IMG/VR virus record: IMGVR_UViG_3300022700_000278
Location: 50,883-114,882 of that record
Direction: 5' to 3' (one strand)
DNA from: a virus
Length of the DNA: 64,000 nucleotides
The translations under genes were made by a program, and so were the position numbers. A model generated the notes under the pieces. It saw only the letters and a list, made by a program, of their open reading frames with translations. It did no database searches and was not told the DNA's origin. Below, one piece after another: positions 1-64,000 of the stretch (positions within the stretch are counted from its first letter, which is position 1; the number at the start of each line of letters is the position of its first letter).

Positions 1-216
1 GCTCTTGCTTCTGCGGTTGCAACGACAAGTGAAGAGATAGCGGGACTAGGTTATTTGCGGACTGGCAAGTTTGAGGAAGTCTATGTTCACCGAAGCACCC
101 CGGACGGAGAAGGAGTAAAGAAAACTTTGTTTGAGGGAGATGTGGTAGACTCTCTTTATAACGAACGCCCCTTGTTGGAAACTTCCACAAGGCATAGAGG
201 AATCCAGTTTTTGTAG
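1..216 (+). CDS. C-terminal part of an unrecognised structural-operon protein (partial)
   Basis: The reading frame is open from the first base and stops at TAG 214-216, giving 71 residues of a protein that begins outside the window. It reads as ordinary soluble protein, ending G-I-Q-F-L. I recognise no family. It is followed after 15 nt by a GTG-start gene with its own AAAGGAG ribosome site, so it is probably the preceding member of the same late operon. Confidence 0.7.
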   Translation, partial: ALASAVATTSEEIAGLGYLRTGKFEEVYVHRSTPDGEGVKKTLFEGDVVDSLYNERPLLETSTRHRGIQFL

Positions 217-231
217 AGAAAGGAGACTATA

Positions 232-510
232 GTGTCAGAGTCAAAGGTTAAGCCAGTAGAAAAGAGAGCACAGCGTGTCACCAGTGAAGAGATGTGGCAA
301 ATTCGTGCACTAGAGGCACAGGGGGGCCGCCTGCAAGCCGAGATGCAACTCAAGCAGGAAAGGCTAGAAAACATCTCCAAAGAAACCCAGCTTCTTCTTT
401 TACAGCTTAGAGAGAAGTATGGGGTGTTTACTAGTATTGAACCAGACGGAAGGATTGTTTTTCCTGAGAAGCAGGAATCCGATTCAGCAGAAGACGACAA
501 GGAGAAGTAA
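232..510 (+). CDS. Small charged coiled-coil protein, unknown function
   Basis: 92 aa from a GTG start, with AAAGGAG at 218-224 placed 7 nt upstream. The centre (about residues 20-62) is rich in Glu, Gln, Lys and Leu in heptad-like order and looks like one long coiled coil; the C-terminus is acidic (DSAEDDKEK). It sits directly before the first giant tail-like gene and could be a chaperone or assembly adaptor, but that is inference from position only. No family recognised. Confidence 0.7.
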   Translation: MSESKVKPVEKRAQRVTSEEMWQIRALEAQGGRLQAEMQLKQERLENISKETQLLLLQLREKYGVFTSIEPDGRIVFPEKQESDSAEDDKEK

Positions 511-516
511 CAAACA

Positions 517-2151
517 GTGACCTCGGTTGCAGGGCAATATAGGAGATCTTGGATCACACAGCGGATCCTTAATAGGGCTCCCGAATGGACACGGGCAAGA
601 CGCAGCCCTGTGTCTGTGGCACAGCAGATATGCAATGTTCCTGCTCTTGAGATTGAAGAAACAAGTAAAAAGTTAGAAGAGGAAAGAGATAACTTTTTCC
701 TATCTACTTGCGATCCCACGCTGCTAGACCATGTCTACAAGATAGACCTCCCCGGTAGGTTTGAGTTTAACCAAGAGGAAGATCAAAATCGATGGTCTGT
801 CTATTATTCTCCAAGTGTTTGGGGGGAGATAGACGGATCCTATGTTTCCATTTCTCAGGCCAATCGGAATAATGTTGAGTCTTTATTTTATGGCGTAGTG
901 CCTACAAGGGTGGGGTATGGAGAGCAGTCTGAAGTATGGGAAGAGGTTTTGCCTCCGACGAAAGTTTCTGGGGTCTCTTCTGCTTCTCCAGCAACCATGG
1001 TTCTCGAAGGACCTTTATATGTCACCTTGAAAAACAATACGGTTTGGAGCGAGGAATATAACGACATTGTTTATTTTACCAAAGTCCGTTTAAAAGGTAC
1101 TGGTCTCCTCAGAGAAGACATTGAGGAAATCATTCCTCTGAGACTCAACGGAACTTACCAAACGAGAAACCACTGGAAGACACTTGATGAATTTGAGATT
1201 TTGCACGCCAGTGAAGATGCAACGGTCTCTGTTTCTGTTTTTCCTTTTAGAGAAGCTCCTGTTGCAAACGATCGAGAGATAGCGGTTGGCTCTGATGGGG
1301 TAGAGCGCACTCGGTTTTATTCTCTTTACTCATATTCCTGGGGATCAACTCTTATTGCAAAAAGATATCTTGTTGATACTGAAGAGCAAGTTAGACTAGG
1401 CCTAAACTTAAAGACAATTGATTACGAGATGGAATTGCATGATGGAGAACTTGGAAATGTTTCGGCCAGTGCATTTGTGTTTAAGCCCCACTCCGACTGG
1501 GTGTATGTTGTAGACGACACTTATTTGTACGTATATGACTATCGGCTGCCGTCACCGAGCACAGAGTACCTGGGAGAAAGCTCTGGCGATAGCAGAATGG
1601 CGATTAGGCTTGACAATGATAAATATTTCTATACGAGAGAAGATGAGGTATCGTTTTCGTCTCGTGTTTTAGAATATACGTCAATACCGTTTGCTACCAG
1701 GTGGACATTGGTTTGGAATGACGGAACAGAGTATAGAATTGGACTAGATGGCTCTTTGTGGAGCACCTCTTCTCAAGAAGGCTGGATATATAACGACAAT
1801 TGGGATAGTGGAAAATGGGAAGATCAAAAAATTACCTTGTCTTCGGTTGGTCTTCCTGGCACATACGTTATAAAATTAGAAGCAAAGTATGAAGAAAACG
1901 ATGAGGTCGTTACACGAACCACCAAAGAAGCTTTTTCTGTTCCATCCATTGATCCAGAGGCGAAGCTAATGCTTCCCGTAGAACTAAAAGGAGCAAGAGA
2001 TCTTGGTATAGATGGACAGGGACGGCTTTGGTTTTATAACGGTACCAGTGTTTTGCTAGCTGATTTGTATTACGACTATTTTATTGTTGATTTCCAAGAA
2101 AAGAGAGTTTGGATGAGAGAGCAATATCCGTCAGTTAGGGTTCGTCCATAA
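517..2151 (+). CDS. Large beta-rich virion structural protein, probably baseplate or tail
   Basis: 544 aa, GTG start, 6 nt after the previous gene. A purine-rich AAGGAG lies in the end of the upstream gene about 12 nt before the GTG. The N-terminal ~80 residues look helical and charged; the rest is dominated by short Tyr/Trp/Ser/Thr-rich strands typical of phage tail-associated proteins. A stretch near residues 395-480 reads like an Ig or PKD-type beta sandwich ending in a T-Y-V-I-K-L-E pattern. The stop overlaps the next ATG by one base (ATAATG), implying translational coupling. I assign a structural role from composition and neighbours, not from a named family. Confidence 0.6.
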   Translation: MTSVAGQYRRSWITQRILNRAPEWTRARRSPVSVAQQICNVPALEIEETSKKLEEERDNFFLSTCDPTLLDHVYKIDLPGRFEFNQEEDQNRWSVYYSPSVWGEIDGSYVSISQANRNNVESLFYGVVPTRVGYGEQSEVWEEVLPPTKVSGVSSASPATMVLEGPLYVTLKNNTVWSEEYNDIVYFTKVRLKGTGLLREDIEEIIPLRLNGTYQTRNHWKTLDEFEILHASEDATVSVSVFPFREAPVANDREIAVGSDGVERTRFYSLYSYSWGSTLIAKRYLVDTEEQVRLGLNLKTIDYEMELHDGELGNVSASAFVFKPHSDWVYVVDDTYLYVYDYRLPSPSTEYLGESSGDSRMAIRLDNDKYFYTREDEVSFSSRVLEYTSIPFATRWTLVWNDGTEYRIGLDGSLWSTSSQEGWIYNDNWDSGKWEDQKITLSSVGLPGTYVIKLEAKYEENDEVVTRTTKEAFSVPSIDPEAKLMLPVELKGARDLGIDGQGRLWFYNGTSVLLADLYYDYFIVDFQEKRVWMREQYPSVRVRP

Positions 2152-3104
2152 TGCCGTATGGGACGAAAAGTGTTGGTTTTGCTGTTAATGTCAGCAGCGT
2201 CTCTGAATATAGAGGCAAACCCCAGCGCCATTCTCTTGTCAATAGATTTGACGAACACGGGGACCTGTATTCTTTAGACAGGCTTCCCGGAGAGACCAAC
2301 ACAGCATTTAAGAAGAGGATAATGGACCTAACCCTACATCCGGGTGGTCCTAATTATGAAGGACTGTTAAATAACCTTGCTCGAGAACTGGGGTGTCCGA
2401 GAGAGCCTGCGTTAACAATTGATCTCAAAAGAGATGCCAGTTCAGGTTCTGTTCTTGCCCCAAACCCACGAGTCGACATATTGGCAGACCGGGTTGTCTT
2501 GTATTATGACTGGAAAGACTATGACAGCTTTTCTGTAGATCGAGAAATTGATTTTTACGACCTTGGTTCTAGCGGGTATTTTTTAAGTGGGCTTATTAAC
2601 GAGATTAATAAATCCTCTTACTTTGTCGCTGTTGCAGATCGGGATGTCCGCTTGAGTCTTCATAGCACAAACATAGTTCGAGGCTCTTCTTTTGGTCGCG
2701 TCGTTGACGATGTTATCAAGGCTGATGGCCTGACCATCCTTAGCGCACAAAACATTGTTGAGGGATCAATGTGGTTCTCCGAAAAAGATATTTTTGTGAC
2801 AGAGGTCCAAAAAGAACCAAGCACAGACGGAGAATACAGGATAGATTATGCAAATGGCCTGCTGTATACATACTCTCTTCCAAGTGGCAGAGGGTCCTGC
2901 GGCTATTATTATGCTGGTTTTCCAATGGAAGTGGATGCTTCTCTTATTCATGTGTATTCTTTACATGATGATAACTATGTGAAAAAACTTTTTAGGCAAG
3001 AAGCTCTTCCTTCTGGCGATGAGCAAAACGCTCTTCCCAATACAGAAGGAGCAGAGGTTTTTCACCAACTGTTCAAAGAGACAGAAGTTCTGTGGGGAGA
3101 ATAA
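2151..3104 (+). CDS. Tail/baseplate-type structural protein
   Basis: 317 aa, ATG start overlapping the upstream stop by 1 nt. The first ~90 residues contain a pattern (R-L-P-G-E-T ... F-K-x-R-I-x-D ... H-P-G-G-P-x-Y-x-G-L-L ... L-A-R-E-L-G) that looks like a short conserved N-terminal domain for docking onto a larger assembly. The rest is beta-rich with Ser/Tyr/Gly runs. It belongs to the same co-translated series as its neighbours. Family not recognised with confidence; a baseplate wedge or fibre connector is plausible. Confidence 0.6.
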   Translation: MPYGTKSVGFAVNVSSVSEYRGKPQRHSLVNRFDEHGDLYSLDRLPGETNTAFKKRIMDLTLHPGGPNYEGLLNNLARELGCPREPALTIDLKRDASSGSVLAPNPRVDILADRVVLYYDWKDYDSFSVDREIDFYDLGSSGYFLSGLINEINKSSYFVAVADRDVRLSLHSTNIVRGSSFGRVVDDVIKADGLTILSAQNIVEGSMWFSEKDIFVTEVQKEPSTDGEYRIDYANGLLYTYSLPSGRGSCGYYYAGFPMEVDASLIHVYSLHDDNYVKKLFRQEALPSGDEQNALPNTEGAEVFHQLFKETEVLWGE

Positions 3105-3107
3105 TTC

Positions 3108-5372
3108 GTGGCTGGATTAGATAGACCAACTCTGTATTTCGATACCATGCAGTACGTTTACGAACGTGCTAGCGCAAAACCATATGTTGGACACGAGCAC
3201 CCTACAGACTTACCAGATGGTTTTAGTTTCGATGCGAAGAGATGGTGTAGCCCATTTGATCTCAGGCTGCCGTCTTTGCCAAGACTTCTTGACCCGTCGA
3301 CACAGGGTATAAAGCCGGAAACTTATTTTAAGTGTGGTGTCGGCAATGAAAAAATAGACTTAATTGTTGATGATATAGAAGAGCACTATCTAGGCCATGA
3401 GCGCTTATGGGTTCCAAAGGTGCGAGACGGGTATTATTACCGGTACAAAACAGATTATTTTTATTATGGCGATAATAGTGTTATCCAGTATTTAGACCCG
3501 GCTGACAACAAAGAAGGAAGGAACTATTTAGAGCTTGCAAAAGAAGAGGCACCTGGAAAACCATTGCTTGCTGCTTCTTTTTCTAGAGACCCAGAGTCCA
3601 GGGCCATCACATATGACGTTAGGGTCAACCATGTTGGGGTCTTTACTGGCAAGTATGAGAATGGAGAAGAAGTCTCGACGTACACTCCTACGACCGAAAA
3701 AGTGATATGGTCTGGAGTAGATACGACAAAGAAAGAATTTGTTGTGGATCGACACGTCGAGGGAGTGACGGCGCTCAAATTCAACAGAAACTACATAGAA
3801 CATGTTGGAGTTTCGCCAGGCAGCTTTTCTGATCTCGGCGCATGCGATGTGCTTGGGCAATCTACTGGCGGAGCAGACCAGTTGTTTTACTTGTCGCTCT
3901 TCCCTGTCTTGCCTGACACTTTCCATTTGTATGTCGTCGACGCAAACAGCGAAGAATGGGAAGAATGGACCAGGGTTGAAACATACCACGAACTCTTATC
4001 TTTGATGAACATTGGTCTTGTACAGCCGTATCTTTACAGTGGAAAATTTTACTTCCTAGACAGAGACTTGGGAATTGTTGTTTTTGGCGATGCTTCCACT
4101 GGCATACCGGAAGAAGGCAAGTGGATTGTAGCAGAATATGACAAAACTCTTCGTATCGAATATGAAGAGGCAGATTTATCAACAAGTGTCACGGCGTGGA
4201 AGGCAGACGTTAACCCTGTCTCTCAGGCCGTGAACGAAGGGTTTGTTTGTATAACTCACGAACCACTTGAAGCAGCAAAGATTTCTCTTGATATCGACAA
4301 GGAAGAGCTTTCTTCTGGGAGTTCGGTGTATGGACCAATACAGGTTGGAAATGACTGGGCTCGTCTGATAGCGAAAGTTTCGACTTTTAGGGATGTTCCC
4401 GTACCGAACAAAGAAGTAACTTTCCATGCAACTCCGTTGGTTGGAGCGCTTGGGGGAAGCAGCACGGGCAAATCTTTTGGTGCCACAAATTCCGAAGGAC
4501 TCGCGTACACACACTACCAACCCCCTCTAGACGCAGACTCGATAGGACACTACGCCTTGTCTAGTGACGCAGTACAGGGAGACTGGTTGAGGCTTGACGA
4601 AGAGAATACTGGGCTTACGGAAGCAGACGAGGTGTATCTTTATCAGGTGCTAAAAGACGATCCTCTGCTTGGTATGCACAGCTCGTATGTATCGGGTTTT
4701 CTGCCTGATCCGCCAGAGTGGGCAGACCCAGTTTTGAGCCCCGTGCTTTATGAGCAGTGGGTAGAAAATCAGAAGATAGAACTTGGCCTTGAAGATTGGA
4801 TTATTAACACGGCGACCCATAAACCAAACGGCAGAAAAGTTGTTGTGTATCAGTGGGACAGCAGTGCAACGAACCCAATAGACGGCACGAGCGGTGCGTT
4901 CTCTCCTGTGCGGCCACTAGAGGTTAGCAGCGACGGTAGCATGCTGCGGTTCCCCTCTGGATCGCTTTATTCTAGTAACCCTTATGACACCTGTACTTCA
5001 AACCCAATGGGCTATGATATTGGTGGCTATTGGGTTGTCGGGTCTTTTTATGTGGACTTTTGGGCAACATGCTGGAGTGCGTATTATAATAGGACGATAG
5101 AAAGCAATCGCATTAGGGCTAAAATTACTTTGCCCCAGTATCTTCTGGGCGAACATGTTAACAACCAGCTTCATAAGTTGCCGTTTGGGTGGAAGCTTTT
5201 TAGAAGCACAGAACAGAACCACGCGGCTGGGTTGGATGGAGCTACTTTTTTAACTATCAACCCACAAGCTGGACCGTATGAAATATTGACCTGGTACAAC
5301 GAAGGCTCAACAGGCGAATGGGCACAAGCAATAATGTCTGTTGCTTCGTTTAAGGTTACAGTTAACGGCTAG
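3108..5372 (+). CDS. Large tail protein with an invasin-like Ig domain
   Basis: 754 aa from a GTG start, 3 nt after the preceding stop. Most of the protein is Tyr/Trp-rich beta structure. Around residues 385-470 is a segment with the hallmarks of a bacterial Ig-like group 1 (Big_1, invasin/intimin) domain: V-P-N-K-E-V-T-F then G-A-L-G-G-S-S-T-G, then A-T-N-S-E-G-L-A-Y-T-H-Y. Such domains commonly decorate phage tail proteins and act as spacers or weak carbohydrate binders. Ends at TAG; the next gene follows after 12 nt. The structural role is inferred; the Ig assignment comes from the motif pattern. Confidence 0.65.
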   Translation: MAGLDRPTLYFDTMQYVYERASAKPYVGHEHPTDLPDGFSFDAKRWCSPFDLRLPSLPRLLDPSTQGIKPETYFKCGVGNEKIDLIVDDIEEHYLGHERLWVPKVRDGYYYRYKTDYFYYGDNSVIQYLDPADNKEGRNYLELAKEEAPGKPLLAASFSRDPESRAITYDVRVNHVGVFTGKYENGEEVSTYTPTTEKVIWSGVDTTKKEFVVDRHVEGVTALKFNRNYIEHVGVSPGSFSDLGACDVLGQSTGGADQLFYLSLFPVLPDTFHLYVVDANSEEWEEWTRVETYHELLSLMNIGLVQPYLYSGKFYFLDRDLGIVVFGDASTGIPEEGKWIVAEYDKTLRIEYEEADLSTSVTAWKADVNPVSQAVNEGFVCITHEPLEAAKISLDIDKEELSSGSSVYGPIQVGNDWARLIAKVSTFRDVPVPNKEVTFHATPLVGALGGSSTGKSFGATNSEGLAYTHYQPPLDADSIGHYALSSDAVQGDWLRLDEENTGLTEADEVYLYQVLKDDPLLGMHSSYVSGFLPDPPEWADPVLSPVLYEQWVENQKIELGLEDWIINTATHKPNGRKVVVYQWDSSATNPIDGTSGAFSPVRPLEVSSDGSMLRFPSGSLYSSNPYDTCTSNPMGYDIGGYWVVGSFYVDFWATCWSAYYNRTIESNRIRAKITLPQYLLGEHVNNQLHKLPFGWKLFRSTEQNHAAGLDGATFLTINPQAGPYEILTWYNEGSTGEWAQAIMSVASFKVTVNG

Positions 5373-5384
5373 GAGTGAGGACCT

Positions 5385-8300
5385 GTGACCATTTCAAGTT
5401 ATGATAGAATGGTTGATGTTTTTCCAACCGTCTTCGATTTCAAGGTTGGAGAACAACCAAGCAGCAGAAAACTTACCAAGTGGGTAAAGCTAACTGACAA
5501 TGCTTTCCGTCTTGTTACGCAAGCAGTGGGAGACCCGTGGGACTATCAGACTCATGAGGGACAGCTTAGTCCTCAAAAGTTAGGACAAGCAACTATTGCT
5601 AGGCTAATTGGGCCGTCTGATTATGTTGGGCCGCTTGGCGAAACAATCAACTCAGACACCACTTCAGTGGAAGTTTCTTTGTCTGTTGACGGGGCAAGCT
5701 CTTGGTATCTAGGGTTTCCTTTGGTCAAAAAAGCAGGAACGGTCACGCCACAGGTGTTGCCCTCTTGTTTAGAAAGCCTAACGGCATCTGATCTTAGTTT
5801 TTCTGGCACTGGCTATTCAGATTACTTCGTTACGCTCTATTCTGACCCCAGAGACATGAGCCAAAAGGGCGACTATTGTGTTGATTTTGCTAGAGGCGTT
5901 ATTCAGACATATCTGCCTATCGATCCTGGTGATGGCAGCGGGTCGTTAACTGTAACGATAAGCAACCTAAGTTTTGTTGGGGCCGGAGCGCCGTGGGCAA
6001 CGCACAACGTCATTCCCATCTGGGAAGATGGCGGAAATGCTGGAGTAACAATTGTAGAAGCTGCGCTGGGACCAGGGAATTATGAAATTACCCTGCCAGG
6101 CAGAGATGCCTCTGGGTATTCTAATGATTACCCAAGAGTGGGAGCCGCAGAAGACTCCCCGTCTAACACGATGACCGGTGCGGGATATCCTGAAAGCGAT
6201 CCTCTTACTGGCGACCGCCGCCAAGCAACTCTTGCTGTTCGACCAACAGGGAACGTTTCTTATCGATTGCCTTATTCTTTAGAGGCGAACTATTCTAGCG
6301 GGGACGTTCTTCCAGGAGGCACGGTAAAGCTTTGGTGCAACAGCACAAATAGCTTTGTCGCGCTAACTGAGTTTGAGTATGTTAGCCCAACAACCCTAAA
6401 GCTAACTTGCCCAACGCTGTCAGACGTAGATGCGACCGGGAACGAAAACAACTATCGACTTGTTGTGGTTGGGACAAGCTTAGCAGAACAAGTAAGTTAT
6501 CTTGCTGGCGTAGTGAGAGAAGGCCAGGGACAAGGGGTCTCTGTTGGTGGCCCCGCCACCTTCCCTAGCATGAGTTTTAGTCCTCCAATGTCGCACGACA
6601 GGCTTAGAGATCGCTATGGCTTTTCGCTAGCAATGGAAGAGAGCGGGGATTTTTCTTCGTGGGCTAGTTCGCACGACAACTGGCAAAGAAGGTTTGCGTT
6701 TACAGAGTCTGCTTATCCGACTAACCCACACCCACAATATTTGCATAGAGCAGGGTATTTGTCTGACGACGAGACAGCAAATACTAGCAACGCCATGCGA
6801 GGATGGCTGTGCTTCGCTGGATACAAGACAGAAACCAGTGGCCACAGCTATGAAAGCTCCAAGTCTAACCCAGGGTTCAACTCTCCCATTGACGAGTGGA
6901 CTTACGGTGTTGCTTGGGGTGCTGGAGAATTTGAGAATTCTAGCGGAGATCATCCCAGAGCGTTTTTCGACGGGGGAAAAGAAAAAGAATGGAGCGGTTC
7001 TGGTCCGGCGACTAGGTTGGGATTTGGTCTTTATGGTTCTGATGGCGGGCTTGGGTTTGCAGAATCTTCTTACTATTCAAACTATGGAGCATTGGTTTAT
7101 GAGGGATTCAGGGGCCAGCCGTTCTATGTCAGGGGAAGAAAGGGTGCAAGCAGTTCGCTAGATACAAGTGTTCATGGCGGAGCCATCGCCATGGACCTAG
7201 GCGATCAGAACGAGATGAACTATCTTAAGCTTGTCGGAGGCAGTCGTCCCTCGACAGGAAGTTATGCCGGAGATCCCGCCAACGATCCTGCATGGATAGA
7301 TGCTTCTTCTTCTGTGTTTAACACACCGCTGGCAATTACTCCTGGGCTAAGCAAAAGAATCTCTGCAGAACAGACCAGAGAACTTAGGTTTAGAGGCGTC
7401 TCTTATAATGAGCTTGTTCAGAATGCTGAAGATGGTATCGGCTCTCTTTCTACCTACCCCTCTTCTGGAGTACAAAAAACAGCTAATGTAGTATTGCTGG
7501 ATGCAACGCTTAATTACATGGTGTTAGAGGGGAATGTTGCTGGCGACATTCGTATGAATGACACCACGATAACCCTTAGTGGCACTACCAGTGACGGAGA
7601 CTATCAGATTTCAGATCTTGCTGATTATGACGCAGTCAACGACCATACGTACCTGACCGTTACTGGTAGCATAAGCAGCAACCAACCTGCTCCTGGTGGA
7701 ACAGCTACTTGGACTACATACGAGTTTAATCGATACTTCAGATCTCCTGGCATTATTGGAGGAGACTTCCTCAACGTATATGGCAATGCAGTCTTTTTCT
7801 CTGAAGAAGGAGATGGCAAAAAGACTTCCTTTACCGACAGAGGAAAGGAATGGCTTACAGATGGCACTACAACGCCTTCTGGCCTGTTTTACGTTCCCGC
7901 CGGGACGCTTGGTTCTGCTTGTGTTTTTGTTGGGTATGAAGGCAGCGGCACTGGCAGCTATGACGGAGCAAAGACGCAAGCTTATTTTGGACACACGAGG
8001 GGTTCTTGGGCAAACTCTACGCTTGGTGTTAAGCGAGGGCTACAATTTGAGGGCCACGACGACTCCGGCTTGCATGTCGCATATAATACTACCGGCGGGA
8101 CAACGTACCCTGCTTCTAATACAGCAGAGCAGGGGCTATCCTGTATCGTGTACAAGGTGCACGGAGAAAGTTTTTCTGCGGGCGACAACACCATCACCGT
8201 TGCAGATTCTTCTTATTTGCCAAAATGTATTCGTTCCCCAGAAAGCGGATCGGTTTCAGATAACTTTAAGAAAAGAGTTGTGGGGGTGGAAACCTTGGCA

Positions 8301-8597
8301 AGACAGTCTAGCGGGGATGTGTTTTATCCGTTGTCTTCTGGTTCGCACTTGATTGGAGGACAAAACTATGTTTTTCAGGGGCTCTATTATTATTTAGACG
8401 GCAGCAACAACTTGTCTTTGCATACCATTTTATATGAGTGGGACTTTCTGCATGGAGAGCCAGATCTGTATGCCACTTTTTCTGAGTCGCTAGAGCTTGT
8501 TGTAAAAGTTTGGTATCTTACTAATCGCCCAAGCATTACAGATCTTCCTTATGAGTCAGCGATGAATCCACTAGACGTTGAAATAAACCCCCTCTAA
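5385..8597 (+). CDS. Giant tail fibre or baseplate protein, 1070 aa
   Basis: Starts at GTG with AGGAG/GAGGA purine stretches 8-15 nt upstream, just behind the previous TAG. 1070 aa, Ser/Gly/Thr/Tyr-rich and poor in Cys, with almost no predicted helix after the first 70 residues. The opening (about residues 8-60) is the most ordered-looking part and may be the attachment end. Residues about 440-680 contain many short G-x-G and Y-S-S patterns typical of fibre shafts. No catalytic motif seen. Likely a distal virion component; exact role unknown. Confidence 0.6.
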   Translation: MTISSYDRMVDVFPTVFDFKVGEQPSSRKLTKWVKLTDNAFRLVTQAVGDPWDYQTHEGQLSPQKLGQATIARLIGPSDYVGPLGETINSDTTSVEVSLSVDGASSWYLGFPLVKKAGTVTPQVLPSCLESLTASDLSFSGTGYSDYFVTLYSDPRDMSQKGDYCVDFARGVIQTYLPIDPGDGSGSLTVTISNLSFVGAGAPWATHNVIPIWEDGGNAGVTIVEAALGPGNYEITLPGRDASGYSNDYPRVGAAEDSPSNTMTGAGYPESDPLTGDRRQATLAVRPTGNVSYRLPYSLEANYSSGDVLPGGTVKLWCNSTNSFVALTEFEYVSPTTLKLTCPTLSDVDATGNENNYRLVVVGTSLAEQVSYLAGVVREGQGQGVSVGGPATFPSMSFSPPMSHDRLRDRYGFSLAMEESGDFSSWASSHDNWQRRFAFTESAYPTNPHPQYLHRAGYLSDDETANTSNAMRGWLCFAGYKTETSGHSYESSKSNPGFNSPIDEWTYGVAWGAGEFENSSGDHPRAFFDGGKEKEWSGSGPATRLGFGLYGSDGGLGFAESSYYSNYGALVYEGFRGQPFYVRGRKGASSSLDTSVHGGAIAMDLGDQNEMNYLKLVGGSRPSTGSYAGDPANDPAWIDASSSVFNTPLAITPGLSKRISAEQTRELRFRGVSYNELVQNAEDGIGSLSTYPSSGVQKTANVVLLDATLNYMVLEGNVAGDIRMNDTTITLSGTTSDGDYQISDLADYDAVNDHTYLTVTGSISSNQPAPGGTATWTTYEFNRYFRSPGIIGGDFLNVYGNAVFFSEEGDGKKTSFTDRGKEWLTDGTTTPSGLFYVPAGTLGSACVFVGYEGSGTGSYDGAKTQAYFGHTRGSWANSTLGVKRGLQFEGHDDSGLHVAYNTTGGTTYPASNTAEQGLSCIVYKVHGESFSAGDNTITVADSSYLPKCIRSPESGSVSDNFKKRVVGVETLARQSSGDVFYPLSSGSHLIGGQNYVFQGLYYYLDGSNNLSLHTILYEWDFLHGEPDLYATFSESLELVVKVWYLTNRPSITDLPYESAMNPLDVEINPL

Positions 8598-8615
8598 GGA
8601 ATGACGAATTAACCA

Positions 8616-11234
8616 ATGCCTGCTAGCAGCAAATCACTGGCTTTTTCTGTTACGGTAACTAACGTATCGAATAAGTCTTTTCAGGCGGATGTCCGTGCTA
8701 ATGTGAAAAAGCGCATTTCGGATATTCTTTATCTTGCCTCTCCGCCAGACGATTCTGTTCGCCTAGAATACGTTGGATCGAAAGAGGCAACTTCTTCTAC
8801 TGCGCTTTTTATTGGCGACAGAAGCGACAGGTTGTATCAGAATGTTGATATTGAAGAGGGGAGAGAGCTGATAGTAGAGGGGAGCTCTACTGGCGTCCAG
8901 CATAAAAAATTGCTGGTAACACAAAAGTTTAAGGAGCGCGCAGGTCAAGCACGGCCGTTATACTATAAGCATGTGTTGCCGGCACAAATTGATCTGGACT
9001 CTGTCGCTTTGTTTGACAAAGATCTAGAAGAGATTGGCAAAGAAAAGTTTAGGGTAGAATTAATACAAGAATATGACGAGGCAACAGGGCAGCCTGCAAC
9101 GCCGCCAAGCTACTCGTCTGTATATGTGTTTAACAGTTTAGGAAGTTGGTTTGATGAAAACACAGGAGAGCATGAGGTTTTCTATATTCAGTATATGGAC
9201 TCAGACAATGTAGTGAAAACCGAACTCCTTAGCAACGAGCCAGCTTATACCGAAGCAACTATTGATGATATCTGGTATGTAACAAATGAGCTGAAGCCTT
9301 GGTGCTATGCATATATCTTGGATTCGTCATACACGCTGACTTTGCCAGGCAATGTAGATGCAAAGCATATGGCAATCAAATATCTAGCTCGGTCTAAGAT
9401 AGAGGTTCACCAGCCTACTTTACACGATGACACTTCCCCTTGGTTTCCCAGGGTTTCGAACGGGTCTTTTCGTGATTCTTATGGTGGCTGGTCGTATTAT
9501 TATGAAGTCTCTGAATTCAGCAGCCAAGCTTTTAATCCATATGAACCATATAGAATGACAGATCGTGGGTTGGGAACAAAAATATCTAGTAATATACTGA
9601 AGCTGCCTCACGAAAACTTGTACCTAGATGGCTTTGCAAGGGATCTCTCTATTGTTATAGAAAACAACGGTGTTGTTGTAAAAGCTTTAACAAGAGATGC
9701 CTCTTTGGTGGGAGACAACTATACTACCTTTGATGGCAGCTATGTAAAAGACGAAGATGGAGACTATATAAAGTGGTCTTCGGATGAAATTCTTAGTGTT
9801 GATGAGCTTGGCGGGTTCGTAAAATTAAGTTTTGCGCTAAAAGACTATTGGGATTGCTGGTGTGCTTACACATATGAGGAAAATCTATATGAAGTCTCCA
9901 GTCTAAATATGAATCCTATTTATGACAGTGAAGCACACAAACAGACTAGAGCGTTATATCTTGTTCCAAAATCTGCTCCCAATGGAAATACGGCGCAAAC
10001 AAGAGCGGTTCAATATATTAAAGTTTCCCCCGGGGGTATTATTCAAAAAGCCAGCCAAGACGGTTCCGGCAACAACAATGATATTTCTGGTGATGCTCAG
10101 CTTGGTGATGCCGACGGACACTCTATCACAAACATAGTCGGTTTGCATTATAGTTGGAGGGCAGAAACAGATATTCAAGCAAGCTTTCAGTGCGCTCCTG
10201 GCTCCGCTGTGTCTGTGGCGGGCACGGATCGGTTTCCTCGAAGCGGCTGGGTTCGTTTCTTAGACAACAATGACCATTGGGTATATGCTAAATATTCAAC
10301 AAAGACAAGTAACACACTTGTTTTTTCAAGTGATTCTGGAGAAACCCCAGACTCTACTCCAACTGTAACTTTTGGGGCTCCATCTTCGGCAAAGCTTCAG
10401 GTTGTTAATTTCTTAGATCAATATACGACAAGCTCACATTATTCTTTTTCTAGTGAGCTTGTTCATTCCGGGCTTTCTTCTGGGCTTCCAAATTGTTATT
10501 CTAGGTTTTTGTTGTTGGCGGATCTGTCCATTAATCCTCCGCTGGGCATTGGGGATCTTGCAAAGATAGACGTAAGAGAAGAAGGTGGCGGAATCCTTCC
10601 TGACAAATACGAGGAAGCGAAGCTTCTAAACCCAGAGGCTCAGTGGTACCAAGATTTCTTGCGATATGATGGCCAGCCAACTCCGGGCAATGCTGCAGCA
10701 GTAATAAAATTGCCGTCAAAACTTCTCGAGGTATTTTCAAAAGATCAGATAGAAGAAATTGTTGACAACAACATTCCTTACGGAATCAAGCCGCTCATTC
10801 GGTATTATGGATACAAACCAGAAATTCTATCTATATCAACCACCCCAGATGGACTCCTGGTTTGTTGGGAGCCAATGGGGCCGGACTTTACTTATACCGT
10901 ATGGTGTTCTTCTAAGCCAGACGGACCATGGACAAAGCATAACGAAACCCGTCTAACAGATAATTCGCTTGGAAGGTCTTATGTAAAAAATTGCTATCTT
11001 GTTGATGGTTTGTCTTCTGGCGAGGTATACTATGTGAAGGTCACATGTCTTGATAGGTATGGTATGTGGCAGTGTAGCTATGACGGCTACGACTCTGTAG
11101 AAGGCGGAGAAGACAGGATAGATGATGCTCCGGATCCCCCGTTCGGAAATTCAGTTTCTTTTAAGGTCAGTGTCGATGTTGTGTCTTATGGGTTCGGAGA
11201 GGGAGCATTCGGTGAAGATGAATTTGGAGGCTAG
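8616..11234 (+). CDS. Large tail protein with C-terminal fibronectin III-like domain
   Basis: 872 aa, ATG start. An AAGGA lies about 15 nt upstream, which is a long spacing. The bulk is beta-rich. Residues about 735-845 show a fibronectin type III pattern: P-E-I-L-S-I-S-T-T-P-D-G-L-L-V-C-W-E-P, then Y-T-V-W-C-S-S, then L-S-S-G-E-V-Y-Y-V-K-V-T-C-L-D-R-Y-G. FN3 domains are frequent in tail and baseplate hub proteins. The last residues are acidic and Gly-rich. The next gene begins 2 nt after the stop. FN3 call is moderately sure; the role in the virion is inferred. Confidence 0.65.
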   Translation: MPASSKSLAFSVTVTNVSNKSFQADVRANVKKRISDILYLASPPDDSVRLEYVGSKEATSSTALFIGDRSDRLYQNVDIEEGRELIVEGSSTGVQHKKLLVTQKFKERAGQARPLYYKHVLPAQIDLDSVALFDKDLEEIGKEKFRVELIQEYDEATGQPATPPSYSSVYVFNSLGSWFDENTGEHEVFYIQYMDSDNVVKTELLSNEPAYTEATIDDIWYVTNELKPWCYAYILDSSYTLTLPGNVDAKHMAIKYLARSKIEVHQPTLHDDTSPWFPRVSNGSFRDSYGGWSYYYEVSEFSSQAFNPYEPYRMTDRGLGTKISSNILKLPHENLYLDGFARDLSIVIENNGVVVKALTRDASLVGDNYTTFDGSYVKDEDGDYIKWSSDEILSVDELGGFVKLSFALKDYWDCWCAYTYEENLYEVSSLNMNPIYDSEAHKQTRALYLVPKSAPNGNTAQTRAVQYIKVSPGGIIQKASQDGSGNNNDISGDAQLGDADGHSITNIVGLHYSWRAETDIQASFQCAPGSAVSVAGTDRFPRSGWVRFLDNNDHWVYAKYSTKTSNTLVFSSDSGETPDSTPTVTFGAPSSAKLQVVNFLDQYTTSSHYSFSSELVHSGLSSGLPNCYSRFLLLADLSINPPLGIGDLAKIDVREEGGGILPDKYEEAKLLNPEAQWYQDFLRYDGQPTPGNAAAVIKLPSKLLEVFSKDQIEEIVDNNIPYGIKPLIRYYGYKPEILSISTTPDGLLVCWEPMGPDFTYTVWCSSKPDGPWTKHNETRLTDNSLGRSYVKNCYLVDGLSSGEVYYVKVTCLDRYGMWQCSYDGYDSVEGGEDRIDDAPDPPFGNSVSFKVSVDVVSYGFGEGAFGEDEFGG

Positions 11235-11236
11235 GG

Positions 11237-12136
11237 ATGCCAAACACTCCTAATAGAAGCTGGCCGTATCCAGCAAAGGGCGAAAAACCTTATTTCGCTT
11301 CGTTTCAGTCTTTTGCAAACGCTATTGATTCGGACGTGCAATCTAATGTAGATGACGTCTCGACCAATACTGGCAATATCAGTAGTCTCCAGACTAGTCT
11401 GTCTGGGGTGCAAAGTTTCATGCCTACTGGAGCACAGAGCTTTGGTGGTGGAGGCGGTCCGTATAGCATAACTACGGGCATGAGCGGGTATTCTATAACC
11501 TCTCCTACTAGCGGAGATGTTCTGGAGCTTCCTGCTCCTAGTAGTGGTTTGAGTTATTTTATTAGTTGTGCTGGCGCAGGTAGCGACTATGTTGTGTTAG
11601 ACGCGAGTACAAACGGTGGGACAATATTTGGGCCGTTCCAAACTTATTCTGGGGGAGGAGCAACTTGGAATAAGATGCGTATATTTGGAATGCCAAATTG
11701 GGTTTTTGTCTATGCGGCTGAGATTTTAGGATCTTGGAACTGGGTGGTCTGGGGCGGAACTGCCAAGATAATGAACGACGATGACACCGAAGAGTGGATG
11801 AATCTTTCATTCTATCCAGAAGAGGCTCTATTAGATCAAGCCTACAGCATTAGTGCAAGTATGACTGGTGCTAGTCGGTATAACTACAAATGGTATAACG
11901 TTGTTTTTGTAGATTGTAGCGGAGGAGCAATAGATGTTGAGATCTCTAGCAACCTAATCGGTATAGATGGCTGGACTTGTACTTTTGTAGACAGTTCAGG
12001 AGATGCGGGAGCAAACAATATTACTCTTAGCACAGAGGGAGATGAAAAAATTATTGGTCAAGATGAATTTGTCTTGTCTGCTGATTATAACAGCGTCACT
12101 CTTGTTGCTAATGGCAACAATTTGTTTGTTAAGTAA
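11237..12136 (+). CDS. Tail fibre-like protein
   Basis: 299 aa, ATG preceded by GGAGG with 6-nt spacing inside the end of the previous gene. The N-terminus (N-R-S-W-P-Y-P-A-K-G-E-K-P-Y-F) resembles the short W-P-x-P-x-x-G-E-x-P-Y-x-D motif that often opens phage fibre proteins, followed by a short coiled coil (about residues 28-60) and a Gly/Ser-rich beta region. This organisation (anchor, trimerising coil, beta shaft) suggests a small fibre. Receptor specificity cannot be read from sequence. Confidence 0.6.
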   Translation: MPNTPNRSWPYPAKGEKPYFASFQSFANAIDSDVQSNVDDVSTNTGNISSLQTSLSGVQSFMPTGAQSFGGGGGPYSITTGMSGYSITSPTSGDVLELPAPSSGLSYFISCAGAGSDYVVLDASTNGGTIFGPFQTYSGGGATWNKMRIFGMPNWVFVYAAEILGSWNWVVWGGTAKIMNDDDTEEWMNLSFYPEEALLDQAYSISASMTGASRYNYKWYNVVFVDCSGGAIDVEISSNLIGIDGWTCTFVDSSGDAGANNITLSTEGDEKIIGQDEFVLSADYNSVTLVANGNNLFVK

Positions 12137-12139
12137 AAC

Positions 12140-12706
12140 ATGCAGGTAGACAAGACAGTACACCCAGCCCTAATCCCTTTGATGGCCGTCTCTAGTATAG
12201 TTGGCCTTGTTCTGGTTGTTCTTGGCATCTTGTATTTAGAGAAGATCGGCTTGTTAGTTGCGGTGTTGGTTGGATCGGTATTCGTGGCTGGGGGGCAAGT
12301 TGCTTTTTGGGCAAATTTTCTTTACAACAAGAATATTTGGGAAAAGTATGTTGTTCGATTTGGGAATGTGTATTGGTTTGATTTTTGTCGCGCACCGAAA
12401 GTAAAAAATTTTATTTTTGAGCTACGATATTTAGAGCGCGAAGTGCAACACTTGCTAGGAAAGTATGGAGAAAGAAAAATTTCCGAACCGCTTTGTTGCT
12501 TTGTTATGAATCCGGGAGAGGTTTTTTGGAAAAACAAACACGCAATGGGGCTGCAACTAAACAACTGGATCAAGATAGAGTGGCGAGGAAGAAGCATTTC
12601 TTATAAGCTAGCAAGGCATGAAATGATGCACTATTTTCTTTCTAAAGCAATGCCCACTTCTTCTGAGCAAGAGCAACATGAGATTATGAAAAAATGTATC
12701 AACTAG
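12140..12706 (+). CDS. Two-TM protein with HEMMH zinc-metalloprotease motif
   Basis: 188 aa. Two hydrophobic segments lie at about residues 9-33 and 36-60, separated by a short E-K-I turn, so the protein is probably a hairpin in the inner membrane with the C-terminal domain on one side. At residues 160-164 it has H-E-M-M-H, matching the HExxH zinc-binding signature of gluzincin-type peptidases; His180/Glu181 about 16 residues later could give a third ligand. It lies between fibre-type genes and overlaps the next small gene by 13 nt. A protease acting on the envelope or on tail proteins is possible; substrate unknown. Could be an inactive look-alike. Confidence 0.6.
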   Translation: MQVDKTVHPALIPLMAVSSIVGLVLVVLGILYLEKIGLLVAVLVGSVFVAGGQVAFWANFLYNKNIWEKYVVRFGNVYWFDFCRAPKVKNFIFELRYLEREVQHLLGKYGERKISEPLCCFVMNPGEVFWKNKHAMGLQLNNWIKIEWRGRSISYKLARHEMMHYFLSKAMPTSSEQEQHEIMKKCIN

Positions 12707-12867
12707 ATCGAGAAAATATTTATCACAGGACTGCCCCGGGACATTCTGGGCTTGGCTTGGTATCTCCTGGGACAGAAGACTCTGAAGTGTGGGGCGCAAG
12801 AACAGAACCAGATGTTAAGTATATTGTGTTGCCCGAGACAAACAGCTATTACACAGAGGGAGACTAA
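12694..12867 (+). CDS. Small overlapping gene, 57 aa, unknown
   Basis: A short frame from ATG 12694 to TAA 12865-12867 fills the only gap between two long genes. It starts inside the last 13 nt of the HEMMH gene and its TAA overlaps the ATG of the next gene (TAATG), the same coupling used throughout this operon. The product (M-Y-Q-L-D-R-E-N ... T-E-G-D) is Gly/Pro-rich and hydrophilic with no membrane segment. Function unknown. The exact fit at both ends is the reason to accept it. Confidence 0.6.
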   Translation: MYQLDRENIYHRTAPGHSGLGLVSPGTEDSEVWGARTEPDVKYIVLPETNSYYTEGD

Positions 12868-13424
12868 TGACTGTTAGCATAACTATTTCTGGAGAATCTG
12901 CCGGCAATCCTATTGACGAGGTAACCGATTCTGGCAGTCTTGATCCCGGCACTGCTGCTGATGCAGTAAGCTTGTATATCCGCCATGATGCTGCAGTGTG
13001 GCAAATTACAGACTGTGCCTTTTATCTGGTTAGATATGTTGGCTCAGAGTCCGGAACACCAGACCAAGATTTTTCCGATATTATAGGGTGGGGAGACGCC
13101 ACGATTGCGCTTAATCCTAATGCGCATGGTGTTAGCGAAGATCCCGACTACGGTGGTTTCTATTTAAACATGAACCACTCTGGTGGGTTCCCTACATCTG
13201 ATTGGCATCCCTTTTATACTGGACGAGGAGACTCTGCGGACAACGCTGTTGTCCTTAGTCAAAATGCAATTAATGATTCCGGCTCTGGGTGGACTCCTGC
13301 AGATGGAGAAATTCCATTTCAAGGAGAAGCACATATAAAGGTTCGGTGGGACATTCCGGCGAATGTTTCAGATGCTGGGTCTTTGTTGATTCAGCTTGTA
13401 ATGACATATAGCTACACCTCATAG
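12867..13424 (+). CDS. Putative virion protein, 185 aa
   Basis: ATG overlaps the stop of the 57-aa gene by one base. The product is acidic, Gly/Ser/Asp-rich and has strand-like alternation, consistent with a jelly-roll or beta-sandwich domain; the C-terminus alternates hydrophobic and polar residues (S-L-L-I-Q-L-V-M-T-Y-S-Y-T-S). No signal peptide. Followed after 15 nt by a gene with a strong GGAGG site. Probably a small head or tail decoration or fibre tip protein; family not recognised. Confidence 0.55.
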   Translation: MTVSITISGESAGNPIDEVTDSGSLDPGTAADAVSLYIRHDAAVWQITDCAFYLVRYVGSESGTPDQDFSDIIGWGDATIALNPNAHGVSEDPDYGGFYLNMNHSGGFPTSDWHPFYTGRGDSADNAVVLSQNAINDSGSGWTPADGEIPFQGEAHIKVRWDIPANVSDAGSLLIQLVMTYSYTS

Positions 13425-13439
13425 TGGAGGCTGTTTTTC

Positions 13440-13673
13440 ATGTCGAATAGCACAGATGTTCAAGCTTTAAAGCGACTTGAAAGAATGGTCGGTTATACAA
13501 AAGCACTAGGGAATTTTTGCGAAGAATACTACGACTCTACCGATCCCTACACTCCACACGGAGAGTGTCCTTTTTGGACTGGCTCGGAATGTGTGTTGCA
13601 GTCAACCCACCCTAGTGATTGGGATGATTTTGTGGTGGCTGCCGCGAACAAGGTAGAGGAAGAGACCTCTTAG
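13440..13673 (+). CDS. Small cysteine-containing protein, 77 aa
   Basis: ATG preceded by GGAGG with 9-nt spacing. The N-terminal half looks helical; the middle holds three cysteines (F-C-E-E, G-E-C-P-F-W, E-C-V-L-Q) that could bind metal or form disulfides, and the end is acidic. It ends just before a possible extended -10 promoter. Function unknown. Confidence 0.55.
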   Translation: MSNSTDVQALKRLERMVGYTKALGNFCEEYYDSTDPYTPHGECPFWTGSECVLQSTHPSDWDDFVVAAANKVEEETS

Positions 13674-13676
13674 GTG

Positions 13677-13685
13677 TGGTAAAAT
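13677..13685 (+). promoter_or_regulatory. Possible extended -10 promoter
   Basis: In the 51-nt gap after the 77-aa gene, the sequence TGGTAAAAT fits an extended -10 element (TGn then a TATAAT-like hexamer, 5 of 6 matches). There is no good -35 hexamer at the right distance. It would fire just ahead of the TTG-start gene that precedes the G+C-rich spike island. Weak evidence; could be chance in an A+T-rich gap. Confidence 0.3.
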
Positions 13686-13724
13686 ATACTAAGGTGTACC
13701 TGCTAGACTAGGAGGGCGATTTAT

Positions 13725-14654
13725 TTGTCTATTCCAAACACCCTTAAGGGTCGAGATTATTCTTCTTTTAAAGAAATAAGCCAGCCGTTTTATATTGATC
13801 CAGATGCCAATATCGTTCGGGCAGTTGGGGGATTATGTTCTGTTTATCCTCGCTCGTATAATGACGGAGATGCTGTTCCGTTTCATTTTGATTCCCAGGG
13901 ACGTCTAAAAGTAGACACAGAAATGACCCTGCAAGGGGATGTCGTTGTTGACAACCTCGGTGTTTTTGCTACTGATATTTCAGATTTTTCTACTGCTGGT
14001 CTGGCTCTAATTGATAGCGACGGACACTTACAGGCCGATGTTCTTTCTCTCCCTGGCGGGCTGACCGGCCAGGAGGAAGATTCTCCTCACACTTCTGGTG
14101 ATGTTGGCTTCATGGCCTTGGCTGTTCGCCATGATATTGCAAGCAGTCTTGTGAATTTTGATTCTGATTACGCCCCGCTTCAAGTTACCCAGGTTGGAAA
14201 TCTCAGGGTGGATACATCTTCTCTTGGTGGGGAAGATATCTCTAGCACCAGCACAATTCTTAACGAAACTGCTATTTCTGCTGATCCTGGGGATAGTTAC
14301 TCAAGCGAAGTGACAATGTCTCCTTACAAAGATATTTCTTTTCAACTGTACTTAAAAGGTGGCGTTGACGCTGCTGTGAACGATGAGACAGTCACCGTAA
14401 CCGTGGAGGGAACCAACAGCTTAGAAATAAGTGGTACTCCTCGGTGGGTAGATATTACAAAATCCGTATATAATGCAAATGATTATTCTTACGAGAATGC
14501 TACTTTTGCTGCAACGGGTGCGGTGGCTGTTGACTTTTTGCTAGATCTAGACAACTGCAATTATGACAAAGTCAGGCTGAAATATACTTGGAGTGGCGAT
14601 CCAGATGCAACAAACGGTGCTATTGTTGCCGTTGCTAGGAGGAAGAGCTTGTAA
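13725..14654 (+). CDS. Putative virion protein before the spike trio, 309 aa
   Basis: Begins at TTG, chosen because AGGAGGG at 13710-13716 sits about 9 nt upstream and no ATG or GTG fits better. The N-terminal ~120 residues carry repeated F-D-S-D/I-D-S-D-G-x-L-x-x-D patterns (for example H-F-D-S-Q-G-R-L-K-V-D and L-I-D-S-D-G-H-L-Q-A-D), suggesting a small internal repeat. The C-terminal ~120 residues look like a jelly-roll ending in K-V-R-L-K-Y-T-W. Its stop overlaps the first spike gene (TAATG). An adaptor joining spikes to the particle is possible by position only. Confidence 0.55.
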   Translation: MSIPNTLKGRDYSSFKEISQPFYIDPDANIVRAVGGLCSVYPRSYNDGDAVPFHFDSQGRLKVDTEMTLQGDVVVDNLGVFATDISDFSTAGLALIDSDGHLQADVLSLPGGLTGQEEDSPHTSGDVGFMALAVRHDIASSLVNFDSDYAPLQVTQVGNLRVDTSSLGGEDISSTSTILNETAISADPGDSYSSEVTMSPYKDISFQLYLKGGVDAAVNDETVTVTVEGTNSLEISGTPRWVDITKSVYNANDYSYENATFAATGAVAVDFLLDLDNCNYDKVRLKYTWSGDPDATNGAIVAVARRKSL

Positions 14655-15958
14655 TGAGACCTCCATATATACCAGAGCCTGAGAGCACTTCTGAAGACAT
14701 GGACATCTACGTCGACGGGGCAACCGGGAATGATACGACCGGAAAAGGGACTGCTGCTCTTCCTTATGCTACGATCCCACGAGCCTACGAAGACATCCCG
14801 GACGTGATCCAGCACGAGTGCCGGGTCTACATCGAGGGTTCCGGCGGCCCCTACACGGACTGGCCAGACGTGATCAATGTGGAGTTCCGTGAGGGCGGGT
14901 TCCTGTCGTTCATCGGGGTCGGTGCAGTGAACGAGGTCGCCGGCCCGTTCACGCTGACCGGCCACTCCGCGCTGCATATGAGCGCTGGCGACAAGATGAC
15001 CGTGGCTGGTGCCGGTTGGACGCCAGACGACTACGCGCTGAAGTATGCCCGGTTCAGCTCCGGAGCGTTGGCCGGCAAGGTCCTGCCCGTGTTTTCCAAC
15101 ACGGCGGACTCGCTGTTCACCATGTGCTCGTACGGGGTCGGGGTCGGTGACTCGTTCACGATCGTGGAGCCGACGCCACAGGTCGTCGACACCAGCACGG
15201 AGGCGAAAGTTCTCGTCAAGGATCACACCGGAGGGCCAGACCCGGCATTCTCCATCGTGAACCTGGACATCCAGGTAAAAACGTTCAGCCTGGAAGGGTC
15301 GGGTGACTGGGAGGCCGGTCTCGGATTTTTCTTGGCCAAGATTGGGTGTGACTCGTACGGGAGTTATAGTAAGGACGTCAAGATCGGCTGGGAAGCTGCC
15401 AGCGCCGCACAGGTCGATGGCACAGGTACTAGCATCACGCTGTCAGGCACCTACGGGCCGGGCGTGTTCTACCGCATCGGGTCAGAGCTGAGCACGTCGG
15501 ACTCCATTGCAACGATTGATGGCGGCACGTGGTGCTGCGTGACAAGAAACCTCGTCTATGTGCAAGATACGACATTCTTTCAGTTCTTCTGCGCAGGACG
15601 GGTAGATGCGTATCAGTCGCCAATCATCCAGTTCGGCCTGATATGGAGCAAAGTCAAGACCTGGCCCTGCTGTGATTGGTGGGTGCGTGCGCTCCACTTC
15701 GTTGGCGAGTCGACGAGGTTCATGGATGTCGGCGATGTCTCCTCGTTGCGGGTCGAAGACTTGTCTTCAGAGGCGAACGCGACATCGTACGCCTTCGACA
15801 TCGGTGAGATGGCGAGGGTGTTCGTCGAGAGCGGCGTCACGATCGACGGCGACACCGACACCATTTCGTGGGACTCCGGCGCTGCCGACGCTTCGATGCC
15901 CGCCGCCGACACGCTGATCGACGACGGCAGGGGCGCTCAGCTTTACTGGAAGGCATAA
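14654..15958 (+). CDS. Right-handed beta-helix spike/depolymerase-like protein, paralogue 1
   Basis: 434 aa, ATG coupled to the upstream stop (TAATG). After a 16-residue leader comes a conserved opening D-I-Y-V-D-G-A-T-G-N-D-T-T-G-K-G followed by L-P-Y-A-T-I-P-R-A-Y-E-D-I-P, the typical first coil of pectate-lyase-like spike proteins (Y-V-D-x-x-x-G-x-D-x-x-x-G ... P-x-A-T-I-x-x-A). A mid-protein segment A-G-K-V-L-P-V-F-S-N then G-D-S-F-T-I-V-E-P is shared with the two following genes. Only the first ~30 codons have phage-like composition; the body is G+C-rich. Likely receptor binding or glycan-cleaving; active-site residues cannot be assigned. Confidence 0.7.
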   Translation: MRPPYIPEPESTSEDMDIYVDGATGNDTTGKGTAALPYATIPRAYEDIPDVIQHECRVYIEGSGGPYTDWPDVINVEFREGGFLSFIGVGAVNEVAGPFTLTGHSALHMSAGDKMTVAGAGWTPDDYALKYARFSSGALAGKVLPVFSNTADSLFTMCSYGVGVGDSFTIVEPTPQVVDTSTEAKVLVKDHTGGPDPAFSIVNLDIQVKTFSLEGSGDWEAGLGFFLAKIGCDSYGSYSKDVKIGWEAASAAQVDGTGTSITLSGTYGPGVFYRIGSELSTSDSIATIDGGTWCCVTRNLVYVQDTTFFQFFCAGRVDAYQSPIIQFGLIWSKVKTWPCCDWWVRALHFVGESTRFMDVGDVSSLRVEDLSSEANATSYAFDIGEMARVFVESGVTIDGDTDTISWDSGAADASMPAADTLIDDGRGAQLYWKA

Positions 15959-15972
15959 CCGGGAGATAAGAT

Positions 15973-17379
15973 ATGACACATCTAAGATCAACAAAGAGCG
16001 GAACAATCAAAGTCCTATCTTCAGGGCAAACTGCTACGATTGAAAACATGGACCTCTACGTCGACGGGGCGACGGGCTCCGATTCTACCGGAGACGGGTC
16101 GGCGGGTTCGCCCTACGCCACGATTGCTAGGGCGTGCGAGGACGTGCCCGAGGTGATTGCTCACAACGTCTGTATCCTCGTTGACGAGGCCAGTGGACAT
16201 CTCTACGACTGTCCCGCGCTGATGCAGAACACGTTCAAAGGGAAGAACGGGGCGCTGTCGCTGGTGGGGGTAGGTAGCCCGACGGAAGAGGTTTCGTCGT
16301 TCACGCTGACAGGCGACTCAGCGCTCGGAACAGAGGCTGGGCACCAGTTCGACTGTGCGGGAGCAGGCTGGACGGATAAGGAGCACAGCGGATTTTTCCT
16401 CAATCCAACCACCGGTGCGGCGGCTGGGAAGTACATCCCGATCCTGAACAACGATTCGGATAGCCTGTGGTGTCCGTACCGAGATCCGGTTCCGGCCAGC
16501 GGTGACGACTGTCGAATCGTCCATCCGTCGACGAGGGTGAAGGTCTCGGATAGCACCTTCCTAGTAGGTGGCGCGGACAGTTACGATTCTTCATGGAACC
16601 ACAGTCGGCTCGGACTGTTCAACATGCAGTTGGAGCTATCTGATGCTGTCTCGTGGATTCGGATGACTGGAGAAATCCAGATCAGTTTCTGCGTCTTTCT
16701 AGTCAACGATGCGGCATATGATCCGATTAGCGTGAGCGGGGCCAACATAAATAGATGGCCTTTACTCGACACAAGCGCGGCGGGGAAGAGCGGGCTGTCG
16801 GGGCTTGAACCGGCAGGCTTTTCCAAGGATCAGGTGGGCTTTACGGGACGGCGAGAAACGCCTGGTAGCGGTGCGTTTGGGATACTAATAACAGAACCGC
16901 GCGCCTCGGCAAATCTTTATGCTGGCGGGTATTGCGCGTTGGAATCTGAGTTCGCGGTGTTCGGCAATTTGCATTTCTACCTCTGCGGCTTCGGCAGGCT
17001 AGGCACTGGAGACTTGTACGGTTCCATAATACATACCCTTGTTGATGGCATGGGCTCGAACGATGGGATCACTGCCTATACCGGAGCCAGTTTGCGGATC
17101 AGCAAGACCCATGTGAGAGACGCCACAATGGCATTCGAGCTTGGCTATGGAAGCCATTACATCAAGGATTGCAGCAACGATCCGACGACTGCGGATTACG
17201 GTATAATTTGCGGAGCAGGGGGTTTCGTCAGGATTGGGGACGCCTGTGCCAATCTGTCGGGGACTACGAACGACATCAAGTTCACGGCTCCGGATCCAGA
17301 CACGAACGCAGCGTGGCCAGCGGCGGCAGGAGATCAAACAACAGACGGCCTTGGGGCTTCGGTTGTACGAACGGGATAG
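15973..17379 (+). CDS. Right-handed beta-helix spike/depolymerase-like protein, paralogue 2
   Basis: 468 aa, ATG with GGGAG about 8 nt upstream. A different leader of ~25 residues (A+T-rich codons) precedes the shared opening D-L-Y-V-D-G-A-T-G-S-D-S-T-G-D-G and S-P-Y-A-T-I-A-R-A-C-E-D-V-P. The shared middle motif is A-A-G-K-Y-I-P-I-L-N-N ... G-D-D-C-R-I-V-H-P. The far C-terminal body (about 16900-17200) is less G+C-rich (32/60 at 16921-16980) than the other two genes, suggesting a different donor or age. Probably an alternative spike; whether all three are on one particle is unknown. Confidence 0.7.
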   Translation: MTHLRSTKSGTIKVLSSGQTATIENMDLYVDGATGSDSTGDGSAGSPYATIARACEDVPEVIAHNVCILVDEASGHLYDCPALMQNTFKGKNGALSLVGVGSPTEEVSSFTLTGDSALGTEAGHQFDCAGAGWTDKEHSGFFLNPTTGAAAGKYIPILNNDSDSLWCPYRDPVPASGDDCRIVHPSTRVKVSDSTFLVGGADSYDSSWNHSRLGLFNMQLELSDAVSWIRMTGEIQISFCVFLVNDAAYDPISVSGANINRWPLLDTSAAGKSGLSGLEPAGFSKDQVGFTGRRETPGSGAFGILITEPRASANLYAGGYCALESEFAVFGNLHFYLCGFGRLGTGDLYGSIIHTLVDGMGSNDGITAYTGASLRISKTHVRDATMAFELGYGSHYIKDCSNDPTTADYGIICGAGGFVRIGDACANLSGTTNDIKFTAPDPDTNAAWPAAAGDQTTDGLGASVVRTG

Positions 17380-17391
17380 AGTGAAACAAAC

Positions 17392-18696
17392 ATGACTATT
17401 AAAAAACCAATCGGCAACGGCGAAATTGAAATTTGTCCTGACGGGAGAACCAGAACTCTCTCTAACCTTGATATTTACGTAAACGGCTCAACAGGCTCTG
17501 ATACTACTGGTAATGGTTCTTCTGGTTCGCCCTACGCCACGATCACGCGGGCGTACGAAGACGTGCCGTACTGCATCGCCCACGCTGTCCATATCCACGT
17601 CGCCGCCGGCGCGTACACCGACTTCCCCGACGTGATCGAAAACGACGTCACGGCGAGCGGCCAGATCGTCATCGACGGGTCGGCAGCGCTCGCAGACGTC
17701 GCCACAGGCCTTGCCATCGCGGGCGGCGGCTGGTCCGTCTCGTTGGCAGAGGTTGCGGGTATCATCACCGAGGCCAGCGGCGGCCTCACGCCCGACGCAT
17801 TCCGCAACAAGTTCATCCAGTTCACGGACGGTCCGCGTGCCGGGTTGCTCGCGACCGTCGCCAAAAACACGGCCACCGAGATCGTGATGGGGTGCCATTC
17901 GACGGCACCCGTCGCCGGAGACGCGTTCAAGATCGTCGAACCGGGCGTAAGCATCACCGTCGCCAAGGACATTGAGGTACGGGGGAACGTCGCGCTGGTC
18001 GGTATCGACTTCGACAACGCGCCGAACCTGCTCACGGTCTTGGCCGGGTCCAAGTTCGTCAACGCCTGTTCGCAGATTTCAGGCGGCAACGCTGGCGGAT
18101 TCATCGCCGGATTCCGGCACGACACGGATTCGCGGGTCGACTGCCGTGGCCAGAACCTGCTCGCAGCCGACGTCGCGGGCTTGCTCACGACCGGGGAGTC
18201 CTGCGCCGTGTTCGACTGCGTTACCCTGTCTCTGGGTTGGCTGCGGGCCTTCCAGGCAGACGGCAGTGTGTTCTGCCGAGGCCCCGCAAACATTCAGGAA
18301 TGCGTGTCGATGGACGGCTACCTGTACGCGGAATGGGCAAACAGCAAACCTTTGTTCACCGACGTCTATCGGGACAGCGCGAACTATGGGGTGTACCTCG
18401 CGACCGGGGCCGAGGCGCACATCACGCGCCTGTTCGTCGAGGCTGGTACCGATGCGGTGTACCTCAGCAACGCGTGCAAGGCGTACATGGATGGTGTTGA
18501 CGGTACTGCGGCAAACGTGAGCGGTCATTCCGTCATGGTCGGGCGCGGTGCGCGCGCCGTCGCCAAGAAGTCTAGCTGCACCTTGGTTGGCACGACCGGG
18601 CAGGTCGGATGGGGCAACGGTGCGGCGTCCGTCGCATGGCCCAACCAGGACGTCGCCGTAACAGACGCTGTCGACGCAACTGTAGTCGGCGTGTGA
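17392..18696 (+). CDS. Right-handed beta-helix spike/depolymerase-like protein, paralogue 3
   Basis: 434 aa, ATG 12 nt after the previous stop. Here the A+T-rich head is longest: it runs through D-I-Y-V-N-G-S-T-G-S-D-T-T-G and switches to G+C-rich sequence exactly at S-P-Y-A-T-I (about 17530), where 17 bases are identical to the same place in paralogue 2. The body is the most G+C-rich of the three. It shares the motif A-G-L-L-A-T-V-A-K-N ... G-D-A-F-K-I-V-E-P. Role as receptor-binding or depolymerising spike is inferred from fold and neighbours. Confidence 0.7.
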   Translation: MTIKKPIGNGEIEICPDGRTRTLSNLDIYVNGSTGSDTTGNGSSGSPYATITRAYEDVPYCIAHAVHIHVAAGAYTDFPDVIENDVTASGQIVIDGSAALADVATGLAIAGGGWSVSLAEVAGIITEASGGLTPDAFRNKFIQFTDGPRAGLLATVAKNTATEIVMGCHSTAPVAGDAFKIVEPGVSITVAKDIEVRGNVALVGIDFDNAPNLLTVLAGSKFVNACSQISGGNAGGFIAGFRHDTDSRVDCRGQNLLAADVAGLLTTGESCAVFDCVTLSLGWLRAFQADGSVFCRGPANIQECVSMDGYLYAEWANSKPLFTDVYRDSANYGVYLATGAEAHITRLFVEAGTDAVYLSNACKAYMDGVDGTAANVSGHSVMVGRGARAVAKKSSCTLVGTTGQVGWGNGAASVAWPNQDVAVTDAVDATVVGV

Positions 18697-18709
18697 CAAG
18701 GAGGAAACC

Positions 18710-18793
18710 ATGACGATCCGAATGAGCGCAACGCGCAACCTAGGTGACGACGCCATCTCTATCGGCGAGAGTGCCTACGTCGTCGGGTACTGA
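18710..18793 (+). CDS. Possible 27-aa micro-ORF at the 3' end of the spike island
   Basis: A 27-codon frame (M-T-I-R-M-S-A-T-R-N ... Y-V-V-G-Y) starts at ATG 18710 with a near-perfect AAGGAGG at 18699-18705, 4-5 nt upstream, and stops at TGA. Its composition is G+C-rich like the spike bodies, not like the phage. It may be a real small peptide, or the 5' stump of a longer gene brought in with paralogue 3 and cut by the junction to phage-like sequence around 18.82 kb. Nothing else is seen in 18794-18846. Confidence 0.4.
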   Translation: MTIRMSATRNLGDDAISIGESAYVVGY

Positions 18794-18846
18794 GGCGGCT
18801 AGGAGGACGAGAGCAACCTAGAAGAAATCTGGGAGTTATTTAGAAG

Positions 18847-19668
18847 ATGACTTATATTACAAACACAAGTTCTTCGGTAGAGAGGGCGATTTTTTACCAT
18901 CAGAGTCTCGACTACGATCTTTGTGCGGGTTCCGGCCCAGCGGATAGCTGGTCTCCCAGAACCCTAACTCTTGAAGAACACAACGACATTTCTAGCTTAG
19001 AGCTTATTAGTTATGATATTGTATCCACGGATTCTGCTGCTGATACAATAACTGTTTCTGGAACAGATGCTGATTCAGTATTAAAGCAGGGTAGAAGATT
19101 ATGTGTCAGAGGAACTTCTGATAACGATGTTAACACTGGAGATAGAGAATATCTATACAATTCTTCTTCTGTTGGCGGGGGAAATACAACGATTAGTATT
19201 GCTACTGCTAGTGTTGGTGGTCATTTAAAAGATTCTATAAGTGCAAGTTTGGGAGCAGGAGGAAAAGTATATACAGGACTGTTAAAGTTTACAGAAGACA
19301 TGGACGTAATTGTAACTGCTTACGGACTAGGCCATAGATCTGAGGGAATGACTTTACAAGTAGCAAAATATGATGGAGCGATTACTTATAGCAATACAAC
19401 TGGAGAGATCACCGGACATTCTGGAACAGTTGGTACTCCGGGTGTTGGGGGATGGGCAACAACTGGAACGTCAATAACCATGTCTTCTATTGTTTCTTCT
19501 AGTGTTTCTATTACTTCTGGTGATATTATAGAGGTACAGCACTTTAACGGGGCGGTATATACTTCCGGTGGTGAATACAAAACATGGGGTGCAGGATATA
19601 GTGACTCTGAAGTCGCAGGTGCGGGGTCTGTGCCACCTTCATTGCTTGTTGATGTTCTAAAAATTTAA
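18847..19668 (+). CDS. Putative virion beta-sandwich protein, 273 aa
   Basis: ATG start after the island, back in A+T-rich phage composition. The sequence is rich in Ser, Thr, Gly and Val with clear strand alternation (for example T-S-I-T-M-S-S-I-V-S-S-S-V-S-I-T-S-G-D-I-I-E). The layout resembles jelly-roll head-fibre or tail-tip proteins. The ribosome site is weak (GGGAG at some distance), so expression may depend on readthrough from upstream genes. Unknown family. Confidence 0.55.
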   Translation: MTYITNTSSSVERAIFYHQSLDYDLCAGSGPADSWSPRTLTLEEHNDISSLELISYDIVSTDSAADTITVSGTDADSVLKQGRRLCVRGTSDNDVNTGDREYLYNSSSVGGGNTTISIATASVGGHLKDSISASLGAGGKVYTGLLKFTEDMDVIVTAYGLGHRSEGMTLQVAKYDGAITYSNTTGEITGHSGTVGTPGVGGWATTGTSITMSSIVSSSVSITSGDIIEVQHFNGAVYTSGGEYKTWGAGYSDSEVAGAGSVPPSLLVDVLKI

Positions 19669-19683
19669 AACTAGGAGTATGAA

Positions 19684-20019
19684 ATGAGGGCATATAGAAA
19701 ATATTATAACGCTTCAGACGATCTCTTGAGAGAGGATGTCGTGAATGTGGCACTTAGAGGCAACTACAAAGATGTCAACTTGTTTTCTTATGCAAGCGAA
19801 GATCTCAAGATGAGATATAAAGTAAAAATTGATACCAGAAAAATTTTTGGTCCAAGTGGCCTTGGCTCTCGTACAGTTGACAGAATCGAGCTAGAGGGAA
19901 ACTTTTCTTCGTGTGAAACGAGTTCTAGCAACTATACCTGGGCGAGTTGGGATCTTGGAAACGATCAGAACGCATTGGCCGATATGTCTGGTCTTCCTGT
20001 CGTAGGGGACACTGTTTAA
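19684..20019 (+). CDS. Small structural-operon protein, 111 aa
   Basis: ATG with AGGAG 6 nt upstream. Basic N-terminal half followed by a Ser/Asn-rich C-terminal half containing W-A-S-W-D-L-G-N-D. No motif recognised. Placed between two likely tail genes, so a minor virion protein or assembly factor is the simplest reading. Confidence 0.5.
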   Translation: MRAYRKYYNASDDLLREDVVNVALRGNYKDVNLFSYASEDLKMRYKVKIDTRKIFGPSGLGSRTVDRIELEGNFSSCETSSSNYTWASWDLGNDQNALADMSGLPVVGDTV

Positions 20020-20034
20020 AGGAAGGATTTTCTA

Positions 20035-20499
20035 GTGTACGGGTGGATAAAAGTTTTTGAAGACGGTTCAACAGAAGAAGTTTACGACAAAGATATTTTA
20101 AGCGGAAAAGGATCTTGGTCCAAAGGGAAACTAGATAATATTGCCGGCGTGTGTCTGGTTTCTAAGGGGCTTTGTCGCTTGCTGTTTGCTCCCAATACAA
20201 GCTGGCATCAATTTGATAAGTTTTCTATTACATTGTCGGCTGGAAAACATAAACCGATTAGAACACACCAAGTTGTACAAGCAAAGATTCAGCGATATCA
20301 TGTTGGAATGTATGTCGAGTTTAATACACAAACTAGATCAACGGCCACTTCTGTTGCAGTTGTAAGCGAGCCACAAAAACACCTGTTCTCGCTTAAGATC
20401 AAAGAAAGACATATAAACAAATGGTTATCTCTTAGTACAGACAAAGATCTTACTACAAAAATTAATTTTGTTGAAAAGCGTGGACAGCTTCCTAGGTAA
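20035..20499 (+). CDS. Small basic protein of the structural operon, 154 aa
   Basis: GTG start with AAAGGAAGG about 8 nt upstream. The product opens with Y-G-W-I-K-V-F-E-D-G-S, a beta-hairpin-like start, and is Lys/Ser-rich. A central region (about residues 40-95) alternates hydrophobic and basic residues. No signal peptide or enzymatic motif. Unknown function; position suggests a minor virion part. Confidence 0.5.
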   Translation: MYGWIKVFEDGSTEEVYDKDILSGKGSWSKGKLDNIAGVCLVSKGLCRLLFAPNTSWHQFDKFSITLSAGKHKPIRTHQVVQAKIQRYHVGMYVEFNTQTRSTATSVAVVSEPQKHLFSLKIKERHINKWLSLSTDKDLTTKINFVEKRGQLPR

Positions 20500-20511
20500 A
20501 AGACTATCGCC

Positions 20512-22689
20512 GTGACTAAATATCTTTCCAGTGTAATGAAAATTCTCCCTGCCACTCAGGCTCGGCAGATAGCAGACATACTACAAGAACTGCGTGCTAA
20601 TGGAGAATTAAGAGATACTAAAGATTATCAAAATGCTCTTTCAGAGCTTGCTGGCTTGGTAAATGCCGAAGACCCCAAGCCTACGTTTGAACAAATTAAG
20701 GCTTTGGTGTGGGCGCTGTGTCGATCTAGCTCACATAATGCAATGATGCGGGCCGCTAAAAATGATCTAGAAGCGGTCTTTTTGCAAACAGACGAAATTG
20801 GCCGAAGACTTGATGACCAACATTCATATATGATGAAAAGTCTAATTGCAGACTTGCAGAAAATTTTACAGGATCAAGAAGATAAGGTTCGAGAGCTAAA
20901 AACAAAAAGCGCGAAAGACAACGAGTTTGATGGGGCAATTTTAAACTCTTTTGCTCGAACAGCGCTTAAGCAAATGACCAGAGCAGAATGCGACGAAGAC
21001 TTATTCTTTTTTGAAAATCGTACTGGGCGAGCAAAAGATCAAAACGAATTACCAGATGCCTATGTGTCTGAACATGGCCAGAAGCTTGTTCTGCCCTCAC
21101 AAAACGATCCTAAAATTCTTCCAATAAGCGCGAGGCTTGTTTACGAAGAAAATTCTTTTGACACATCTCTTGATGCGACAATAAACAACAGTCTGTCGAA
21201 CATCATAGACGGAAAGAAAGATACCTTTTGGTCTAGGGAAGTTTATCTAAACGAAACAACGAATGAGGTTTCTACAACAATAGAGTTTGACTTTGGTTCT
21301 GGCAGAGATATTAATTATTGTATAGTAGAAGGGGCTGTGGGATTTCCCTTCTACATCAACGAAATGCATGCCGTTGGGATAGACGGACAGACTATTGATC
21401 TATTGTTAAGACGGTCAAAAAATTCTTCTGATTTAGTTGACCAGGAATATACAGCAAGCGAAATAAAAGAAGTTAAGATAGAGGGGCATGAAAGAATAGA
21501 CTTTTTTCAGGTTTTTGCAAAATCTGTTCGAATTAAATTTGCATGTTCTTCTTTTGAGGAAGCAGATTTTTATGTTCCCCCAGAGACTTCTATTAGTGAC
21601 GCCTTAGATCTTAAAAACCCCGAAGACATTGATCTTTCTGATTTAAATCCGGCGGCAGAGAAAGCTCTTGTGTCCACAGAATTAGCAGAAATTTGTAACG
21701 CCCAGAACGACGGAACAAGCCATGTCAATGCTAATGCTTATCGGTTTTGTCTAGACAATGTTTGGTTTGGAAACAGCCTGTATCATCACAACGGAATCTT
21801 TGTTTCAGAAGCGACTCGGTTGTCTGCTCCTGGAGTCGTTTCTATAAAAGCACAAGAAAAAAACGTTGGTTATTATTACGAAGACAGCGAAGAAACAATC
21901 CAGACATCAATTGAAGAAAACGATTTAAGCGAGACAACCCTATCGAGCGATCAATATAAGAATGCTGGTTCTGTTGAGTATGAAGTTATTCGACACTGGA
22001 CAAACCAAGAGGGGAATCCCCAACGAGAACATTTTCCTATTCCAATATTAGGACAAAGAAAAGTCGTTAGAGAACGCATAGTCTTGTCAAAAAGAGTTGA
22101 CGACCCATTGGTAAATGATGTTGGGATGTTAAGGTTTGCTCCAAGGGTAGAAAGAGGATTTGGGGTCCATATATTTAGGAATGGCAAAGAAATGGCTTGT
22201 GGGACAGGGCCAGACAATTGGCAGTTTGCTACTAGAAAATTTGGAGGGGCTTTTGAGTGGAAAGACAGCACTTTGAGTGAGGATTGGAGTGATTTTCGAC
22301 GATGGAATCTTATTCCACAGAAAATGTGGATCAAGTTTAACAACGTATCTCCAGGGGATGTCTTTACCGCTAGCTATACTATAAGGACGAGTGTTAGAGA
22401 AGATTCAGACTTCATTCATCCTCCATATTCCACCCCACTAACTGCATCAGAAGCTGTCGTTTATATGGACAAGAACAAAATGCTTTATCTGGGAGAAGAT
22501 GGAAAAGTTATTTTTGTCCCAGATCCAGAAACTGGATACACAAGCGCGACAGACTTATACGTACAAATTACTCTTAAGAGAAATTCTTCTGAAATCGCCT
22601 TGTCGCCCGAGGTGTTAGAATATATGTTGTTGTCGGCTCCATATAAACCAGGATTTTCTTCTGAGGACAGGACAGCAAATGACGAATAA
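20512..22689 (+). CDS. Large virion protein with a discoidin-like segment (first of three)
   Basis: 725 aa, GTG start with only a weak purine stretch upstream. The first ~165 residues are helical and charged (coiled-coil-like). Around residues 205-350 a pattern I-I-D-G-K-K-D-T-F-W-S-R-E, then T-I-E-F-D-F-G-S-G-R-D-I-N-Y, then a basic strand resembles an F5/8 type C (discoidin) galactose-binding-like fold. The C-terminal part is beta-rich. Its end overlaps the next gene by 11 nt. With the two following genes it forms a set of similar plan, probably a baseplate or fibre-hub complex. Confidence 0.6.
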   Translation: MTKYLSSVMKILPATQARQIADILQELRANGELRDTKDYQNALSELAGLVNAEDPKPTFEQIKALVWALCRSSSHNAMMRAAKNDLEAVFLQTDEIGRRLDDQHSYMMKSLIADLQKILQDQEDKVRELKTKSAKDNEFDGAILNSFARTALKQMTRAECDEDLFFFENRTGRAKDQNELPDAYVSEHGQKLVLPSQNDPKILPISARLVYEENSFDTSLDATINNSLSNIIDGKKDTFWSREVYLNETTNEVSTTIEFDFGSGRDINYCIVEGAVGFPFYINEMHAVGIDGQTIDLLLRRSKNSSDLVDQEYTASEIKEVKIEGHERIDFFQVFAKSVRIKFACSSFEEADFYVPPETSISDALDLKNPEDIDLSDLNPAAEKALVSTELAEICNAQNDGTSHVNANAYRFCLDNVWFGNSLYHHNGIFVSEATRLSAPGVVSIKAQEKNVGYYYEDSEETIQTSIEENDLSETTLSSDQYKNAGSVEYEVIRHWTNQEGNPQREHFPIPILGQRKVVRERIVLSKRVDDPLVNDVGMLRFAPRVERGFGVHIFRNGKEMACGTGPDNWQFATRKFGGAFEWKDSTLSEDWSDFRRWNLIPQKMWIKFNNVSPGDVFTASYTIRTSVREDSDFIHPPYSTPLTASEAVVYMDKNKMLYLGEDGKVIFVPDPETGYTSATDLYVQITLKRNSSEIALSPEVLEYMLLSAPYKPGFSSEDRTANDE

Positions 22690-25600
22690 GTTTACATCTC
22701 CTCCTCCGACTGATTGGGTAGTAGCAAAGCTACAAGTTTTGTTAGACTATACGAATCGTCTATACCAAGAAGGCGGTCTTTCTTTAAAAGAAGATATTAT
22801 CGATGCTTATACTGAAGCAATGGGGTTGTTTGTAGACTCTATAGACAAGTCAATTGTAGGAGTCGTGTATCCAATACAGGCGGGGATGCCTGCTGATCCA
22901 GTAGACTATAATGTTTTTTCTCGAGCGATTCTTCAAGATCTGCAGGTTTTGTTTTCACAAACAAAAGTTACAGATAGTCTTGTTAGTGCCAACTTTAACA
23001 ATATCATAGCTCTTAGAGATAAGGTTTTAAGCATCTCCAGAAGAATTACTTCTAAAACAGCAGATTATTTGCTTTATGCTGATCCTTCTCTTGGAGAGGG
23101 CTTTTTCTTTGGAGAGCGGTTTAATAGCGCAAGGCATATTGACATAGGATCTAGTTTGGTAGAAGACGAAGAATGTCTATTGAACCAAGAAGAAGGGGTT
23201 GTTCTTCTTCCTCTTGACGGCAATCCCGAGAGACATAGTGTAGCGAAATATACTTTAAACGATTCCAGTAATGGAGAACTAGGCAACAACCACGAAGCTT
23301 TTGCAGAACCACACAGCACACTAGAAGCACTGGGAGACGGAGAGCCAGATACCTGGGTAGAATATGAAAGGGTTACCCAGTTTGCCTCAAGCCGTCCTCT
23401 CGTCTTAGACATGACTCTTACTTTAGGGAAAGAATCTATTGTAAACCACATCCATGTCTTGCCAGTACAATTTGGCACACCAACTCCTCCAAAAATATTG
23501 ACTCTTGAAACATCTTCTGATGGAAAAGATTATAGATCTGTAAAAGATGAAATTCCAATTAGCGATTTCTTTTCCGAGGAAGAGGATGATGTTTTTGAGC
23601 TTTCTGGCAAAACTAGCAAATATAGCGGAGAGGGCTACTTCTCTTTTCTTCCTCGCCGAGCCAAATTTGTACACATAGTTATTCAGCAGGGATCTGCTTA
23701 TGCGATAAGAACGAACACTGGAGAAAAGCTAAGGTATGCTATTGGCCTAAAGGATATAAATATATATGGAAGAAAGTTTAAGCCAAAGGGCAGTCTCGTA
23801 TCTAAGGCCATTTCAGTAAATGGCGACGCAACAAAAATGTCTTTGTGGGCATCTGAAAACCCAACAGAAAAGTCTGTTTTAGCAGATATCCGACATGATC
23901 TGTCTCCCGATGATGGCGGATCTTGGTATTCTGTTCAGCCACAGGGCAGGGACTATGTCACTTATCCAGAAATCTTGAATTTCAACAACAGCGAAAGCGA
24001 TTCTATCTCTACCGGAGGAGAGATTCCCTCTGTTCGACATAAAATAATAATGAATCGTGATGCTGATAAGTTCACAGGAAATGTAGTATTAGAACAAGAA
24101 AAAAAATCTACTGTTGATCTTGTCCCGACAACGGGCCTCAGCCCGTTTCTGTTGGAACTTCAGAACGAGCCTATCCCAGAGACAGTGAACGCAAGCATAC
24201 CGGTATATGGTAGCTGGAGCTGCCCGAGAGAGCGAGAGACAGCGGGCTTACAGTCTGTCTCTCCTCCAATGGACTTAGATTTTATAGAAGCAGAAATCAA
24301 CAGTGCAACTACAGATACCATTAGAATAAAACTTCCATATAAAAACATTCCTAATCTACCACATCGACTCAGAGTCTTTGTAGACGGATCTCAGTGGTCA
24401 TACAGTTCTACAAAAGATTCTGACTTGTCGTCTCTTGATGAAGAAAGTCGAGTTTATTTCTTAGATCGAGGAGGGCAGATTTTAAAATTTGTCCACCTTT
24501 TTGATTCTGTCAAATACGGAAAACTTCCTGGTAGCGGAGCAAAGGTTCAAGTTTGTCTAGACGGAGATAATCCGCCAATGAGAGTCTTAGATGCGGGTCC
24601 TACGCTCATGTTGTCTGGGTCTTCTGATGGCTTCAAGAAAAATGTTAGCATCGTCACTCCAAGAAAACTTGAGTCTTTACAAGAAGACACAGAAGAACCC
24701 CTGGGGTCGGTGGAAACTTTTGTGGTTCCTGGCGGAGACGGACACAAGGCTATTAGTCTAAACGCCGGCAATCAAACAGAAGAGGAAGAGAGCGCTAGTG
24801 CAATATCTACTGGAACCATTCCTCCTGTTTACGATACCAGCGAAGACAGTTTTTGGATGACAGAGTATTCAGCATCAAATACGACTCTAGAATTAAGCCC
24901 AACTCATGAGGATCGTGCTTTTTATAGCGACAGCAGTGAAGTCAGAGAAGATGGCTATGTGCCTTTTGTAGACGGCTATACAGAGTTCTTGTTTGAAGGC
25001 TCGTACCACAAAAATAGATGGACCTTTGATCCGTATTCTGGCGTTCTGTATATAGGGGGAGGACATAGAGGAAACCATTCGGTAAGATTTACTTATTATC
25101 GAAGAAAGTTAAAAGTTTTATCAGAAGAAGACTGGGACTATTATCGTAGCCCTATTTCTGGGAAAGAAGATACCTCTAGAATTGTTTTAAAACCTTCTTC
25201 TGTTTATCAGTTTGAAAAAACAGTTAGTTTATCAGAAGACGATCGTAGTGCATCTTTGACTGATAATTTATTTGACAGACACGACTGGTGGAAACAAAAA
25301 ATTGTTAGAGGCTCTATAAAGCTTAGTGAAGGCATTCTTCTAGACGATGAAGACAAGCCTATTGCTCCCGTAGAAGTAAACTTTGTAGACGGAGAAACAG
25401 AATTAACAAATACCACATGGGTATCACAAGCAATTTCTGCAGAATCTGGAACTCTACATTCTTTCCAACTTGATCGAATCGACAGCGAACACCCGTTAGC
25501 AGGAGCGCCTGTTTTTGAAGTCGCCACAGAATATCCCGATGCTGTTCAGTCCAATCAGTTTGTCAGTCAGGTTGAAAGTCCTGGAGATATAAGCTCTTCG

Positions 25601-26083
25601 GGAGACTGGTGTGTTGCCAGTAACGGAACTGTCACAATAAAAACTGCTTCAAGCGGACTTATAAAACATAAAGTTCGCTATAGTTTTGAGGATTTGAACA
25701 ATGGAATTGATAAAAGAGGACTTTTTTCTGTTGATTATGAAAATAACAATATTCATTTTGGTTCAGGTGTCGCCGCTGACAATAATGTGACGTTCAACGT
25801 CACCATGTATAGCGCTTTTTACAACATGAGCGAAGTGATAAGAGATGATGATATAGAAGAAATAGATTCGGACAACAACACAATAGAACTCAAAACAGAG
25901 TATGCTGAAAAATTCTTAAGAGAACCATCACCACAAAACCCAGCGCCTAGATATGTTAGAGTAGGATATAGTTATTATGAGAAGTCAACAGAGTCACTAA
26001 AAGATCTAGAACCATACTTCTCTCCTATTTGTAAGGACATCGCTATTCGCGCAATTACAAAAGCTATGATGGGCACTTTTTAA
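22679..26083 (+). CDS. Giant virion protein with a clear discoidin-like segment (second of three)
   Basis: 1134 aa. Residues about 215-360 give the best discoidin-like match in the window: L-G-D-G-E-P-D-T-W-V-E-Y-E, then L-V-L-D-M-T-L, V-N-H-I-H-V-L-P, then L-E-T-S-S-D-G-K-D-Y and finally K-F-V-H-I-V-I-Q-Q, the usual order of ligand loop, core strands and sampling strand. Helical N-terminus (about residues 1-130) like its upstream neighbour. The rest is repeated beta domains. The stop overlaps the next ATG (TAATG). Carbohydrate binding is likely for such folds, but the ligand cannot be inferred. Confidence 0.65.
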   Translation: MTNKFTSPPPTDWVVAKLQVLLDYTNRLYQEGGLSLKEDIIDAYTEAMGLFVDSIDKSIVGVVYPIQAGMPADPVDYNVFSRAILQDLQVLFSQTKVTDSLVSANFNNIIALRDKVLSISRRITSKTADYLLYADPSLGEGFFFGERFNSARHIDIGSSLVEDEECLLNQEEGVVLLPLDGNPERHSVAKYTLNDSSNGELGNNHEAFAEPHSTLEALGDGEPDTWVEYERVTQFASSRPLVLDMTLTLGKESIVNHIHVLPVQFGTPTPPKILTLETSSDGKDYRSVKDEIPISDFFSEEEDDVFELSGKTSKYSGEGYFSFLPRRAKFVHIVIQQGSAYAIRTNTGEKLRYAIGLKDINIYGRKFKPKGSLVSKAISVNGDATKMSLWASENPTEKSVLADIRHDLSPDDGGSWYSVQPQGRDYVTYPEILNFNNSESDSISTGGEIPSVRHKIIMNRDADKFTGNVVLEQEKKSTVDLVPTTGLSPFLLELQNEPIPETVNASIPVYGSWSCPRERETAGLQSVSPPMDLDFIEAEINSATTDTIRIKLPYKNIPNLPHRLRVFVDGSQWSYSSTKDSDLSSLDEESRVYFLDRGGQILKFVHLFDSVKYGKLPGSGAKVQVCLDGDNPPMRVLDAGPTLMLSGSSDGFKKNVSIVTPRKLESLQEDTEEPLGSVETFVVPGGDGHKAISLNAGNQTEEEESASAISTGTIPPVYDTSEDSFWMTEYSASNTTLELSPTHEDRAFYSDSSEVREDGYVPFVDGYTEFLFEGSYHKNRWTFDPYSGVLYIGGGHRGNHSVRFTYYRRKLKVLSEEDWDYYRSPISGKEDTSRIVLKPSSVYQFEKTVSLSEDDRSASLTDNLFDRHDWWKQKIVRGSIKLSEGILLDDEDKPIAPVEVNFVDGETELTNTTWVSQAISAESGTLHSFQLDRIDSEHPLAGAPVFEVATEYPDAVQSNQFVSQVESPGDISSSGDWCVASNGTVTIKTASSGLIKHKVRYSFEDLNNGIDKRGLFSVDYENNNIHFGSGVAADNNVTFNVTMYSAFYNMSEVIRDDDIEEIDSDNNTIELKTEYAEKFLREPSPQNPAPRYVRVGYSYYEKSTESLKDLEPYFSPICKDIAIRAITKAMMGTF

Positions 26084-28251
26084 TGTCAATTATTTCATCA
26101 CATAAAGAATATATCTTAGAGCGCTTGCTGTTGGCACATTTACTAAAAGGGGAGTTGCCAACTGCTGACGTATTAGAAGAAGAACTAGAAGAATATATGA
26201 ATACGCATCCGTCTCTTGCAGAGCCAACATCTATGCAAGCAGATTTTGATATAGAAAGAGTCTCTAAAGCAAAAGCTTCTAAGATTCAAGAAATTGCTAG
26301 TTATATTTCTAGTGATGTTTCTATTGTAAATAGAGAGCTTCGGCATATTTTAGACAAGGGGAAGTCTCATTATGAACGCTGGACGATAGAACTTAACCGA
26401 CTACTCAACAAGGCAAAGCGCATAGAACACGAGGTAGACACTCTTCTCTTGTTACAAGGAGATACTGCTGGATACTTTAGCCAGGTTTCTGATATTTTTG
26501 TTGATACAACAAAAATTGATATGGAGAATACCGATGCAAAAATAGATACAACGGCAAACTCTGTCTCTTTGGATCCCGAAGCCGGTTATTCTTCTGATGC
26601 TTCTGGAGGAAGCAGAATTGATTTAAGCACAATGCTAGAAGACGACGTCTTCTTTAGCGTGCTTAGCACCACTCCTACTGGTTATACGCCTGTACAGGGA
26701 AGTAAATTATTTCATATGTTTGTTTCCCCTAGTTCTGGCTGGCGGGGAATTGTCAACAAAGGTTCTGGCGGAGAAGTTGTTTGTGAGTTAAAGGCTCGGC
26801 TAAGCAGAGTTGAGGATATCTCTGTTTCTAAGATCGTGTATGTTTCTAATGTTGGTGATGCTGGTGGAGACGCTTCCGTCACATGCATGCATTCTTTAGA
26901 TGGATATCAGTGGTATATGATAGACAATGCAGCGCCGACACAATCTTTGGATGCTGGTGTCGTCTCTTGGTCTTTTCCGAAGACGGATTTAAGATGGGTT
27001 AAGTTTTTACTTAGAAAAACAAACTATGACGAAGTTAACGGAGGTACTTGTTATTATAATTTCGGTGCAAGCGATGTTCGACTATATGGTTCTATGTATA
27101 ATTCTCTTGATGGCGGAACCTTGGTCAGTCAGGCTATTCAGCCTTTGGACTACGAAGACAAAGTTGTTCCTTTTACAAAAGCTGCGCTTGATGCCTGTGA
27201 AGAAAACGTTAACATAGAAGAACTTGGAACAGATATACAATACTATTTGTCTGCCTCTACAGATGGAGAAACTTGGACAGGCGAAACACAAGTAGAGCCA
27301 TCTGGGAGATCAAATAGAATTTGGCCTTCTGTCGCAAATTTTAGCGGAGCAAGAAAACTTGATAACGTTGAAGACAGCAGCTCTTTTGATTTGTTAGATA
27401 GCGAGGTTGCATCAAAGCTTTATATCGTCAAAGACATTGACTCGAGCTCTTATATTCCATATGGGTATAAAGACGGAAGCTATGGGTTTGTAAACACAGC
27501 AATCCCCTTGAAAGACGCAGATACTGGAACATCTTTATCTGCGCAGCATATATTTAATAGCCTTGAGGTTTGGAGAAATATTTTCGATATTTCTTCTCCA
27601 TCTACTTTGGTAAGAGGTGTCTCTGCAGGATGGGGAAAAGATAACGACAAATATTATTGTCAATTTTATGTTGGCTCTCCTAGTGGAACGACGTTTGACT
27701 TTGGTCCCACTTCTTGCGTGATAGATGGAGTAAAGCGTTCTGGAAAAGTGTCTTTGCCATTAGGTGTCCATTCTTTTTCTACAGCTTATACAAATTGGTT
27801 TAATATTTATAGTGATTCTTATGCAGAACCAGACAGCGAAGACGACCTAGAGGTACTTGATCCCCTATACCCGTATAACCATAAGCTTGTGCTAGAAGGA
27901 TTTGAGTATAAAAATAGTTTTTCTGGAGAACAAAAGTATAACAACAGAGCTGATATTATTGCAGAATATTACTGCAAGCGAACAAGCACATATGATTTAG
28001 AGAACAATATAGAAGACAAAGAAAGATATTTTTCCTTTGTAAAATCTCTTGGAAAATCTTCTTCTCCTACTGCCGGCGTTTTGTTATATAGAAACATGTC
28101 TTTTGACGATTATTCGAACGAAAAATGTCGATTGCTATGGAATTCTGGCAAGAGTTCATATAAATATATTAAACTAAAAGCTATTTTGTCTACGACAAAG
28201 GAAGAAAACACTCCTTTACTTTATTCGTATCGAATTAAGATTGGTTCTTAA
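26083..28251 (+). CDS. Large virion protein with a discoidin-like segment (third of three)
   Basis: 722 aa, translationally coupled to the previous gene. N-terminal ~140 residues are helical (E-R-L-L-L-A-H-L-L-K-G and long charged helices). Residues about 165-350 follow a discoidin-like order: core strands, then V-T-C-M-H-S-L-D-G-Y-Q-W-Y, then L-R-W-V-K-F-L-L-R-K-T-N-Y. The plan (helical head, sugar-binding-like beta domain, beta tail) matches the two preceding genes, so the three look like ancient tandem duplicates that have diverged strongly. Confidence 0.6.
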   Translation: MSIISSHKEYILERLLLAHLLKGELPTADVLEEELEEYMNTHPSLAEPTSMQADFDIERVSKAKASKIQEIASYISSDVSIVNRELRHILDKGKSHYERWTIELNRLLNKAKRIEHEVDTLLLLQGDTAGYFSQVSDIFVDTTKIDMENTDAKIDTTANSVSLDPEAGYSSDASGGSRIDLSTMLEDDVFFSVLSTTPTGYTPVQGSKLFHMFVSPSSGWRGIVNKGSGGEVVCELKARLSRVEDISVSKIVYVSNVGDAGGDASVTCMHSLDGYQWYMIDNAAPTQSLDAGVVSWSFPKTDLRWVKFLLRKTNYDEVNGGTCYYNFGASDVRLYGSMYNSLDGGTLVSQAIQPLDYEDKVVPFTKAALDACEENVNIEELGTDIQYYLSASTDGETWTGETQVEPSGRSNRIWPSVANFSGARKLDNVEDSSSFDLLDSEVASKLYIVKDIDSSSYIPYGYKDGSYGFVNTAIPLKDADTGTSLSAQHIFNSLEVWRNIFDISSPSTLVRGVSAGWGKDNDKYYCQFYVGSPSGTTFDFGPTSCVIDGVKRSGKVSLPLGVHSFSTAYTNWFNIYSDSYAEPDSEDDLEVLDPLYPYNHKLVLEGFEYKNSFSGEQKYNNRADIIAEYYCKRTSTYDLENNIEDKERYFSFVKSLGKSSSPTAGVLLYRNMSFDDYSNEKCRLLWNSGKSSYKYIKLKAILSTTKEENTPLLYSYRIKIGS

Positions 28252-28295
28252 CTGGCCAAAAGTGATAGAATAGACAAAGATTGGGAGCTTCTAGC

Positions 28296-29837
28296 ATGCT
28301 CGATTATCCTTTTAATTGGAACTGGGTTTTGAAGGTCGATAGTTCTGGCGGCCGAATAAAGAGAGTTCCTATGTCAACATCGTATAGAGCCTCTTCTCTT
28401 AGAGGCCCTAACGACGCAAACAAACTTAGGTCTTTCCAAAAGGAAGTACAAAGCGATCTCGCTAGTTTGACTGGTATTGTCAACAACACAATAAGACCAG
28501 TATTAAACTCTTTGCCTGCTGGCGGAGCAGATAGCCGATGGAGTCTTCGGTCTGAGATTGATTGTTATTCCTATGGTGTCCAAGGCTCAACTCTATTTGT
28601 TTTTAACAGCGCAAACAATACCTTTGCCGATGGTAGATATTGGAGCAGCGAAGAAAATCGACCATATACTATTGCAGAAAAGATAGAAGACCATGATGGT
28701 CGGATTAGCGAGCTAGAATCAATTGCAAATACTGACGTTGTTTCATCTGGTTCTATAGACCTGCAAGATCTCTGGAGAGCTGTTGGCGCAAATTATCAGA
28801 GCGGGACAAAAACAAGCTGGACAAATAGCTTAGATGCTAGGGTTGGCCGCTTAGAATGTCATGACTCTCAGTTAGCTCCTGATTTATATGGTGATTCACG
28901 AGCCACTACAGGTGGATATACGACCCCCTCTAACACTATAGAAAAGTATGAAGGGTACAACAGTGTAAGCGGCGATCCTGGCTGGGGAGGCTGGTCTTGG
29001 GCTGGTTCTTGTGATAAGACACAGTCGTTTGGAGTAGCTGAGTATGTTCATTATTTAGCTCTTCTTCACGGAATAGATGTGTCTAGCGGGGAGGATCCGT
29101 GGAAACTTGATCACGATCCTTCGCTTGGTGGCTCTATTTCTCTACCTCTTTCGCAAGGGCCAACTGACATCAGAAGCTCTGTTTTTACAACAAGAAGCAG
29201 AACAGATCCAGTATCTGATTCTTTACTATATGACCTAGGTCGAGTTCGATACGAGCTAGAAAGACTAAGAGGAACCGACTGGAGTACAGGAAACCAGACA
29301 GGGCCATTTATTTCTAATTGGCCTGGTGCTGGTGACAACGAGCAATCATTATACTTACATATCAACTATACAGGCTCAGGAACTCCAAGTATTTCCAATC
29401 CTCATGGTGTTCATTATACAGAGACCGATGCAGATACTCAGTTTAATGCTGTTGCCTCTTTTGTTGGTCAGAATGCTATAGGCGACAATACTACGAACTA
29501 TTCAGCTCATGTTGGCGCGCTCAGTCATATTGCTGATGGCGATTCTCTCGAGCTTGCTCTTGCTAAAGTTGACAGTGCTACGCCTGTTTCTATCCAAAGA
29601 TATCAAATGTTAGTTTCTAGATCTTCTATGACAGAGGAAGAAAGAGAAGATACTGCTATTGCTGTTTCGCACAACCTTGGACAGTATCCAATTGTTAATG
29701 TATTAGATATGGATCCAGAAGAATTGAATCCCTATACTGCTTCTTGGACAAGAGACTTAAATATTGAACACATAAATGTAAATGAGTTTCATATTTATAC
29801 CGGGGCAGAAGATGTCCTGATCGTTTGGATTGGATAA
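28296..29837 (+). CDS. Fibre-like structural protein, 513 aa
   Basis: The frame is open from a TTG at 28281, but GGGAG at 28283-28287 lies 8 nt before ATG 28296, so the ATG is chosen. The N-terminus (L-D-Y-P-F-N-W-N-W-V-L-K-V-D) and repeated short stretches of I-x-x-L-E-S-x-x-N-T resemble a trimeric fibre with coiled-coil pieces. Near the C-terminus, S-H-N-L-G-Q-Y-P-I-V-N-V-L-D and an ending V-L-I-V-W-I-G match the short tip domain often found in tail fibre proteins. Receptor binding is inferred. Confidence 0.6.
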   Translation: MLDYPFNWNWVLKVDSSGGRIKRVPMSTSYRASSLRGPNDANKLRSFQKEVQSDLASLTGIVNNTIRPVLNSLPAGGADSRWSLRSEIDCYSYGVQGSTLFVFNSANNTFADGRYWSSEENRPYTIAEKIEDHDGRISELESIANTDVVSSGSIDLQDLWRAVGANYQSGTKTSWTNSLDARVGRLECHDSQLAPDLYGDSRATTGGYTTPSNTIEKYEGYNSVSGDPGWGGWSWAGSCDKTQSFGVAEYVHYLALLHGIDVSSGEDPWKLDHDPSLGGSISLPLSQGPTDIRSSVFTTRSRTDPVSDSLLYDLGRVRYELERLRGTDWSTGNQTGPFISNWPGAGDNEQSLYLHINYTGSGTPSISNPHGVHYTETDADTQFNAVASFVGQNAIGDNTTNYSAHVGALSHIADGDSLELALAKVDSATPVSIQRYQMLVSRSSMTEEEREDTAIAVSHNLGQYPIVNVLDMDPEELNPYTASWTRDLNIEHINVNEFHIYTGAEDVLIVWIG

Positions 29838-29838
29838 T

Positions 29839-31482
29839 ATGGTATCAGTAAACCTAGACAGAGAGAACAGAGGAAAAGTAAACGCTGTCAGGAGAGTGCC
29901 TGTTTCTTCTTCTGATAAAGGAAATCTTTGCATGCACGAGAACACGGGGCATCTCTATACCCGGCGAGTCTCGAGCGGTTCCTTGCAAGACTTTTTTAAT
30001 ATTTGTTCTGATGTCACGTATGTTCCAAATGCTACAGAACTAACTACTTTGCTGTTAGATGATACTCCCAGAATTTTGACGCTTGGTGCAAAAAATTATC
30101 AAATGCCATCTGGCCCTCTTATTATTACTGCCCCCAAGGTGGTTGTTGGTAAGGCTACTGGAGAATCTATCTTAAAATTTACGTGGGACCCAGGAAGAAG
30201 TTTGTATGATTTGTATATTAATTCTGAAAGTGTTTGGTTTCATGATCTTACGCTAATGCGGACACAAGACGACACTCCGAATCACTTTGTGTTTATTGCC
30301 AATGCCAACAACAGCGGTTTTAATAATTGTTATATTGGTGGGGGAAGCACCAATCCGACAGAGAATTTAATAAAAGTGTCCGAATCAGATTATGTAAGCG
30401 TGAATAACTCTTTCTTTAATGTCGCCACTACAACCAAGGACGCTTCTCTTCTATATGCGGATAATTCTGATCATATAAAGATTGATCGTTGTGTCGCTGA
30501 TGATCAAGTTGCTACTAGAGCAATTAAATTAGATCAATGTGACTACTTTTATATAAACAGATCCAAGTTTTCTAACCACAGTTCAATTGATAGTAATGCT
30601 GGAATTGACTTGTCTAGAAGCGATCATGGATCAATAGAGAATACTCATATCAACATTCATTCTTTTTCTGGCCTTGCAAACAGCAATGCCCTTCGAACTG
30701 CTACAACAGGCGGAACATATTGCAAAGATGTTAGAATAAATTCTTGTAGCTTCACATTAGACCAAGGCGACGACTATACCCCAGTAGATGTGCCCTTGGT
30801 TTCTTTGTGGGGAGACCATATTTCAGCGTCTAACTCTTATGTTTATGCTCAATATATGGGCAAGACAGAGACTTTAGAAACAAATATTACAAGTCGACCT
30901 GTAATCATGATGCGTGGAGACAATGTCTCTCTGCAAAGCAGTGAGGTCCGAGCAGCAAATTGCCGATGTGCAATTTTGGTAGATGCTAATGATGCTGATC
31001 TTTCTGGTGCAAATGGTGCCGGTACCAGAATTAGAGGGAATTATATTGGGGAGTTTGGGATGGATCATTCCGACACAAACCCTGGTGGAGCAAATAGAAT
31101 AGACAGCAACGGAATCTTGCTAACTGATATAGAGTCAGTTGGCGCCACTCCTCTTCCGTGTTCTACTGGTGTTATTGCTGAAAATGTTATTGTTGGCGAC
31201 CCAACATTACACAGTACTGCTATTACTGGATGTCCACATAATGATTATTCTGATTCTGTTCATGCGTTGTATTGGGCTATCAGCAATAACGTTATATACT
31301 GCGATCCTCCTAGCGGAGCACAAATATTTGGTATTAAAACTACAGAAATTGATAGCTCGGTAATGCTGGGCAACCTTGGCGCACAGTCTGGTGCTGCTGT
31401 GCTTGACTATTCGGAAGGAACCAACAATACTAGCGAGTATGGTTCTACAAATGACACTGAAAGTACTGGAGCGAACATATAA
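29839..31482 (+). CDS. Right-handed beta-helix (pectin-lyase-like) tailspike-type protein
   Basis: ATG 29839 lies one base after the preceding TAA; an in-frame TTG 9 nt earlier has no ribosome site. The product is about 547 aa. From about residue 65 to 480 it shows repeating coils of ~20-25 residues with strand-turn-Asn patterns (for example H-F-V-F-I-A-N-A-N-N-S-G-F-N-N-C, Y-V-S-V-N-N-S-F-F-N, H-I-K-I-D-R-C), the signature of parallel beta-helices. Unlike the trio at 14.7-18.7 kb it has ordinary phage composition and lacks the D-I-Y-V-D-G opening. Glycan binding or cleavage is likely; catalytic residues not assigned. Confidence 0.7.
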   Translation: MVSVNLDRENRGKVNAVRRVPVSSSDKGNLCMHENTGHLYTRRVSSGSLQDFFNICSDVTYVPNATELTTLLLDDTPRILTLGAKNYQMPSGPLIITAPKVVVGKATGESILKFTWDPGRSLYDLYINSESVWFHDLTLMRTQDDTPNHFVFIANANNSGFNNCYIGGGSTNPTENLIKVSESDYVSVNNSFFNVATTTKDASLLYADNSDHIKIDRCVADDQVATRAIKLDQCDYFYINRSKFSNHSSIDSNAGIDLSRSDHGSIENTHINIHSFSGLANSNALRTATTGGTYCKDVRINSCSFTLDQGDDYTPVDVPLVSLWGDHISASNSYVYAQYMGKTETLETNITSRPVIMMRGDNVSLQSSEVRAANCRCAILVDANDADLSGANGAGTRIRGNYIGEFGMDHSDTNPGGANRIDSNGILLTDIESVGATPLPCSTGVIAENVIVGDPTLHSTAITGCPHNDYSDSVHALYWAISNNVIYCDPPSGAQIFGIKTTEIDSSVMLGNLGAQSGAAVLDYSEGTNNTSEYGSTNDTESTGANI

Positions 31483-31502
31483 TGATAAGGAGAAGCGGAA
31501 TA

Positions 31503-32366
31503 ATGGGCGGAAAAAGCTTAAAAAAAACCAAATCCAAACCTAGAAAAGGAGGCGTAACTAGGGAGGCAGAGCCTTTGAAAGATCAAAAGATTGATAAGAT
31601 TAGCATCAAAGAAAGTGAAACTCTTCCTGTAGAAGACAAAGAATTTGTCAAAGAGAAAATGAAAACCCTTAAAGAATCAGAAAATAAACCAGAACCCGAG
31701 AAGTCACAACCTACTGTCGTATTCGATCATTTTAGAGAGAAGCTAAAAGAATGGGCAGACACTGCTGCTATTGTAGATGTTCAAGAGATCAAAGACGAAG
31801 AAGAGAAGGAGGCAGAGGGATCAGTGGAAAAAGATTACTTTGTTGTGATTGATTTCGAAGCCACATGCTTTAAAAGTCGAAAAGTTTCTAGGGAAGAAAT
31901 GGAAATTATTGAATTTGCAGCAGCCTTGGTCGAGAAAGACACCCTCGACACTGTCGCGGAATTTAATGAATTTGTTCGTCCCGTTATACATCCTGCTCTA
32001 GACGATTTTGCCACAGAGCTTACCACTATTACCCAGGATCAGGTAGACAATGCCTTTACTTTCCCTACCGTTCTAAAACAGTTTGTGAATTGGTTGCAGA
32101 AATATCCTGGTAATAAAACTTTTGCTTCGTGGGGCAGCTATGACAAGAAACAGCTTCTTCAAGATTGTAATACCCATGATGTCGAGTACCCATTTGATGA
32201 CGAGCATGTAAACATAAAAGAAGTATTTCGTCAAAAGCGTGGCTACAAAAGACAATGTGGAGTGCAAACTGCTCTTGGACGTCTCAAAATGCCTTTTGAA
32301 GGAACTCCGCATAGAGGCAGAGACGACGTCCGCAACATCGTTAAAATCATGAGGAAGGCTTGGTAA
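31503..32366 (+). CDS. ERI-1-like DEDDh 3'-5' exonuclease with a charged N-terminal extension
   Basis: ATG 31503 is preferred over ATG 31482 because AAGGAG at 31487-31492 has the correct 10-nt spacing to it. Residues about 1-105 are Lys/Glu-rich and probably disordered. The exonuclease core follows: F-V-V-I-D-F-E-A-T-C (Exo I, Asp and Glu), then F-A-S-W-G-S-Y-D-K-K (Exo II Asp), then H-R-G-R-D-D-V-R-N-I (Exo III His and Asp). This order and the C-F-K insertion match the ERI-1/KapD family of RNA or DNA 3'-5' exonucleases. Lying at the end of the late operon is unusual; it could process RNA or DNA late in infection. Confidence 0.8.
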   Translation: MGGKSLKKTKSKPRKGGVTREAEPLKDQKIDKISIKESETLPVEDKEFVKEKMKTLKESENKPEPEKSQPTVVFDHFREKLKEWADTAAIVDVQEIKDEEEKEAEGSVEKDYFVVIDFEATCFKSRKVSREEMEIIEFAAALVEKDTLDTVAEFNEFVRPVIHPALDDFATELTTITQDQVDNAFTFPTVLKQFVNWLQKYPGNKTFASWGSYDKKQLLQDCNTHDVEYPFDDEHVNIKEVFRQKRGYKRQCGVQTALGRLKMPFEGTPHRGRDDVRNIVKIMRKAW

Positions 32367-32369
32367 GAC

Positions 32370-32582
32370 ATGGCGCTTACAGGAGCCGAAGAAAAGAGAC
32401 TGCGGGAAGCAGAGCAAACTCTTGTCAGAATCAATAAAATTCTGGACGGCGCAGCTAGCAAGAACCAGTTAAATAGGCTATATGTTTTATTGCTGAGAGA
32501 AGTAGAAGAGTTGTCTAATGCTGCTAGCGAGATAGAAGAAAAAGTTAATGAAGTTTTAGAATATGCCCGAAAGGCCCAATAA
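32370..32582 (+). CDS. Small coiled-coil protein, 70 aa
   Basis: ATG 3 nt after the exonuclease stop. Almost entirely helical with heptad spacing (E-E-K-R-L-R-E-A-E-Q-T-L through V-N-E-V-L-E-Y-A). No membrane segment. It is the last + strand gene before the convergent junction. Function unknown; may oligomerise or partner with the exonuclease. Confidence 0.6.
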   Translation: MALTGAEEKRLREAEQTLVRINKILDGAASKNQLNRLYVLLLREVEELSNAASEIEEKVNEVLEYARKAQ

Positions 32583-32613
32583 CACTTTTCAGTATGTCGT
32601 TTTGTTCTAGAGC
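32583..32613. other. Convergent junction between the late (+) and early (-) gene blocks
   Basis: Only 31 nt separate the ends of the two opposing operons. I looked for a G+C-rich stem followed by U-runs on either strand and found none; a weak imperfect AGCT(T)AT/ATAGCT stem just inside the aminotransferase gene is not convincing. Transcripts from both sides probably overlap here. Confidence 0.5.
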
Positions 32614-33780
32614 TTATAAGGCATAGCTACGAATAATCTCTGCCACTTCTTTACACATTGATCTCGTCATAGTATTTCCAGAGGGGATACATAGTATCTT
32701 GCGCCATACCGATTCGGTTTTTTCAAGCCTGAATGTCTGACATCTAGAATATGGGACTTGCAAGTGTCCTGGCATCCACAAAGGTCTTGTTTGAACACCT
32801 TCGGCATAAAGTTTTGTCATTAGTTGTTCTCCGCTCATTCCAAACACGTCTTTGTCAATTGTTATGGCAGTAAGCCAAAAGTTGGCCTCTTCTTTGTTTG
32901 GCGGAGAAAAGACTTTGATGCCTGGAACTTCTCTCAATTCTTCATGGTATGTTTTCCACCATAAACGATGGTTGGCAAGAAAAGTGTCCAGGTGTTCCAT
33001 TTGTGAACAAGCAAGGGCTGCATTCATATTGGTCAAGCCCAAATTGTATCCTACATCATTGTGGACATAGCGTACGGTGTCATCCTTTGCTTGTAAAGAT
33101 AAATACCGGGCACGTTTGCCGTATTCTTCATTGTTTGTAATTAGCATGCCTCCGCCTCCAGCAGTCACTATTTTATTAAAACTGAAGGAAAAGATTCCCA
33201 TGTCTCCATGGGTACCTGCATGCTTGCCTTTTCCTGCGCCACTTATACACCATGTTCCCAAAGCTTCTGCTGCGTCTTCTACGATGGTTAAACCAAAGTT
33301 TTTGGCGGTCTTTCGAAGGGCTATAGGAGCGTCAGAAAATGTTCCAAGGATATGAACAGGAAGAATAGCTTTTATGGTTCTTCCAGTAAGTTTATTTTGA
33401 AGTCCTAGAGGAGTCTGAATGCATTCCTCTTCGATAAATTGTTGTGTTTTGCCCCAGTCTAAATTTAGATCAAAGTCTTGGCAATCCATAAAGACGGGAT
33501 GAGCGCCTACGTGTTTGATAGCATTGATTGGAGCGATAAAGGTTAAAGAAGGTATTAAAACTTCGTCTCCCGACCCTACTCCCGCCAATCTAAGAGCCAG
33601 CATGAGTCCAGAAGTGCCTCCATTAACAGCAATAGCGTACTTAGCGCCAGTGTAGGCTTTAACCTGTTGCTCGAGCTTGTCTACGTAGTCTCCTGCATAG
33701 GAAATCCACCCTGTGTCTAGACAGTTCTTTATATACCTCCAGGCGTTTTTGCTAATCTTTGGTTCTGCTAATGGTATCAT
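32614..33780 (-). CDS. LegC-family PLP aminotransferase (nucleotide-sugar 4-aminotransferase)
   Basis: 388 aa, DegT/DnrJ/EryC1 fold. The sequence follows the LegC subgroup: opening I-P-L-A-E-P-x-I-S, then C-L-D-T-G-W-I-S-Y-A-G, D-E-V-L-I-P-S-L-T-F-I-A-P, V-E-D-A-A-E-A-L-G and the PLP-lysine region F-S-F-S-F-N-K-I-V-T-A-G-G-G-G-M. Enzymes of this group transfer an amino group from glutamate to a 4-keto-6-deoxy nucleotide sugar, as in bacillosamine or legionaminic acid routes. AAAGGA lies 9 nt before the ATG. The dehydratase that would make its substrate is not in the window and may be the host's. First in function, last in order, of the glycan cassette. Confidence 0.88.
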   Translation of the reverse strand: MIPLAEPKISKNAWRYIKNCLDTGWISYAGDYVDKLEQQVKAYTGAKYAIAVNGGTSGLMLALRLAGVGSGDEVLIPSLTFIAPINAIKHVGAHPVFMDCQDFDLNLDWGKTQQFIEEECIQTPLGLQNKLTGRTIKAILPVHILGTFSDAPIALRKTAKNFGLTIVEDAAEALGTWCISGAGKGKHAGTHGDMGIFSFSFNKIVTAGGGGMLITNNEEYGKRARYLSLQAKDDTVRYVHNDVGYNLGLTNMNAALACSQMEHLDTFLANHRLWWKTYHEELREVPGIKVFSPPNKEEANFWLTAITIDKDVFGMSGEQLMTKLYAEGVQTRPLWMPGHLQVPYSRCQTFRLEKTESVWRKILCIPSGNTMTRSMCKEVAEIIRSYAL

Positions 33781-33819
33781 CAGTAAAGTCCTTTATTTCT
33801 TTTTCTGAGACGTGATCTA

Positions 33820-34359
33820 TCATAACTTTTTATATGCTTCTTCTGCAAGTCTCAATATCTTATCTTTTGGTCTCTTTTTGATTGGTTTGGCAGGAGATCC
33901 AATATTAATTGTCCATGGTTCTATATCTTTTGTTACAACAGAACCAGAACCAACCACAGCTCCTTCTCCAATAGTTATGTTTGGAAATACGATTGTATTT
34001 GTAGCAAGGAAAGCAAATTTTTTTAAAGTAACAAAAGATCTTGTTACATTTCTTAGTCTGTCAGGCACAGTTGGTCCCATTAGCCCCGTTCCGTCTGTTG
34101 CGTCTATTCCCGTAATTATTCTACTTCCAGCTGCAATGTTTGCAAAATCTTCAACTCTAGTGCGACCTCCTCCGCTTATAGAAACATAAGGCGCTATATG
34201 TACAAACCATCCAATGATAGTGGAGATACCACCCATGATATGAACATATTCGCTAATCATATCATGGCCCTTTAAAACTACTTTTTCTGGTGATATAATT
34301 GTTACTGGCTCAAAAATTCGAACCTCAGGGCCAACTTCTTTAAGTAGTTCTACTTCCAT
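33820..34359 (-). CDS. Left-handed beta-helix acetyltransferase (sugar O/N-acetyltransferase type)
   Basis: 179 aa. Hexapeptide repeats of the LbetaH fold run from about residue 18 to 160 (for example I-G-W-F-V-H-I-A-P-Y-V-S-I-S-G, I-A-A-G-S-R-I-I-T-G, then I-G-E-G-A-V-V-G-S-G-S-V-V-T-K-D-I), ending in the typical W-x-I-N-I-G-S-P-A-K-P-I-K. This places it with WbbJ/maltose-acetyltransferase-like enzymes that use acetyl-CoA. Beside a LegC-type aminotransferase, the natural inference is acetylation of the new 4-amino group, but O-acetylation is equally possible. Overlaps the sulfotransferase upstream by 10 nt. Confidence 0.85.
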   Translation of the reverse strand: MEVELLKEVGPEVRIFEPVTIISPEKVVLKGHDMISEYVHIMGGISTIIGWFVHIAPYVSISGGGRTRVEDFANIAAGSRIITGIDATDGTGLMGPTVPDRLRNVTRSFVTLKKFAFLATNTIVFPNITIGEGAVVGSGSVVTKDIEPWTINIGSPAKPIKKRPKDKILRLAEEAYKKL

Positions 34360-35111
34360 TTATAATCTTTTTCTAAAAACTCATACAATGCTTGATTGTA
34401 ATCTTTGTAGAAGGATTGCAGCATTTTAAATGCTTTTTCGTCTATTGGTTTCTCAGGGCTGCTCTTTCTTATATGGGTAAAATTTTTTGGATAAAATTCT
34501 TTTAGTCCTAGAAATTTTATAACATCACAATATGGTCTTTTGGGAGACTCAAAGAAGTCTTCTGACTTGATAACTAAAATTTGAGAAGAATCAAAAAGTT
34601 CACAGCACAATGGAACTGTTTTGATATAGCATCCTTTATCAATTAAATAGTAGTCGTTTTCGTGGGCGGTATCCAAGTAGTTCAGAAATGACGGATATCG
34701 TGTTTCCCACTTTGGGGCTATTTTCGCAATATGATGAAAATGAGAATAAAGACGATAGACAGGGTCTCTAAGCAAAATAATTATTTTAATATCTGGTAAA
34801 GTTGCTTTGATACGTTGCATTGAGAGGGCTCGATAGAGATATGTAGGAGATGCCTCTCCAGTAATTTGTCCTGGTTCTAAAACGGGGAACCTGTTTCGAT
34901 ACCAATCTAGTCCTTTGGACCAATGGCGATCAAAGAACCTTACTTCTTTTTGCTCAAGAGAAAGCTTTCCACCAGTATAGTCTACTTCACTATTTGGAAG
35001 TTTTCGTGCGGGGCAAATTTTTGGGTGCTTAACTAAATCTTCAAAGAAAGAGGATGTCCCACATTTGGTTTCTCCAACTAAAAGGAAGGAGGGAGTAGAT
35101 GGCTTAGACAT
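34350..35111 (-). CDS. PAPS-dependent sulfotransferase (carbohydrate type)
   Basis: 253 aa. The 5'-phosphosulfate-binding P-loop is F-L-L-V-G-E-T-K-C-G-T-S-S-F near residue 10, with the conserved F-F-D-R-H-W and G-E-A-S-P-T-Y-L-Y motifs following, and the 3'-phosphate-binding motif I-I-I-L-L-R-D-P-V-Y-R-L-Y-S-H-F at about 118-133. This is the architecture of heparan-type sulfotransferases and bacterial/viral relatives that move sulfate from PAPS to a sugar hydroxyl or amine. Overlaps both neighbours by 8-10 nt. No signal peptide, so it should act in the cytoplasm. Confidence 0.88.
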   Translation of the reverse strand: MSKPSTPSFLLVGETKCGTSSFFEDLVKHPKICPARKLPNSEVDYTGGKLSLEQKEVRFFDRHWSKGLDWYRNRFPVLEPGQITGEASPTYLYRALSMQRIKATLPDIKIIILLRDPVYRLYSHFHHIAKIAPKWETRYPSFLNYLDTAHENDYYLIDKGCYIKTVPLCCELFDSSQILVIKSEDFFESPKRPYCDVIKFLGLKEFYPKNFTHIRKSSPEKPIDEKAFKMLQSFYKDYNQALYEFLEKDYKWK

Positions 35112-35952
35112 AAGAAATTGTTTCTAAAAGAAGTTTTTCTTTTGAAATTGATTTTTCGAGTTGAAGTATGGTTATTTGTGATGCATCATAAAATCGTTTT
35201 TTTACTTTTTTAGCAAAAACATCTTTTCTTTCATGAAAAACAACTGTTTTTGTACAACCATCAGAAACAGAGCAGAAAAAAGCTGAATTCGAGGCTAATA
35301 AAAATTCTGCTGCTCGTGTTAATTTCACAGCAGCTCTTCCCGTTGTTTTACCAACAAGATTAAACAACCTTTTTCTTTGATAAGAAAACTTTTCTTCAAA
35401 GAATTTAGGATTTTGAGAATTTCTTATTTTTGCGTGACTTCCTCCTACTATGACGACATTAAGATCCTTTTCTTCTACAACCATGTCTATAAATGGAATA
35501 TAGTTTTCAGGAGAAAAAAATATGCGATTTTTGCCTCCAGCGAAAGGATGAATTACTATATATCTACCTTCCTGCTGAATCCGATCAATTGTTTCCTGCT
35601 CTTTTTTAGAGAGAAAAACATCTATATTTGGTTGCTTTTTTAAGTTGTTTCGTTTTCCAAATTCTTCTAGAGATTTATACTTTTTTGCTTCTTCTTTAAT
35701 GTTTTTGCATTCTTTTATTTTGAGCGGAGATATCCATGGGTGTATATCAATAGAATCAATCCGAGGATCTAATTCAAAAAACCTAGAGGCTTCTTTTTGA
35801 ACTGGATGACAAATTAATTTAATCTTGGCTTCAGGAATTTTTGTTTTCAATTCCTGAAGATAGCCGAAACCAAAGGGGAAGCTGTGTGGAGAAAAATACC
35901 CTAAAAGATGATCTCCCAATCCCCCAGCAGTATGTAAAAAAAAGTTATTCAT
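35104..35952 (-). CDS. GT9-like (heptosyltransferase-type) protein, short form A
   Basis: 282 aa from ATG 35952, chosen because it makes an 8-nt ATGAATAA overlap with the upstream stop; the ATG 33 nt earlier has no ribosome site. N-terminal glycine-rich loop H-T-A-G-G-L-G-D-H-L-L-G-Y, and in the second half Y-I-V-I-H-P-F-A-G-G-K and V-V-I-V-G-G-S resemble the GT-B donor-binding half of ADP-heptose:LPS heptosyltransferases. The usual late motif (T-P-D-T-S-x-x-H-L-A-G) is weak (L-L-A-S-N-S-A-F-F-C). Paralogous to 36412-37299. Activity uncertain. Confidence 0.7.
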   Translation of the reverse strand: MNNFFLHTAGGLGDHLLGYFSPHSFPFGFGYLQELKTKIPEAKIKLICHPVQKEASRFFELDPRIDSIDIHPWISPLKIKECKNIKEEAKKYKSLEEFGKRNNLKKQPNIDVFLSKKEQETIDRIQQEGRYIVIHPFAGGKNRIFFSPENYIPFIDMVVEEKDLNVVIVGGSHAKIRNSQNPKFFEEKFSYQRKRLFNLVGKTTGRAAVKLTRAAEFLLASNSAFFCSVSDGCTKTVVFHERKDVFAKKVKKRFYDASQITILQLEKSISKEKLLLETISYV

Positions 35953-36157
35953 TTTTTTCAAAAAATTCATCGATAGAAGAAACAATCTTTACTCGTTGGG
36001 CATTTAAAGAAACAACTTGTTCACATAGTTCTTCAATTTCTTCGTCAGATCTTTCTTTGTCCTTTTCTTTTCCCCGTATGTTTTCTTCTATGTGCCAAAT
36101 TTTTAAATGTACAACAGCAAGCTTGTCAATCATTTCTCCAATAGAATAGGCTAGCAT
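35945..36157 (-). CDS. Small helical protein, tandem paralogue 1 (70 aa)
   Basis: Starts at ATG 36157, one base after the upstream TAA and 5 nt after AAGGAGG; the longer open frame has no ribosome site. Conserved pattern with the upstream neighbour: G-E-x-I-D-x-L near the start, I-W-H about 12 residues later and L-N-A-Q-R near the end. The shape recalls the short DUF4254-type proteins that accompany glycosyltransferases, but I hold that comparison loosely. It sits between the two GT9-like genes, so an accessory role in glycan synthesis is a fair guess. Confidence 0.65.
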   Translation of the reverse strand: MLAYSIGEMIDKLAVVHLKIWHIEENIRGKEKDKERSDEEIEELCEQVVSLNAQRVKIVSSIDEFFEKNE

Positions 36158-36158
36158 G

Positions 36159-36410
36159 TTAGCCTCCTTCACAAAAATTAATTTTTGTTTCGTTTGCGCC
36201 AGAATTAAACTTTTTGTCAATTTCCCATCTGACAGCCGAACGTTGTGCGTTTAGTTCTCTAATGTTCAGAAAAATTTCTACTTTTTCTTTTGTTCCTAAT
36301 CCTTTGTCTTTTTTTACTTCACCAGAAAGAGTTTTGATCTTTGTTGCTTTGTGCCAAATTTGATTGTTTATGTTAATAAGGGAATCTATTACTTCTCCTG
36401 TTGTCTTCAT
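36159..36410 (-). CDS. Small helical protein, tandem paralogue 2 (83 aa)
   Basis: ATG with AAGGAG 8 nt upstream. Shares with its downstream neighbour T/I-G-E-x-I-D-x-L, x-I-W-H and L-N-A-Q-R in the same order and spacing apart from a longer Lys/Gly-rich middle. This is a clear tandem duplication of a two-helix protein inside the glycan cassette. The stop is one base before the next ATG. No enzymatic motif. Confidence 0.7.
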   Translation of the reverse strand: MKTTGEVIDSLININNQIWHKATKIKTLSGEVKKDKGLGTKEKVEIFLNIRELNAQRSAVRWEIDKKFNSGANETKINFCEGG

Positions 36411-36411
36411 A

Positions 36412-37299
36412 TTATAACTCCTTGATTGTTCTAAAAACTTCTTTTGTTACTTCTTCAGGCGGGCGAAGATTTTTTTCGTTGCCAAGGCTAATAATTTTAT
36501 GTTTTTTTCCTTCCCACCGTTGTCCTTGGTTGAATCTTTTTCTTAAGTTTTTTTCAGGCTTCTCGGAAACGAGAAGAATTGTTAGTTTGTTATGAAGCCA
36601 AGAAGCGACAGAATAAGCAGACCAGCTACCAATAAAGTATTCTTGGTGTTTTGCAAGATGGTAGTATAGCCTAGGGTTCCCTTTGTTAACTAAATTAAAC
36701 AAGCCTGGTCGCTCATAATCAAACCTTTCTTTCATTATGAGAACTTTTTTTTCATTTTGGGTTAATCGTTTATGATCGTTCCCTATAACAACTGTATTGA
36801 CTTTTTTGTCGTCAACCAACCAGTCTATCAAAGGAATATATTCTTTTTCTGTCCCAGAACACCTTCGTCTCAGCCCCGCAAAGGGGTGAATTAATACAAA
36901 CGGACCTGCCCCTTGTATTTTTTTTAAGACTTTTCTGTCCTGTTCGTTAAGAAAAATTTTTGGACGTTTAAAAGTCAGTGAAGATAACAATCTTTTCTGA
37001 GTTGAAAGTCGTTTTGCCTGGTTACAATGAGCTTTTTCAAATGATTCTCTATTTTTTGGAGAAACTGCTCTAAAATTTTCTGCTTTTGTTATATATGGAT
37101 TATACTTAATAAGCTCTAGTACGTTTGAGTTATGTGAGGTGCCTATAACATTTATCTTTACTTGTGGATATCTTTTTTTTAAACTTTCAATATAGCCCCA
37201 ACCGGCTTTACCTTTATGGTAAGTCCAGAAAGCATCTCCTAGCCCTCCCCCAAGGGAAAGAAAAACACTTTCTGGTAATTTTTGCTTTCTTACCACCAT
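36412..37299 (-). CDS. GT9-like (heptosyltransferase-type) protein, short form B
   Basis: 295 aa, overlapping the upstream sulfotransferase by 10 nt. Same layout as 35104-35952: an early S-L-G-G-G-L-G-D-A-F-W-T-Y loop, G-W-G-Y-I-E-S-L-K-K-R-Y-P, then F-V-L-I-H-P-F-A-G-L-R-R and V-N-T-V-V-I-G-N-D. The late region H-Q-E-Y-F-I-G-S-W-S-A-Y-S-V-A-S replaces the canonical GT9 motif. The two are tandem paralogues separated by the pair of tiny helical genes. Probably a GT-B transferase with changed specificity, or a non-catalytic partner. Confidence 0.7.
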   Translation of the reverse strand: MVVRKQKLPESVFLSLGGGLGDAFWTYHKGKAGWGYIESLKKRYPQVKINVIGTSHNSNVLELIKYNPYITKAENFRAVSPKNRESFEKAHCNQAKRLSTQKRLLSSLTFKRPKIFLNEQDRKVLKKIQGAGPFVLIHPFAGLRRRCSGTEKEYIPLIDWLVDDKKVNTVVIGNDHKRLTQNEKKVLIMKERFDYERPGLFNLVNKGNPRLYYHLAKHQEYFIGSWSAYSVASWLHNKLTILLVSEKPEKNLRKRFNQGQRWEGKKHKIISLGNEKNLRPPEEVTKEVFRTIKEL

Positions 37300-38138
37300 A
37301 AAAGATTTTTATACCCAACTTGTTTCATCAGCTTCTTGAGCTTGTCTTGTCTGCACAGTTCGTCAAACTCAAGCGACATAAAAGATCTTGTGTGTTCTAT
37401 GTCACCAGCTAAATATTTCCTCTTGAAGTTTTCCCACTGAGGCTTGGGAGAAGAGTTTCTTTTCTTTTCTATTAGCTGATAGGTCCTATTTTGTGGCTCC
37501 CATTCCAAAGTCTTTTTCTTCGCTTTTTCATTAAAGTTCAAACCGCAAAAGTCATACAGGTGTTTGATTAATTTTATTCGACCGTTTTTTGTTTTAGACT
37601 GTTCTGCATCTATTGGCAATAGAAAAGCATGTTTCTTTGGCACAGAAAGCATTTCTGTATATTTTTGTATCCACGTTTTTAATCTTTTTTGTCTAGAAAC
37701 ATTATCCATTTCATTTGGGTTGTTATGCTCTTCGTCTTCTCTCCATAACTTGGAATGAAGAGATAATAGTGGATCTCTTATCGGAATAACAATTTTTACT
37801 TCTGGCTTTTTCTCAATCAAACTTTTGATAAACCAAGAACTTGGTTTGTGATGATGCTCGTGAGCAATAACAATCTTTTTCCCTGCTAGCTGTTCTTCTT
37901 TACAAGCCGACAAAACACCTTCGCTAAACCATTCGGTACAAATTTTTTCCGACGGCTTGGTAAAGTCTGAAAGCTCTATGGGCTTGGTTTTTACATATCG
38001 CCGATGATTTAGTTTCTTATGTTTTTCCCACAAGCTTCCTATTCTAAAAGCTTCTTCTGTGTGAAACCCAGCAGCAAGCATAGAACTAGCAAAGAAAGTA
38101 CCAGTGTGCTGAATGCTATAAACAAAAACCTTTTTCAT
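37290..38138 (-). CDS. Second sulfotransferase-like protein
   Basis: 282 aa. P-loop Y-S-I-Q-H-T-G-T-F-F-A-S-S-M at the N-terminus and V-K-I-V-I-P-I-R-D-P-L-L-S-L-H-S-K-L at about residues 118-135 correspond to the 5'-PSB and 3'-PB motifs of PAPS-binding sulfotransferases. It is only distantly similar to the sulfotransferase at 34350-35111, so it probably has a different acceptor. ATGA overlap with the double GT9 gene upstream indicates coupling. It could also be a related P-loop kinase; the I-R-D-P motif favours sulfotransferase. Confidence 0.75.
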   Translation of the reverse strand: MKKVFVYSIQHTGTFFASSMLAAGFHTEEAFRIGSLWEKHKKLNHRRYVKTKPIELSDFTKPSEKICTEWFSEGVLSACKEEQLAGKKIVIAHEHHHKPSSWFIKSLIEKKPEVKIVIPIRDPLLSLHSKLWREDEEHNNPNEMDNVSRQKRLKTWIQKYTEMLSVPKKHAFLLPIDAEQSKTKNGRIKLIKHLYDFCGLNFNEKAKKKTLEWEPQNRTYQLIEKKRNSSPKPQWENFKRKYLAGDIEHTRSFMSLEFDELCRQDKLKKLMKQVGYKNLLWW

Positions 38139-40084
38139 TTGATTTTCTCTAGTAAAGCTTCATAGACATCTTTAACTGCAATGTTTTCCATACATTTAGA
38201 GTGTCCTTTTGCTGAGCCAGTCTTTTTGCATGGCATATTCTGGTTTCTCCAACAAGGAACGCAGTCCATTTTGCTACTCACCACAAGACAATTCTTGTAG
38301 TGTTTGCAGCGTGCTCGAGGATCAATCGGACCAAATAAAGCTATAGTAGGGAGGTCAGCACTTCCGGCAAGATGCAAGAAAGAAGTGTCTGGAGTAAGCA
38401 TTATATCTGCGCTTAGAGCTATCGCAGCAGCTTTCCGGAAGGGAAACCCGCCAGCATCTACAGTGTTTGGATATAAAAACTCTCTAGAATGATCAAGAAT
38501 AATTACTTGAAACTTATCAACTAACAAAGGAATTAAATCATTATATTTTTCAATTGGCCAGTTTCGGTATTCTTCTGCACAACGTAAAGCAACAGCCAGT
38601 CTCGGCTTCTCTGTTTCTGGAAGAAAAGTTTTTGCCCAAGAAAGTTCTTCTTCTGTCGGCCAGTAAGTACTAGACTTTTTCTTTATAATCTTAGAAACCC
38701 CTAGTGCCTCTGCAAAGACCTCTACTCTAGTTTTGTCTACTGGTTTTCTACTACGAACCTTGTTAGCTTCGTAGTGAGCGCATGGAGTAGAGATGTCGTA
38801 CACGATAGAATATCTGTTGTTTTTAATTTCCTTATCAGCGTCTAGCAGCTTATCTATCGTTGGACTATTTTCTGCTGCTGGCCAATACTTTTTTGGAAGC
38901 GCGAAGTAAACTTTCTTTGTAGGATATTTATCTTTTAATGCCTCTATGGCAGTCATGCTTTGTGTAATATCTCCAAATCCTCCGAAGTGTCTTTTCACTA
39001 GTACAATATTGTCAGGCTTGAAGCCTTTTCTAGAGTTTACTGTTATCACTTTCTGTACCTTGGTTTTTTCTGCAAGCTTTGTTTTAATTGCATCATGTAC
39101 CATTTCAGGATGCAGTTCTTTCATACAGGTAATTTTTCCACCACACGTTGGGGTATACCAACATCCTTCACAAGGAAGACCTGCTGTAATAGTAGTGCAG
39201 TTTGCATAGTGGTTTGTTCTAGACTCAGGAGGCACAGATCCAAACAGTGACACTGTTTTCTTTTGTAGCGCGCCAGCCAAATGTAACAATGAACTATCAG
39301 GAGTGACTACAACGTCACACTGTTCTAATATAGCCCCAGTGTATCGTAAGTTATAGTTACAAATAAATGTTTGGCGAGGGTTAAAGTGGTTCTTCTTCTC
39401 CCAATGGAACAATGCTACCCTAACCTTAGGGTCTTGCGTAAGAAGCTCTACAAGTCGCTTGTTGTGTTCCAGAGGCCAAGTACGTCTATTGTCATTGCTT
39501 TTTACCTGAAGTCCAACTAAAGTAACGTCCTTGCGGTTGTGGGGGAGCGCTTTTTGCTTTATTAGTTCCTCTGCCCATTCTTTTTCGTCATCAGTAACAA
39601 CATATGTAGGAACAGGGTCAGAAGAAACATCTACCCCAAGTTGTTCCGCAAACATATCTATTCGATTAGGTGGGACCTGACCTTTTTTTTCTCGTGCCAA
39701 ACCAGTCGCTGTTATATCTGTAAATAAATCATAGTCTCTTGCTGTTGCTGTTTTATAGCTAATTAGTTCGTCTACAAAAGGATTGTTTCGAATCACGTCG
39801 CCTAAAGCTCCGTTAGAATAAACCAAATCTGTAGCATATATTAAGTGACAGTTGGGAAGTAGTCTTTTGATGTGCTTGAGCATTGGTGTGCTCATTATCA
39901 CATCGCCAATACCTCCTAGTCTTCTGTAGACACAAACCTTTGGCTTCTTCCCTCGAAGCAGCCCATCTAGTCTGCTGAAAACTTTTGGCTCGGCACGAGC
40001 CTTAGAATGTACGTTTAAAACACGTCCTTTTGATCTCTGCTCTCCATCTGGAACGAGAATGCCTTTTTTAAGCCTGGCTACCAT
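38135..40084 (-). CDS. Double-headed GT9 glycosyltransferase (two fused heptosyltransferase-type modules)
   Basis: 649 aa made of two complete GT-B GT9 modules. Module 1 (about 48-350) has R-R-L-G-G-I-G-D-V-I-M-S-T-P and V-T-P-D-S-S-L-L-H-L-A-G then V-S-L-F-G; module 2 (about 365-649) has K-R-H-F-G-G-F-G-D-I-T-Q-S and L-T-P-D-T-S-F-L-H-L-A-G then I-A-L-F-G-P. Both end in a Cys-rich tail (C-E-G-C-W ... C-G-G-K-I-T-C and C-V-P-C-W ... C-K-K). Normal GT9 enzymes are about 320-350 aa, so this is a tandem fusion that may add two sugars. Upstream of it the cassette begins. Confidence 0.9.
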   Translation of the reverse strand: MVARLKKGILVPDGEQRSKGRVLNVHSKARAEPKVFSRLDGLLRGKKPKVCVYRRLGGIGDVIMSTPMLKHIKRLLPNCHLIYATDLVYSNGALGDVIRNNPFVDELISYKTATARDYDLFTDITATGLAREKKGQVPPNRIDMFAEQLGVDVSSDPVPTYVVTDDEKEWAEELIKQKALPHNRKDVTLVGLQVKSNDNRRTWPLEHNKRLVELLTQDPKVRVALFHWEKKNHFNPRQTFICNYNLRYTGAILEQCDVVVTPDSSLLHLAGALQKKTVSLFGSVPPESRTNHYANCTTITAGLPCEGCWYTPTCGGKITCMKELHPEMVHDAIKTKLAEKTKVQKVITVNSRKGFKPDNIVLVKRHFGGFGDITQSMTAIEALKDKYPTKKVYFALPKKYWPAAENSPTIDKLLDADKEIKNNRYSIVYDISTPCAHYEANKVRSRKPVDKTRVEVFAEALGVSKIIKKKSSTYWPTEEELSWAKTFLPETEKPRLAVALRCAEEYRNWPIEKYNDLIPLLVDKFQVIILDHSREFLYPNTVDAGGFPFRKAAAIALSADIMLTPDTSFLHLAGSADLPTIALFGPIDPRARCKHYKNCLVVSSKMDCVPCWRNQNMPCKKTGSAKGHSKCMENIAVKDVYEALLEKIK

Positions 40085-40108
40085 CAGAGTGCCCTTTCTT
40101 TTCGTTTA

Positions 40109-40720
40109 TTACATCTGGACGTGTTCGATCATAATCGAGGGAGAGAACTTTTTGTCATCTTCATAGTTCTCTTTTGAGGTATAGTAAGCTGTTGCTTCGG
40201 TATAAAAGTTCCCTGCATTAGCGCTATTGATCTTCCAGTTTAGCTTGACAACATTAACTTCTGGCGTCTTTGTGGAAAATAGCGCTGCCATATCCTCTGC
40301 TAATTCTGTAGGATTGCGAGGCTTGCTAAAGCGTAGTTTGTCTATTAGCTTGCCAGTATATTGTCTAGCGTCTTCGTATTCACCGAAAGAAAGCTCAATT
40401 CCAATAATATTTGGACGGCTTCTCATGAGTGTTCTAAAGTATTCCGCTAATTCTTCTTCTTCTAATTTGCGGATTGCGATAGTTCCTGGGAGGCCACTAT
40501 ATTCCCAATTGCCATTTTCGTCTTGTTCATATTGATATAGTATCTTCTTTCGTTTCGCACGCATATCCTTTATTTGCTGTACAATTTCTCTTTGATTGTC
40601 TGCATCGGAAATTTCCATTCGAGTAGGATTGCGAGCAATAAGCCTAGTCGATGGATTTACCCTTGCATCGGGATCTACTTTATCAGGGGAAACTTTTTCT
40701 GGAGTTCTTTTTGCGACCAT
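40109..40720 (-). CDS. Unknown protein, 203 aa, between the glycan cassette and the sigma-like gene
   Basis: ATG with GGAAGG 8 nt upstream, 2 nt after the sigma-like gene's stop. The first ~45 residues are Pro/Asp/Arg-rich and probably disordered; the rest is a mixed alpha/beta domain with no known motif (G-I-E-L-S-F-G-E-Y-E-D-A-R-Q-Y near the centre). Tight coupling suggests it works with, or is simply co-expressed with, the upstream factor. Not recognised. Confidence 0.6.
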   Translation of the reverse strand: MVAKRTPEKVSPDKVDPDARVNPSTRLIARNPTRMEISDADNQREIVQQIKDMRAKRKKILYQYEQDENGNWEYSGLPGTIAIRKLEEEELAEYFRTLMRSRPNIIGIELSFGEYEDARQYTGKLIDKLRFSKPRNPTELAEDMAALFSTKTPEVNVVKLNWKINSANAGNFYTEATAYYTSKENYEDDKKFSPSIMIEHVQM

Positions 40721-40722
40721 TT

Positions 40723-41292
40723 TTATAGCCTTCCTTTCATTTTACCTGCAATTATTTGCAGGTCCTCGTTAATCGATGTTTTGCTAACCCCAAGAGATTG
40801 TGCAATTTGTCTGCAACTAGGAGCCTCTAAGGTTAACAAGGTTAGTATAATTGCTTTTTCGTAAATAGACAAGTTTTTGGCCAGCCATCGAGTTTCGAAT
40901 AGAAACTTAGGAATAGAAGGCCATATTTCTTCTTCTATGCAATATGTTCCTAAGTTTATCTCTAATCCTGTTGCGTCTTCTGGTGGAGGAGAAAGCCTGT
41001 TCAGCAACTCAGACACTTTCCAAGGAGTTCTGGTTTCTATGTAATAGAGTAACCGCTTATTGGGATCAAATTCTTCTATAAGAGTGTTGCACAGCAAAAA
41101 GATTTCACTTTCTGCTTCTTCTTGTTCAAGATTACACTGTGTTCGTAGTGCGTCCCTTACCCAGTCCAAGGAAGGAGAGAGTATTTTATATAGTAATTTT
41201 TTCTTGGTGACAATAGAGACTTCTTTGTTTTTGACATATTTTTCCCATTTTTTTATCTTCTTTCTTCTTTGTTCTGGTAGGAACCAAGACAA
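40723..41292 (-). CDS. Divergent sigma-factor-like protein
   Basis: 189 aa from a TTG start (the only start in reach; its ribosome site is weak). Residues about 40-110 resemble sigma region 2: helices ending with Y-I-E-T-R-T-P-W-K-V-S-E-L-L-N-R. The C-terminus (about 140-189) reads as region 4 with a helix-turn-helix: L-S-I-Y-E-K-A-I-I-L-T-L-L then R-Q-I-A-Q-S-L-G-V-S-K-T-S-I-N-E-D-L. Such compact sigma proteins direct phage late transcription. It may recognise a non-standard promoter used by the + strand structural operon. Assignment rests on pattern, not a clear family match. Confidence 0.6.
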   Translation of the reverse strand: MSWFLPEQRRKKIKKWEKYVKNKEVSIVTKKKLLYKILSPSLDWVRDALRTQCNLEQEEAESEIFLLCNTLIEEFDPNKRLLYYIETRTPWKVSELLNRLSPPPEDATGLEINLGTYCIEEEIWPSIPKFLFETRWLAKNLSIYEKAIILTLLTLEAPSCRQIAQSLGVSKTSINEDLQIIAGKMKGRL

Positions 41293-41293
41293 A

Positions 41294-41602
41294 TTAGAAG
41301 TTGTCTTTCCAGTAGCCTGGATCGGTATAATCTAAACGATCATATCCATTTAGCTGACACCAGCCGTGCAAGGGAAAAACGTTTTCCTCGAGTCGCTTTT
41401 GACATTCTTCTAGCGAGCCATACCAACGTTGCTCTAGGGGTTTAATTCCGTTTCCTGATGCGCCATCTTCATCAGCATAATACAGAATGTGATATCCGCT
41501 ATTATCCAGGGCAAGTTGTGCTGTTGCAGTATGGGTGTGTGGAAGCTCTATTCTATCATAGTTCTTCGTAAAATCGAGACTTAGTTGTTTATTTGCCAAC
41601 AT
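41294..41602 (-). CDS. Unknown small acidic protein, 102 aa
   Basis: ATG 41602 is chosen (2 nt after the nuclease stop, with GGGAG 6 nt upstream) over an ATG 12 nt earlier lying inside that gene. Aromatic- and Asp-rich (W-Y-G-S-L-E-E-C, H-G-W-C-Q-L-N-G-Y-D-R-L). No recognised domain. Confidence 0.6.
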   Translation of the reverse strand: MLANKQLSLDFTKNYDRIELPHTHTATAQLALDNSGYHILYYADEDGASGNGIKPLEQRWYGSLEECQKRLEENVFPLHGWCQLNGYDRLDYTDPGYWKDNF

Positions 41603-41604
41603 TT

Positions 41605-42192
41605 TTACTCCCATGTCGGAATTTGAGATTCATACTCTTCTGTGAGTTTGTCGTAAAACATTACTTTATAGCCTAGCTTTTTGCAAAATTCGATATTTTT
41701 CTTTTCTGTGCTGCGCCATAAGACTACGGTTAATTTATCTGCTTCTTCAGGATGTACTATTTTAAAACGTCTCAATCTGCTTCTGCTTTCTGAGTTTAGC
41801 CACCCTTTGATTTCGTACCAACCTTTTTTAAACCGTTTTGAACCTTTTGTTATTTCAAAATCAGGAATATATTGGAAGGGTTTTCTTTCATATCCAAAGA
41901 AAGGAAAAACTTGTTCTTCGAATTTCCACTTAAGATTTTCTTTTTCCAAAATTCTAGCAAAATTAGCTTCTGTCGCAGAACGAAAAACATAAGAAGGATG
42001 AATGTCTTTTCGTTTTCCTCGTTTTACTTTGGAAAGTTTTGCTGCCGCGGGAGCTTTTCTTCCATCTTTCTTTTTTGTCTTGTTTTTATCACAGCTTACA
42101 CAGACAACCTTAAAAGCCATATCATAATTTGACGGGAGATAAAATAAATCTTTCCCACACTTGCTGCATTTGATCTTTCTTCTCCTTCCCAA
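41605..42192 (-). CDS. PD-(D/E)XK endonuclease with N-terminal zinc ribbon
   Basis: 195 aa, TTG start with AAGGAGG 7 nt upstream. Two CxxC knuckles (C-S-K-C near residue 9, C-V-S-C near 31) make a zinc ribbon. The nuclease core follows: F-R-S-A-T-E-A-N-F-A-R-I-L (Glu), W-K-F-E-E-Q-V-F-P-F, Y-I-P-D-F-E-I and W-Y-E-I-K-G-W, the S-x-x-E ... P-D ... E-x-K order of T7 endonuclease I/TnsA/Vsr-type enzymes. It could resolve branched DNA during replication or act as a free-standing homing nuclease. Substrate unknown. Confidence 0.78.
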   Translation of the reverse strand: MGRRRKIKCSKCGKDLFYLPSNYDMAFKVVCVSCDKNKTKKKDGRKAPAAAKLSKVKRGKRKDIHPSYVFRSATEANFARILEKENLKWKFEEQVFPFFGYERKPFQYIPDFEITKGSKRFKKGWYEIKGWLNSESRSRLRRFKIVHPEEADKLTVVLWRSTEKKNIEFCKKLGYKVMFYDKLTEEYESQIPTWE

Positions 42193-42204
42193 TTAGATTC
42201 CTCC

Positions 42205-42480
42205 TTACACTGTTACTAGCTTGTCTTTATAATCAAGCTCGCCAGATAACACAAGGACTTCTTCTCCAAGTTTTAAAGACAGGGTGCCTTTTCCTTCCAA
42301 CACAGTAACCGGCAATGTCTCTGAAATCAAGCCTTCTTCTTTACAAATTTCTAAGCAAATTGTTGCTGCTTCTTCTGCGCTGTGTCGCAGGTCTGGTGGC
42401 AAACAGCCCGTTCGTTCAAAGAAATTAGTAAAGCCGCTCATTCCTTTAGCTAGTGATCTTGTTACTTTTTCTGGTAGCAT
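42205..42480 (-). CDS. Unknown small protein, 91 aa
   Basis: Start set to ATG 42480 because AAGGAG lies 7 nt upstream; the longer frame overlaps the 54-aa gene. First half helical (L-P-E-K-V-T-R-S-L-A-K-G ... S-A-E-E-A-A-T-I-C-L-E-I-C), second half a small beta sheet (V-T-V-L-E-G-K-G-T-L-S-L-K-L). No family recognised. Confidence 0.6.
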   Translation of the reverse strand: MLPEKVTRSLAKGMSGFTNFFERTGCLPPDLRHSAEEAATICLEICKEEGLISETLPVTVLEGKGTLSLKLGEEVLVLSGELDYKDKLVTV

Positions 42481-42505
42481 CCCTGCTCCTTCTCTTGTGT
42501 GTAAA

Positions 42506-42670
42506 CTAGCAGAATTTTGATCCTGCACAGAATCGACAGCTATTGACTTTGTCAGGAGTCTTTGCAAAGTCTTTTTCTAATATTTTAGGATTAGAGTTGT
42601 TTTTGAATAATTCATATTCATAATCTTCATCTAATTCAACGAAGAGTTCTTCGGCAACTTCTGGTGACAT
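42506..42670 (-). CDS. Micro-protein with C-terminal Cys cluster, 54 aa
   Basis: A 54-codon frame from ATG 42670 to TAG 42506-42508, with GGAG 7 nt before the ATG. It neatly fills the gap between two neighbours. The N-terminal half is strongly acidic (E-V-A-E-E-L-F-V-E-L-D-E-D-Y); the end, N-S-C-R-F-C-A-G-S-K-F-C, has three Cys in C-x2-C-x5-C spacing, like half of a zinc or Fe-S site. The same spacing ends the Cas4-like proteins nearby. Function unknown. Confidence 0.6.
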   Translation of the reverse strand: MSPEVAEELFVELDEDYEYELFKNNSNPKILEKDFAKTPDKVNSCRFCAGSKFC

Positions 42671-42697
42671 TGTTTATCTCCAAACTACAGCGAAGGC

Positions 42698-43255
42698 CTA
42701 GTCTTTTTGGTTGAACGGTCTACTTGGAATTTTTCTTTTCGGCCAAGTATATTTTTTCTTTTGTTTTTGTGGTTTCTTGTTCTTTTCTGCTGCTTCTTTT
42801 ACTTTTTTCCACATGTCTTCTGTCTTTTTTGAAATAAGAGAAAGAGCAAGTTCGTTTTTTATCTTTTCAGAAAGCTCAGATTCGTCTATGTTCGCTTCTT
42901 CGTATGACACCATGACATAGACCCATCCGGCTTTTTCAGCAGCTTCTCGCTTAGCCTCGTCACGCTCTTGTTGTTTTACAAGGTTTGTTTTGGCTTCTTC
43001 TAAAGAGATTCCTCCAAATGTCACTGGTTCAAAATGTTGTTTTCCGTGACATTCTATGATTATTTTTGCTCCCAAGACTACCCAGTCAAATTTTTCTTTT
43101 CCAGAAGAGAATTCCTTGTTTACTTTTTTGACTGGGTATTCTTGTCGGATCTCAAAATTTTTAAATTCTGGGATTTTTTGTATTAATTCTCCCACATGCT
43201 TGTGGAGTTTGCTTGCGTTCTTAGCCAATTCTCTTGGTAGTTTTGTTTTTTTCAT
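42698..43255 (-). CDS. Vsr/DUF559-like endonuclease-fold protein
   Basis: 185 aa from ATG 43255, which overlaps the upstream TGA (TGATG). Core motifs: I-R-Q-E-Y-P-V (Glu), F-D-W-V-V-L-G-A-K-I-I-I-E-C-H-G-K-Q-H (Asp then Glu-x-His), Q-Q-E-R-D-E-A-K-R-E-A-A-E-K-A-G-W. This is the arrangement of very-short-patch-repair-like nucleases, including the EDxHD group of phage homing endonucleases. The Lys-rich tail (last ~45 residues) probably binds DNA. Either a DNA repair nuclease or a homing enzyme; no intron or intein is seen next to it. Confidence 0.7.
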   Translation of the reverse strand: MKKTKLPRELAKNASKLHKHVGELIQKIPEFKNFEIRQEYPVKKVNKEFSSGKEKFDWVVLGAKIIIECHGKQHFEPVTFGGISLEEAKTNLVKQQERDEAKREAAEKAGWVYVMVSYEEANIDESELSEKIKNELALSLISKKTEDMWKKVKEAAEKNKKPQKQKKKYTWPKRKIPSRPFNQKD

Positions 43256-43542
43256 CAAGCTAGCTTTCTTAGTGGCGGTGGCCCAAGAGCCAACAAACCA
43301 TTTTCCATAGCGAAGTTTGTTAAAGCTTCGTGCAAAGAATCGTCTTCGATAGCTTCTAAATGCCCACCAGTAACTTCTTCGATATGGCTTTGTGCTTTTG
43401 CATGGTCAATAAATATTAAATATTCTTTGCATCCATGTCCAATTGTAGCTCTATGTTCATATCTATGAAAAACTAGATTTTCCTTTTCATTATCTACTTT
43501 TAATGGAAAACTTTTTCTGCTTAAGATTTGGAAGTTTGACAT
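43255..43542 (-). CDS. Unknown small protein, 95 aa
   Basis: ATG with AAAGG 8 nt upstream, overlapping the degenerate Cas4-like gene by 22 nt. His- and Glu-rich (H-R-Y-E-H-R, D-H-A-K-A-Q-S-H-I-E-E). No family recognised. It is translationally linked to genes on both sides. Confidence 0.55.
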   Translation of the reverse strand: MSNFQILSRKSFPLKVDNEKENLVFHRYEHRATIGHGCKEYLIFIDHAKAQSHIEEVTGGHLEAIEDDSLHEALTNFAMENGLLALGPPPLRKLA

Positions 43543-44240
43543 TTATTGCACCTTTCGCAGGTCCAGTATGGGTGATAGTTGATATTTTGTTTCATTCCGC
43601 GAGCAAGAAATTCTATGATTTTTCCTGCTTCTGCAATGTTGTCCTTATCATAATAACACGAGGAAATATTGATTTCATTATTCTTAGCTAACAGATCTAC
43701 ATTGATATAAACAATATCTTTGTCTAAGTCTTGTAGCAAATACATTTCTGCCATGGTTTTTATATCTTGAGAAAGTGTTCTACGAGATACTTTTTCCCAT
43801 CCTATATTTATTATGTTGATATATTTGTCTATTTTCTTAGGAACTTTTATTATATCTAGTTTGCTATGTAAAACTCCGCTTAATAATTTCTTTTCTAGCG
43901 GCACGCCAACACCAAGAGTAAAATATCCTGTTCCTACAATGTCATAATTACAATAGCTGTTAAATTTCATTGCGGCAGAAAATGTTTTTTCTTCTATTTC
44001 TTTTGCACTTAATCCTAATGATGTTGCCAGAGGCCACCAGATCTTGTTCCAATATTTTCCAAGCATTCTATTGTCAACAAAGCCTTTGCTTTTTGTTGCT
44101 TCGACTTCTGCGGCACAAATAGAATCTTTCATTGCCTTTACAAATGGAGGCGGTTTCTCATATAACTTGGCAGTTCCTCCCCTGTTATAGAGGAATGGAC
44201 AAAAACTAAATGTTTTTACATCTTCTGGTGTTATCCGCAT
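43521..44240 (-). CDS. Cas4/RecB-like protein with Fe-S cysteines but a degraded active site
   Basis: 239 aa. N-terminal I-T-P-E-D-V-K-T-F-S-F-C-P-F-L-Y and C-terminal W-T-C-E-R-C-N-K-C reproduce the 1+3 cysteine arrangement of Cas4-type Fe-S nucleases. In the middle, L-H-S-K-L-D-I-I keeps the motif II aspartate, but where D/E-x-K should follow there is I-N-I-I-N-I-G-W-E-K-V, with no acidic residue two before the Lys. A QxxxY-like helix (D-I-K-T-M-A-E-M-Y-L-L) remains. It may be a DNA-binding structural partner rather than a nuclease. The weak ribosome site suggests coupling to the micro-ORF upstream. Confidence 0.6.
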   Translation of the reverse strand: MRITPEDVKTFSFCPFLYNRGGTAKLYEKPPPFVKAMKDSICAAEVEATKSKGFVDNRMLGKYWNKIWWPLATSLGLSAKEIEEKTFSAAMKFNSYCNYDIVGTGYFTLGVGVPLEKKLLSGVLHSKLDIIKVPKKIDKYINIINIGWEKVSRRTLSQDIKTMAEMYLLQDLDKDIVYINVDLLAKNNEINISSCYYDKDNIAEAGKIIEFLARGMKQNINYHPYWTCERCNKCQTSKS

Positions 44241-44317
44241 AATAGCCTATTGCAAACAACAAGGATCCAGATCCAGAAAAGAACAATCAGAATTGTTATA
44301 GTTTTGTTTTTCGACAT
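44231..44317 (-). CDS. Single-TM micro-protein, 28 aa
   Basis: ATG 44317 to TAA 44231-44233 encodes M-S-K-N-K-T followed by an 18-residue hydrophobic run rich in Ile, Leu, Val and Trp, then C-N-R-L-L-C-G: a typical one-pass membrane peptide. It overlaps the 61-aa gene by 22 nt and the next gene by 10 nt (ATGCGGATAA), so it bridges the only gap here. Possible role in membrane perturbation; could be chance, but length, hydrophobicity and the double overlap favour a gene. Confidence 0.5.
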   Translation of the reverse strand: MSKNKTITILIVLFWIWILVVCNRLLCG

Positions 44318-44481
44318 GCCAGTCGATCTCTTAGTTCTAAATATCTTTCTAATATTCCAGACGAAGCCTCGCACACATCACCAAACATTTCCAGTGCATC
44401 TGTTACTGTTTTGTATAAAATTCTTCCATTTTCAGGAGTGGCAAGGAAAACACTTCCTACTAGCGCTAACAGTCCTTTCAT
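44296..44481 (-). CDS. Small protein with hydrophobic N-terminus, 61 aa
   Basis: ATG overlaps the primase-helicase stop by 4 nt (ATGA). Residues 1-16 (M-K-G-L-L-A-L-V-G-S-V-F-L-A-T-P) could be a short signal or membrane anchor; the rest is one amphipathic helix with two Cys. No family recognised. Coupled to the replication helicase upstream by position only. Confidence 0.55.
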   Translation of the reverse strand: MKGLLALVGSVFLATPENGRILYKTVTDALEMFGDVCEASSGILERYLELRDRLACRKTKL

Positions 44482-46919
44482 AGGCTCTTTTTTCTTTCCT
44501 TTAAGAACTCTCTTCTTGCTTCTATATCTGCTAAAGCGGCTTCTTTGTCAACAGATTTCATATATCCCCATCTGGGAAATAGATCAAAGAACTCTCTGTC
44601 TTCATAGCCAGAGATTTTGTTCTTTCCAAATTTGCATCTTACTCTAGGCAAGAGTTCGTCGTTATATTCATGGACCATTCTAGATCCAGAAACTCCGTTG
44701 TCTTGTGTGTGAGCGTCGTTGTAAAGATGCAGTACGGCCGAGGCATCGTATTTAATTGCTCTGCTATCTGCAATGCTATCGTTTGACGGCATTGCATTGT
44801 CATATGATTTTCTATATTCAACGGTAGAAACGATGGTTGCTTTATATTCTGTAGTAAGATTCTTGATATAGTTTGATACTTTTTTGACTCGGTCAGACCC
44901 TTGTAAGTTGTCAAAGTCAGAAATTTTATGGAAGTTGTCTATAAAAAATACAATGTTTTTGTCTGGCATGTTCTCTCTATAATATCTTAAAATGTTTCTC
45001 ATATAGGAGAGAGAACTGCCATCGCTTGCGTCTTTGAGCACTAATCTTTGTTCTCTTGCTAGCTTTACTACTTTTCTGTAGCCTTCGTCTCTGATTTTCA
45101 GCATCTTTTCTGCTTCTCTAAGAGGCATCCGCTCTTTCCAATAATTGGGATTTGCTATTTGCCCAAGAGTAAGATCAAGGTTATCAGCAGCAACTCCGAC
45201 TAGCTTAAACAAAATAAGTCTAGCTGCGTCGTCAATCGACAAGTATATAGTAACTGCTTCATTAGCAAGGTTCTCTGCGATTTCATATGCCATTTGTGCA
45301 CATAAAGTGCTTTTGCCTGCTTGTGCATCTCCTCCAATACACATCCAGGTGTTGCTTCTCCAGTCGTCATCTAGTCTTTTGGCAATGTTTCCTAATCCAT
45401 CCTCTCTCATATAAAAACCAGCAAAATCTGTAGATTTTTTCTCGTCTTCTTCTTTTTGAGCAAGGATCCGACTTACCATTCCTGCACTACCAGAAGAGTC
45501 TCCGTCTATGCTTCTGTGCAGGTTTTCAATGCTATTATGTGCTTCGCTTAATAGTAAACTTGTATCGTCTGGATTCTTTTTTGCTCGCCACAAGACGTCA
45601 TTTAATATGCCAAGCTTTTTTTCTGCAAGTTCTTCATGGACGATGTTTCGACGACGCTTAATTTCAGACAGAATTGTCAAAACATCTATGCCAGTATAAA
45701 CAGCCAATGCCTTGGCCATTTTTTCGTGTCTGATGTGGCTTGGTTCTGCTAAGATAATAGGAATCATTTTTGCAGCCACATCTTCTGGGTCGGCATCGTC
45801 GTTAAATCTGTTTAGTCTCCACTCAAAAGCTTCCCAGCGTTTTAGTCTAAGAAACTCTCCTGGTCCTTTTTCTCTGAAGAGCTGATCTGGATCCATTCCT
45901 GTTGGAAGCTGGATAAGTTTTACTCTAAATTCTTTGTGTTCGCTTAATTTCTCATCCATCAACTTCTGAATGGCTGCTTCTCCAGCAGGATCCGAATCGA
46001 AAACAAAGATGAGGTTAAAACATCCATGTCTTTTCAACAGGCTAATATGGTGATCTGTGAACGATGTGCCAAGCGAACAGACACAGTTCATATGGCCATG
46101 ATGTCTTGCTGTTATGACATCTGATTGGCCTTCAAAAATATATAAAGGAGAGCCAGCATCTATGGCAATATCAAAACCATAGAGCCGTTCTCCTTTTTTG
46201 AAGATATTACATTCTAGACCAGTAACTCTAGTGTTATTGTATTTTGGGCCAGCGCTTGGATCTCCTTTCTCATACTTTAGGTTTCTTGCGCTAAATCCAA
46301 CTGGTCTTCCATCTGTGTCGAAGACGGTAAAGATTAAATTATGGCTGTCAAATAAGTTGCTTCTGTCTAAGTCTATGCCTTTTAAAAAGCCAGGCTCGAA
46401 GCCAGCCTTTTTTAGTGTTTCTCTAAACTTTTTAAAGTCTACGGTTCCGATTCCCCATTCTGCACATCGTTTAGGGTCCCACTTTCTAGCTTCAAGCTCT
46501 GGCAACACCTTAGAATAGTCACCAAACTCCGGATCTGCTACTAGTTCTGCAGCCAATTGATAAGCATTATATGTTCTGAATTCATAGACCTCTTCTTGTG
46601 TGAGGTCAGCCATCTTAATATCTATGTCATATTTTTCAGTAAGGTATAAAACGTTATCTTCGATAAATCCTTTTCCTCTGATTGGTCGGTCTTCAAGAAA
46701 ATGAACTGCCGAAAATATATCCATGACCATTCCACAACTAAAACAGAAAGCTCTTTCGGGATCCTGTTTTATGGTCATAGATGGAGTCTTGTCTTCATGT
46801 TTTGGATTAAGACAAGAAAAGTTTTTTTCTGTGTTTATTCCATTGTCTTCTAAATATTGACGCAGATATGGCTTAATAGCAGACGTGGCTGCTTCTAGAT
46901 CTAGCAGTCTGTTTTTCAT
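44478..46919 (-). CDS. Primase-helicase fusion (DnaG zinc and Toprim domains + DnaB-type helicase)
   Basis: 813 aa, ATG with TAGGAG 9 nt upstream. A CHC2-type zinc site is formed by Cys36, His41, Cys59 and Cys62. The Toprim part has Y-I-F-E-G-Q-S-D-V near residue 261 and F-V-F-D-S-D-P-A-G-E near 308. The helicase part has Walker A G-G-D-A-Q-A-G-K-S-T near 533 and Walker B I-V-F-F-I-D-N-F-H. This is the Twinkle/T7 gp4 layout: one polypeptide unwinds the fork 5'-3' and makes primers. It should form a hexameric ring on the lagging strand beside the DnaE polymerase encoded at 49968-53312. Confidence 0.92.
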   Translation of the reverse strand: MKNRLLDLEAATSAIKPYLRQYLEDNGINTEKNFSCLNPKHEDKTPSMTIKQDPERAFCFSCGMVMDIFSAVHFLEDRPIRGKGFIEDNVLYLTEKYDIDIKMADLTQEEVYEFRTYNAYQLAAELVADPEFGDYSKVLPELEARKWDPKRCAEWGIGTVDFKKFRETLKKAGFEPGFLKGIDLDRSNLFDSHNLIFTVFDTDGRPVGFSARNLKYEKGDPSAGPKYNNTRVTGLECNIFKKGERLYGFDIAIDAGSPLYIFEGQSDVITARHHGHMNCVCSLGTSFTDHHISLLKRHGCFNLIFVFDSDPAGEAAIQKLMDEKLSEHKEFRVKLIQLPTGMDPDQLFREKGPGEFLRLKRWEAFEWRLNRFNDDADPEDVAAKMIPIILAEPSHIRHEKMAKALAVYTGIDVLTILSEIKRRRNIVHEELAEKKLGILNDVLWRAKKNPDDTSLLLSEAHNSIENLHRSIDGDSSGSAGMVSRILAQKEEDEKKSTDFAGFYMREDGLGNIAKRLDDDWRSNTWMCIGGDAQAGKSTLCAQMAYEIAENLANEAVTIYLSIDDAARLILFKLVGVAADNLDLTLGQIANPNYWKERMPLREAEKMLKIRDEGYRKVVKLAREQRLVLKDASDGSSLSYMRNILRYYRENMPDKNIVFFIDNFHKISDFDNLQGSDRVKKVSNYIKNLTTEYKATIVSTVEYRKSYDNAMPSNDSIADSRAIKYDASAVLHLYNDAHTQDNGVSGSRMVHEYNDELLPRVRCKFGKNKISGYEDREFFDLFPRWGYMKSVDKEAALADIEARREFLKERKKSL

Positions 46920-46931
46920 CTTTTGTTGCTC

Positions 46932-47630
46932 CTAAGAGCGTTTGATTTTGAGGTGGTTTTCTAGGTCGTTTATAGCGTCTTTTTTAATTCCTATAATTCC
47001 ATTCAAACAAGATTCCGCAAGTCTTATTTTCTCTGGCAGCTCTGACATGCAGCGAATAGATTCCTGTAGCCCTCGAGCTTCTTCTCGGTATTGTTTGTTC
47101 CACGGGTGTTCTACGCAAATAGTAAGAGCAGTAGGGTGAACTAGTGCTCTTGGATCATCGTCTACAAGAACATGTGTGTTTACTAACTGTTTAGCAGTCA
47201 CATCAGATGTCATTATTACATTATAGGGAATGCTACCAAGGTGTTCATGCAGCCAATCCAGCTTTTCTGAAACAACATAGTTTTGTGGGTTTTTGCTATT
47301 TCTATTAAGGTTTAAGGCTTTTGTCAATATAGTTATTTCTCGTCCATCTTTTGCTAATTGCTCCATGGCTTCTATTGCATAAGGCATTGGCTCTAGATTT
47401 CGAAAAAAATCTTTCTGCATAAGAAGTTCATAAATTTCTTTATCAGAAAAATTTTTCTTTTTTGTGCCTTTTTGTTCTTCTTCTAGTTTTTGTTTCACTA
47501 TTTTAGCAAAATGAACTTCTTTTATTTCATCATAAGACAAACAAAGAGACAATTCTTTTTCAACAGCCTTGTTGGCAGAACTAACAAAGTCAGCCAATAC
47601 GCCATCCATGTCAACTGCAACTTTGATCAT
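46932..47630 (-). CDS. 5'(3')-deoxyribonucleotidase (HAD superfamily)
   Basis: 232 aa from ATG 47630, which gives an ATGA overlap with the Cas4-like gene and a GGGAGGGG site upstream. HAD motif I is V-A-V-D-M-D-G-V-L-A-D at the N-terminus; motif II E-I-T-I-L-T-K-A; motif IV V-L-V-D-D-D-P-R-A. This matches the NT5C group, which dephosphorylates deoxynucleoside monophosphates. In phages it can trim a dNMP pool from host DNA breakdown or remove an unwanted nucleotide. Goes with the class II RNR as a pool-shaping enzyme. Confidence 0.85.
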   Translation of the reverse strand: MIKVAVDMDGVLADFVSSANKAVEKELSLCLSYDEIKEVHFAKIVKQKLEEEQKGTKKKNFSDKEIYELLMQKDFFRNLEPMPYAIEAMEQLAKDGREITILTKALNLNRNSKNPQNYVVSEKLDWLHEHLGSIPYNVIMTSDVTAKQLVNTHVLVDDDPRALVHPTALTICVEHPWNKQYREEARGLQESIRCMSELPEKIRLAESCLNGIIGIKKDAINDLENHLKIKRS

Positions 47631-48523
47631 TCTTCCCCTCCCGAGTAGCACTCATTCTCAAAAGGACAATAAGAACAATTCCAGTCCCCTAGTGGCTTGC
47701 CCTTCTTATAACTTTTGTATTTTGTATCAGATAGTTCTCCAATAGAATGCAGCCATTCGACATCAGCATCATTGTAGTTCTTTTTAAAATCTCTTTGTGG
47801 CTTTTCTCTTAGCTTAACTGCTTCAACTAATTGTCTCATTCGGCTATATACATCGTCTATTGTATATGGTCGATAGACTTTTTCTGCTGATTCTGTTCCC
47901 CAATATGGTCCTTCAATTTGCTGAAATCCTATTCTGTTCTCGTTATCTGTGAACACTTGAAAGTCTACTCTATGCCCATCTCCGCGTTCTAAATAATAAA
48001 GACGAAAATGATCTAGGCTTTCCTTGAATTCGTTTAAATAAATAGAAGCCTGTAGTAAGTGATCAAGCTTTGGCGTTCCTGCAACAAAGGGACGTTTTGA
48101 TCCGCAAATTTGCCTATTTGCGCCAGCACCATAGAAAGACTTTACTTCTACTCCGATTGGTTTCTTATCCGAATCTTCAAAATTTCTTAAAATTACATCT
48201 ATTTCTCCAGACAGGCCATACTTTTTAACATAAAATTTAATATTGTTGTCTAGCAATATGCCCATACGTTTCCATCGCTCGACACAAGCTTCTTCTGCTG
48301 ATTTTCCAAGTTCTCCTTTCATCTTTAAGTTCGGATCAACTCGTTCTTTAGGGTATCCCATTATGCGATACCATGATTTTCGCAAGCAGCAGCCATCTAC
48401 ACGTCTTCGGCCATCAATTTCGTATTCAACCGAGGTTTCAGACGGCCAGATGCCAGGTCTAGGAATTGAGAAATTTGGCTTTGTTTCAAGATATAGGTTC
48501 TCTTCTAAAACAAGGGACTTCAT
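47627..48523 (-). CDS. Cas4-like Fe-S exonuclease (RecB-type), apparently intact
   Basis: 298 aa. N-terminal C-C-L-R-K-S-W-Y-R supplies the first cysteine; Y-G-L-S-G-E-I-D-V-I-L carries the motif II aspartate; I-G-V-E-V-K-S-F-Y-G is the E-x-K motif; L-D-H-L-L-Q-A-S-I-Y-L is QxxxY; and N-C-S-Y-C-P-F-E-N-E-C closes the Fe-S site with C-x2-C-x5-C. All catalytic elements are present, so it should be a 5'-3' single-strand DNA exonuclease for recombination or end processing. No CRISPR genes or arrays are nearby, so this is the phage replication-type Cas4, not an adaptation module. Confidence 0.88.
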   Translation of the reverse strand: MKSLVLEENLYLETKPNFSIPRPGIWPSETSVEYEIDGRRRVDGCCLRKSWYRIMGYPKERVDPNLKMKGELGKSAEEACVERWKRMGILLDNNIKFYVKKYGLSGEIDVILRNFEDSDKKPIGVEVKSFYGAGANRQICGSKRPFVAGTPKLDHLLQASIYLNEFKESLDHFRLYYLERGDGHRVDFQVFTDNENRIGFQQIEGPYWGTESAEKVYRPYTIDDVYSRMRQLVEAVKLREKPQRDFKKNYNDADVEWLHSIGELSDTKYKSYKKGKPLGDWNCSYCPFENECYSGGEE

Positions 48524-48999
48524 TCAACTTCTTCTCTTTCTGGGAAACGAATCTTCGATCCCTCTTTTTCGCTTGGAAGAACAACATCTCCTTTGTACTC
48601 TTCTTCCTCTTCCTCTTCCTCTTCTTCTTCTTCTTCTTCCATCACTTCTTTTTGTGCTGTGGCAATTGCTTCTTCGTGCATTCTTTTTTGCTCTTCGTAC
48701 TGTTCTTTTTGTTTCTTTGCATTGCTTTCTTGCAGTTTGTCCCATTCTTCTTCTGACATAATGTCGTTTGTAATTAATACGTCTACAAGAGAAAGGATTG
48801 CATATTGAATAGTATCAATTTGCATTTGGCATCGTTGTAATAGCATCGCTAATTGTCGTGCGTTTTCTTCTTGAATTTCGAAAACTGTATCAACATTTTT
48901 TTGAACAACAGACACTACTTCTCCAATGCCATTCATGCTGTTGTTGCTAGAGGCTTTTTTCAATAGCGCCTGCACGACCTCTTCTGGTGTCTCGTTCAT
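48520..48999 (-). CDS. Acidic helical protein with a 14-residue poly-Glu run
   Basis: 159 aa. The N-terminal ~90 residues are helical, then comes a charged linker and an uninterrupted run of 14 Glu (about residues 119-132, encoded at roughly 48598-48641 by mixed GAA/GAG), ending in a basic/acidic tail. The codon mixture shows the run is kept at protein level, not only as a DNA slip repeat. The stop overlaps the Cas4-like ATG. Such acidic stretches may mimic DNA or bind basic partners; a single-strand-binding partner or DNA-mimic inhibitor is conceivable but unproven. Confidence 0.65.
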   Translation of the reverse strand: MNETPEEVVQALLKKASSNNSMNGIGEVVSVVQKNVDTVFEIQEENARQLAMLLQRCQMQIDTIQYAILSLVDVLITNDIMSEEEWDKLQESNAKKQKEQYEEQKRMHEEAIATAQKEVMEEEEEEEEEEEEEEYKGDVVLPSEKEGSKIRFPEREEVE

Positions 49000-49011
49000 T
49001 GCTTTCTCCTT

Positions 49012-49971
49012 TTAGTACATATGCCGTTCGGCATTTTTGTTAGCTAGTGTTTGTCTTCCACGGGACCAGCGGCCACATCTTCTACATTGGAATCTTTGGT
49101 AGATGTGTACCTTTGTACAGCGGAAGCCTCTTTTCGTTACGTCTGTGCTTTCGCAAGACGGACAGCGATATTTTATTTCTCCACTAAGTAAATTCCAGTT
49201 TGGCAAGTTTTTGGTAATCGGAAGTAATTTTTGTGTAACAGCATATTGCGTTTTTACATCCTGCTTACAATAATCTGTCATCATCTTCAGTGCTTCTAGA
49301 TCATGTGCCTTTGATCGTCGCCAAATATGCAAAGGCAAGGAGCCTTTCCTTTCTTTGCAATCTAGTGCTTTAGCTAGTGTTTCTAGCTTATTGCTATGCA
49401 GTCTTAGTTGATACTTAGCGATTTTCCAGGTATCAATATGAATGGTATCTGGAATTGGTGGAAGACCATGGAAAAGACAACGTGTTTGAATGAATCGATG
49501 ATCAAAGCCAGTAGAATAATGTCCAACTAGCACATCTGCTTCAGAGATAATGTTTGATATCGCTTCGACAAGAGGTTTGTCTCTTTTTTCAATTGGAGGC
49601 TTGTCCCAATTTGGGAAGTCGTATATTGAAAGTAGATGAACAGTAGGATCGTCGTGCCACCTGTATCCCATCATCAAGACTTCTCCAAATGCAGCAGAGA
49701 GGTCTGTTGTCTCGATATCAAAATATAAAATTTTTGGTCGTTCTTCAATGACGAAGTTATCTTCCCAGGCCAAAGCAAATTCTTCTTCGTCGTTTAGCGG
49801 AGTGGTAGCTTTTTCTTCTTCTTCAAGGATTCTTGCAATTCTGCCCCTAACAGAATGGGGAGATCGAAAAAATCCATTTTTTCTTAAAACAGATGACATT
49901 TCTGCACTAGAAACAGTTCCTAGTAGCTTCAAGATGATGTCATCTTCTTCTTTTGTCCAAAAGACATTCAT
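49012..49971 (-). CDS. HTH + DEDDy exonuclease + zinc ribbon protein, candidate polymerase proofreader
   Basis: 319 aa from ATG 49971, giving an ATGA overlap with the polymerase stop. N-terminal Myb/SANT-like helices (V-F-W-T-K-E-E-D-D-I-I-L). The exonuclease core has I-L-Y-F-D-I-E-T-T-D (Exo I), G-H-Y-S-T-G-F-D-H-R-F (Exo II) and D-Y-C-K-Q-D-V-K-T (Exo III, YxxxD, so DEDDy type). The C-terminus is a zinc ribbon C-P-S-C ... C-R-R-C-G-R-W. DnaE polymerases lack their own 3'-5' exonuclease and use a separate epsilon subunit; the coupling makes this the obvious candidate, with its own DNA-binding ends. Function in proofreading is inferred. Confidence 0.78.
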   Translation of the reverse strand: MNVFWTKEEDDIILKLLGTVSSAEMSSVLRKNGFFRSPHSVRGRIARILEEEEKATTPLNDEEEFALAWEDNFVIEERPKILYFDIETTDLSAAFGEVLMMGYRWHDDPTVHLLSIYDFPNWDKPPIEKRDKPLVEAISNIISEADVLVGHYSTGFDHRFIQTRCLFHGLPPIPDTIHIDTWKIAKYQLRLHSNKLETLAKALDCKERKGSLPLHIWRRSKAHDLEALKMMTDYCKQDVKTQYAVTQKLLPITKNLPNWNLLSGEIKYRCPSCESTDVTKRGFRCTKVHIYQRFQCRRCGRWSRGRQTLANKNAERHMY

Positions 49972-52900
49972 ACTTTTTCTCCAAGGTTTTTCAGGATCGC
50001 TATGGCGCGTTGCCAAGCATCAGTAGATGTTTTTTTTGAGACCCTGAATGTAATTGTTGAACCATCCTGTAACCCAAAAGATAAATCCTTTGGTTCTGGT
50101 GGCATTGGTATACCCTCTCCTGCTTCTTTAAAGTCTTGAAAGATTAATTGTATTTGTGATTCGTCTCGTCGATCTGCTTTGGCCTTGCAGGTTATAATGC
50201 CAACCTGTCCTTCTTTAAGTTGGTCTTTGTGCTTGTTCCACACAGAAGGAAATACCGTAGCTTCTGCTCTGGTAGTTTTGTCTTCTATCTGAAGTATGGC
50301 CATATTTTTCCCTTTTTTAGTCCTTTTTTTAGACATAACGCTAATTACTACGGGAAACTTGGGTGAAGATGTTTTTGGCCTTTCTTCTAGTGCTTCTTCT
50401 AGCGTGTTTGGCGCAATTCTGTATAGCCCAGGGTAAGAGTCTAGGGGGTGCCCTGTCAAGTAAAATCCTAAGGTTTCTCGCTCTAGGTCAAGACGCTCTT
50501 GTCTAGTTAGTGGCTTGGTGTCTGGTACTGGCGGCTCTTCTGGAGGATCTGGCAGAGCTTGAAGACGACGAGGAGGAGCTTTCCCTTGTTGAATAGCTTC
50601 TTCTCTTTCTTTATTTCTTCTTTCAAATTTTTCTTTTCTTTCTGTCCAACGACGCAGCTTCTTGTGATAAGCAATTAGTTCGCTTGCCCATTCAACAATT
50701 ACAGTTCTGCCATGTTCCGTTATGCTCTCGAGAGCACCAGACATTGCCAAGGGTCTAATATCTTTTGCAGAAGCTCCTGCTTTTATCAAGGCACCTAAGC
50801 TGGGAAATCCTTTTTCAGGTCTGTTTCCTAAAATTCTTTCACAAGCCTTTGCTCCTATTCCTTTAATTCCTCCTAGACCAAAAACAATTGTTCCATTGTC
50901 AATGGAAAACAATGCCTGTGATCGGTTTACATCTGGAGGCTCTACTGGTATGCCATCATCTTTACAAGCATATATATATTTAACCAATTGAGGCTGTTCC
51001 TTGATTGTATTGTTAAGCAAAGAACAATAGAATTCTTGTGGATAATAATGTTTTAGCCAAGCGGTGCGGTATGATATTTCGCTATATGCGACACTGTGTG
51101 CTTTGTTGAATCCATACTGACCAAATCCTTTAATTGCCTCAAACAATTCTGTTGCTACTGATTTTGGCATATTGTTTTTTGTACAGCCAAGAATAAATTT
51201 TTCTTGTTCTTTCTCAATTTTTTCGGTAATTTTTTTCCCGATTGCTTTTCTAACAGAATCAGCATCGTGTTCGTTGTATCCAGCAATATCTGTGCATATA
51301 CGCATAATGCTTTCTTGAAAAACAAGAACCCCAAAGGTGCTTTTTAGAATTGGCTCGAGCATTGGATGTAAATATTCAAACGGCTTTCCTCGACGCCGAT
51401 TTACATATTCGTTTGTTAATCCTGTACCTAGGGGGCCTGGTCGATATAATGCTGTAATAATAGAAAGATCTTCAATTGATCTGGGTTTAATTTTCATACA
51501 TAAGTCTTTAAACCCTGTTGATGTTTCAAATTGGAAGATACCTTCTAGCCTTCCTCTGTGAAAAATTTCTTCATATACTTCTTGATCTTTTCTATCTATT
51601 TTACTTATGTCTATTTCTTTTTTCTGTATCTCTCTTATATGATTTATCGTATCTTGTATTACGTCTAAGTTTACCAGTCCAAGTAGGTCATATTTTACCA
51701 GTCCAATTTCTTCGACATCATGCATGTCGAATTGAGTGGCAACCTCATCTCCTCTTCCTCTGAACAGAGGAACTTGTGCTTTCAACTCTTGATTAGAAAT
51801 TACAACGCCAGCAGCATGTACACCAGCCTTGGTGTTTAAACCTTCTGCTTCCTGTGCTAGTTTTACTACTTCTGGCCACTGTGTTTTCTTTAATTTAGGC
51901 TCTGCTTCTAGTGCCTCTTCGAAGGTAAGTGATTTACCAGCAACATCTGGTGGAATCAAACTAGCAAGCTTATCGCCAACAGCAGGCTCGTAACCACAAA
52001 CTCTTGCAAAGTCTCTTAAAGATCCCCTTGGTTTCATTTGCATATATGTACCAATCTGAGCCATTTTATCTTGGCCATATTTATTGGACAAATATGCCAT
52101 TACATCTTTTCTTCCGCGAGGGCTGATGTCTACATCAATATCAGGCATAGACACACGATGTTTGTTTAGGAACCTGCTAAAAAACAATCCATATTTGATA
52201 GGATCAACCTCTGTGATTCCAAGACAGTAAGAGATCAGGCTTCCAGAGGCACTTCCTCGTCCAGGTCCAACAGAAACATTATTCTTTTTTGCCCATGCAA
52301 CAAAATCCGACACCACCAAGAAATATGTAGGGAAACCCATTTCTTTGATGGTTTCGAATTCCAGGTTAAATCTTTTCTCGTATTCTGATTTTTCAGATAG
52401 GCCAAGCCTTTTCATTCCTTCCCATGCTTGAATTTTTAGCTGATTTTCTGGCTTCTTTTCACCTGGAAGGTTGTATGCTGGCCAAATATATTCTCCGTGT
52501 TGCCAATCAACATTACATTTTTCTGCAACTTCAACAGTTCTTTCTATTGCATGCCATTCTTCTTTCTTAAAACGTTTTCTCATTTCGTCTCGAGACTTAA
52601 AATGCATTTCTGTAGTTCCAAATTCTAAGTCTCCGGCTGACAGCTTGCATATTTTTTGATGCAGAGGAGCGCTTTCTTCTTTAATAAAATGAGAATCCTG
52701 TGTTGCTACAACAGGAATGTCTGTTTTTTCTGATAGTTGAAATATTTGTGCTTTTAATGGAAGTTGCCAGTCCATTCCATGATTTTGTGCTTCTAAATAA
52801 AAATCTTTTTCGAAAAGTGCTTTCATCTTTAGTGCATATTCGATAGCTTCGTCTGTTTTTCCCTCTAATATTCTGTTAGATATTCTGCCTGATGCACAGC

Positions 52901-53312
52901 CAGATAAGACAAGAATTCCTTCTTTGTATTTTTCTAGAAGAGTGTCGCTTATTCTAGGTTTATAATAAAACCCTTCTAGCCACCCAAGAGAACACAGTCT
53001 AAATAGATTCTGTAGTCCTTTCTCGTTTTTTGCAAGAAGGGTTAAGTGATAAGAGGTGTTGTGTCCTTCTATCTTCTCTCTTAAGGTATGCGATTCTGGA
53101 GCACAATAAAATTCGCAGCCATAAATAGGCTTCACATCATTTTCTTCACATGCTTTCTTGAATTTTAGCAGTCCTCCACAACGACCGTGGTCTGTTAGAG
53201 CAACACTATTCATGCCAAGCTTTTTCGCTTGCTTGGCAATTTGTTTTACCGTACAGGCTCCGTCTTGAGGAGAATAATCTGAATGAGTATGTAGCGAAAT
53301 ATATCCGCTCAT
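49968..53312 (-). CDS. dnaE: DNA polymerase III alpha subunit (C-family, DnaE type)
   Basis: 1114 aa, slightly shorter than E. coli DnaE (1160). The PHP domain opens the protein (Y-I-S-L-H-T-H-S-D-Y-S and L-T-D-H-G). Palm motifs: V-G-P-G-R-G-S-A-S-G-S near 354 and M-P-D-I-D-V-D-I near 389 with two catalytic aspartates. Downstream, G-F-N-K-A-H-S-V-A-Y and an OB-fold region complete the enzyme. Replicative C-family polymerases are common in bacteria but rare in phages, most of which use A or B families. The weak ribosome site suggests dependence on upstream translation. Confidence 0.95.
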   Translation of the reverse strand: MSGYISLHTHSDYSPQDGACTVKQIAKQAKKLGMNSVALTDHGRCGGLLKFKKACEENDVKPIYGCEFYCAPESHTLREKIEGHNTSYHLTLLAKNEKGLQNLFRLCSLGWLEGFYYKPRISDTLLEKYKEGILVLSGCASGRISNRILEGKTDEAIEYALKMKALFEKDFYLEAQNHGMDWQLPLKAQIFQLSEKTDIPVVATQDSHFIKEESAPLHQKICKLSAGDLEFGTTEMHFKSRDEMRKRFKKEEWHAIERTVEVAEKCNVDWQHGEYIWPAYNLPGEKKPENQLKIQAWEGMKRLGLSEKSEYEKRFNLEFETIKEMGFPTYFLVVSDFVAWAKKNNVSVGPGRGSASGSLISYCLGITEVDPIKYGLFFSRFLNKHRVSMPDIDVDISPRGRKDVMAYLSNKYGQDKMAQIGTYMQMKPRGSLRDFARVCGYEPAVGDKLASLIPPDVAGKSLTFEEALEAEPKLKKTQWPEVVKLAQEAEGLNTKAGVHAAGVVISNQELKAQVPLFRGRGDEVATQFDMHDVEEIGLVKYDLLGLVNLDVIQDTINHIREIQKKEIDISKIDRKDQEVYEEIFHRGRLEGIFQFETSTGFKDLCMKIKPRSIEDLSIITALYRPGPLGTGLTNEYVNRRRGKPFEYLHPMLEPILKSTFGVLVFQESIMRICTDIAGYNEHDADSVRKAIGKKITEKIEKEQEKFILGCTKNNMPKSVATELFEAIKGFGQYGFNKAHSVAYSEISYRTAWLKHYYPQEFYCSLLNNTIKEQPQLVKYIYACKDDGIPVEPPDVNRSQALFSIDNGTIVFGLGGIKGIGAKACERILGNRPEKGFPSLGALIKAGASAKDIRPLAMSGALESITEHGRTVIVEWASELIAYHKKLRRWTERKEKFERRNKEREEAIQQGKAPPRRLQALPDPPEEPPVPDTKPLTRQERLDLERETLGFYLTGHPLDSYPGLYRIAPNTLEEALEERPKTSSPKFPVVISVMSKKRTKKGKNMAILQIEDKTTRAEATVFPSVWNKHKDQLKEGQVGIITCKAKADRRDESQIQLIFQDFKEAGEGIPMPPEPKDLSFGLQDGSTITFRVSKKTSTDAWQRAIAILKNLGEKV

Positions 53313-53315
53313 AAG

Positions 53316-53522
53316 CTACTGCTTTCTATGAAACGTCTTGGTAAAAGGCTCTTTGTTTGGGCATGTTATTTTAATAATAATAGTGCTTCGTGAACTGTCT
53401 TGCTCTGTTACTTTACATTTAGGATATTCTGCTTCTACTCTACGCTGAGCAACAGAGGTGCAGCATACAAATATTACAATCGTAGCCAGAAAAAGCAGTG
53501 TTTTTATACTTCTAAAACCCAT
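53316..53522 (-). CDS. Small exported or lipoprotein-like protein, 68 aa
   Basis: Starts inside the end of the upstream ClpP-like gene (19-nt overlap). Residues 1-22 form a signal-type segment: basic F-R-S-I-K, hydrophobic L-L-F-L-A-T-I-V-I-F-V, then C-C-T-S, which resembles a lipobox. The mature part has two Cys and would be periplasmic or outer-leaflet. Candidate for superinfection exclusion, spanin-like or host-envelope role; nothing in sequence decides. Confidence 0.6.
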   Translation of the reverse strand: MGFRSIKTLLFLATIVIFVCCTSVAQRRVEAEYPKCKVTEQDSSRSTIIIKITCPNKEPFTKTFHRKQ

Positions 53523-54109
53523 TGTCTTGTTTCCTTAATTAATGGAAAACCAATATGGTCTGCAAATCCATATTTTATTGCTTCTTTTGCATTTAGGTAA
53601 AGTTCTCCATTTGAATCTTTTAGCAAGTTGTTAAATTGTTTCTGTGTCAAGTTGGACTTTTTTATTACTCTTTTTATCCACTCTTCATTCATTCTAGAAA
53701 CTGTATTTAAGTAACGCTTCATATCTTCGCTGTCCATAGATATTGCTGTAACCTGAACATTATGAAACATCAATCTAGAAGCAGGAGCCATCCATCTTTC
53801 TTCTCCTAAAGAAAATAGTATTGCTCCTGCAGATAACGACTTCCCAGCATTAACTGTTACTACAGGTTTAGTAGAGCATTCAATTATTTCTGCCATACTA
53901 AATAAAGCGTCAAGATCTCCTCCGTTGGAGTCAACATATACAACAATTTTTTCAATCTTATCGTCGCTTAGATAACAAGAAAAATCATAAAAGAATTCTT
54001 TTGCTGTATCTTCATCAAAGTTATTAACCCAAATTACAGGTAGTTCGTTTTCGTCTTGCATAGCGAGAGGCACAGAAGCTTCTCCTATGACAGCAGAGTG
54101 TTTCGTCAT
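53504..54109 (-). CDS. ClpP-family serine protease, paralogue A
   Basis: 201 aa. V-D-S-N-G-G-D near residue 60 begins the fold; the nucleophile region is G-K-S-L-S-A-G-A with Ser93, the catalytic His is in L-M-F-H-N-V (His116), and an Asp is available in L-K-D-S-N-G-E. The order and spacing fit ClpP peptidases (about 195-207 aa). It is one base-coupled (TAATG) to a second ClpP-like gene. Role: regulated degradation, prohead-type processing or host proteome control; no ClpX partner is encoded here, so a host unfoldase may be used. Confidence 0.85.
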   Translation of the reverse strand: MTKHSAVIGEASVPLAMQDENELPVIWVNNFDEDTAKEFFYDFSCYLSDDKIEKIVVYVDSNGGDLDALFSMAEIIECSTKPVVTVNAGKSLSAGAILFSLGEERWMAPASRLMFHNVQVTAISMDSEDMKRYLNTVSRMNEEWIKRVIKKSNLTQKQFNNLLKDSNGELYLNAKEAIKYGFADHIGFPLIKETRQWVLEV

Positions 54110-54705
54110 TAAACAGCCTCACATTCCCAGACTTCAGATCTACTTATTTTCGGCACTCCAATATGATCTATAAAACCATATTCTTTTGCTTTCTCTGCTC
54201 CAAAAAACCATTCTCCTTCGTGTTCTTTTATTTTTAATATAATTTCTTTTGTCGACAACTGTGCTTTTTTGGCAATCAGAGAAAAAATTCTATTATTTCG
54301 TTCTTCTAAAGCATCTAATTCTCTTTTCAATGTTTTTGTATTGCCGGTGATATCGCTTGATGCGTGATGTATTTGCATCATACAATTTCTACTCATCCAT
54401 CTTGTGCCACTTGGACCAAGTGCTAAAAAATATGCTGCAGCAGAACAAACTAAGCCAAGTCCTACTATATGTATTTCTTTTGATGAATTATTTATTGTGT
54501 CTACCATAGCTAACAAAGGATCAACTTCTCCTCCATATGAAAAAACATTGATGAATATGGAGGTCAGGTTTTGATCTGCTTCTAGCTCTTGCATTCTTTT
54601 AATGAAAACGTCTGCCGCCTCAAAGGTGAAGTCACATATGTTTATTATTGGAGCTTCATCTTTCTCCACTTCTAGTGGAACGCGCTTGAATTCCCATGTG
54701 TCCAT
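54109..54705 (-). CDS. ClpP-family serine protease, paralogue B
   Basis: 198 aa, ATG with AGGAAG upstream. F-S-Y-G-G-E replaces the usual S-x-G-G, the nucleophile region is L-V-C-S-A-A-A-Y (Ser88) and the His is in M-Q-I-H-H-A-S (His113). The pair A/B are clearly diverged from each other, as in organisms with mixed ClpP1P2 rings. A hetero-oligomeric 14-mer is therefore plausible. Unlike typical prohead proteases, both lie in the replication block. Confidence 0.83.
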   Translation of the reverse strand: MDTWEFKRVPLEVEKDEAPIINICDFTFEAADVFIKRMQELEADQNLTSIFINVFSYGGEVDPLLAMVDTINNSSKEIHIVGLGLVCSAAAYFLALGPSGTRWMSRNCMMQIHHASSDITGNTKTLKRELDALEERNNRIFSLIAKKAQLSTKEIILKIKEHEGEWFFGAEKAKEYGFIDHIGVPKISRSEVWECEAV

Positions 54706-54714
54706 GTTGGCTTC

Positions 54715-55278
54715 CTATCCCGACAAAATCTTTTTTACTATGTTTGTAGTGCTAGTTTCTGTTCCTTCTAATAAGTGAATTTCTGTCTTTGTTGTTTTTG
54801 CAGCTTTGGTTTCTTCACGATTAAAAGAAGATGCTGTATATTTTCCTTTTGCGAAATAGCTTGGACGCAACTCTATAATGTTTGATACATTTGTTGGTTC
54901 ATCAAACATGAAGACATAATCTACGGCTTCTAAAGCAGCAACAAGGAACATTCTTTCTTGCTCAGGAACAATTGGGCGATCGACAATCTTGTGTGGCTTA
55001 TATTTTTTTACTGATGCGTCAGAATTTATTCCCACTACCAAAGGAGCATTTTTGTTTATAGTAGCAATTTCTTCTAAAAAACTACTGTGCCCTACATGTA
55101 GGATGTCAAATGCACCCGAAGTAAAAACTATATCTGCTGTTTGATCTTTGGGGATGCTTCTGTTAATTGTCTTTGCCAGTATTTTCCGTGTCGTAATTTT
55201 CTCCGAGGCCCGTTGTCGAGAAAAGAAGCCCTCCGGACTTTTCTTCTTGATCCAGGTTTCTTTGAGGTTTTGACGCAT
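54715..55278 (-). CDS. Cytidylyltransferase-fold enzyme, heptose-1-phosphate adenylyltransferase (HldE C-domain) type
   Basis: 187 aa. Core: I-V-F-T-S-G-A-F-D-I-L-H-V-G-H (HxGH), V-G-I-N-S-D-A-S-V-K, then E-Q-E-R and A-A-L-E-A-V-D-Y-V-F-M-F-D-E, and a KG motif. This agrees best with the adenylyltransferase half of HldE/RfaE, which makes ADP-heptose from heptose-1-phosphate. The first ~48 residues are extra and lie over the end of the methyltransferase gene; ATG 55278 is nevertheless right because AAAGGAG sits 7 nt upstream. It could supply a sugar donor to the GT9 enzymes at 35-40 kb; glycerol-phosphate-type substrates are the alternative. Confidence 0.8.
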   Translation of the reverse strand: MRQNLKETWIKKKSPEGFFSRQRASEKITTRKILAKTINRSIPKDQTADIVFTSGAFDILHVGHSSFLEEIATINKNAPLVVGINSDASVKKYKPHKIVDRPIVPEQERMFLVAALEAVDYVFMFDEPTNVSNIIELRPSYFAKGKYTASSFNREETKAAKTTKTEIHLLEGTETSTTNIVKKILSG

Positions 55279-55918
55279 CTTTAAGCTCCTTTACATCATA
55301 AAAGACAGGATGTCTTTCTTCGGGCGTAGCTGAAACTTCTCCTCGAGACTTTCTATATTCTGCTACTGTTCCAATAAAAGGAACAGAAATTACTTTCTTT
55401 TCGTTTTCTTGTGCAATAGGAGCATATTTCCAAACCGGCCTTACAACAGTGCCGAGTTCTGCCAAAAAAGTCATTTCTCTATCTGGTGGCAAATCTATTT
55501 CGTCGCCAAATACTGCGAGAGCACTTGGAAATGGAGCAACATCTTTCTCTCCTACAAATTTAATTCTTCCTTTAATAAAAGTAATATATTTTGCGTGGTT
55601 CCATATTTCCTGGAACCATCTTGTTTCTGTTCTTGCAGCAACCAAGACAACAACGGAGCAGCCGTTATGAGCGGATTCAACTGCCTTGTGAATCCACTTC
55701 TTAGTTTCTCTTCCATAAGGAGGGTTCATCCAGCAGCAGCCGGTCCAGTCTTTTGTAAGACCGTCTGTTTCTTCTGAAAAGAATTCGTCACATTTTGTGT
55801 TGTCTATATTGGCACACACATCTTTTTGAAAACAAAAGATATCGTCTAGCCTTTTAAAAAGCCATTCTGGTGTTTCTTTACACAGGTCGCTAGATTTAAA
55901 ATGAACATTTTTTGTCAT
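55163..55918 (-). CDS. Phage DNA N6-adenine methyltransferase (Dam PF05869 type)
   Basis: 251 aa. The catalytic motif is W-M-N-P-P-Y-G-R near residue 71 (NPPY), preceded by T-P-E-W-L-F and K-C-D-E-F-F, the arrangement of the short phage Dam family that methylates adenine N6. The last 38 residues overlap the adenylyltransferase start (116 nt) and look low in conserved content. Likely protects phage DNA from host restriction or marks replicated DNA. A GGAAT stretch precedes the ATG. Confidence 0.82.
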   Translation of the reverse strand: MTKNVHFKSSDLCKETPEWLFKRLDDIFCFQKDVCANIDNTKCDEFFSEETDGLTKDWTGCCWMNPPYGRETKKWIHKAVESAHNGCSVVVLVAARTETRWFQEIWNHAKYITFIKGRIKFVGEKDVAPFPSALAVFGDEIDLPPDREMTFLAELGTVVRPVWKYAPIAQENEKKVISVPFIGTVAEYRKSRGEVSATPEERHPVFYDVKELKDASKPQRNLDQEEKSGGLLFSTTGLGENYDTENTGKDN

Positions 55919-55922
55919 TGCA

Positions 55923-56297
55923 CTATTCCATTAAAAAGCTTTTATAAAGAAGGTGTCTAAGAGAGGCAAAAATTTGCCAATCTTTTTCTGGAAGAGAAGC
56001 CCAGCCAACTCCACGGTTGTCCGAAAAGTCTCTCCAAAGACAAAAAGCATCCCATAAGCCAATCGAAGAATACCCCTCTTCTACAAAAGCTTTTTTGATT
56101 CTTTGACAATCCTTTAAATATTTTTCTTTTTTTAAGTCAAATGGAAGATTGTTGTCATTGTCAAAGAAAGAGTTTTTTTCTAATCCTAGGATTTTCCAAA
56201 CTTCATCTACTATTTCTGTTACAGAAAGATCCTTGTCTTGTTTTTTCTTTTCTAAAGAAGTTTTTAGCTTACGTTTTAAAATAGACGTTGTCAACAT
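55923..56297 (-). CDS. Unknown protein, 124 aa
   Basis: ATG with GGAG 6 nt upstream. Basic helical N-terminus (I-L-K-R-K-L-K-T-S-L-E-K-K-K) and an aromatic C-terminal half (L-W-D-A-F-C-L-W-R-D-F-S-D-N). No motif recognised. Lies between the Nudix and methyltransferase genes in the same operon. Confidence 0.55.
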   Translation of the reverse strand: MLTTSILKRKLKTSLEKKKQDKDLSVTEIVDEVWKILGLEKNSFFDNDNNLPFDLKKEKYLKDCQRIKKAFVEEGYSSIGLWDAFCLWRDFSDNRGVGWASLPEKDWQIFASLRHLLYKSFLME

Positions 56298-56307
56298 GTT
56301 TTCTCCG

Positions 56308-57024
56308 TTAACAAGTTAAAGGAGTATATTCTTTTAGTTTATTTTCAAGAACTTTTCTATATTGAAGATACAAAAGAGACCACTCTTCTAGTTCATCTGC
56401 TACCTTTTCTAGTTCGCCGATCGTTTTCCACTCTAGGCTCGACAACTCTTCTTCTTGCAAAGAAACTTCTTCTCGATTCTTAAGAGAAACTTGCATAATC
56501 AGTCCGAGATGAACCCTTCCTACTTTTGTTGTTCCATCGTAGACAAGTGGTCCATTTAAACATAGCCAGGGACGAGAAATAGACTTCAAATTAAGTTCTT
56601 CTGTCAGTTCTCTTGTCATTCCATGCATCAAGACATCTGTTATGCGTGTCTTAGTCGAAAGCGGTTCTGAAAATGACTTTATAAGATCTGTTGTGTTTAC
56701 ATGTCCCCCGATGCCGATAGATAATTTTTCGTGTAAACGACTCTCTCCTCCACTTTTTGTTCTCCTATATAACAAAAATTGATTATCAGAAGTAACAATA
56801 GCATATGGGATTATCTGGAGAAGTTCTTCGTTATTTTCTGCTTCTTCTCGATCTACAAAGAAAGCAGTTTTGATTAAATCTTCTTGAGAATAAAATGGAA
56901 CAATTCCTGACCATTTGTCATTATGAAAAATCCTGCAAAGATCATCATAACTTTGTCTTGGTAGCTTATATGTACCTTGAGATAAAATGTTAGATCTATT
57001 TATAACAAATACTTTTTCTGACAT
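56308..57024 (-). CDS. Nudix hydrolase-like protein with an insertion in the Nudix box
   Basis: 238 aa. Around residues 90-150, G-I-G-G-H-V-N begins a Nudix box whose second half, R-E-L-T-E-E-L-N-L, comes about 35 residues later instead of 11, with an insert between. The remaining E-E-x-x-x-E acidic residues are present. Nudix enzymes hydrolyse NDP-X; here house-cleaning of nucleotides or RNA cap removal are possible. It is directly behind the promoter at 57050-57078, so it heads a transcript. Confidence 0.65.
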   Translation of the reverse strand: MSEKVFVINRSNILSQGTYKLPRQSYDDLCRIFHNDKWSGIVPFYSQEDLIKTAFFVDREEAENNEELLQIIPYAIVTSDNQFLLYRRTKSGGESRLHEKLSIGIGGHVNTTDLIKSFSEPLSTKTRITDVLMHGMTRELTEELNLKSISRPWLCLNGPLVYDGTTKVGRVHLGLIMQVSLKNREEVSLQEEELSSLEWKTIGELEKVADELEEWSLLYLQYRKVLENKLKEYTPLTC

Positions 57025-57049
57025 TGTTTACTCCAGACTAGTAGGAGAT

Positions 57050-57078
57050 TTTATAATATTTTTATAGTTTTAGTTCAA
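57050..57078 (-). promoter_or_regulatory. Sigma70-type promoter for the Nudix operon
   Basis: On the - strand, TTGAAC (57073-57078) is separated by exactly 17 nt from TATAAA (57050-57055). Matches are 5 of 6 at -35 and 5 of 6 at -10. The expected start of transcription is near 57043, leaving a ~20-nt leader before ATG 57024 that contains the GGAG ribosome site. It lies in one of the few real gaps (57025-57109). Suggests host-type sigma use in the early genes. No operator symmetry seen. Confidence 0.65.
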
Positions 57079-57109
57079 GATTTTTTCTGTTTTAAAAATT
57101 TTTTGTATC

Positions 57110-58102
57110 TTATTCCATTCCTCTTGCTCTCAACGCCTCTTGTCTGAGAAGTTGATAAACTTCTGGATTTTCTCTTAGCCAAGTTTCTGCTCCGGTTACT
57201 CCTTGAGCAATATTTGAATCTTCATACTTATACCAACTGCCACTTTTTGTCATTAGTCCATCTGCCAGTGCAAGATCCAAAACTTCTGAAACGCGGTCAA
57301 CACCTTGTCCAAACTTAATCTTAAGTTCTGTTTGTCGAAATGGTGGGGCAAGTTTGTTTTTTACAATTTTTGCTCTAACCTTAATTCCAGTTGGAGTTTC
57401 TTTGTCTCCTTCTATTCCTGTTCTGGTTAGCTGAATTCGCTGAGAGGCATAAAATTTAAGAGCATTCCCCCCTGATGTTGTTAGGGGAGAACCATACATA
57501 ACACCGACTTTTGATCTTGTTTGGTTAACAAAAATAATGGTTGTGTCGCTACTATTAAGGCTACCTACAAGCCTTCTCATGGCCTGGCTCATCAGTCTAG
57601 CCTGTAAGCCAACATGTGAGTCTCCTGATTCTCCGTCAAGCTCAGCCTTTGGAACTAAAGCAGCGACAGAATCTAACACAACTAGATCTATCATGTTTGA
57701 TCGAGCCATTATGTTTATGATTTCGAGTGCTTCTTCCCCGTATGTTGGTTGAGAAAGAAGTAAACTGTCTACATCGACACCAAGACTTTTAGAGTATAAA
57801 ATATCTAAACCGTGTTCTGTGTCGATATAAGCACAGTTACCGCCGTTTGATTGACATTCTGAAATAGCTTCTAAAGCAAGCGTGGATTTTCCTGTTGACT
57901 CTGCGCCATATATTTCTACCATTCTTCCTTTTGGATATCCGCCAATGCCTAGAATAGTATCTAGGCCTATACTTCCTGTGTGAAGTACTCTCTCGCTGTC
58001 AAAGACAGGTCTTTCGGAAAGACTAGTAATAGATCCCTTTCCAAATTGCTTTGTAATAACTTTTTTTAATACAGATAAATCTTTTTGTGCTTCTTCGTTC
58101 AC
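57110..58102 (-). CDS. recA: RecA recombinase
   Basis: 330 aa, GTG start with GGAGGG about 6 nt upstream. Walker A G-A-E-S-T-G-K-S-T near residue 67; Y-I-D-T-E-H-G-L-D-I-L-Y; P-K-A-E-L-D-G-E-S-G-D-S-H-V-G-L; L2 region G-S-P-L-T-T-S-G-G-N-A-L-K-F-Y-A-S. All are those of cellular bacterial RecA (E. coli 352 aa), not of the T4 UvsX branch. It forms filaments on single-stranded DNA for recombination-dependent repair or replication, with the Cas4-like exonuclease as a likely end-processing partner. Confidence 0.95.
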   Translation of the reverse strand: MNEEAQKDLSVLKKVITKQFGKGSITSLSERPVFDSERVLHTGSIGLDTILGIGGYPKGRMVEIYGAESTGKSTLALEAISECQSNGGNCAYIDTEHGLDILYSKSLGVDVDSLLLSQPTYGEEALEIINIMARSNMIDLVVLDSVAALVPKAELDGESGDSHVGLQARLMSQAMRRLVGSLNSSDTTIIFVNQTRSKVGVMYGSPLTTSGGNALKFYASQRIQLTRTGIEGDKETPTGIKVRAKIVKNKLAPPFRQTELKIKFGQGVDRVSEVLDLALADGLMTKSGSWYKYEDSNIAQGVTGAETWLRENPEVYQLLRQEALRARGME

Positions 58103-58117
58103 TCTACCCTCCAGGGC

Positions 58118-58318
58118 CTAGTCTTCAAACATATTGCCTGGATATGTTGAAGAGAAAAAACCTTGATCTTTTAATGTGCTTTTAAGTGCTTCTACCTCGT
58201 CTTCTAGTTCGGTAACTCTGTCTTCGTATTCAGAAATTTCATCTTTTAGTCGTTGGTTTAAATCCTCAAGAATCCCAATTTTTATCTCCAGCCGTTTCTG
58301 ATCTTTCACTATGCTCAC
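58118..58318 (-). CDS. Small coiled-coil protein, 66 aa
   Basis: Starts at GTG 58318 or, with a slightly better AAGGG position, GTG 58309; both lie inside the DUF3310 gene. One long coiled coil (I-L-E-D-L-N-Q-R-L-K-D-E-I-S-E-Y) ends in an acidic tail. The 53-nt overlap with the upstream gene suggests coupling. Function unknown. Confidence 0.55.
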   Translation of the reverse strand: MSIVKDQKRLEIKIGILEDLNQRLKDEISEYEDRVTELEDEVEALKSTLKDQGFFSSTYPGNMFED

Positions 58319-58586
58319 CGTCCCTTATTGCAAGTTCAATTCTTCTCATTAAAAACCAAATAGCCTTAAACAAGTCTAAAACTTTGCCTTTGTTTTTCCA
58401 TCGACAAATGTACTTTACAACATTTGCTTCATGATGACCAAGTCGTTGATCTTCTATAAAGTCTATTGGTTCAATCTCTCCTCTATAATGACGTCTTTCG
58501 TTACCAGGCGATGTTTCTGCTTCAGAAAGATTTTTTTTAACAAAAGCATAAGCTTCATCAAGCAACTTACTGTCTTTGATTTCCAT
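58266..58586 (-). CDS. DUF3310-type protein
   Basis: 106 aa. The central pattern H-Y-x-G-x-I-E-P-I-D-F-I, then L-G-H-H-E-A-N-V-V-K-Y-I-C-R-W, then K-V-L-D-L-F-K-A-I-W-F-L-M-R matches DUF3310, a small protein common in phages and sometimes linked with nucleotide kinase genes. The His in G-H-H and the K-Y-I-x-R motif are conserved. Biochemistry is not established. Weak AAAGG upstream. Confidence 0.78.
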   Translation of the reverse strand: MEIKDSKLLDEAYAFVKKNLSEAETSPGNERRHYRGEIEPIDFIEDQRLGHHEANVVKYICRWKNKGKVLDLFKAIWFLMRRIELAIRDGEHSERSETAGDKNWDS

Positions 58587-59004
58587 GATTAATTCTTTGC
58601 CTTTCTCTACGAGTTTTTAGGGCACTTCTTTTTTGTCTAACTTTTTTCCTTATGTCTTTCCATTGTTGTTTTCGCCACTTATCAATACTTTTTATTTCTC
58701 GCCAATTTCTCAACAAATCTTCTATTGTAATTTCAGTATTGCCAAGTGCTATTGTATAGCCATCTACAAACAAAAAACTGTATGCTGTGTCGGCATAAAA
58801 TTTATCTTCTTCAGAGAGGCTTTCTCCATCTTCATGCATTCTTAGAAATAAAGCCAAATCTTCTTTTGCTTTTGCTATTACCTCCATCCAAAGTAACGTA
58901 ACCCAACTTCTATCTAAGACTTGGTCTCTACTGCCTATATATACTGTTCTGTCGTCTTCGTTTGTAATAGGGCCGGGGTCAATATTGTCGTATCTTTTTG
59001 CCAT
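58567..59004 (-). CDS. Unknown protein, 145 aa
   Basis: ATG with AAGAG upstream. N-terminal ~95 residues mixed helix/strand, C-terminal ~45 residues strongly basic (R-K-K-V-R-Q-K-R-S-A-L-K-T-R-R-E-R-Q), probably nucleic-acid binding. Overlaps the DUF3310 gene by 20 nt. Follows the RNR gene in the same transcript. Family not recognised. Confidence 0.6.
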   Translation of the reverse strand: MAKRYDNIDPGPITNEDDRTVYIGSRDQVLDRSWVTLLWMEVIAKAKEDLALFLRMHEDGESLSEEDKFYADTAYSFLFVDGYTIALGNTEITIEDLLRNWREIKSIDKWRKQQWKDIRKKVRQKRSALKTRRERQRINHGNQRQ

Positions 59005-59035
59005 AAACTCTTGTTACTAGGATAGAGAGAGAATG

Positions 59036-61447
59036 TCAAGCACAACCTGTTGTTTCTCCACAAGTCGGACAATAATGACAGGTTCCATTTCTAAGCGTAA
59101 TGCTTCCGCAATTGGTGCAAGGTGGACCAGAAGCATCTACTTCTTTTATCGGTTCGGAAGAATATGTGTTTGCCGGTAAAACTGCTTCATTTTCGTCGTC
59201 ATCACAAAATTGCTGTGCAAGCCATCTAAAGATGTAGTCCATAATACTACTAGTTATAGGAATGTCTTCATTATCTGTAAAGCCTTGTGGATCAAATTTA
59301 GTTTGAACCATTTTGTCCACCATCACTTCTAGCGGAACTCCATATTGCAACGCAAGAGAGACCATAATGGCAAAAGAGTCCATTAGTCCAGAGATAGTAC
59401 TTCCTTGTTTTTGCATTCTAAGGAATAATTCTCCTACAGAACCATCTTCGTATATGCCAGGCTGGATAAAGCCTTTAAAGCCGCTAATATTGAAAGCATG
59501 TGTTAAGCTTTGTCTGGTTTGAGAAAGTTTCTTTCTTACCGGTTGCCATTGAAGTTCTTCAACTTCTTCTTCTAACTCTTTGTTATCTTCTTCGATTTTT
59601 GTTAGTGGCTGAAGATTTTTGCTTCCATCCCTATAAATAGTAACTGCCTTTAGGCCTTTTTTCCAAGCATACATGTAAGCTTCTTCTACATCTGTCATTA
59701 AGGCGTCATTTGGTAAGTTTACCGTTTTTGAAATACTGCCATTCAAATGTTTTTGTGCAGCAGCAACCATGTCTATATGTTCTTTCCATGTAATTTCATT
59801 AGCAGTTTTAAAAATTTCTATTTCTGCAGGAGAAAGGTCTTCTAGTCCATCTTTTTCTAGAGAAGACAATGTATTTTGAACACAATGAGGAGTGAATGAC
59901 ATAGTCCCACCACCAGACAAAGTCTTTAATGTCTGCAGAGAAAAAAGCGGTTCTATGCCAGTAGTATCACACCCCATTAAAATGCTTATTGTTCCTGTCG
60001 GAGCTAACAAGGTTAGCTGAGAATTTCTAAGAGCGTTGGTTTTTGAAACCTTATCTGCTAATCTTGGCGAGCCTGTTAATTTTTTAATTAAAGTTATATT
60101 TTGTGCTTTGTTTTCTTCAAAGGCAGGAAAAGATCCTTTCTTTATTCCAAGAGCGTGACTTTGTTCGTAAGCACAACAAGTCATTGTTTTAGTAATTTGA
60201 GATGTGGCTTCGCATGCCCTAGAAGAACCGTAAGGTATTTTTCCTTGCATTAACAATGCACCTAGGTTTGTATATCCTAGTCCTAAAGGACGAGTTTCGT
60301 GAGTTGTCTTTGTAATTTCTGCAGTAGGATAACTAGATGCATCAATTAAAATATCCATTGCAGTTATCATGATTTTAATATCTTGTTCAAAAAGATCTAT
60401 AAGAAGCAAGCTTTCAGAAGAAGGATCAGCATATTTTATAAGATTAAGACTAGCCAAATTACATGCAGAATTATTTATAGCAGATAATTCTCCGCATGGA
60501 TTTGTAGATAAAATATTTCCTCTTTTTGGTACTGGGTTGTCGACATTCATGCGATCGTGGAATTGAATTCCAGGATCTCCTGTTTCCCAGGCCATTTTAG
60601 TTGCTTGGCGAAAGACATATCGTGCTGACGTAAGCTGTTTTTCTTTGTCTCCTCTATTGATTAGTGCCCATTCTTTGTCGTTTTCGACGGCACTCATAAA
60701 ATCATCAGTTACTCTAATTGAATGATTCGCATTTTGGAAGGACACTGTCTGATAAGCTTCTTCTGGAGAAACTCCGTTCTCTATAAGAATGTTAGCTTTG
60801 TCTTCTTCTTCCCTTTTGCAGTCGATAAAGTCTAGGATGTCAGGATGGTCTGCATCCATACAAATAAGCACAGCACTTCTTCTGGTTCGTCCGCCACTTC
60901 TAATAGAGCCTGCGCAAGCATCCCACATTTTCATAAAAGAAAGTGGGCCGCTGGTAACTCCTCGGTTTGATAAAAGCTCTCCGCATGCTCTAAGTTTACT
61001 TACATTCAATCCTACTCCTGATCCTTGTTTAAAAATTCTTCCTGCTCGAGTTGTATGTTGCAAGATATCTTCCATTGTGTCTTCTACAGGAAGAATAAAA
61101 CATGCAGCACACTGAGGGTTCTCAATGAGCCCTGCATTAAACCAGGTGGGAGAGTTAAACGCTGCTCGTTGATTTATTAAGATATCCTTTAGTTTATCTT
61201 TAAACGAGGAAGCATCAAGATTTAGGATAGGAAAGTAGTCTTGTTTTTCTCCTTGCTCAGTAATCCAATTAACGACTCGATCAATAATTTGAATAGCACT
61301 TGTTTCTCCTCCAGTAGCATATTTGCTAGCGGCTATAATAGCAGAGGAGTCGCTCCAATTGGCTGGGATTTCAAAATTATCTTGTCGAAAAACTACTTCA
61401 TCAGTTTGCTGGTTCTTAATTAAAACATCAACCCTACGTGTTTCCAT
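59036..61447 (-). CDS. nrdJ: Adenosylcobalamin-dependent (class II) ribonucleotide reductase
   Basis: 803 aa. A-F-N-S-P-T-W-F-N-A-G begins the catalytic barrel, followed by C-A-A-C-F-I-L-P and Q-G-S-G-V-G-L-N; the active-site motif S-T-N-P-C-G-E-L is near residue 315. The C-terminus is a zinc-binding tail C-T-N-C-G ... C-P-T-C-G-E-T-T-G-C that also carries the redox Cys. This is the full vitamin B12-dependent NrdJ plan. It needs cobalamin from the host, works with or without oxygen, and makes dNTP precursors. AAGGGG lies 11 nt before the ATG. It is co-directional with the deoxyribonucleotidase. Confidence 0.93.
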   Translation of the reverse strand: METRRVDVLIKNQQTDEVVFRQDNFEIPANWSDSSAIIAASKYATGGETSAIQIIDRVVNWITEQGEKQDYFPILNLDASSFKDKLKDILINQRAAFNSPTWFNAGLIENPQCAACFILPVEDTMEDILQHTTRAGRIFKQGSGVGLNVSKLRACGELLSNRGVTSGPLSFMKMWDACAGSIRSGGRTRRSAVLICMDADHPDILDFIDCKREEEDKANILIENGVSPEEAYQTVSFQNANHSIRVTDDFMSAVENDKEWALINRGDKEKQLTSARYVFRQATKMAWETGDPGIQFHDRMNVDNPVPKRGNILSTNPCGELSAINNSACNLASLNLIKYADPSSESLLLIDLFEQDIKIMITAMDILIDASSYPTAEITKTTHETRPLGLGYTNLGALLMQGKIPYGSSRACEATSQITKTMTCCAYEQSHALGIKKGSFPAFEENKAQNITLIKKLTGSPRLADKVSKTNALRNSQLTLLAPTGTISILMGCDTTGIEPLFSLQTLKTLSGGGTMSFTPHCVQNTLSSLEKDGLEDLSPAEIEIFKTANEITWKEHIDMVAAAQKHLNGSISKTVNLPNDALMTDVEEAYMYAWKKGLKAVTIYRDGSKNLQPLTKIEEDNKELEEEVEELQWQPVRKKLSQTRQSLTHAFNISGFKGFIQPGIYEDGSVGELFLRMQKQGSTISGLMDSFAIMVSLALQYGVPLEVMVDKMVQTKFDPQGFTDNEDIPITSSIMDYIFRWLAQQFCDDDENEAVLPANTYSSEPIKEVDASGPPCTNCGSITLRNGTCHYCPTCGETTGCA

Positions 61448-61451
61448 TTAA

Positions 61452-62006
61452 TCACGACCCCTTGTTTTCTTTTCCTTCTTTGACAACGAAATCTCTTTGA
61501 ATTCGAGCATCTCCAGAAAGAGCATATCCTATTAACTCTAAGTGCTTTCTAACCTCAGAAAGAAGTATACATGTTTTATGCCAAAATTCAGAAACTATTT
61601 TTTGATTTGACAAAGCTTCTTCTATGTCTTTGATTTCTAATAATGCTGCTGCTTTGCACGAATCTGCTGCAAGACGTTTTCCATATGTTTCTTGATGTTC
61701 ACGGCGAACTTGATTGTAAGCGCTGTTGTATTTGTTAATTTTAGCTTGTTCTAATATAGCTAACTGTGTGTTTTCTTTATCTCGATAAAATGCAGCTTCT
61801 TGGTGTTTTTTACAAATTTCTAAACTCTTTTGTATTAAAGTGGAAAAATTAATGTCTTCTGGAAAACTAACATGAAAGTGCTTTCTCCATTGACGAAGTG
61901 TTTTCCCTTCAATAACAAGATTTTTGTCTAGAAATTCTGACAAGTCAGCATTAAACTCTTTTGCTCCTTCTATCGAAGAAGCAACATTGTCTAGTTCTTC
62001 TCTCAT
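61452..62006 (-). CDS. Unknown helical protein, 184 aa
   Basis: ATG with AAGGA 10 nt upstream, ending 5 nt before the RNR start. Nearly all helix with Glu/Lys/Gln and two Cys/His pairs; residues about 60-140 could be a coiled coil. No family recognised. Possible assembly or regulatory partner of the RNR, from position only. Confidence 0.6.
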   Translation of the reverse strand: MREELDNVASSIEGAKEFNADLSEFLDKNLVIEGKTLRQWRKHFHVSFPEDINFSTLIQKSLEICKKHQEAAFYRDKENTQLAILEQAKINKYNSAYNQVRREHQETYGKRLAADSCKAAALLEIKDIEEALSNQKIVSEFWHKTCILLSEVRKHLELIGYALSGDARIQRDFVVKEGKENKGS

Positions 62007-62083
62007 TTTTACTTTTGTCCTTTTTGCTTGTTGCTGATTCGTTGGTCGTCAGGGGTGGTTGTAATTTCTCTACTTATATTATC
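62007..62083 (-). promoter_or_regulatory. Leader gap with possible promoter for the RNR operon
   Basis: A 77-nt gap. On the - strand it begins inside the end of the upstream gene with GATAATATAAG; TATAAG (5 of 6 to TATAAT) has TTGGTG 17 nt upstream, and TTTACA with TAAGAT 16 nt apart is an alternative. Neither is strong. After it comes a C-rich stretch CCACCCCTGACGACC without clear symmetry, then the AAGGA of the next gene. No terminator or riboswitch-like structure seen, in spite of the B12 enzyme downstream. Confidence 0.35.
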
Positions 62084-62599
62084 TTATTCCTCTATCACCA
62101 AATGTAAATCTCCCTTGGTAATTTCTATGCGCCCACCGCCAAGCAAGTCCCTTACTTTCCTCAAATAATCTATTGTATCTTCTGGAATTATAATGTCAGC
62201 CTTTTTGCTATTTCCTATGGAGGTATTTTCTCGTACAACAACAGCTTCTATATTTTCCTCTGGAACTTCTTCCTTGGTAGAAGCTTTGTTTATTAGTTCT
62301 GCAACATTTTTTAGTGTCTCAAAAGCTTTTTTTCTCGCCGCTATATTTTCACTTTTTGCATCAAGATCTTTTGTAGGAGGCAATTTAAAAATATTTTCTC
62401 CAGATAGGTACCTTCTTGCTTTGCCAAAAGCAAGACCGTATCCCGTCTCATGTTTTATTTCTCCGTATGAAGCTACATCTATTATATTTATGGAAAGACT
62501 CTGATTCTTCAAGAGCTTCTGTAAAGCAAGAGTCATCTTTTTAATAAGTTTTTTTGATTCTTTGTCTATTTTCCATTTATAAAAAGTAACTTTTATCAT
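62084..62599 (-). CDS. Unknown protein, 171 aa
   Basis: TAATG coupling with AGGAAG upstream. Basic N-terminal half, a Lys/Glu-rich helix in the middle (about residues 95-120) and a C-terminal segment (I-I-P-E-D-T-I-D-Y-L-R-K-V-R-D-L-L-G-G-G-R-I-E-I-T) with alternating character. No known family. Likely an early accessory protein. Confidence 0.6.
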   Translation of the reverse strand: MIKVTFYKWKIDKESKKLIKKMTLALQKLLKNQSLSINIIDVASYGEIKHETGYGLAFGKARRYLSGENIFKLPPTKDLDAKSENIAARKKAFETLKNVAELINKASTKEEVPEENIEAVVVRENTSIGNSKKADIIIPEDTIDYLRKVRDLLGGGRIEITKGDLHLVIEE

Positions 62600-62937
62600 T
62601 AGCTTCCTGCTCTTGGTTGGCTTGGTAACGAGTCATCATACCCTGGTTTCTTTGGAAGGCTTTTAGGTCTAAAATCTCTTATCCATCGTGTTTCACCCAC
62701 CACCCAAATTGGACGAATTTCTACACCACCATCACTAAGTTCTTTAACAGCCTCTGCGTGTTGTATTATATGACATAAATCAGCTTGTTCTTCATAATAC
62801 TGATCTGAGTAGTACTGTTCCTCTTGATAACTATAATAGTCGTCCATGCACAGATCACAAGGGTAAGATCCTTGATGGTCAGGGTGTACTTCACAACATC
62901 CAGGTCTCAGGTGGCTTCCATAAATATCAAATGCCAT
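62599..62937 (-). CDS. Unknown protein with Cys/Tyr-rich N-terminus, 112 aa
   Basis: ATG with GAGGAAAT upstream. G-C-C-E-V-H-P, then C-D-L-C-M-D-D suggest a zinc site formed by Cys/His within the first 32 residues. Next comes an acidic, Tyr/Gln/Ser-rich stretch (about residues 33-55), then a small beta domain ending in a Pro/Lys-rich tail. Coupled on both sides by 1-nt overlaps. Confidence 0.6.
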   Translation of the reverse strand: MAFDIYGSHLRPGCCEVHPDHQGSYPCDLCMDDYYSYQEEQYYSDQYYEEQADLCHIIQHAEAVKELSDGGVEIRPIWVVGETRWIRDFRPKSLPKKPGYDDSLPSQPRAGS

Positions 62938-63152
62938 TATTTCCTCTGCAACGAGTCTAGATATTCATGATCCTCGTCTGTTAGATATTTTATCCAGATG
63001 TGGTCCAAGGTGTCCTGAAATTTATCATACATATGAGGTACACCATCCTTTTCTAAGCAGTCTAAACACAAATCTATCCGCTTTGTTTCTGGTTTGCTAA
63101 TTATAGAAGGCTCCCCATCTCTTTTCGCTAATAGATGTAAATATATATCCAA
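62937..63152 (-). CDS. Small Cys/Leu protein, 71 aa, with unclear start
   Basis: The frame is open from directly after the upstream TAG (63180-63182) but has no ATG or GTG. TTG 63152 is the only usual start and has no ribosome site. An AAGGAG overlapping the upstream stop is ideally placed (6 nt) for an ATA at 63174-63176, which would add eight residues. Product contains C-L-D-C, a possible metal knuckle. The end overlaps the next gene by 1 nt (TAATG). It may use an unusual start or readthrough. Confidence 0.55.
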   Translation of the reverse strand: MDIYLHLLAKRDGEPSIISKPETKRIDLCLDCLEKDGVPHMYDKFQDTLDHIWIKYLTDEDHEYLDSLQRK

Positions 63153-63179
63153 CCATTCTGATTCTGGTTTATTTATTTC

Positions 63180-63539
63180 CTACTCCTTGACAAGCTCAAT
63201 GCTAAACTCTTCTACTTTTCCAGGCCACTCGTGATTGTCATTCATAAAAACAATCTCTACGAACTCTCTAAAAGTAGCGGCACCATATTCTGACTCTCCA
63301 ATGGAATTATAAATCTCTCGAAGAATCTTTTCATTTGAAAAATTAGAATTAGCATGCTTCTTTACATACTCTTTCATAGCTTGATGCTCAGGCTCCTTAT
63401 TTAAATCTTTGTCCATCCATTCGCTCCAGTTTAGGTACATGTCGAGCATGTAGGACTGTGACACCTTCTCTTCTACTATTCTTGTAATTTTATATAACTT
63501 TTCTTCTTTTTTTTCTTCTGACTTAAGATTAATTTTCAT
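63180..63539 (-). CDS. Unknown charged protein, 119 aa (start corrected)
   Basis: The longest open frame extends to 63932 and runs through the hexamer repeat as Ala-Thr-Ala-Thr, but ATG 63539 has AGGAG 8 nt upstream (in the AAGAGGAGCAAG stretch) and begins M-K-I-N-L-K, so this is the true start. The product is Lys/Glu-rich at the N-terminus, then a compact alpha/beta domain with D-M-Y-L-N-W-S-E-W-M. No family recognised. Ends at TAG 63180-63182. Confidence 0.7.
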   Translation of the reverse strand: MKINLKSEEKKEEKLYKITRIVEEKVSQSYMLDMYLNWSEWMDKDLNKEPEHQAMKEYVKKHANSNFSNEKILREIYNSIGESEYGAATFREFVEIVFMNDNHEWPGKVEEFSIELVKE

Positions 63540-63603
63540 TTTCTTGCTCCTCTTGTTGGAATTGTTTTCGTTGTCAATCGTCTTCTCGTTCAAAGTCTCT
63601 ACC

Positions 63604-63939
63604 TCAGGCGCACTCAAAACCATATCCATCTCCGGATCCCTCTCCGTAGAGGGAGCCGTAGCCGTAGCCGTCGCCGGAGCCGTAGCCGGAGCCGGAGCCG
63701 TCGCCGTCGCCGTAGCCGTAGCCGAAGCTGAAGCCGAAGCCGGAGCCGTAGCCGTCGCCGTAGCCGTCGCCGTTGCCGTAGCCGTAGCCGTAGCCGTAGC
63801 CGTCGCCGTAGCCGTCGCCGTAGCCGTCGCCGTAGCCGTCGCTGTCGCCGTCGCTGTCGCCGGAGCCGTCGCCGTAGCCGTAGCCGTAGCCGAAGCCGGA
63901 GCCGTAGCCGAAGTCGTTATTGTTCTCTTCATATAGCAT
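63604..63939 (-). CDS. Gly-Tyr/Gly-Asp repeat protein, 111 aa
   Basis: ATG 63939 overlaps the upstream TAA (TAATG). After M-L-Y-E-E-N-N-N-D-F the protein is G-x-G-x dipeptides with x = Tyr, Asp, Ser or Phe for about 90 residues, then S-L-Y-G-E-G-S-G-D-G-Y-G-F-E-C-A. In the repeat core every codon ends in C; near the end (about 63607-63650) the codons change to GGA, GGT, GAT, TAT and TTT, yet the G-x-G pattern continues, which argues that this frame is selected. The sequence resembles low-complexity phase-separating or elastic proteins. Function unknown. Confidence 0.7.
   Translation of the reverse strand: MLYEENNNDFGYGSGFGYGYGYGDGSGDSDGDSDGYGDGYGDGYGDGYGYGYGYGNGDGYGDGYGSGFGFSFGYGYGDGDGSGSGYGSGDGYGYGSLYGEGSGDGYGFECA
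63652..63912. repeat. Hexanucleotide tandem repeat (GCCGTA/GCCGTC family)
   Basis: About 260 nt of imperfect 6-nt repeats, GCCGTA, GCCGTC, GCCGGA, GCCGAA and variants on the + strand (GGCTAC/GGCGAC on the coding strand). It is open in several frames: Gly-Tyr/Gly-Asp (the chosen gene), Ala-Thr and, on the + strand, Val-Ala. Its G+C content is far above the surroundings. Copy number is likely to vary by slippage between isolates. Confidence 0.9.
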
Positions 63940-63995
63940 TAATCTGCCTCGCCATCGTCGTAGCCGTAGTCGTCCTTAGAGCTTTCATATGCCAT
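63939..63995 (-). CDS. Short acidic peptide or 3' end of a longer gene at the window edge
   Basis: ATG 63995 to TAA 63939-63941 encodes M-A-Y-E-S-S-K-D-D-Y-G-Y-D-D-G-E-A-D. Its first residues and the D-Y-G-Y-D-D motif resemble the start of the next gene (M-L-Y-E-E-N-N-N-D-F-G-Y), so the two look like copies, one without the repeat expansion. The frame is open to the window edge, so it may be the C-terminus of a longer protein. Confidence 0.45.
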   Translation of the reverse strand: MAYESSKDDYGYDDGEAD

Positions 63996-64000
63996 CAACC

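Follow-up and report, generated by a model that had tools for sequence, protein, structure and literature searches.

A conserved phage locus of exchangeable glycan genes, with two different predicted sulfotransferases, bordering the tail-fibre genes of a contractile-tailed phage clade

Introduction

Virus-encoded glycosylation is already known. Going by excerpts of one report (PMC10117803), the nearest published arrangement to the locus described here is found in the fibril-glycan clusters of Moumouvirus australiensis and Cotonvirus (Megavirinae). The M. australiensis cluster encodes an aminotransferase, an acetyltransferase, a 4,6-dehydratase, a sulfotransferase, an APS kinase and transferases, and its authors suggest in these excerpts a possible sulfation of the sugars (PMC10117803). 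Like our locus, these are viral clusters that combine a sugar aminotransferase, an acetyltransferase, a 4,6-dehydratase (for the phage, in the loci of relatives), a sulfotransferase and glycosyltransferases, theirs being tied to capsid fibrils. As described there, however, they belong to giant eukaryotic viruses that have a sulfate adenylyltransferase/APS kinase of their own, whereas the phage locus contains a GT9 tandem and a DUF4254-type pair and adjoins tail-fibre genes. The same excerpts point to a second likeness, the viosamine pathway of Mimivirus and the Vio island of Pseudomonas syringae, in which an aminotransferase makes a 4-amino-4,6-dideoxy sugar that is N-acylated, with methyltransferases and glycosyltransferases alongside; this sugar ends up on the virion fibril in Mimivirus and on flagellin in P. 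syringae (PMC10117803). No sulfotransferase is mentioned for either in the excerpts, and the phage locus differs further in indicating a GDP sugar and in using GT9-type transferases.

Single sulfotransferases have been reported in OM43 phages and Synechococcus phages, their role being called unclear (PMC10580990), and the sulfotransferase of S-SCSM1 in BFVD is likewise a single phage gene. These are PAPS-type enzymes of tailed phages that occur singly, whereas here two different ones lie in a conserved glycan locus. Viral contigs annotated with gmd and rfbE (perosamine synthetase) also exist (PMC8226683). Our literature search found almost nothing on a phage sulfotransferase combined with a glycosyltransferase. 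What is new here is a conserved, sulfation-bearing locus in a clade of tailed phages.

Results

The window, i.e. the whole stretch of 64,000 nucleotides that was analysed, runs from base 50883 to the end of a virus record that is 114,882 bases in length. Its source is a contractile-tailed phage of an uncultured tailed-phage clade. The first 50 kb of the record contain the terminase, major head protein and tail sheath genes, and more virion genes occupy the plus strand up to ~32.4 kb of the window. A leftward replication block in the window (primase/helicase, DnaE-type polymerase, ribonucleotide reductase, RecA, Dam and two ClpP-like genes) ends downstream in the cassette, which meets the tail genes head-on and lies on the strand of the replication genes, opposite to the tail genes. 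The nearest isolate by terminase is Moorella phage MTATph1 (31%), in which tblastn found no match to GT9x2, the tandem GT9 protein of the cassette. The defence-system models applied matched nothing useful, and since a promoter scan of the cassette gave the same level as shuffled sequence, we propose no promoter there. The genes of the cassette and its surroundings are listed below.

40109..40720, minus strand: g40109, conserved, marking the upstream border of the island; adjoins GT9x2 in the relatives covering that end
38135..40084, minus strand: GT9x2, tandem GT9-type glycosyltransferase, 649 aa (PF01075, two domains)
37290..38138, minus strand: ST2, putative divergent PAPS-type sulfotransferase, 282 aa (predicted fold and motifs)
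36412..37299, minus strand: GT9a, putative diverged GT9-fold glycosyltransferase, 295 aa (predicted fold, profile comparison)
36159..36410, minus strand: hel1, small helical protein, paralogue of hel2, 83 aa (pair kept in relatives)
35945..36157, minus strand: hel2, small helical DUF4254-like protein, 70 aa from a conserved ATG (PF14063)
35104..35952, minus strand: GT9b, putative diverged GT9-fold glycosyltransferase, paralogue of GT9a (alignments; start taken from alignment)
34350..35111, minus strand: ST1, predicted PAPS sulfotransferase of the heparan-sulfate 3-O-sulfotransferase type, 253 aa (PF00685, 1t8t)
33820..34359, minus strand: LbH, putative AntD-like N-acyltransferase, 179 aa (3vbk/3vbi series)
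32614..33780, minus strand: AT, predicted DegT/DnrJ/EryC1 sugar aminotransferase, 388 aa (PF01041, 3bn1)
32370..32582, plus strand: g32370, small conserved gene marking the end of the island next to the tail-fibre genes; L100, L101, L103, L105 and L114 have homologues in the equivalent place
28281..31482, plus strand: predicted late tail-fibre/tailspike-type genes (28281-29837 and 29830-31482), neighbours of the island and candidate acceptors by inference

Between 32614 and 40084, nine genes, all open, lie end-to-end on the minus strand in the transcription order GT9x2, ST2, GT9a, hel1, hel2, GT9b, ST1, LbH and AT, one more than the eight contiguous, overlapping genes of the original prediction. 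The genes are closely packed, the widest junction being a gap of 39 bases and the tightest an overlap of 10 bases. The starts of hel2 and GT9b are probably downstream ATGs, at 36157 and 35952. As assessed by hydropathy, all cassette products are predicted to be soluble; none has a stretch of 19 residues that exceeds 1.5 on the Kyte-Doolittle scale.

No relatives came up in IMG/VR scans with ST2, GT9x2 or DnaE alone, or with GT9a and GT9b as a pair, because such patterns reach close kin only. Relatives were found with a DnaE alignment. Their DnaE is 48-56% identical, and five of them carry GT9x2 (44-48% identical), the conservation of which is about equal to that of DnaE; among the more remote DnaE phages that were searched, not one had a full-length GT9x2. 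The GT9x2 scan gave 11 phage records besides the window; L115, the twelfth locus, matches weakly and in part. The related phages share a fixed frame consisting of g40723, g40109, GT9x2, a variable set of genes, g32370 and tail-fibre-type genes on the opposite strand, with GT9x2 as the single invariant gene of the island. Six loci are complete, spanning the whole distance between GT9x2 and g32370 (the window, L100, L101, L105, L103 and L114). Each of these six has at least one sulfotransferase, has a further GT9-like gene beside GT9x2 and the sulfotransferase, and adjoins tail-fibre-type genes; AT is present in four. ST1 occurs in the window, L100, L101 and L105, and ST2 in the window, L103 (two) and L114, while L102, which ends at a contig end, has both. 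Methyltransferases (FkbM and others), a GDSL-type hydrolase, a polysaccharide pyruvyl transferase and a 237-aa family are also exchangeable among the loci. Cassette genes and flanking genes show identities to relatives in the same range, and homologues of the gene at 28281 flank the island in L100, L101 and L103. Amid the tail-fibre genes themselves, there is a further sulfotransferase in one relative (L114:17031-18173) and a GT25 gene in another (L100:10909-11652).

Since the same locus is conserved in related phage records, a chance grouping of the cassette is excluded. The linkage of its genes is real, and they form a conserved locus with exchangeable glycan genes between fixed borders. The comparison of gene order across related phage contigs that had been suggested with the original prediction was run on the six complete loci and revealed fixed borders around a variable interior, so that the homologues are linked in the relatives, not scattered.

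By sequence, AT is a DegT-type sugar aminotransferase. It matches PF01041 (E=1e-85, 288.6 bits against a cut-off of 19.8) and its PLP lysine, K203, is invariant among phage homologues, which upholds amino-sugar formation at the level of the enzyme family. The LegC-type name that AT had been given was not retained, because it scores 408.3 bits on TIGR04181 (LegC), below the curated cut-off of 420 (relatives reach 356 and 346 bits), and because relatives pair AT with a true GDP-mannose 4,6-dehydratase. The best solved relative in a single-sequence search is the perosamine synthetase 3bn1 (3e-57), and with the family profile the sugar aminotransferase 7b0m, the 1o61 group and perosamine synthetase score close together. 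LbH matches the hexapeptide family PF00132 (1e-6), and its best PDB matches are the 3vbk/3vbi series (1e-28), structures of AntD, which carries out the N-acylation step of anthrose biosynthesis. The proposed LbetaH acetyltransferase thus stands as a member of an N-acylation family; compared with the AntD point-mutant structures, it conserves the equivalent of D94, but Ser84, the mutated residue, is Ala in the phage protein. As judged from sequence, the solved structures nearest to AT and LbH are those of perosamine synthetase (3bn1/3dr4) and AntD (3vbk).

A GDP-mannose 4,6-dehydratase (Gmd, PF16363) is encoded in six of the nine loci extending past GT9x2, in three of them beside AT, and reaches 474-525 bits where tested, against a curated cut-off of 415. 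All relatives with AT (L100, L101 and L105) have the dehydratase and AT in the same cassette. As far as sequence can tell, this favours a perosamine-type sugar over both legionaminic acid and heptose. The heptose-type glycan initially proposed found no support apart from the GT9 fold, and the cassette has no heptose-synthesis gene. The window record contains neither a GDP-mannose 4,6-dehydratase nor a PAPS-synthesis gene, and may be a fragment (two related records are 174 and 198 kb long, against 114,882 bases). The sugar substrate should therefore be supplied by the host, unless a dehydratase is encoded beyond the ends of the record. PAPS should also be host-supplied, since none of 13 records has an APS kinase.

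ST1 is, by family and motifs, a PAPS-dependent sulfotransferase, the use of PAPS being a prediction. It matches PF00685 (2e-12, 47.5 bits against a cut-off of 22) and resembles the heparan-sulfate 3-O-sulfotransferase 3-OST-3 (1t8t, 3e-19). It has a 5'-PSB motif (KCGTS at 16) and a 3'-PB motif (RDPVYRLYS at 115, with an R...S spacing of 8), and its E86 aligns with the Glu of the QITxE stretch of 3-OST-3. ST2 is more divergent. It has no match above cut-off in Pfam, PHROGs or NCBIfam (PF13469: E 0.016, 15.9 bits, below the cut-off of 27), and profile comparison with ST1 is weak (E=0.0025, probability 12%). Its AF2 model, from an alignment of five phage homologues, is of fair quality (pLDDT 79, pTM 0.81). 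All 21 PDB matches of this model at E<=1e-3 are sulfotransferases, with moderate TM-scores (0.37-0.49), and the best matches among viral structures are likewise sulfotransferases. Kinases rank only after these, and the idea that ST2 is a P-loop kinase was dropped after the fold search. The P-loop (HTGT at 11) has His where Lys or Arg is usual and is followed by a 3'-PB motif (RDPLLSLHS at 121-129); HTG[TG] and RDPxLxxx[ST] are preserved in the five ST2 homologues. ST2 is thus confirmed by its predicted fold as a putative divergent PAPS-type sulfotransferase, in line with the two sulfotransferases first proposed.

GT9x2 matches PF01075 over two domains (2.4e-23, 83 bits against a cut-off of 22), and the Asp of the GGxGD motif in each half (D61 and D372) is invariant in the alignment of relatives. 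No equivalog cut-off that would indicate an ADP-heptose transferase was reached (TIGR02193: 90 bits against a cut-off of 185). GT9a and GT9b, which are 28% identical, have no family match in Pfam, PHROGs or NCBIfam, but their profile matches GT9x2 (E=4e-9, hhalign). The GT9a AF2 model is confident (pLDDT 92), and its best PDB matches are heptosyltransferase II (1psw), the GT9 protein 3tov, WaaC and TibC, at ~8-14% identity in the fold alignments. The two GT9-like proteins and the double GT9 of the original prediction were therefore found as described, GT9a and GT9b being probable diverged GT9-type glycosyltransferases. TibC, which has the GT9 fold in common with GT9a, as do the LPS heptosyltransferases, glycosylates protein in the cytoplasm. 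The helical paralogues that had also been proposed are a DUF4254-type pair: hel2 matches PF14063 (1.9e-7), five of nine members of the family match DUF4254, and hel1 and hel2 are kept as a pair in L100, L101 and L102.

A search of 50,697 phage records returned no match for GT9a or ST2, one weak match for ST1 and one match for GT9x2, at 24%. GT9x2 has eight bacterial matches, 21-29% identical, and those inspected are separate GT9 genes. A bacterial origin of the tandem was considered, but these matches revealed no donor.

Discussion

The gene families, intact motifs, folds and conserved locus established above are, as a whole, best explained by a virus-encoded glycosylation island, the product of which most likely sits on a virion protein, a reading in which we place about as much trust as doubt. 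We infer the exact sugar, the order of the steps, the acceptor and the benefit as follows. The start would be a 4-keto-6-deoxy nucleotide sugar, which most relatives would make with their own Gmd and the window phage would probably draw from its host. AT would aminate it to a 4-amino-4,6-dideoxy sugar of the perosamine type, the LbH enzyme would N-acylate this amino sugar, GT9-type transferases would transfer it together with other sugars, and ST1 and ST2 would then sulfate the glycan with host PAPS. The effect would be an altered receptor contact or a shielded virion.

Because the cassette products are predicted to be soluble, and no lipid-carrier, membrane-associated initiating transferase, flippase or polymerase gene was recognised in any locus, the most likely site of glycan assembly would be the cytoplasm, with a virion protein as the direct acceptor, probably the tail fibres or spikes encoded alongside. 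Tail fibres are the best candidates, since the island borders them and since a sulfotransferase or a GT25 gene lies among them in two relatives. The cassette follows the strand of the leftward replication genes, not that of the tail genes, an observation that goes against a virion acceptor.

This strand also fits the modification of the host surface, in which the LPS core or another surface glycan of the host would be altered during infection, e.g. blocking superinfection or the re-adsorption of progeny to debris. GT9 enzymes of known function, such as WaaC and WaaF, mostly act on the LPS core at the cytoplasmic face, so a flippase gene would not be needed there either. In its fold, GT9a comes closest to heptosyltransferase II and WaaC, and clusters of GT9 and DegT genes occur in bacteria (L119). 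We nevertheless consider this rather unlikely, although a serious rival, because the adjacency to tail-fibre genes in six of six complete loci, with extra glycan genes inside the tail genes of two relatives, and the lack of recognisable membrane genes would favour the virion over the host surface.

It is improbable that the cassette is a mixed set of auxiliary metabolic genes, acquired independently and with no shared product. Gene content does differ among relatives, and parts of the set are unlinked in huge phages, as in LR756511, where long distances separate GT9x2-like from LbH-like genes, but all complete loci have the same borders, a similar gene order and a single coding strand, and each combines GT9x2 with a sulfotransferase and a further GT9-like gene. 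Hypermodification of phage DNA bases with sugars and sulfate against restriction, for which there is a known role of phage glycosyltransferases (Pyle et al. 2024, as cited in an excerpt of PMC12619734) and one paper suggesting sulfotransferases in nucleotide modification (PMC10829341), is very improbable, because the cassette families work on nucleotide sugars and glycans, the DNA genes scanned include a Dam-type methylase only, and PF00303 (thymidylate-synthase-type) is absent from seven possibly incomplete records, i.e. that of the window and six relatives.

Within the preferred reading of a virion glycan, it is possible, though we are inclined to doubt it, that a clade of large contractile-tailed phages makes an N-acylated perosamine-type tail-fibre glycan that is sulfated by two different sulfotransferases, with strain variants arising by gene swaps in a fixed locus. 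The finding of sulfotransferases within one conserved locus, alongside transferases and enzymes that make sugars, turns their role into a testable question, and phage sulfotransferases hitherto without explanation would gain a concrete job, that of sulfating a phage-made glycan. If this is true, phages, like giant viruses, would be able to produce a sulfated surface glycan of their own, which may bear on receptor contact, adsorption and shielding.

Genes in the islands and tail regions of related phages

A 237-aa protein family, whose members are 42-43% identical and have no match in Pfam or NCBIfam, was found in the putative glycan/sulfation islands of four related records (L102, L103, L105, and L114), while the window contains no member:
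L102:1622-2335, island gene, 237-aa family
L103:13743-14468, island gene, 237-aa family
L105:15140-15841, island gene, 237-aa family
L114:15344-16048, island gene, 237-aa family

In another relative, a transposase-like gene of the OrfB type (L104:8827-9972), called by eye on its N terminus, lies between the border gene g40109 and the tandem GT9-type glycosyltransferase gene. In-frame, intein-like inserts split the GDP-mannose 4,6-dehydratase gene of two relatives, at different sites:
L101:13809-16034, minus strand, insert at approximately profile position 118-129, with intein-splicing and homing-endonuclease domains
L099:8136-10088, plus strand, insert at approximately profile position 180-188, with a LAGLIDADG-like match

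Two glycan-type genes lie outside the islands, amid tail-fibre-type genes and on the strand of the tail genes:
L114:17031-18173, minus strand, Sulfotransfer_3 gene
L100:10909-11652, minus strand, GT25 gene

Other features of the window

Adjoining the island border, amid tail genes, is a DnaQ-type exonuclease-like gene (31482-32366, plus strand, phrog_192). The replication block contains two ClpP-like protease genes (53504-54109 and 54109-54705), which adjoin each other. Close to the contig end there is a hexanucleotide array (AGCCGT, 43 copies, 63654-63910), and a degenerate repeat is also present at the opposite end, at the start of the record. Because both ends carry repeats, the record was probably broken within them rather than at genuine genome termini.

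A four-gene block (13725-18696, plus strand) has a G+C content of 0.55-0.58, versus ∼0.40 in its surroundings. Two of its genes encode similar proteins with the motif YVxGxTGSDxTGxGSxGSPYATI. The block looks like a set of recently acquired tail genes.

Follow-up and report, generated by a model that had tools for sequence, protein, structure and literature searches.

A Gly-X repeat gene near the end of a phage contig: coding frame, array turnover and possible role

The viral contig is linear and 114,882 bases long; its final 64 kb, the whole stretch of DNA analysed here and referred to as the window, carries close to its end a long hexamer repeat that is open in more than one reading frame. 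This raises the questions which of these frames encodes a protein, and what a protein made of such a repeat could do for a phage. Tandem Repeats Finder reported a single long array at 63654-63910 (period 6, 42.8 copies, score 325), which is the top-scoring tandem repeat of the window by a wide margin. The original prediction described the repeat as open in several frames, and indeed three open frames were found over the array: a Gly-Tyr frame, an Ala-Thr frame (63180-63932, 250 aa) and an antisense Ala-Val frame. The features of the locus are the following:

63180..63539, minus strand: downstream gene, 119 aa, with its own AGGAG-ATG
63180..63932, minus strand: Ala-Thr ORF, 250 aa, read as a shadow frame fused to the downstream gene and not as a gene
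63604..63939, minus strand: (Gly-X)n protein gene, 111 aa, X = Y/D/S/F/N (from ORF, translation, composition and edge codon wear)
63616..63651, minus strand: worn 3' array edge, Gly-X largely kept, genome-type codons GGA, TAT, TTT, GAT
63652..63909, minus strand: homogeneous array core, 43 hexamers GGC-NNC, codon usage unlike other genes of the genome
63939..63995, minus strand: 18-codon upstream ORF MAYESSKDDYGYDDGEAD, its stop overlapping the array gene ATG by 1 base

Since the window runs to the end of the contig, only 61 bases separate the array gene from that end.

Coding frame of the array

According to the ORF listing and translation, the array gene starts with ATG and stops with TGA, and GAGG is found 7 nt ahead of the ATG. 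The encoded protein of 111 aa reads MLYEENNNDFGYGSGFGYGYG...GDGYGFECA. The start of the 18-codon ORF in front of it resembles the start of the array gene (M-x-Y-E....D-Y/F-G-Y; likeness read from the sequence). Within the core, the X codons are TAC for Tyr, GAC for Asp, TCC for Ser, TTC for Phe and AAC for Asn; all 86 codon third positions are C, and 3 of the 43 hexamers start with AGC rather than GGC. In the other genes of this phage Gly is written GGC in 20% and GGA in 55% of cases, Tyr is TAC in 28% and TAT in 72%, and Phe is TTT in 76%.

At the worn edge the codons are GGA GAG GGA TCC GGA GAT GGA TAT GGT TTT. Third positions have shifted off C in 9 of 10 cases and Gly first or second positions in 0 of 10, a contrast with a Fisher p = 1.2e-4 for sites that were picked post hoc. 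Read in the Ala-Thr frame the array edge gives TERDPEMDMVLSAP, and the Gly-X pattern is retained at the edge only in the Gly-Tyr frame. The edge codons thus bear out the earlier reading that codons diversify here while a G-x-G-x pattern stays in one frame only. Judged by its codons, this is what the unhomogenised end of a tandem array under protein-level selection would look like. The separate start that had been assigned to the downstream gene was also recovered, as AGGAG, a 7-nt spacer and ATG at 63539. No Shine-Dalgarno sequence was found ahead of the Ala-Thr start, and the Ala-Thr ORF reaches into the downstream gene because the repeat has no stop in that frame.

Relatives of the array provide a second line of evidence. 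A total of 80 phage loci were retrieved via a conserved C-terminal domain, LTGSCxxGR, and not via the repeat, and 67 of these were examined. In 66 of them a Gly-X array stands ahead of the domain and shares its reading frame; the sample is partly dependent on the repeat since the domain was first met in repeat-found proteins. Shifted by one frame, the arrays of these relatives give Ala-Met, Ala-Leu or Ala-Pro, in a register that does not match that of the domain. In a reverse control with (Ala-Thr)5 and free codons, nearly all long arrays had a G before each GC. Almost all (Ala-Thr)5 matches therefore appear to be Gly-X arrays viewed one frame off; the remaining ones were short single-hexamer runs, with one longer exception (L313).

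Edge wear, separate starts and the 66 relatives agree with the original prediction that the Gly-Tyr frame codes and that the longest ORF is wrong; the Gly-X frame is the coding frame. Relatives with only the Ala-Thr frame intact had been named as the contrary outcome, and the 66 relatives are in frame only as Gly-X. That the 250-aa Ala-Thr ORF would be a real gene is barely credible: it is the longest ORF, and changes at the first position of X are silent in it, but the array edge breaks Ala-Thr while mainly keeping Gly-X, relatives have other residues there, out of frame with a conserved domain, the G before GC in long Ala-Thr-pattern arrays amounts to GGC in the Gly frame, and the start has no ribosome-binding site whereas the downstream part has its own. 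Annotation by longest ORF would accordingly choose the wrong frame for Gly-X array genes.

Genes for ribonucleotide reductase, RecA and DNA polymerase III, as named from the sequence, lie on the strand of the array gene within 14 kb. No annealing-protein gene was seen in the window before the contig end. For the downstream 119-aa protein relatives were not found, only a weak match to an unnamed PHROG (E 0.0008).

Gly-X arrays in other phages

The original prediction considered such proteins rare in phages. A search with the fully codon-degenerate pattern GYGDGYGDGYG yielded at least 120 stretches in viral contigs, versus 58 in 257 Gb of bacterial and archaeal genomes (one genome per species), some of the 58 being other glycine-rich proteins, e.g. 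secreted Gly-Tyr-rich ones. In view of these at least 120 stretches and of the varied ORFs holding arrays, the alleged rarity was wrong, and (Gly-X)n low-complexity proteins are a widespread class among tailed phages. The array ORFs are commonly 50-200 aa long. A motif search showed that 29 of 140 carry one of three recurrent domains and 111 none of the three; DUF6948 and DUF7666 are further domains joined to arrays. Gly-X arrays thus occur alone or fused to several different domains. The GACxxGV domain was aligned. In Riemerella phage CRP5 (L271/L273, OQ268095) the array-following type of C-terminal domain is joined to a BspA-type LRR_5 repeat in the product of gene CRP5_000001, which is annotated as 'ribonuclease inhibitor'.

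The class was defined by at least about 12 strict Gly-X units, X being mainly Y/D/S/N, in a phage ORF. The window gene has this number of units, and it combines the uniform silent sites (86/86 third positions C) with the mixed X that mark the class. The window ORF is without the LTGSCxxGR C-terminal domain and ends directly after the array. Searches of phages with the window genes by tblastn and blastn, in which the array is masked as low complexity, returned no relatives. Neither did locus searches with the 119-aa neighbour, an 813-aa helicase-like protein and the ribonucleotide reductase. The codon pattern of the N-terminus of the array gene gave nine matches, none of them followed by an array.

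Several named families come close to these proteins. The PHROGs families phrog_18306, phrog_20392 and phrog_11232, which are without given function, contain Gly-X-like stretches, and the relatives studied match these profiles over the array; the window protein itself matches no PHROG. A protein of Siphoviridae sp. ct6h44 named 'Lamprin' (A0A8S5SZK3, BFVD) shares the array-following C-terminal domain (E 1.1e-20, 46% identity), which the window protein lacks, and its name looks like an automatic label derived from the lamprey matrix protein. RTX nonapeptide repeats (GGxGxDxUx, period nine) were rejected as an identity: the array has a period of two residues, no GG and no hydrophobic position, and no Pfam match to RTX was found in the window protein. 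A match to TrAA12 (PF22807) was likewise rejected, since it scored 22.9 bits against a curated cut-off of 30.9 and covered only the low-complexity part 385-432 of 463; serine-rich family matches were dismissed as low-complexity. No papers on these Gly-X proteins were found in the literature searched, the coverage of which mostly leaves out subscription journals.

The 121 nearest neighbours of arrays in other phages include, as raw counts without a matched control, RecT four times, YqaJ/RecE-type proteins twice and DUF6948 seven times. ERF, Sak, Sak4, thymidylate synthase and integrase are also among them, as are one terminase and one lysozyme. By their annotated likeness, these neighbours seem to be pointing to early recombination/replication regions and not to virion genes.

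Turnover of array units

In ordinary coding evolution, silent sites are more variable than replacement sites. The arrays display the opposite pattern. Per-array departure from the own majority base was counted for 156 distinct arrays with 4871 units, a count in which the definition of an array leaves no variation at the first two positions of Gly. Non-majority fractions were 0.028 at the third position of Gly and 0.027 at that of X, compared to 0.37 and 0.23 at the first and second positions of X. Silent third positions within arrays are thus ~97% uniform, while the X replacement positions vary freely.

The original prediction proposed a comparison of repeat number in relatives, and in other phages unit counts differ. 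Loci with 100% identical flanks have 18 versus 46, 24 versus 33 and 21 versus 48 units; their arrays show gaps of up to 28 units and differ by whole blocks. In loci with 92-99.5% identical flanks the arrays are unalignable. The locus pairs L200/L201, L236/L237, L015/L028, L252/L264 and L256/L263, all with identical or near-identical flanks, range from gain or loss of blocks to full replacement of the array. Overall, arrays range from ~12 to 59 units, with a near-random word order and a weak period of two X residues. Individual arrays have codon habits of their own: Ser is nearly always TCA in L250, and GGCGAC or GGCTAC alternates with GGAAGT or GGATGG in L256. Such habits suggest that the units are fixed copied words, and argue against mutation targeted to single positions.

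These comparisons show that an array consists of a small set of fixed hexamer words copied over and over, and that across relatives the gain, loss and reshuffling of words far outpace change in the flanks. Within each array the silent positions are homogenised, and X is kept as a mix of Tyr, Asp and Ser, plus Asn or Phe. No relatives of the phage in the window were found in the collections searched, so its own turnover is extrapolated from what other phages show. The relatives are mostly metagenome assemblies, probably from short reads, in which repeat lengths can be wrong, and the differences in length between loci may partly result from short-read repeat assembly.

A target of a diversity-generating retroelement was considered and rejected. 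Variation by such elements is confined to template adenines and changes AAY codons into NNY. In the arrays of the relatives His and Cys are almost absent, the TCY:AGY ratio of Ser codons is ~580:25, and L250 uses TCA and L256 AGT for Ser; adenine mutagenesis misfits these data, and copying of units fits them.

The combination of uniform silent sites and mixed X was also studied by simulation. With mutation, slippage and purifying selection, the third position of Gly was at least as variable as X under the settings tried. Very frequent slippage alone turned X uniform as well. The observed pattern was reproduced once slippage was at least 30 times as frequent as mutation and X diversity was held above a minimum, the internal repeats being somewhat longer than in real arrays. 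In the model, fast turnover together with selection keeping X mixed would thus suffice for the pattern, which is sufficiency and not proof. A common phage protein class bears an odd evolutionary signature, with silent sites fixed, replacement sites mixed and arrays rewritten between identical flanks. This signature provides a handle on the question whether phages use simple repeats for disordered scaffolds or for fast-changing binders.

Composition and possible role

The window protein has a net charge of -19, 27 aromatic residues and 23 [GS][YF][GS] motifs. On average, X is aromatic in 40%, acidic in 31%, S/N/T in 26% and basic in 1% of cases. The AlphaFold2 model of the window protein is of low confidence (pLDDT 34); for a relative with 43 aligned sequences the values were ~30-40 over the array and ~90 over the C-terminal domain. 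A structure search with the latter domain retrieved only phage proteins and no solved relative. In low-complexity sequences, low pLDDT values are a weak sign of disorder.

Repetition of [G/S]Y[G/S] motifs is characteristic of FUS-type low-complexity domains, which the window protein resembles by its 23 motifs. The likeness is one of composition, and unlike FUS-type domains the window protein is strongly acidic, strictly Gly-X and phage-encoded. Silk fibroin-like crystalline repeats are (Gly-X)n with X mainly Ala or Ser. They share strict Gly alternation with the array, but the array has Tyr, Asp and Ser at X, no secretion signal, and relatives in a probable early-region context. It had been suggested that the protein is like those that form condensates or elastic fibres. 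The elastic fibres found no support, as there is no virion or secretion context and the relatives seem to lie in early recombination/replication regions. Condensate formation is compatible with the composition and with the low-confidence, unstructured models, while the strong acidity argues against easy self-association.

The best explanation, to which roughly even odds are given, is that the window protein would be a disordered multivalent scaffold for weak binding, from a widespread phage (Gly-X)n class. An acidic, tyrosine-rich, probably disordered sticker-and-spacer chain would be made early in infection and would work through numerous weak interactions with itself or with a partner. Partners could be nucleic-acid-handling proteins, because relatives often adjoin phage recombination/replication genes. 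The average composition of X, and not its order, would be under selection, and in other phages the same chain may tether one of several unrelated folded domains.

Clearly less probable, though still the strongest competitor, is a structured repeat, silk-like or a solenoid of beta type, in which Gly lines one face and the X residues of the opposite face form a variable surface that binds in the manner of Tyr/Ser/Asp/Asn-rich loops. The strict Gly-X alternation with X restricted to Y/S/D/N, the weak period of two X residues and an X that stays mixed though silent sites are uniform all fit this proposal. Furthermore, BspA-type LRR_5 (PF13306) takes the position of the array before the same C-terminal domain in CRP5. 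LRR_5 is a folded leucine-rich solenoid without sequence likeness to the array; its presence in the place of the array suits a binding or tethering role, and could mean that the array is a structured binding module as well. However, AlphaFold2 yields no structure for the array, no solved relative was found beyond weak composition matches, and lengths of ~12 to 59 units with near-random word order suit a chain better than a fold.

An unlikely further possibility is that hexamer turnover continually rewrites the Tyr/Asp/Ser chain, which selection would keep diverse because it binds many partners, e.g. changing host or rival-phage proteins. The arrays would then be multispecific binders in a widespread hypervariable phage class, and a means of generating diversity without reverse transcriptase.

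A little less probable again is that the array is kept partly as DNA, its GGC hexamers serving as homology patches for domain swapping and the protein being a tolerated spacer. In 137 of the 156 arrays, including arrays of AT-rich phages, GGC predominates among the Gly codons. L051, L144, L161 and others, from phages of 31-38% GC, use GGC for nearly every array Gly, and in such phages GGC makes up ~16% of Gly codons outside arrays. This dominance would favour a DNA role; as a guess, it might also reflect avoidance of Shine-Dalgarno-like GGAG and GGTGAT within the array. Fusion of the same array type to several unrelated domains and the annealing-protein genes near arrays point in the same direction, as do a few loci that are alike on one side of the array (L004/L030 85.5% downstream, L232/L249 78%). 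A test for domain swaps by one-sided similarity gave few clear cases, most being too weak to use, and at ~67% identity one-sided likeness is perhaps a lost signal on the other side. Moreover, an X that is mixed and stays within Y/D/S/N requires protein-level selection, and Gly-X largely persists at the worn array edge of the window.

Rather improbable is a functionless neutral microsatellite that is open by chance. The homogeneous core with codons unlike the genome, as after recent expansion, and the nearby contig end would agree with it, but the same Gly-X composition recurs in many unrelated phages, domains are fused in frame, and simulated neutral slippage failed to keep X mixed with uniform silent sites.

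Apart from the array, the window holds other features on the minus strand. A neighbouring protein of 112 aa (62599-62937) has a Tyr/Glu/Asp-rich stretch, DDYYSYQEEQYYSDQYYEEQ, and clustered Cys, and matched no Pfam or PHROG family. As read from translations, two adjoining genes at 53504-54705 are ClpP-type-protease-like and apparent paralogues (201 and 198 aa), and aminotransferase-, acetyltransferase-, sulfotransferase- and glycosyltransferase-like genes at 32614-40084 form an apparent sugar-modifying cluster.
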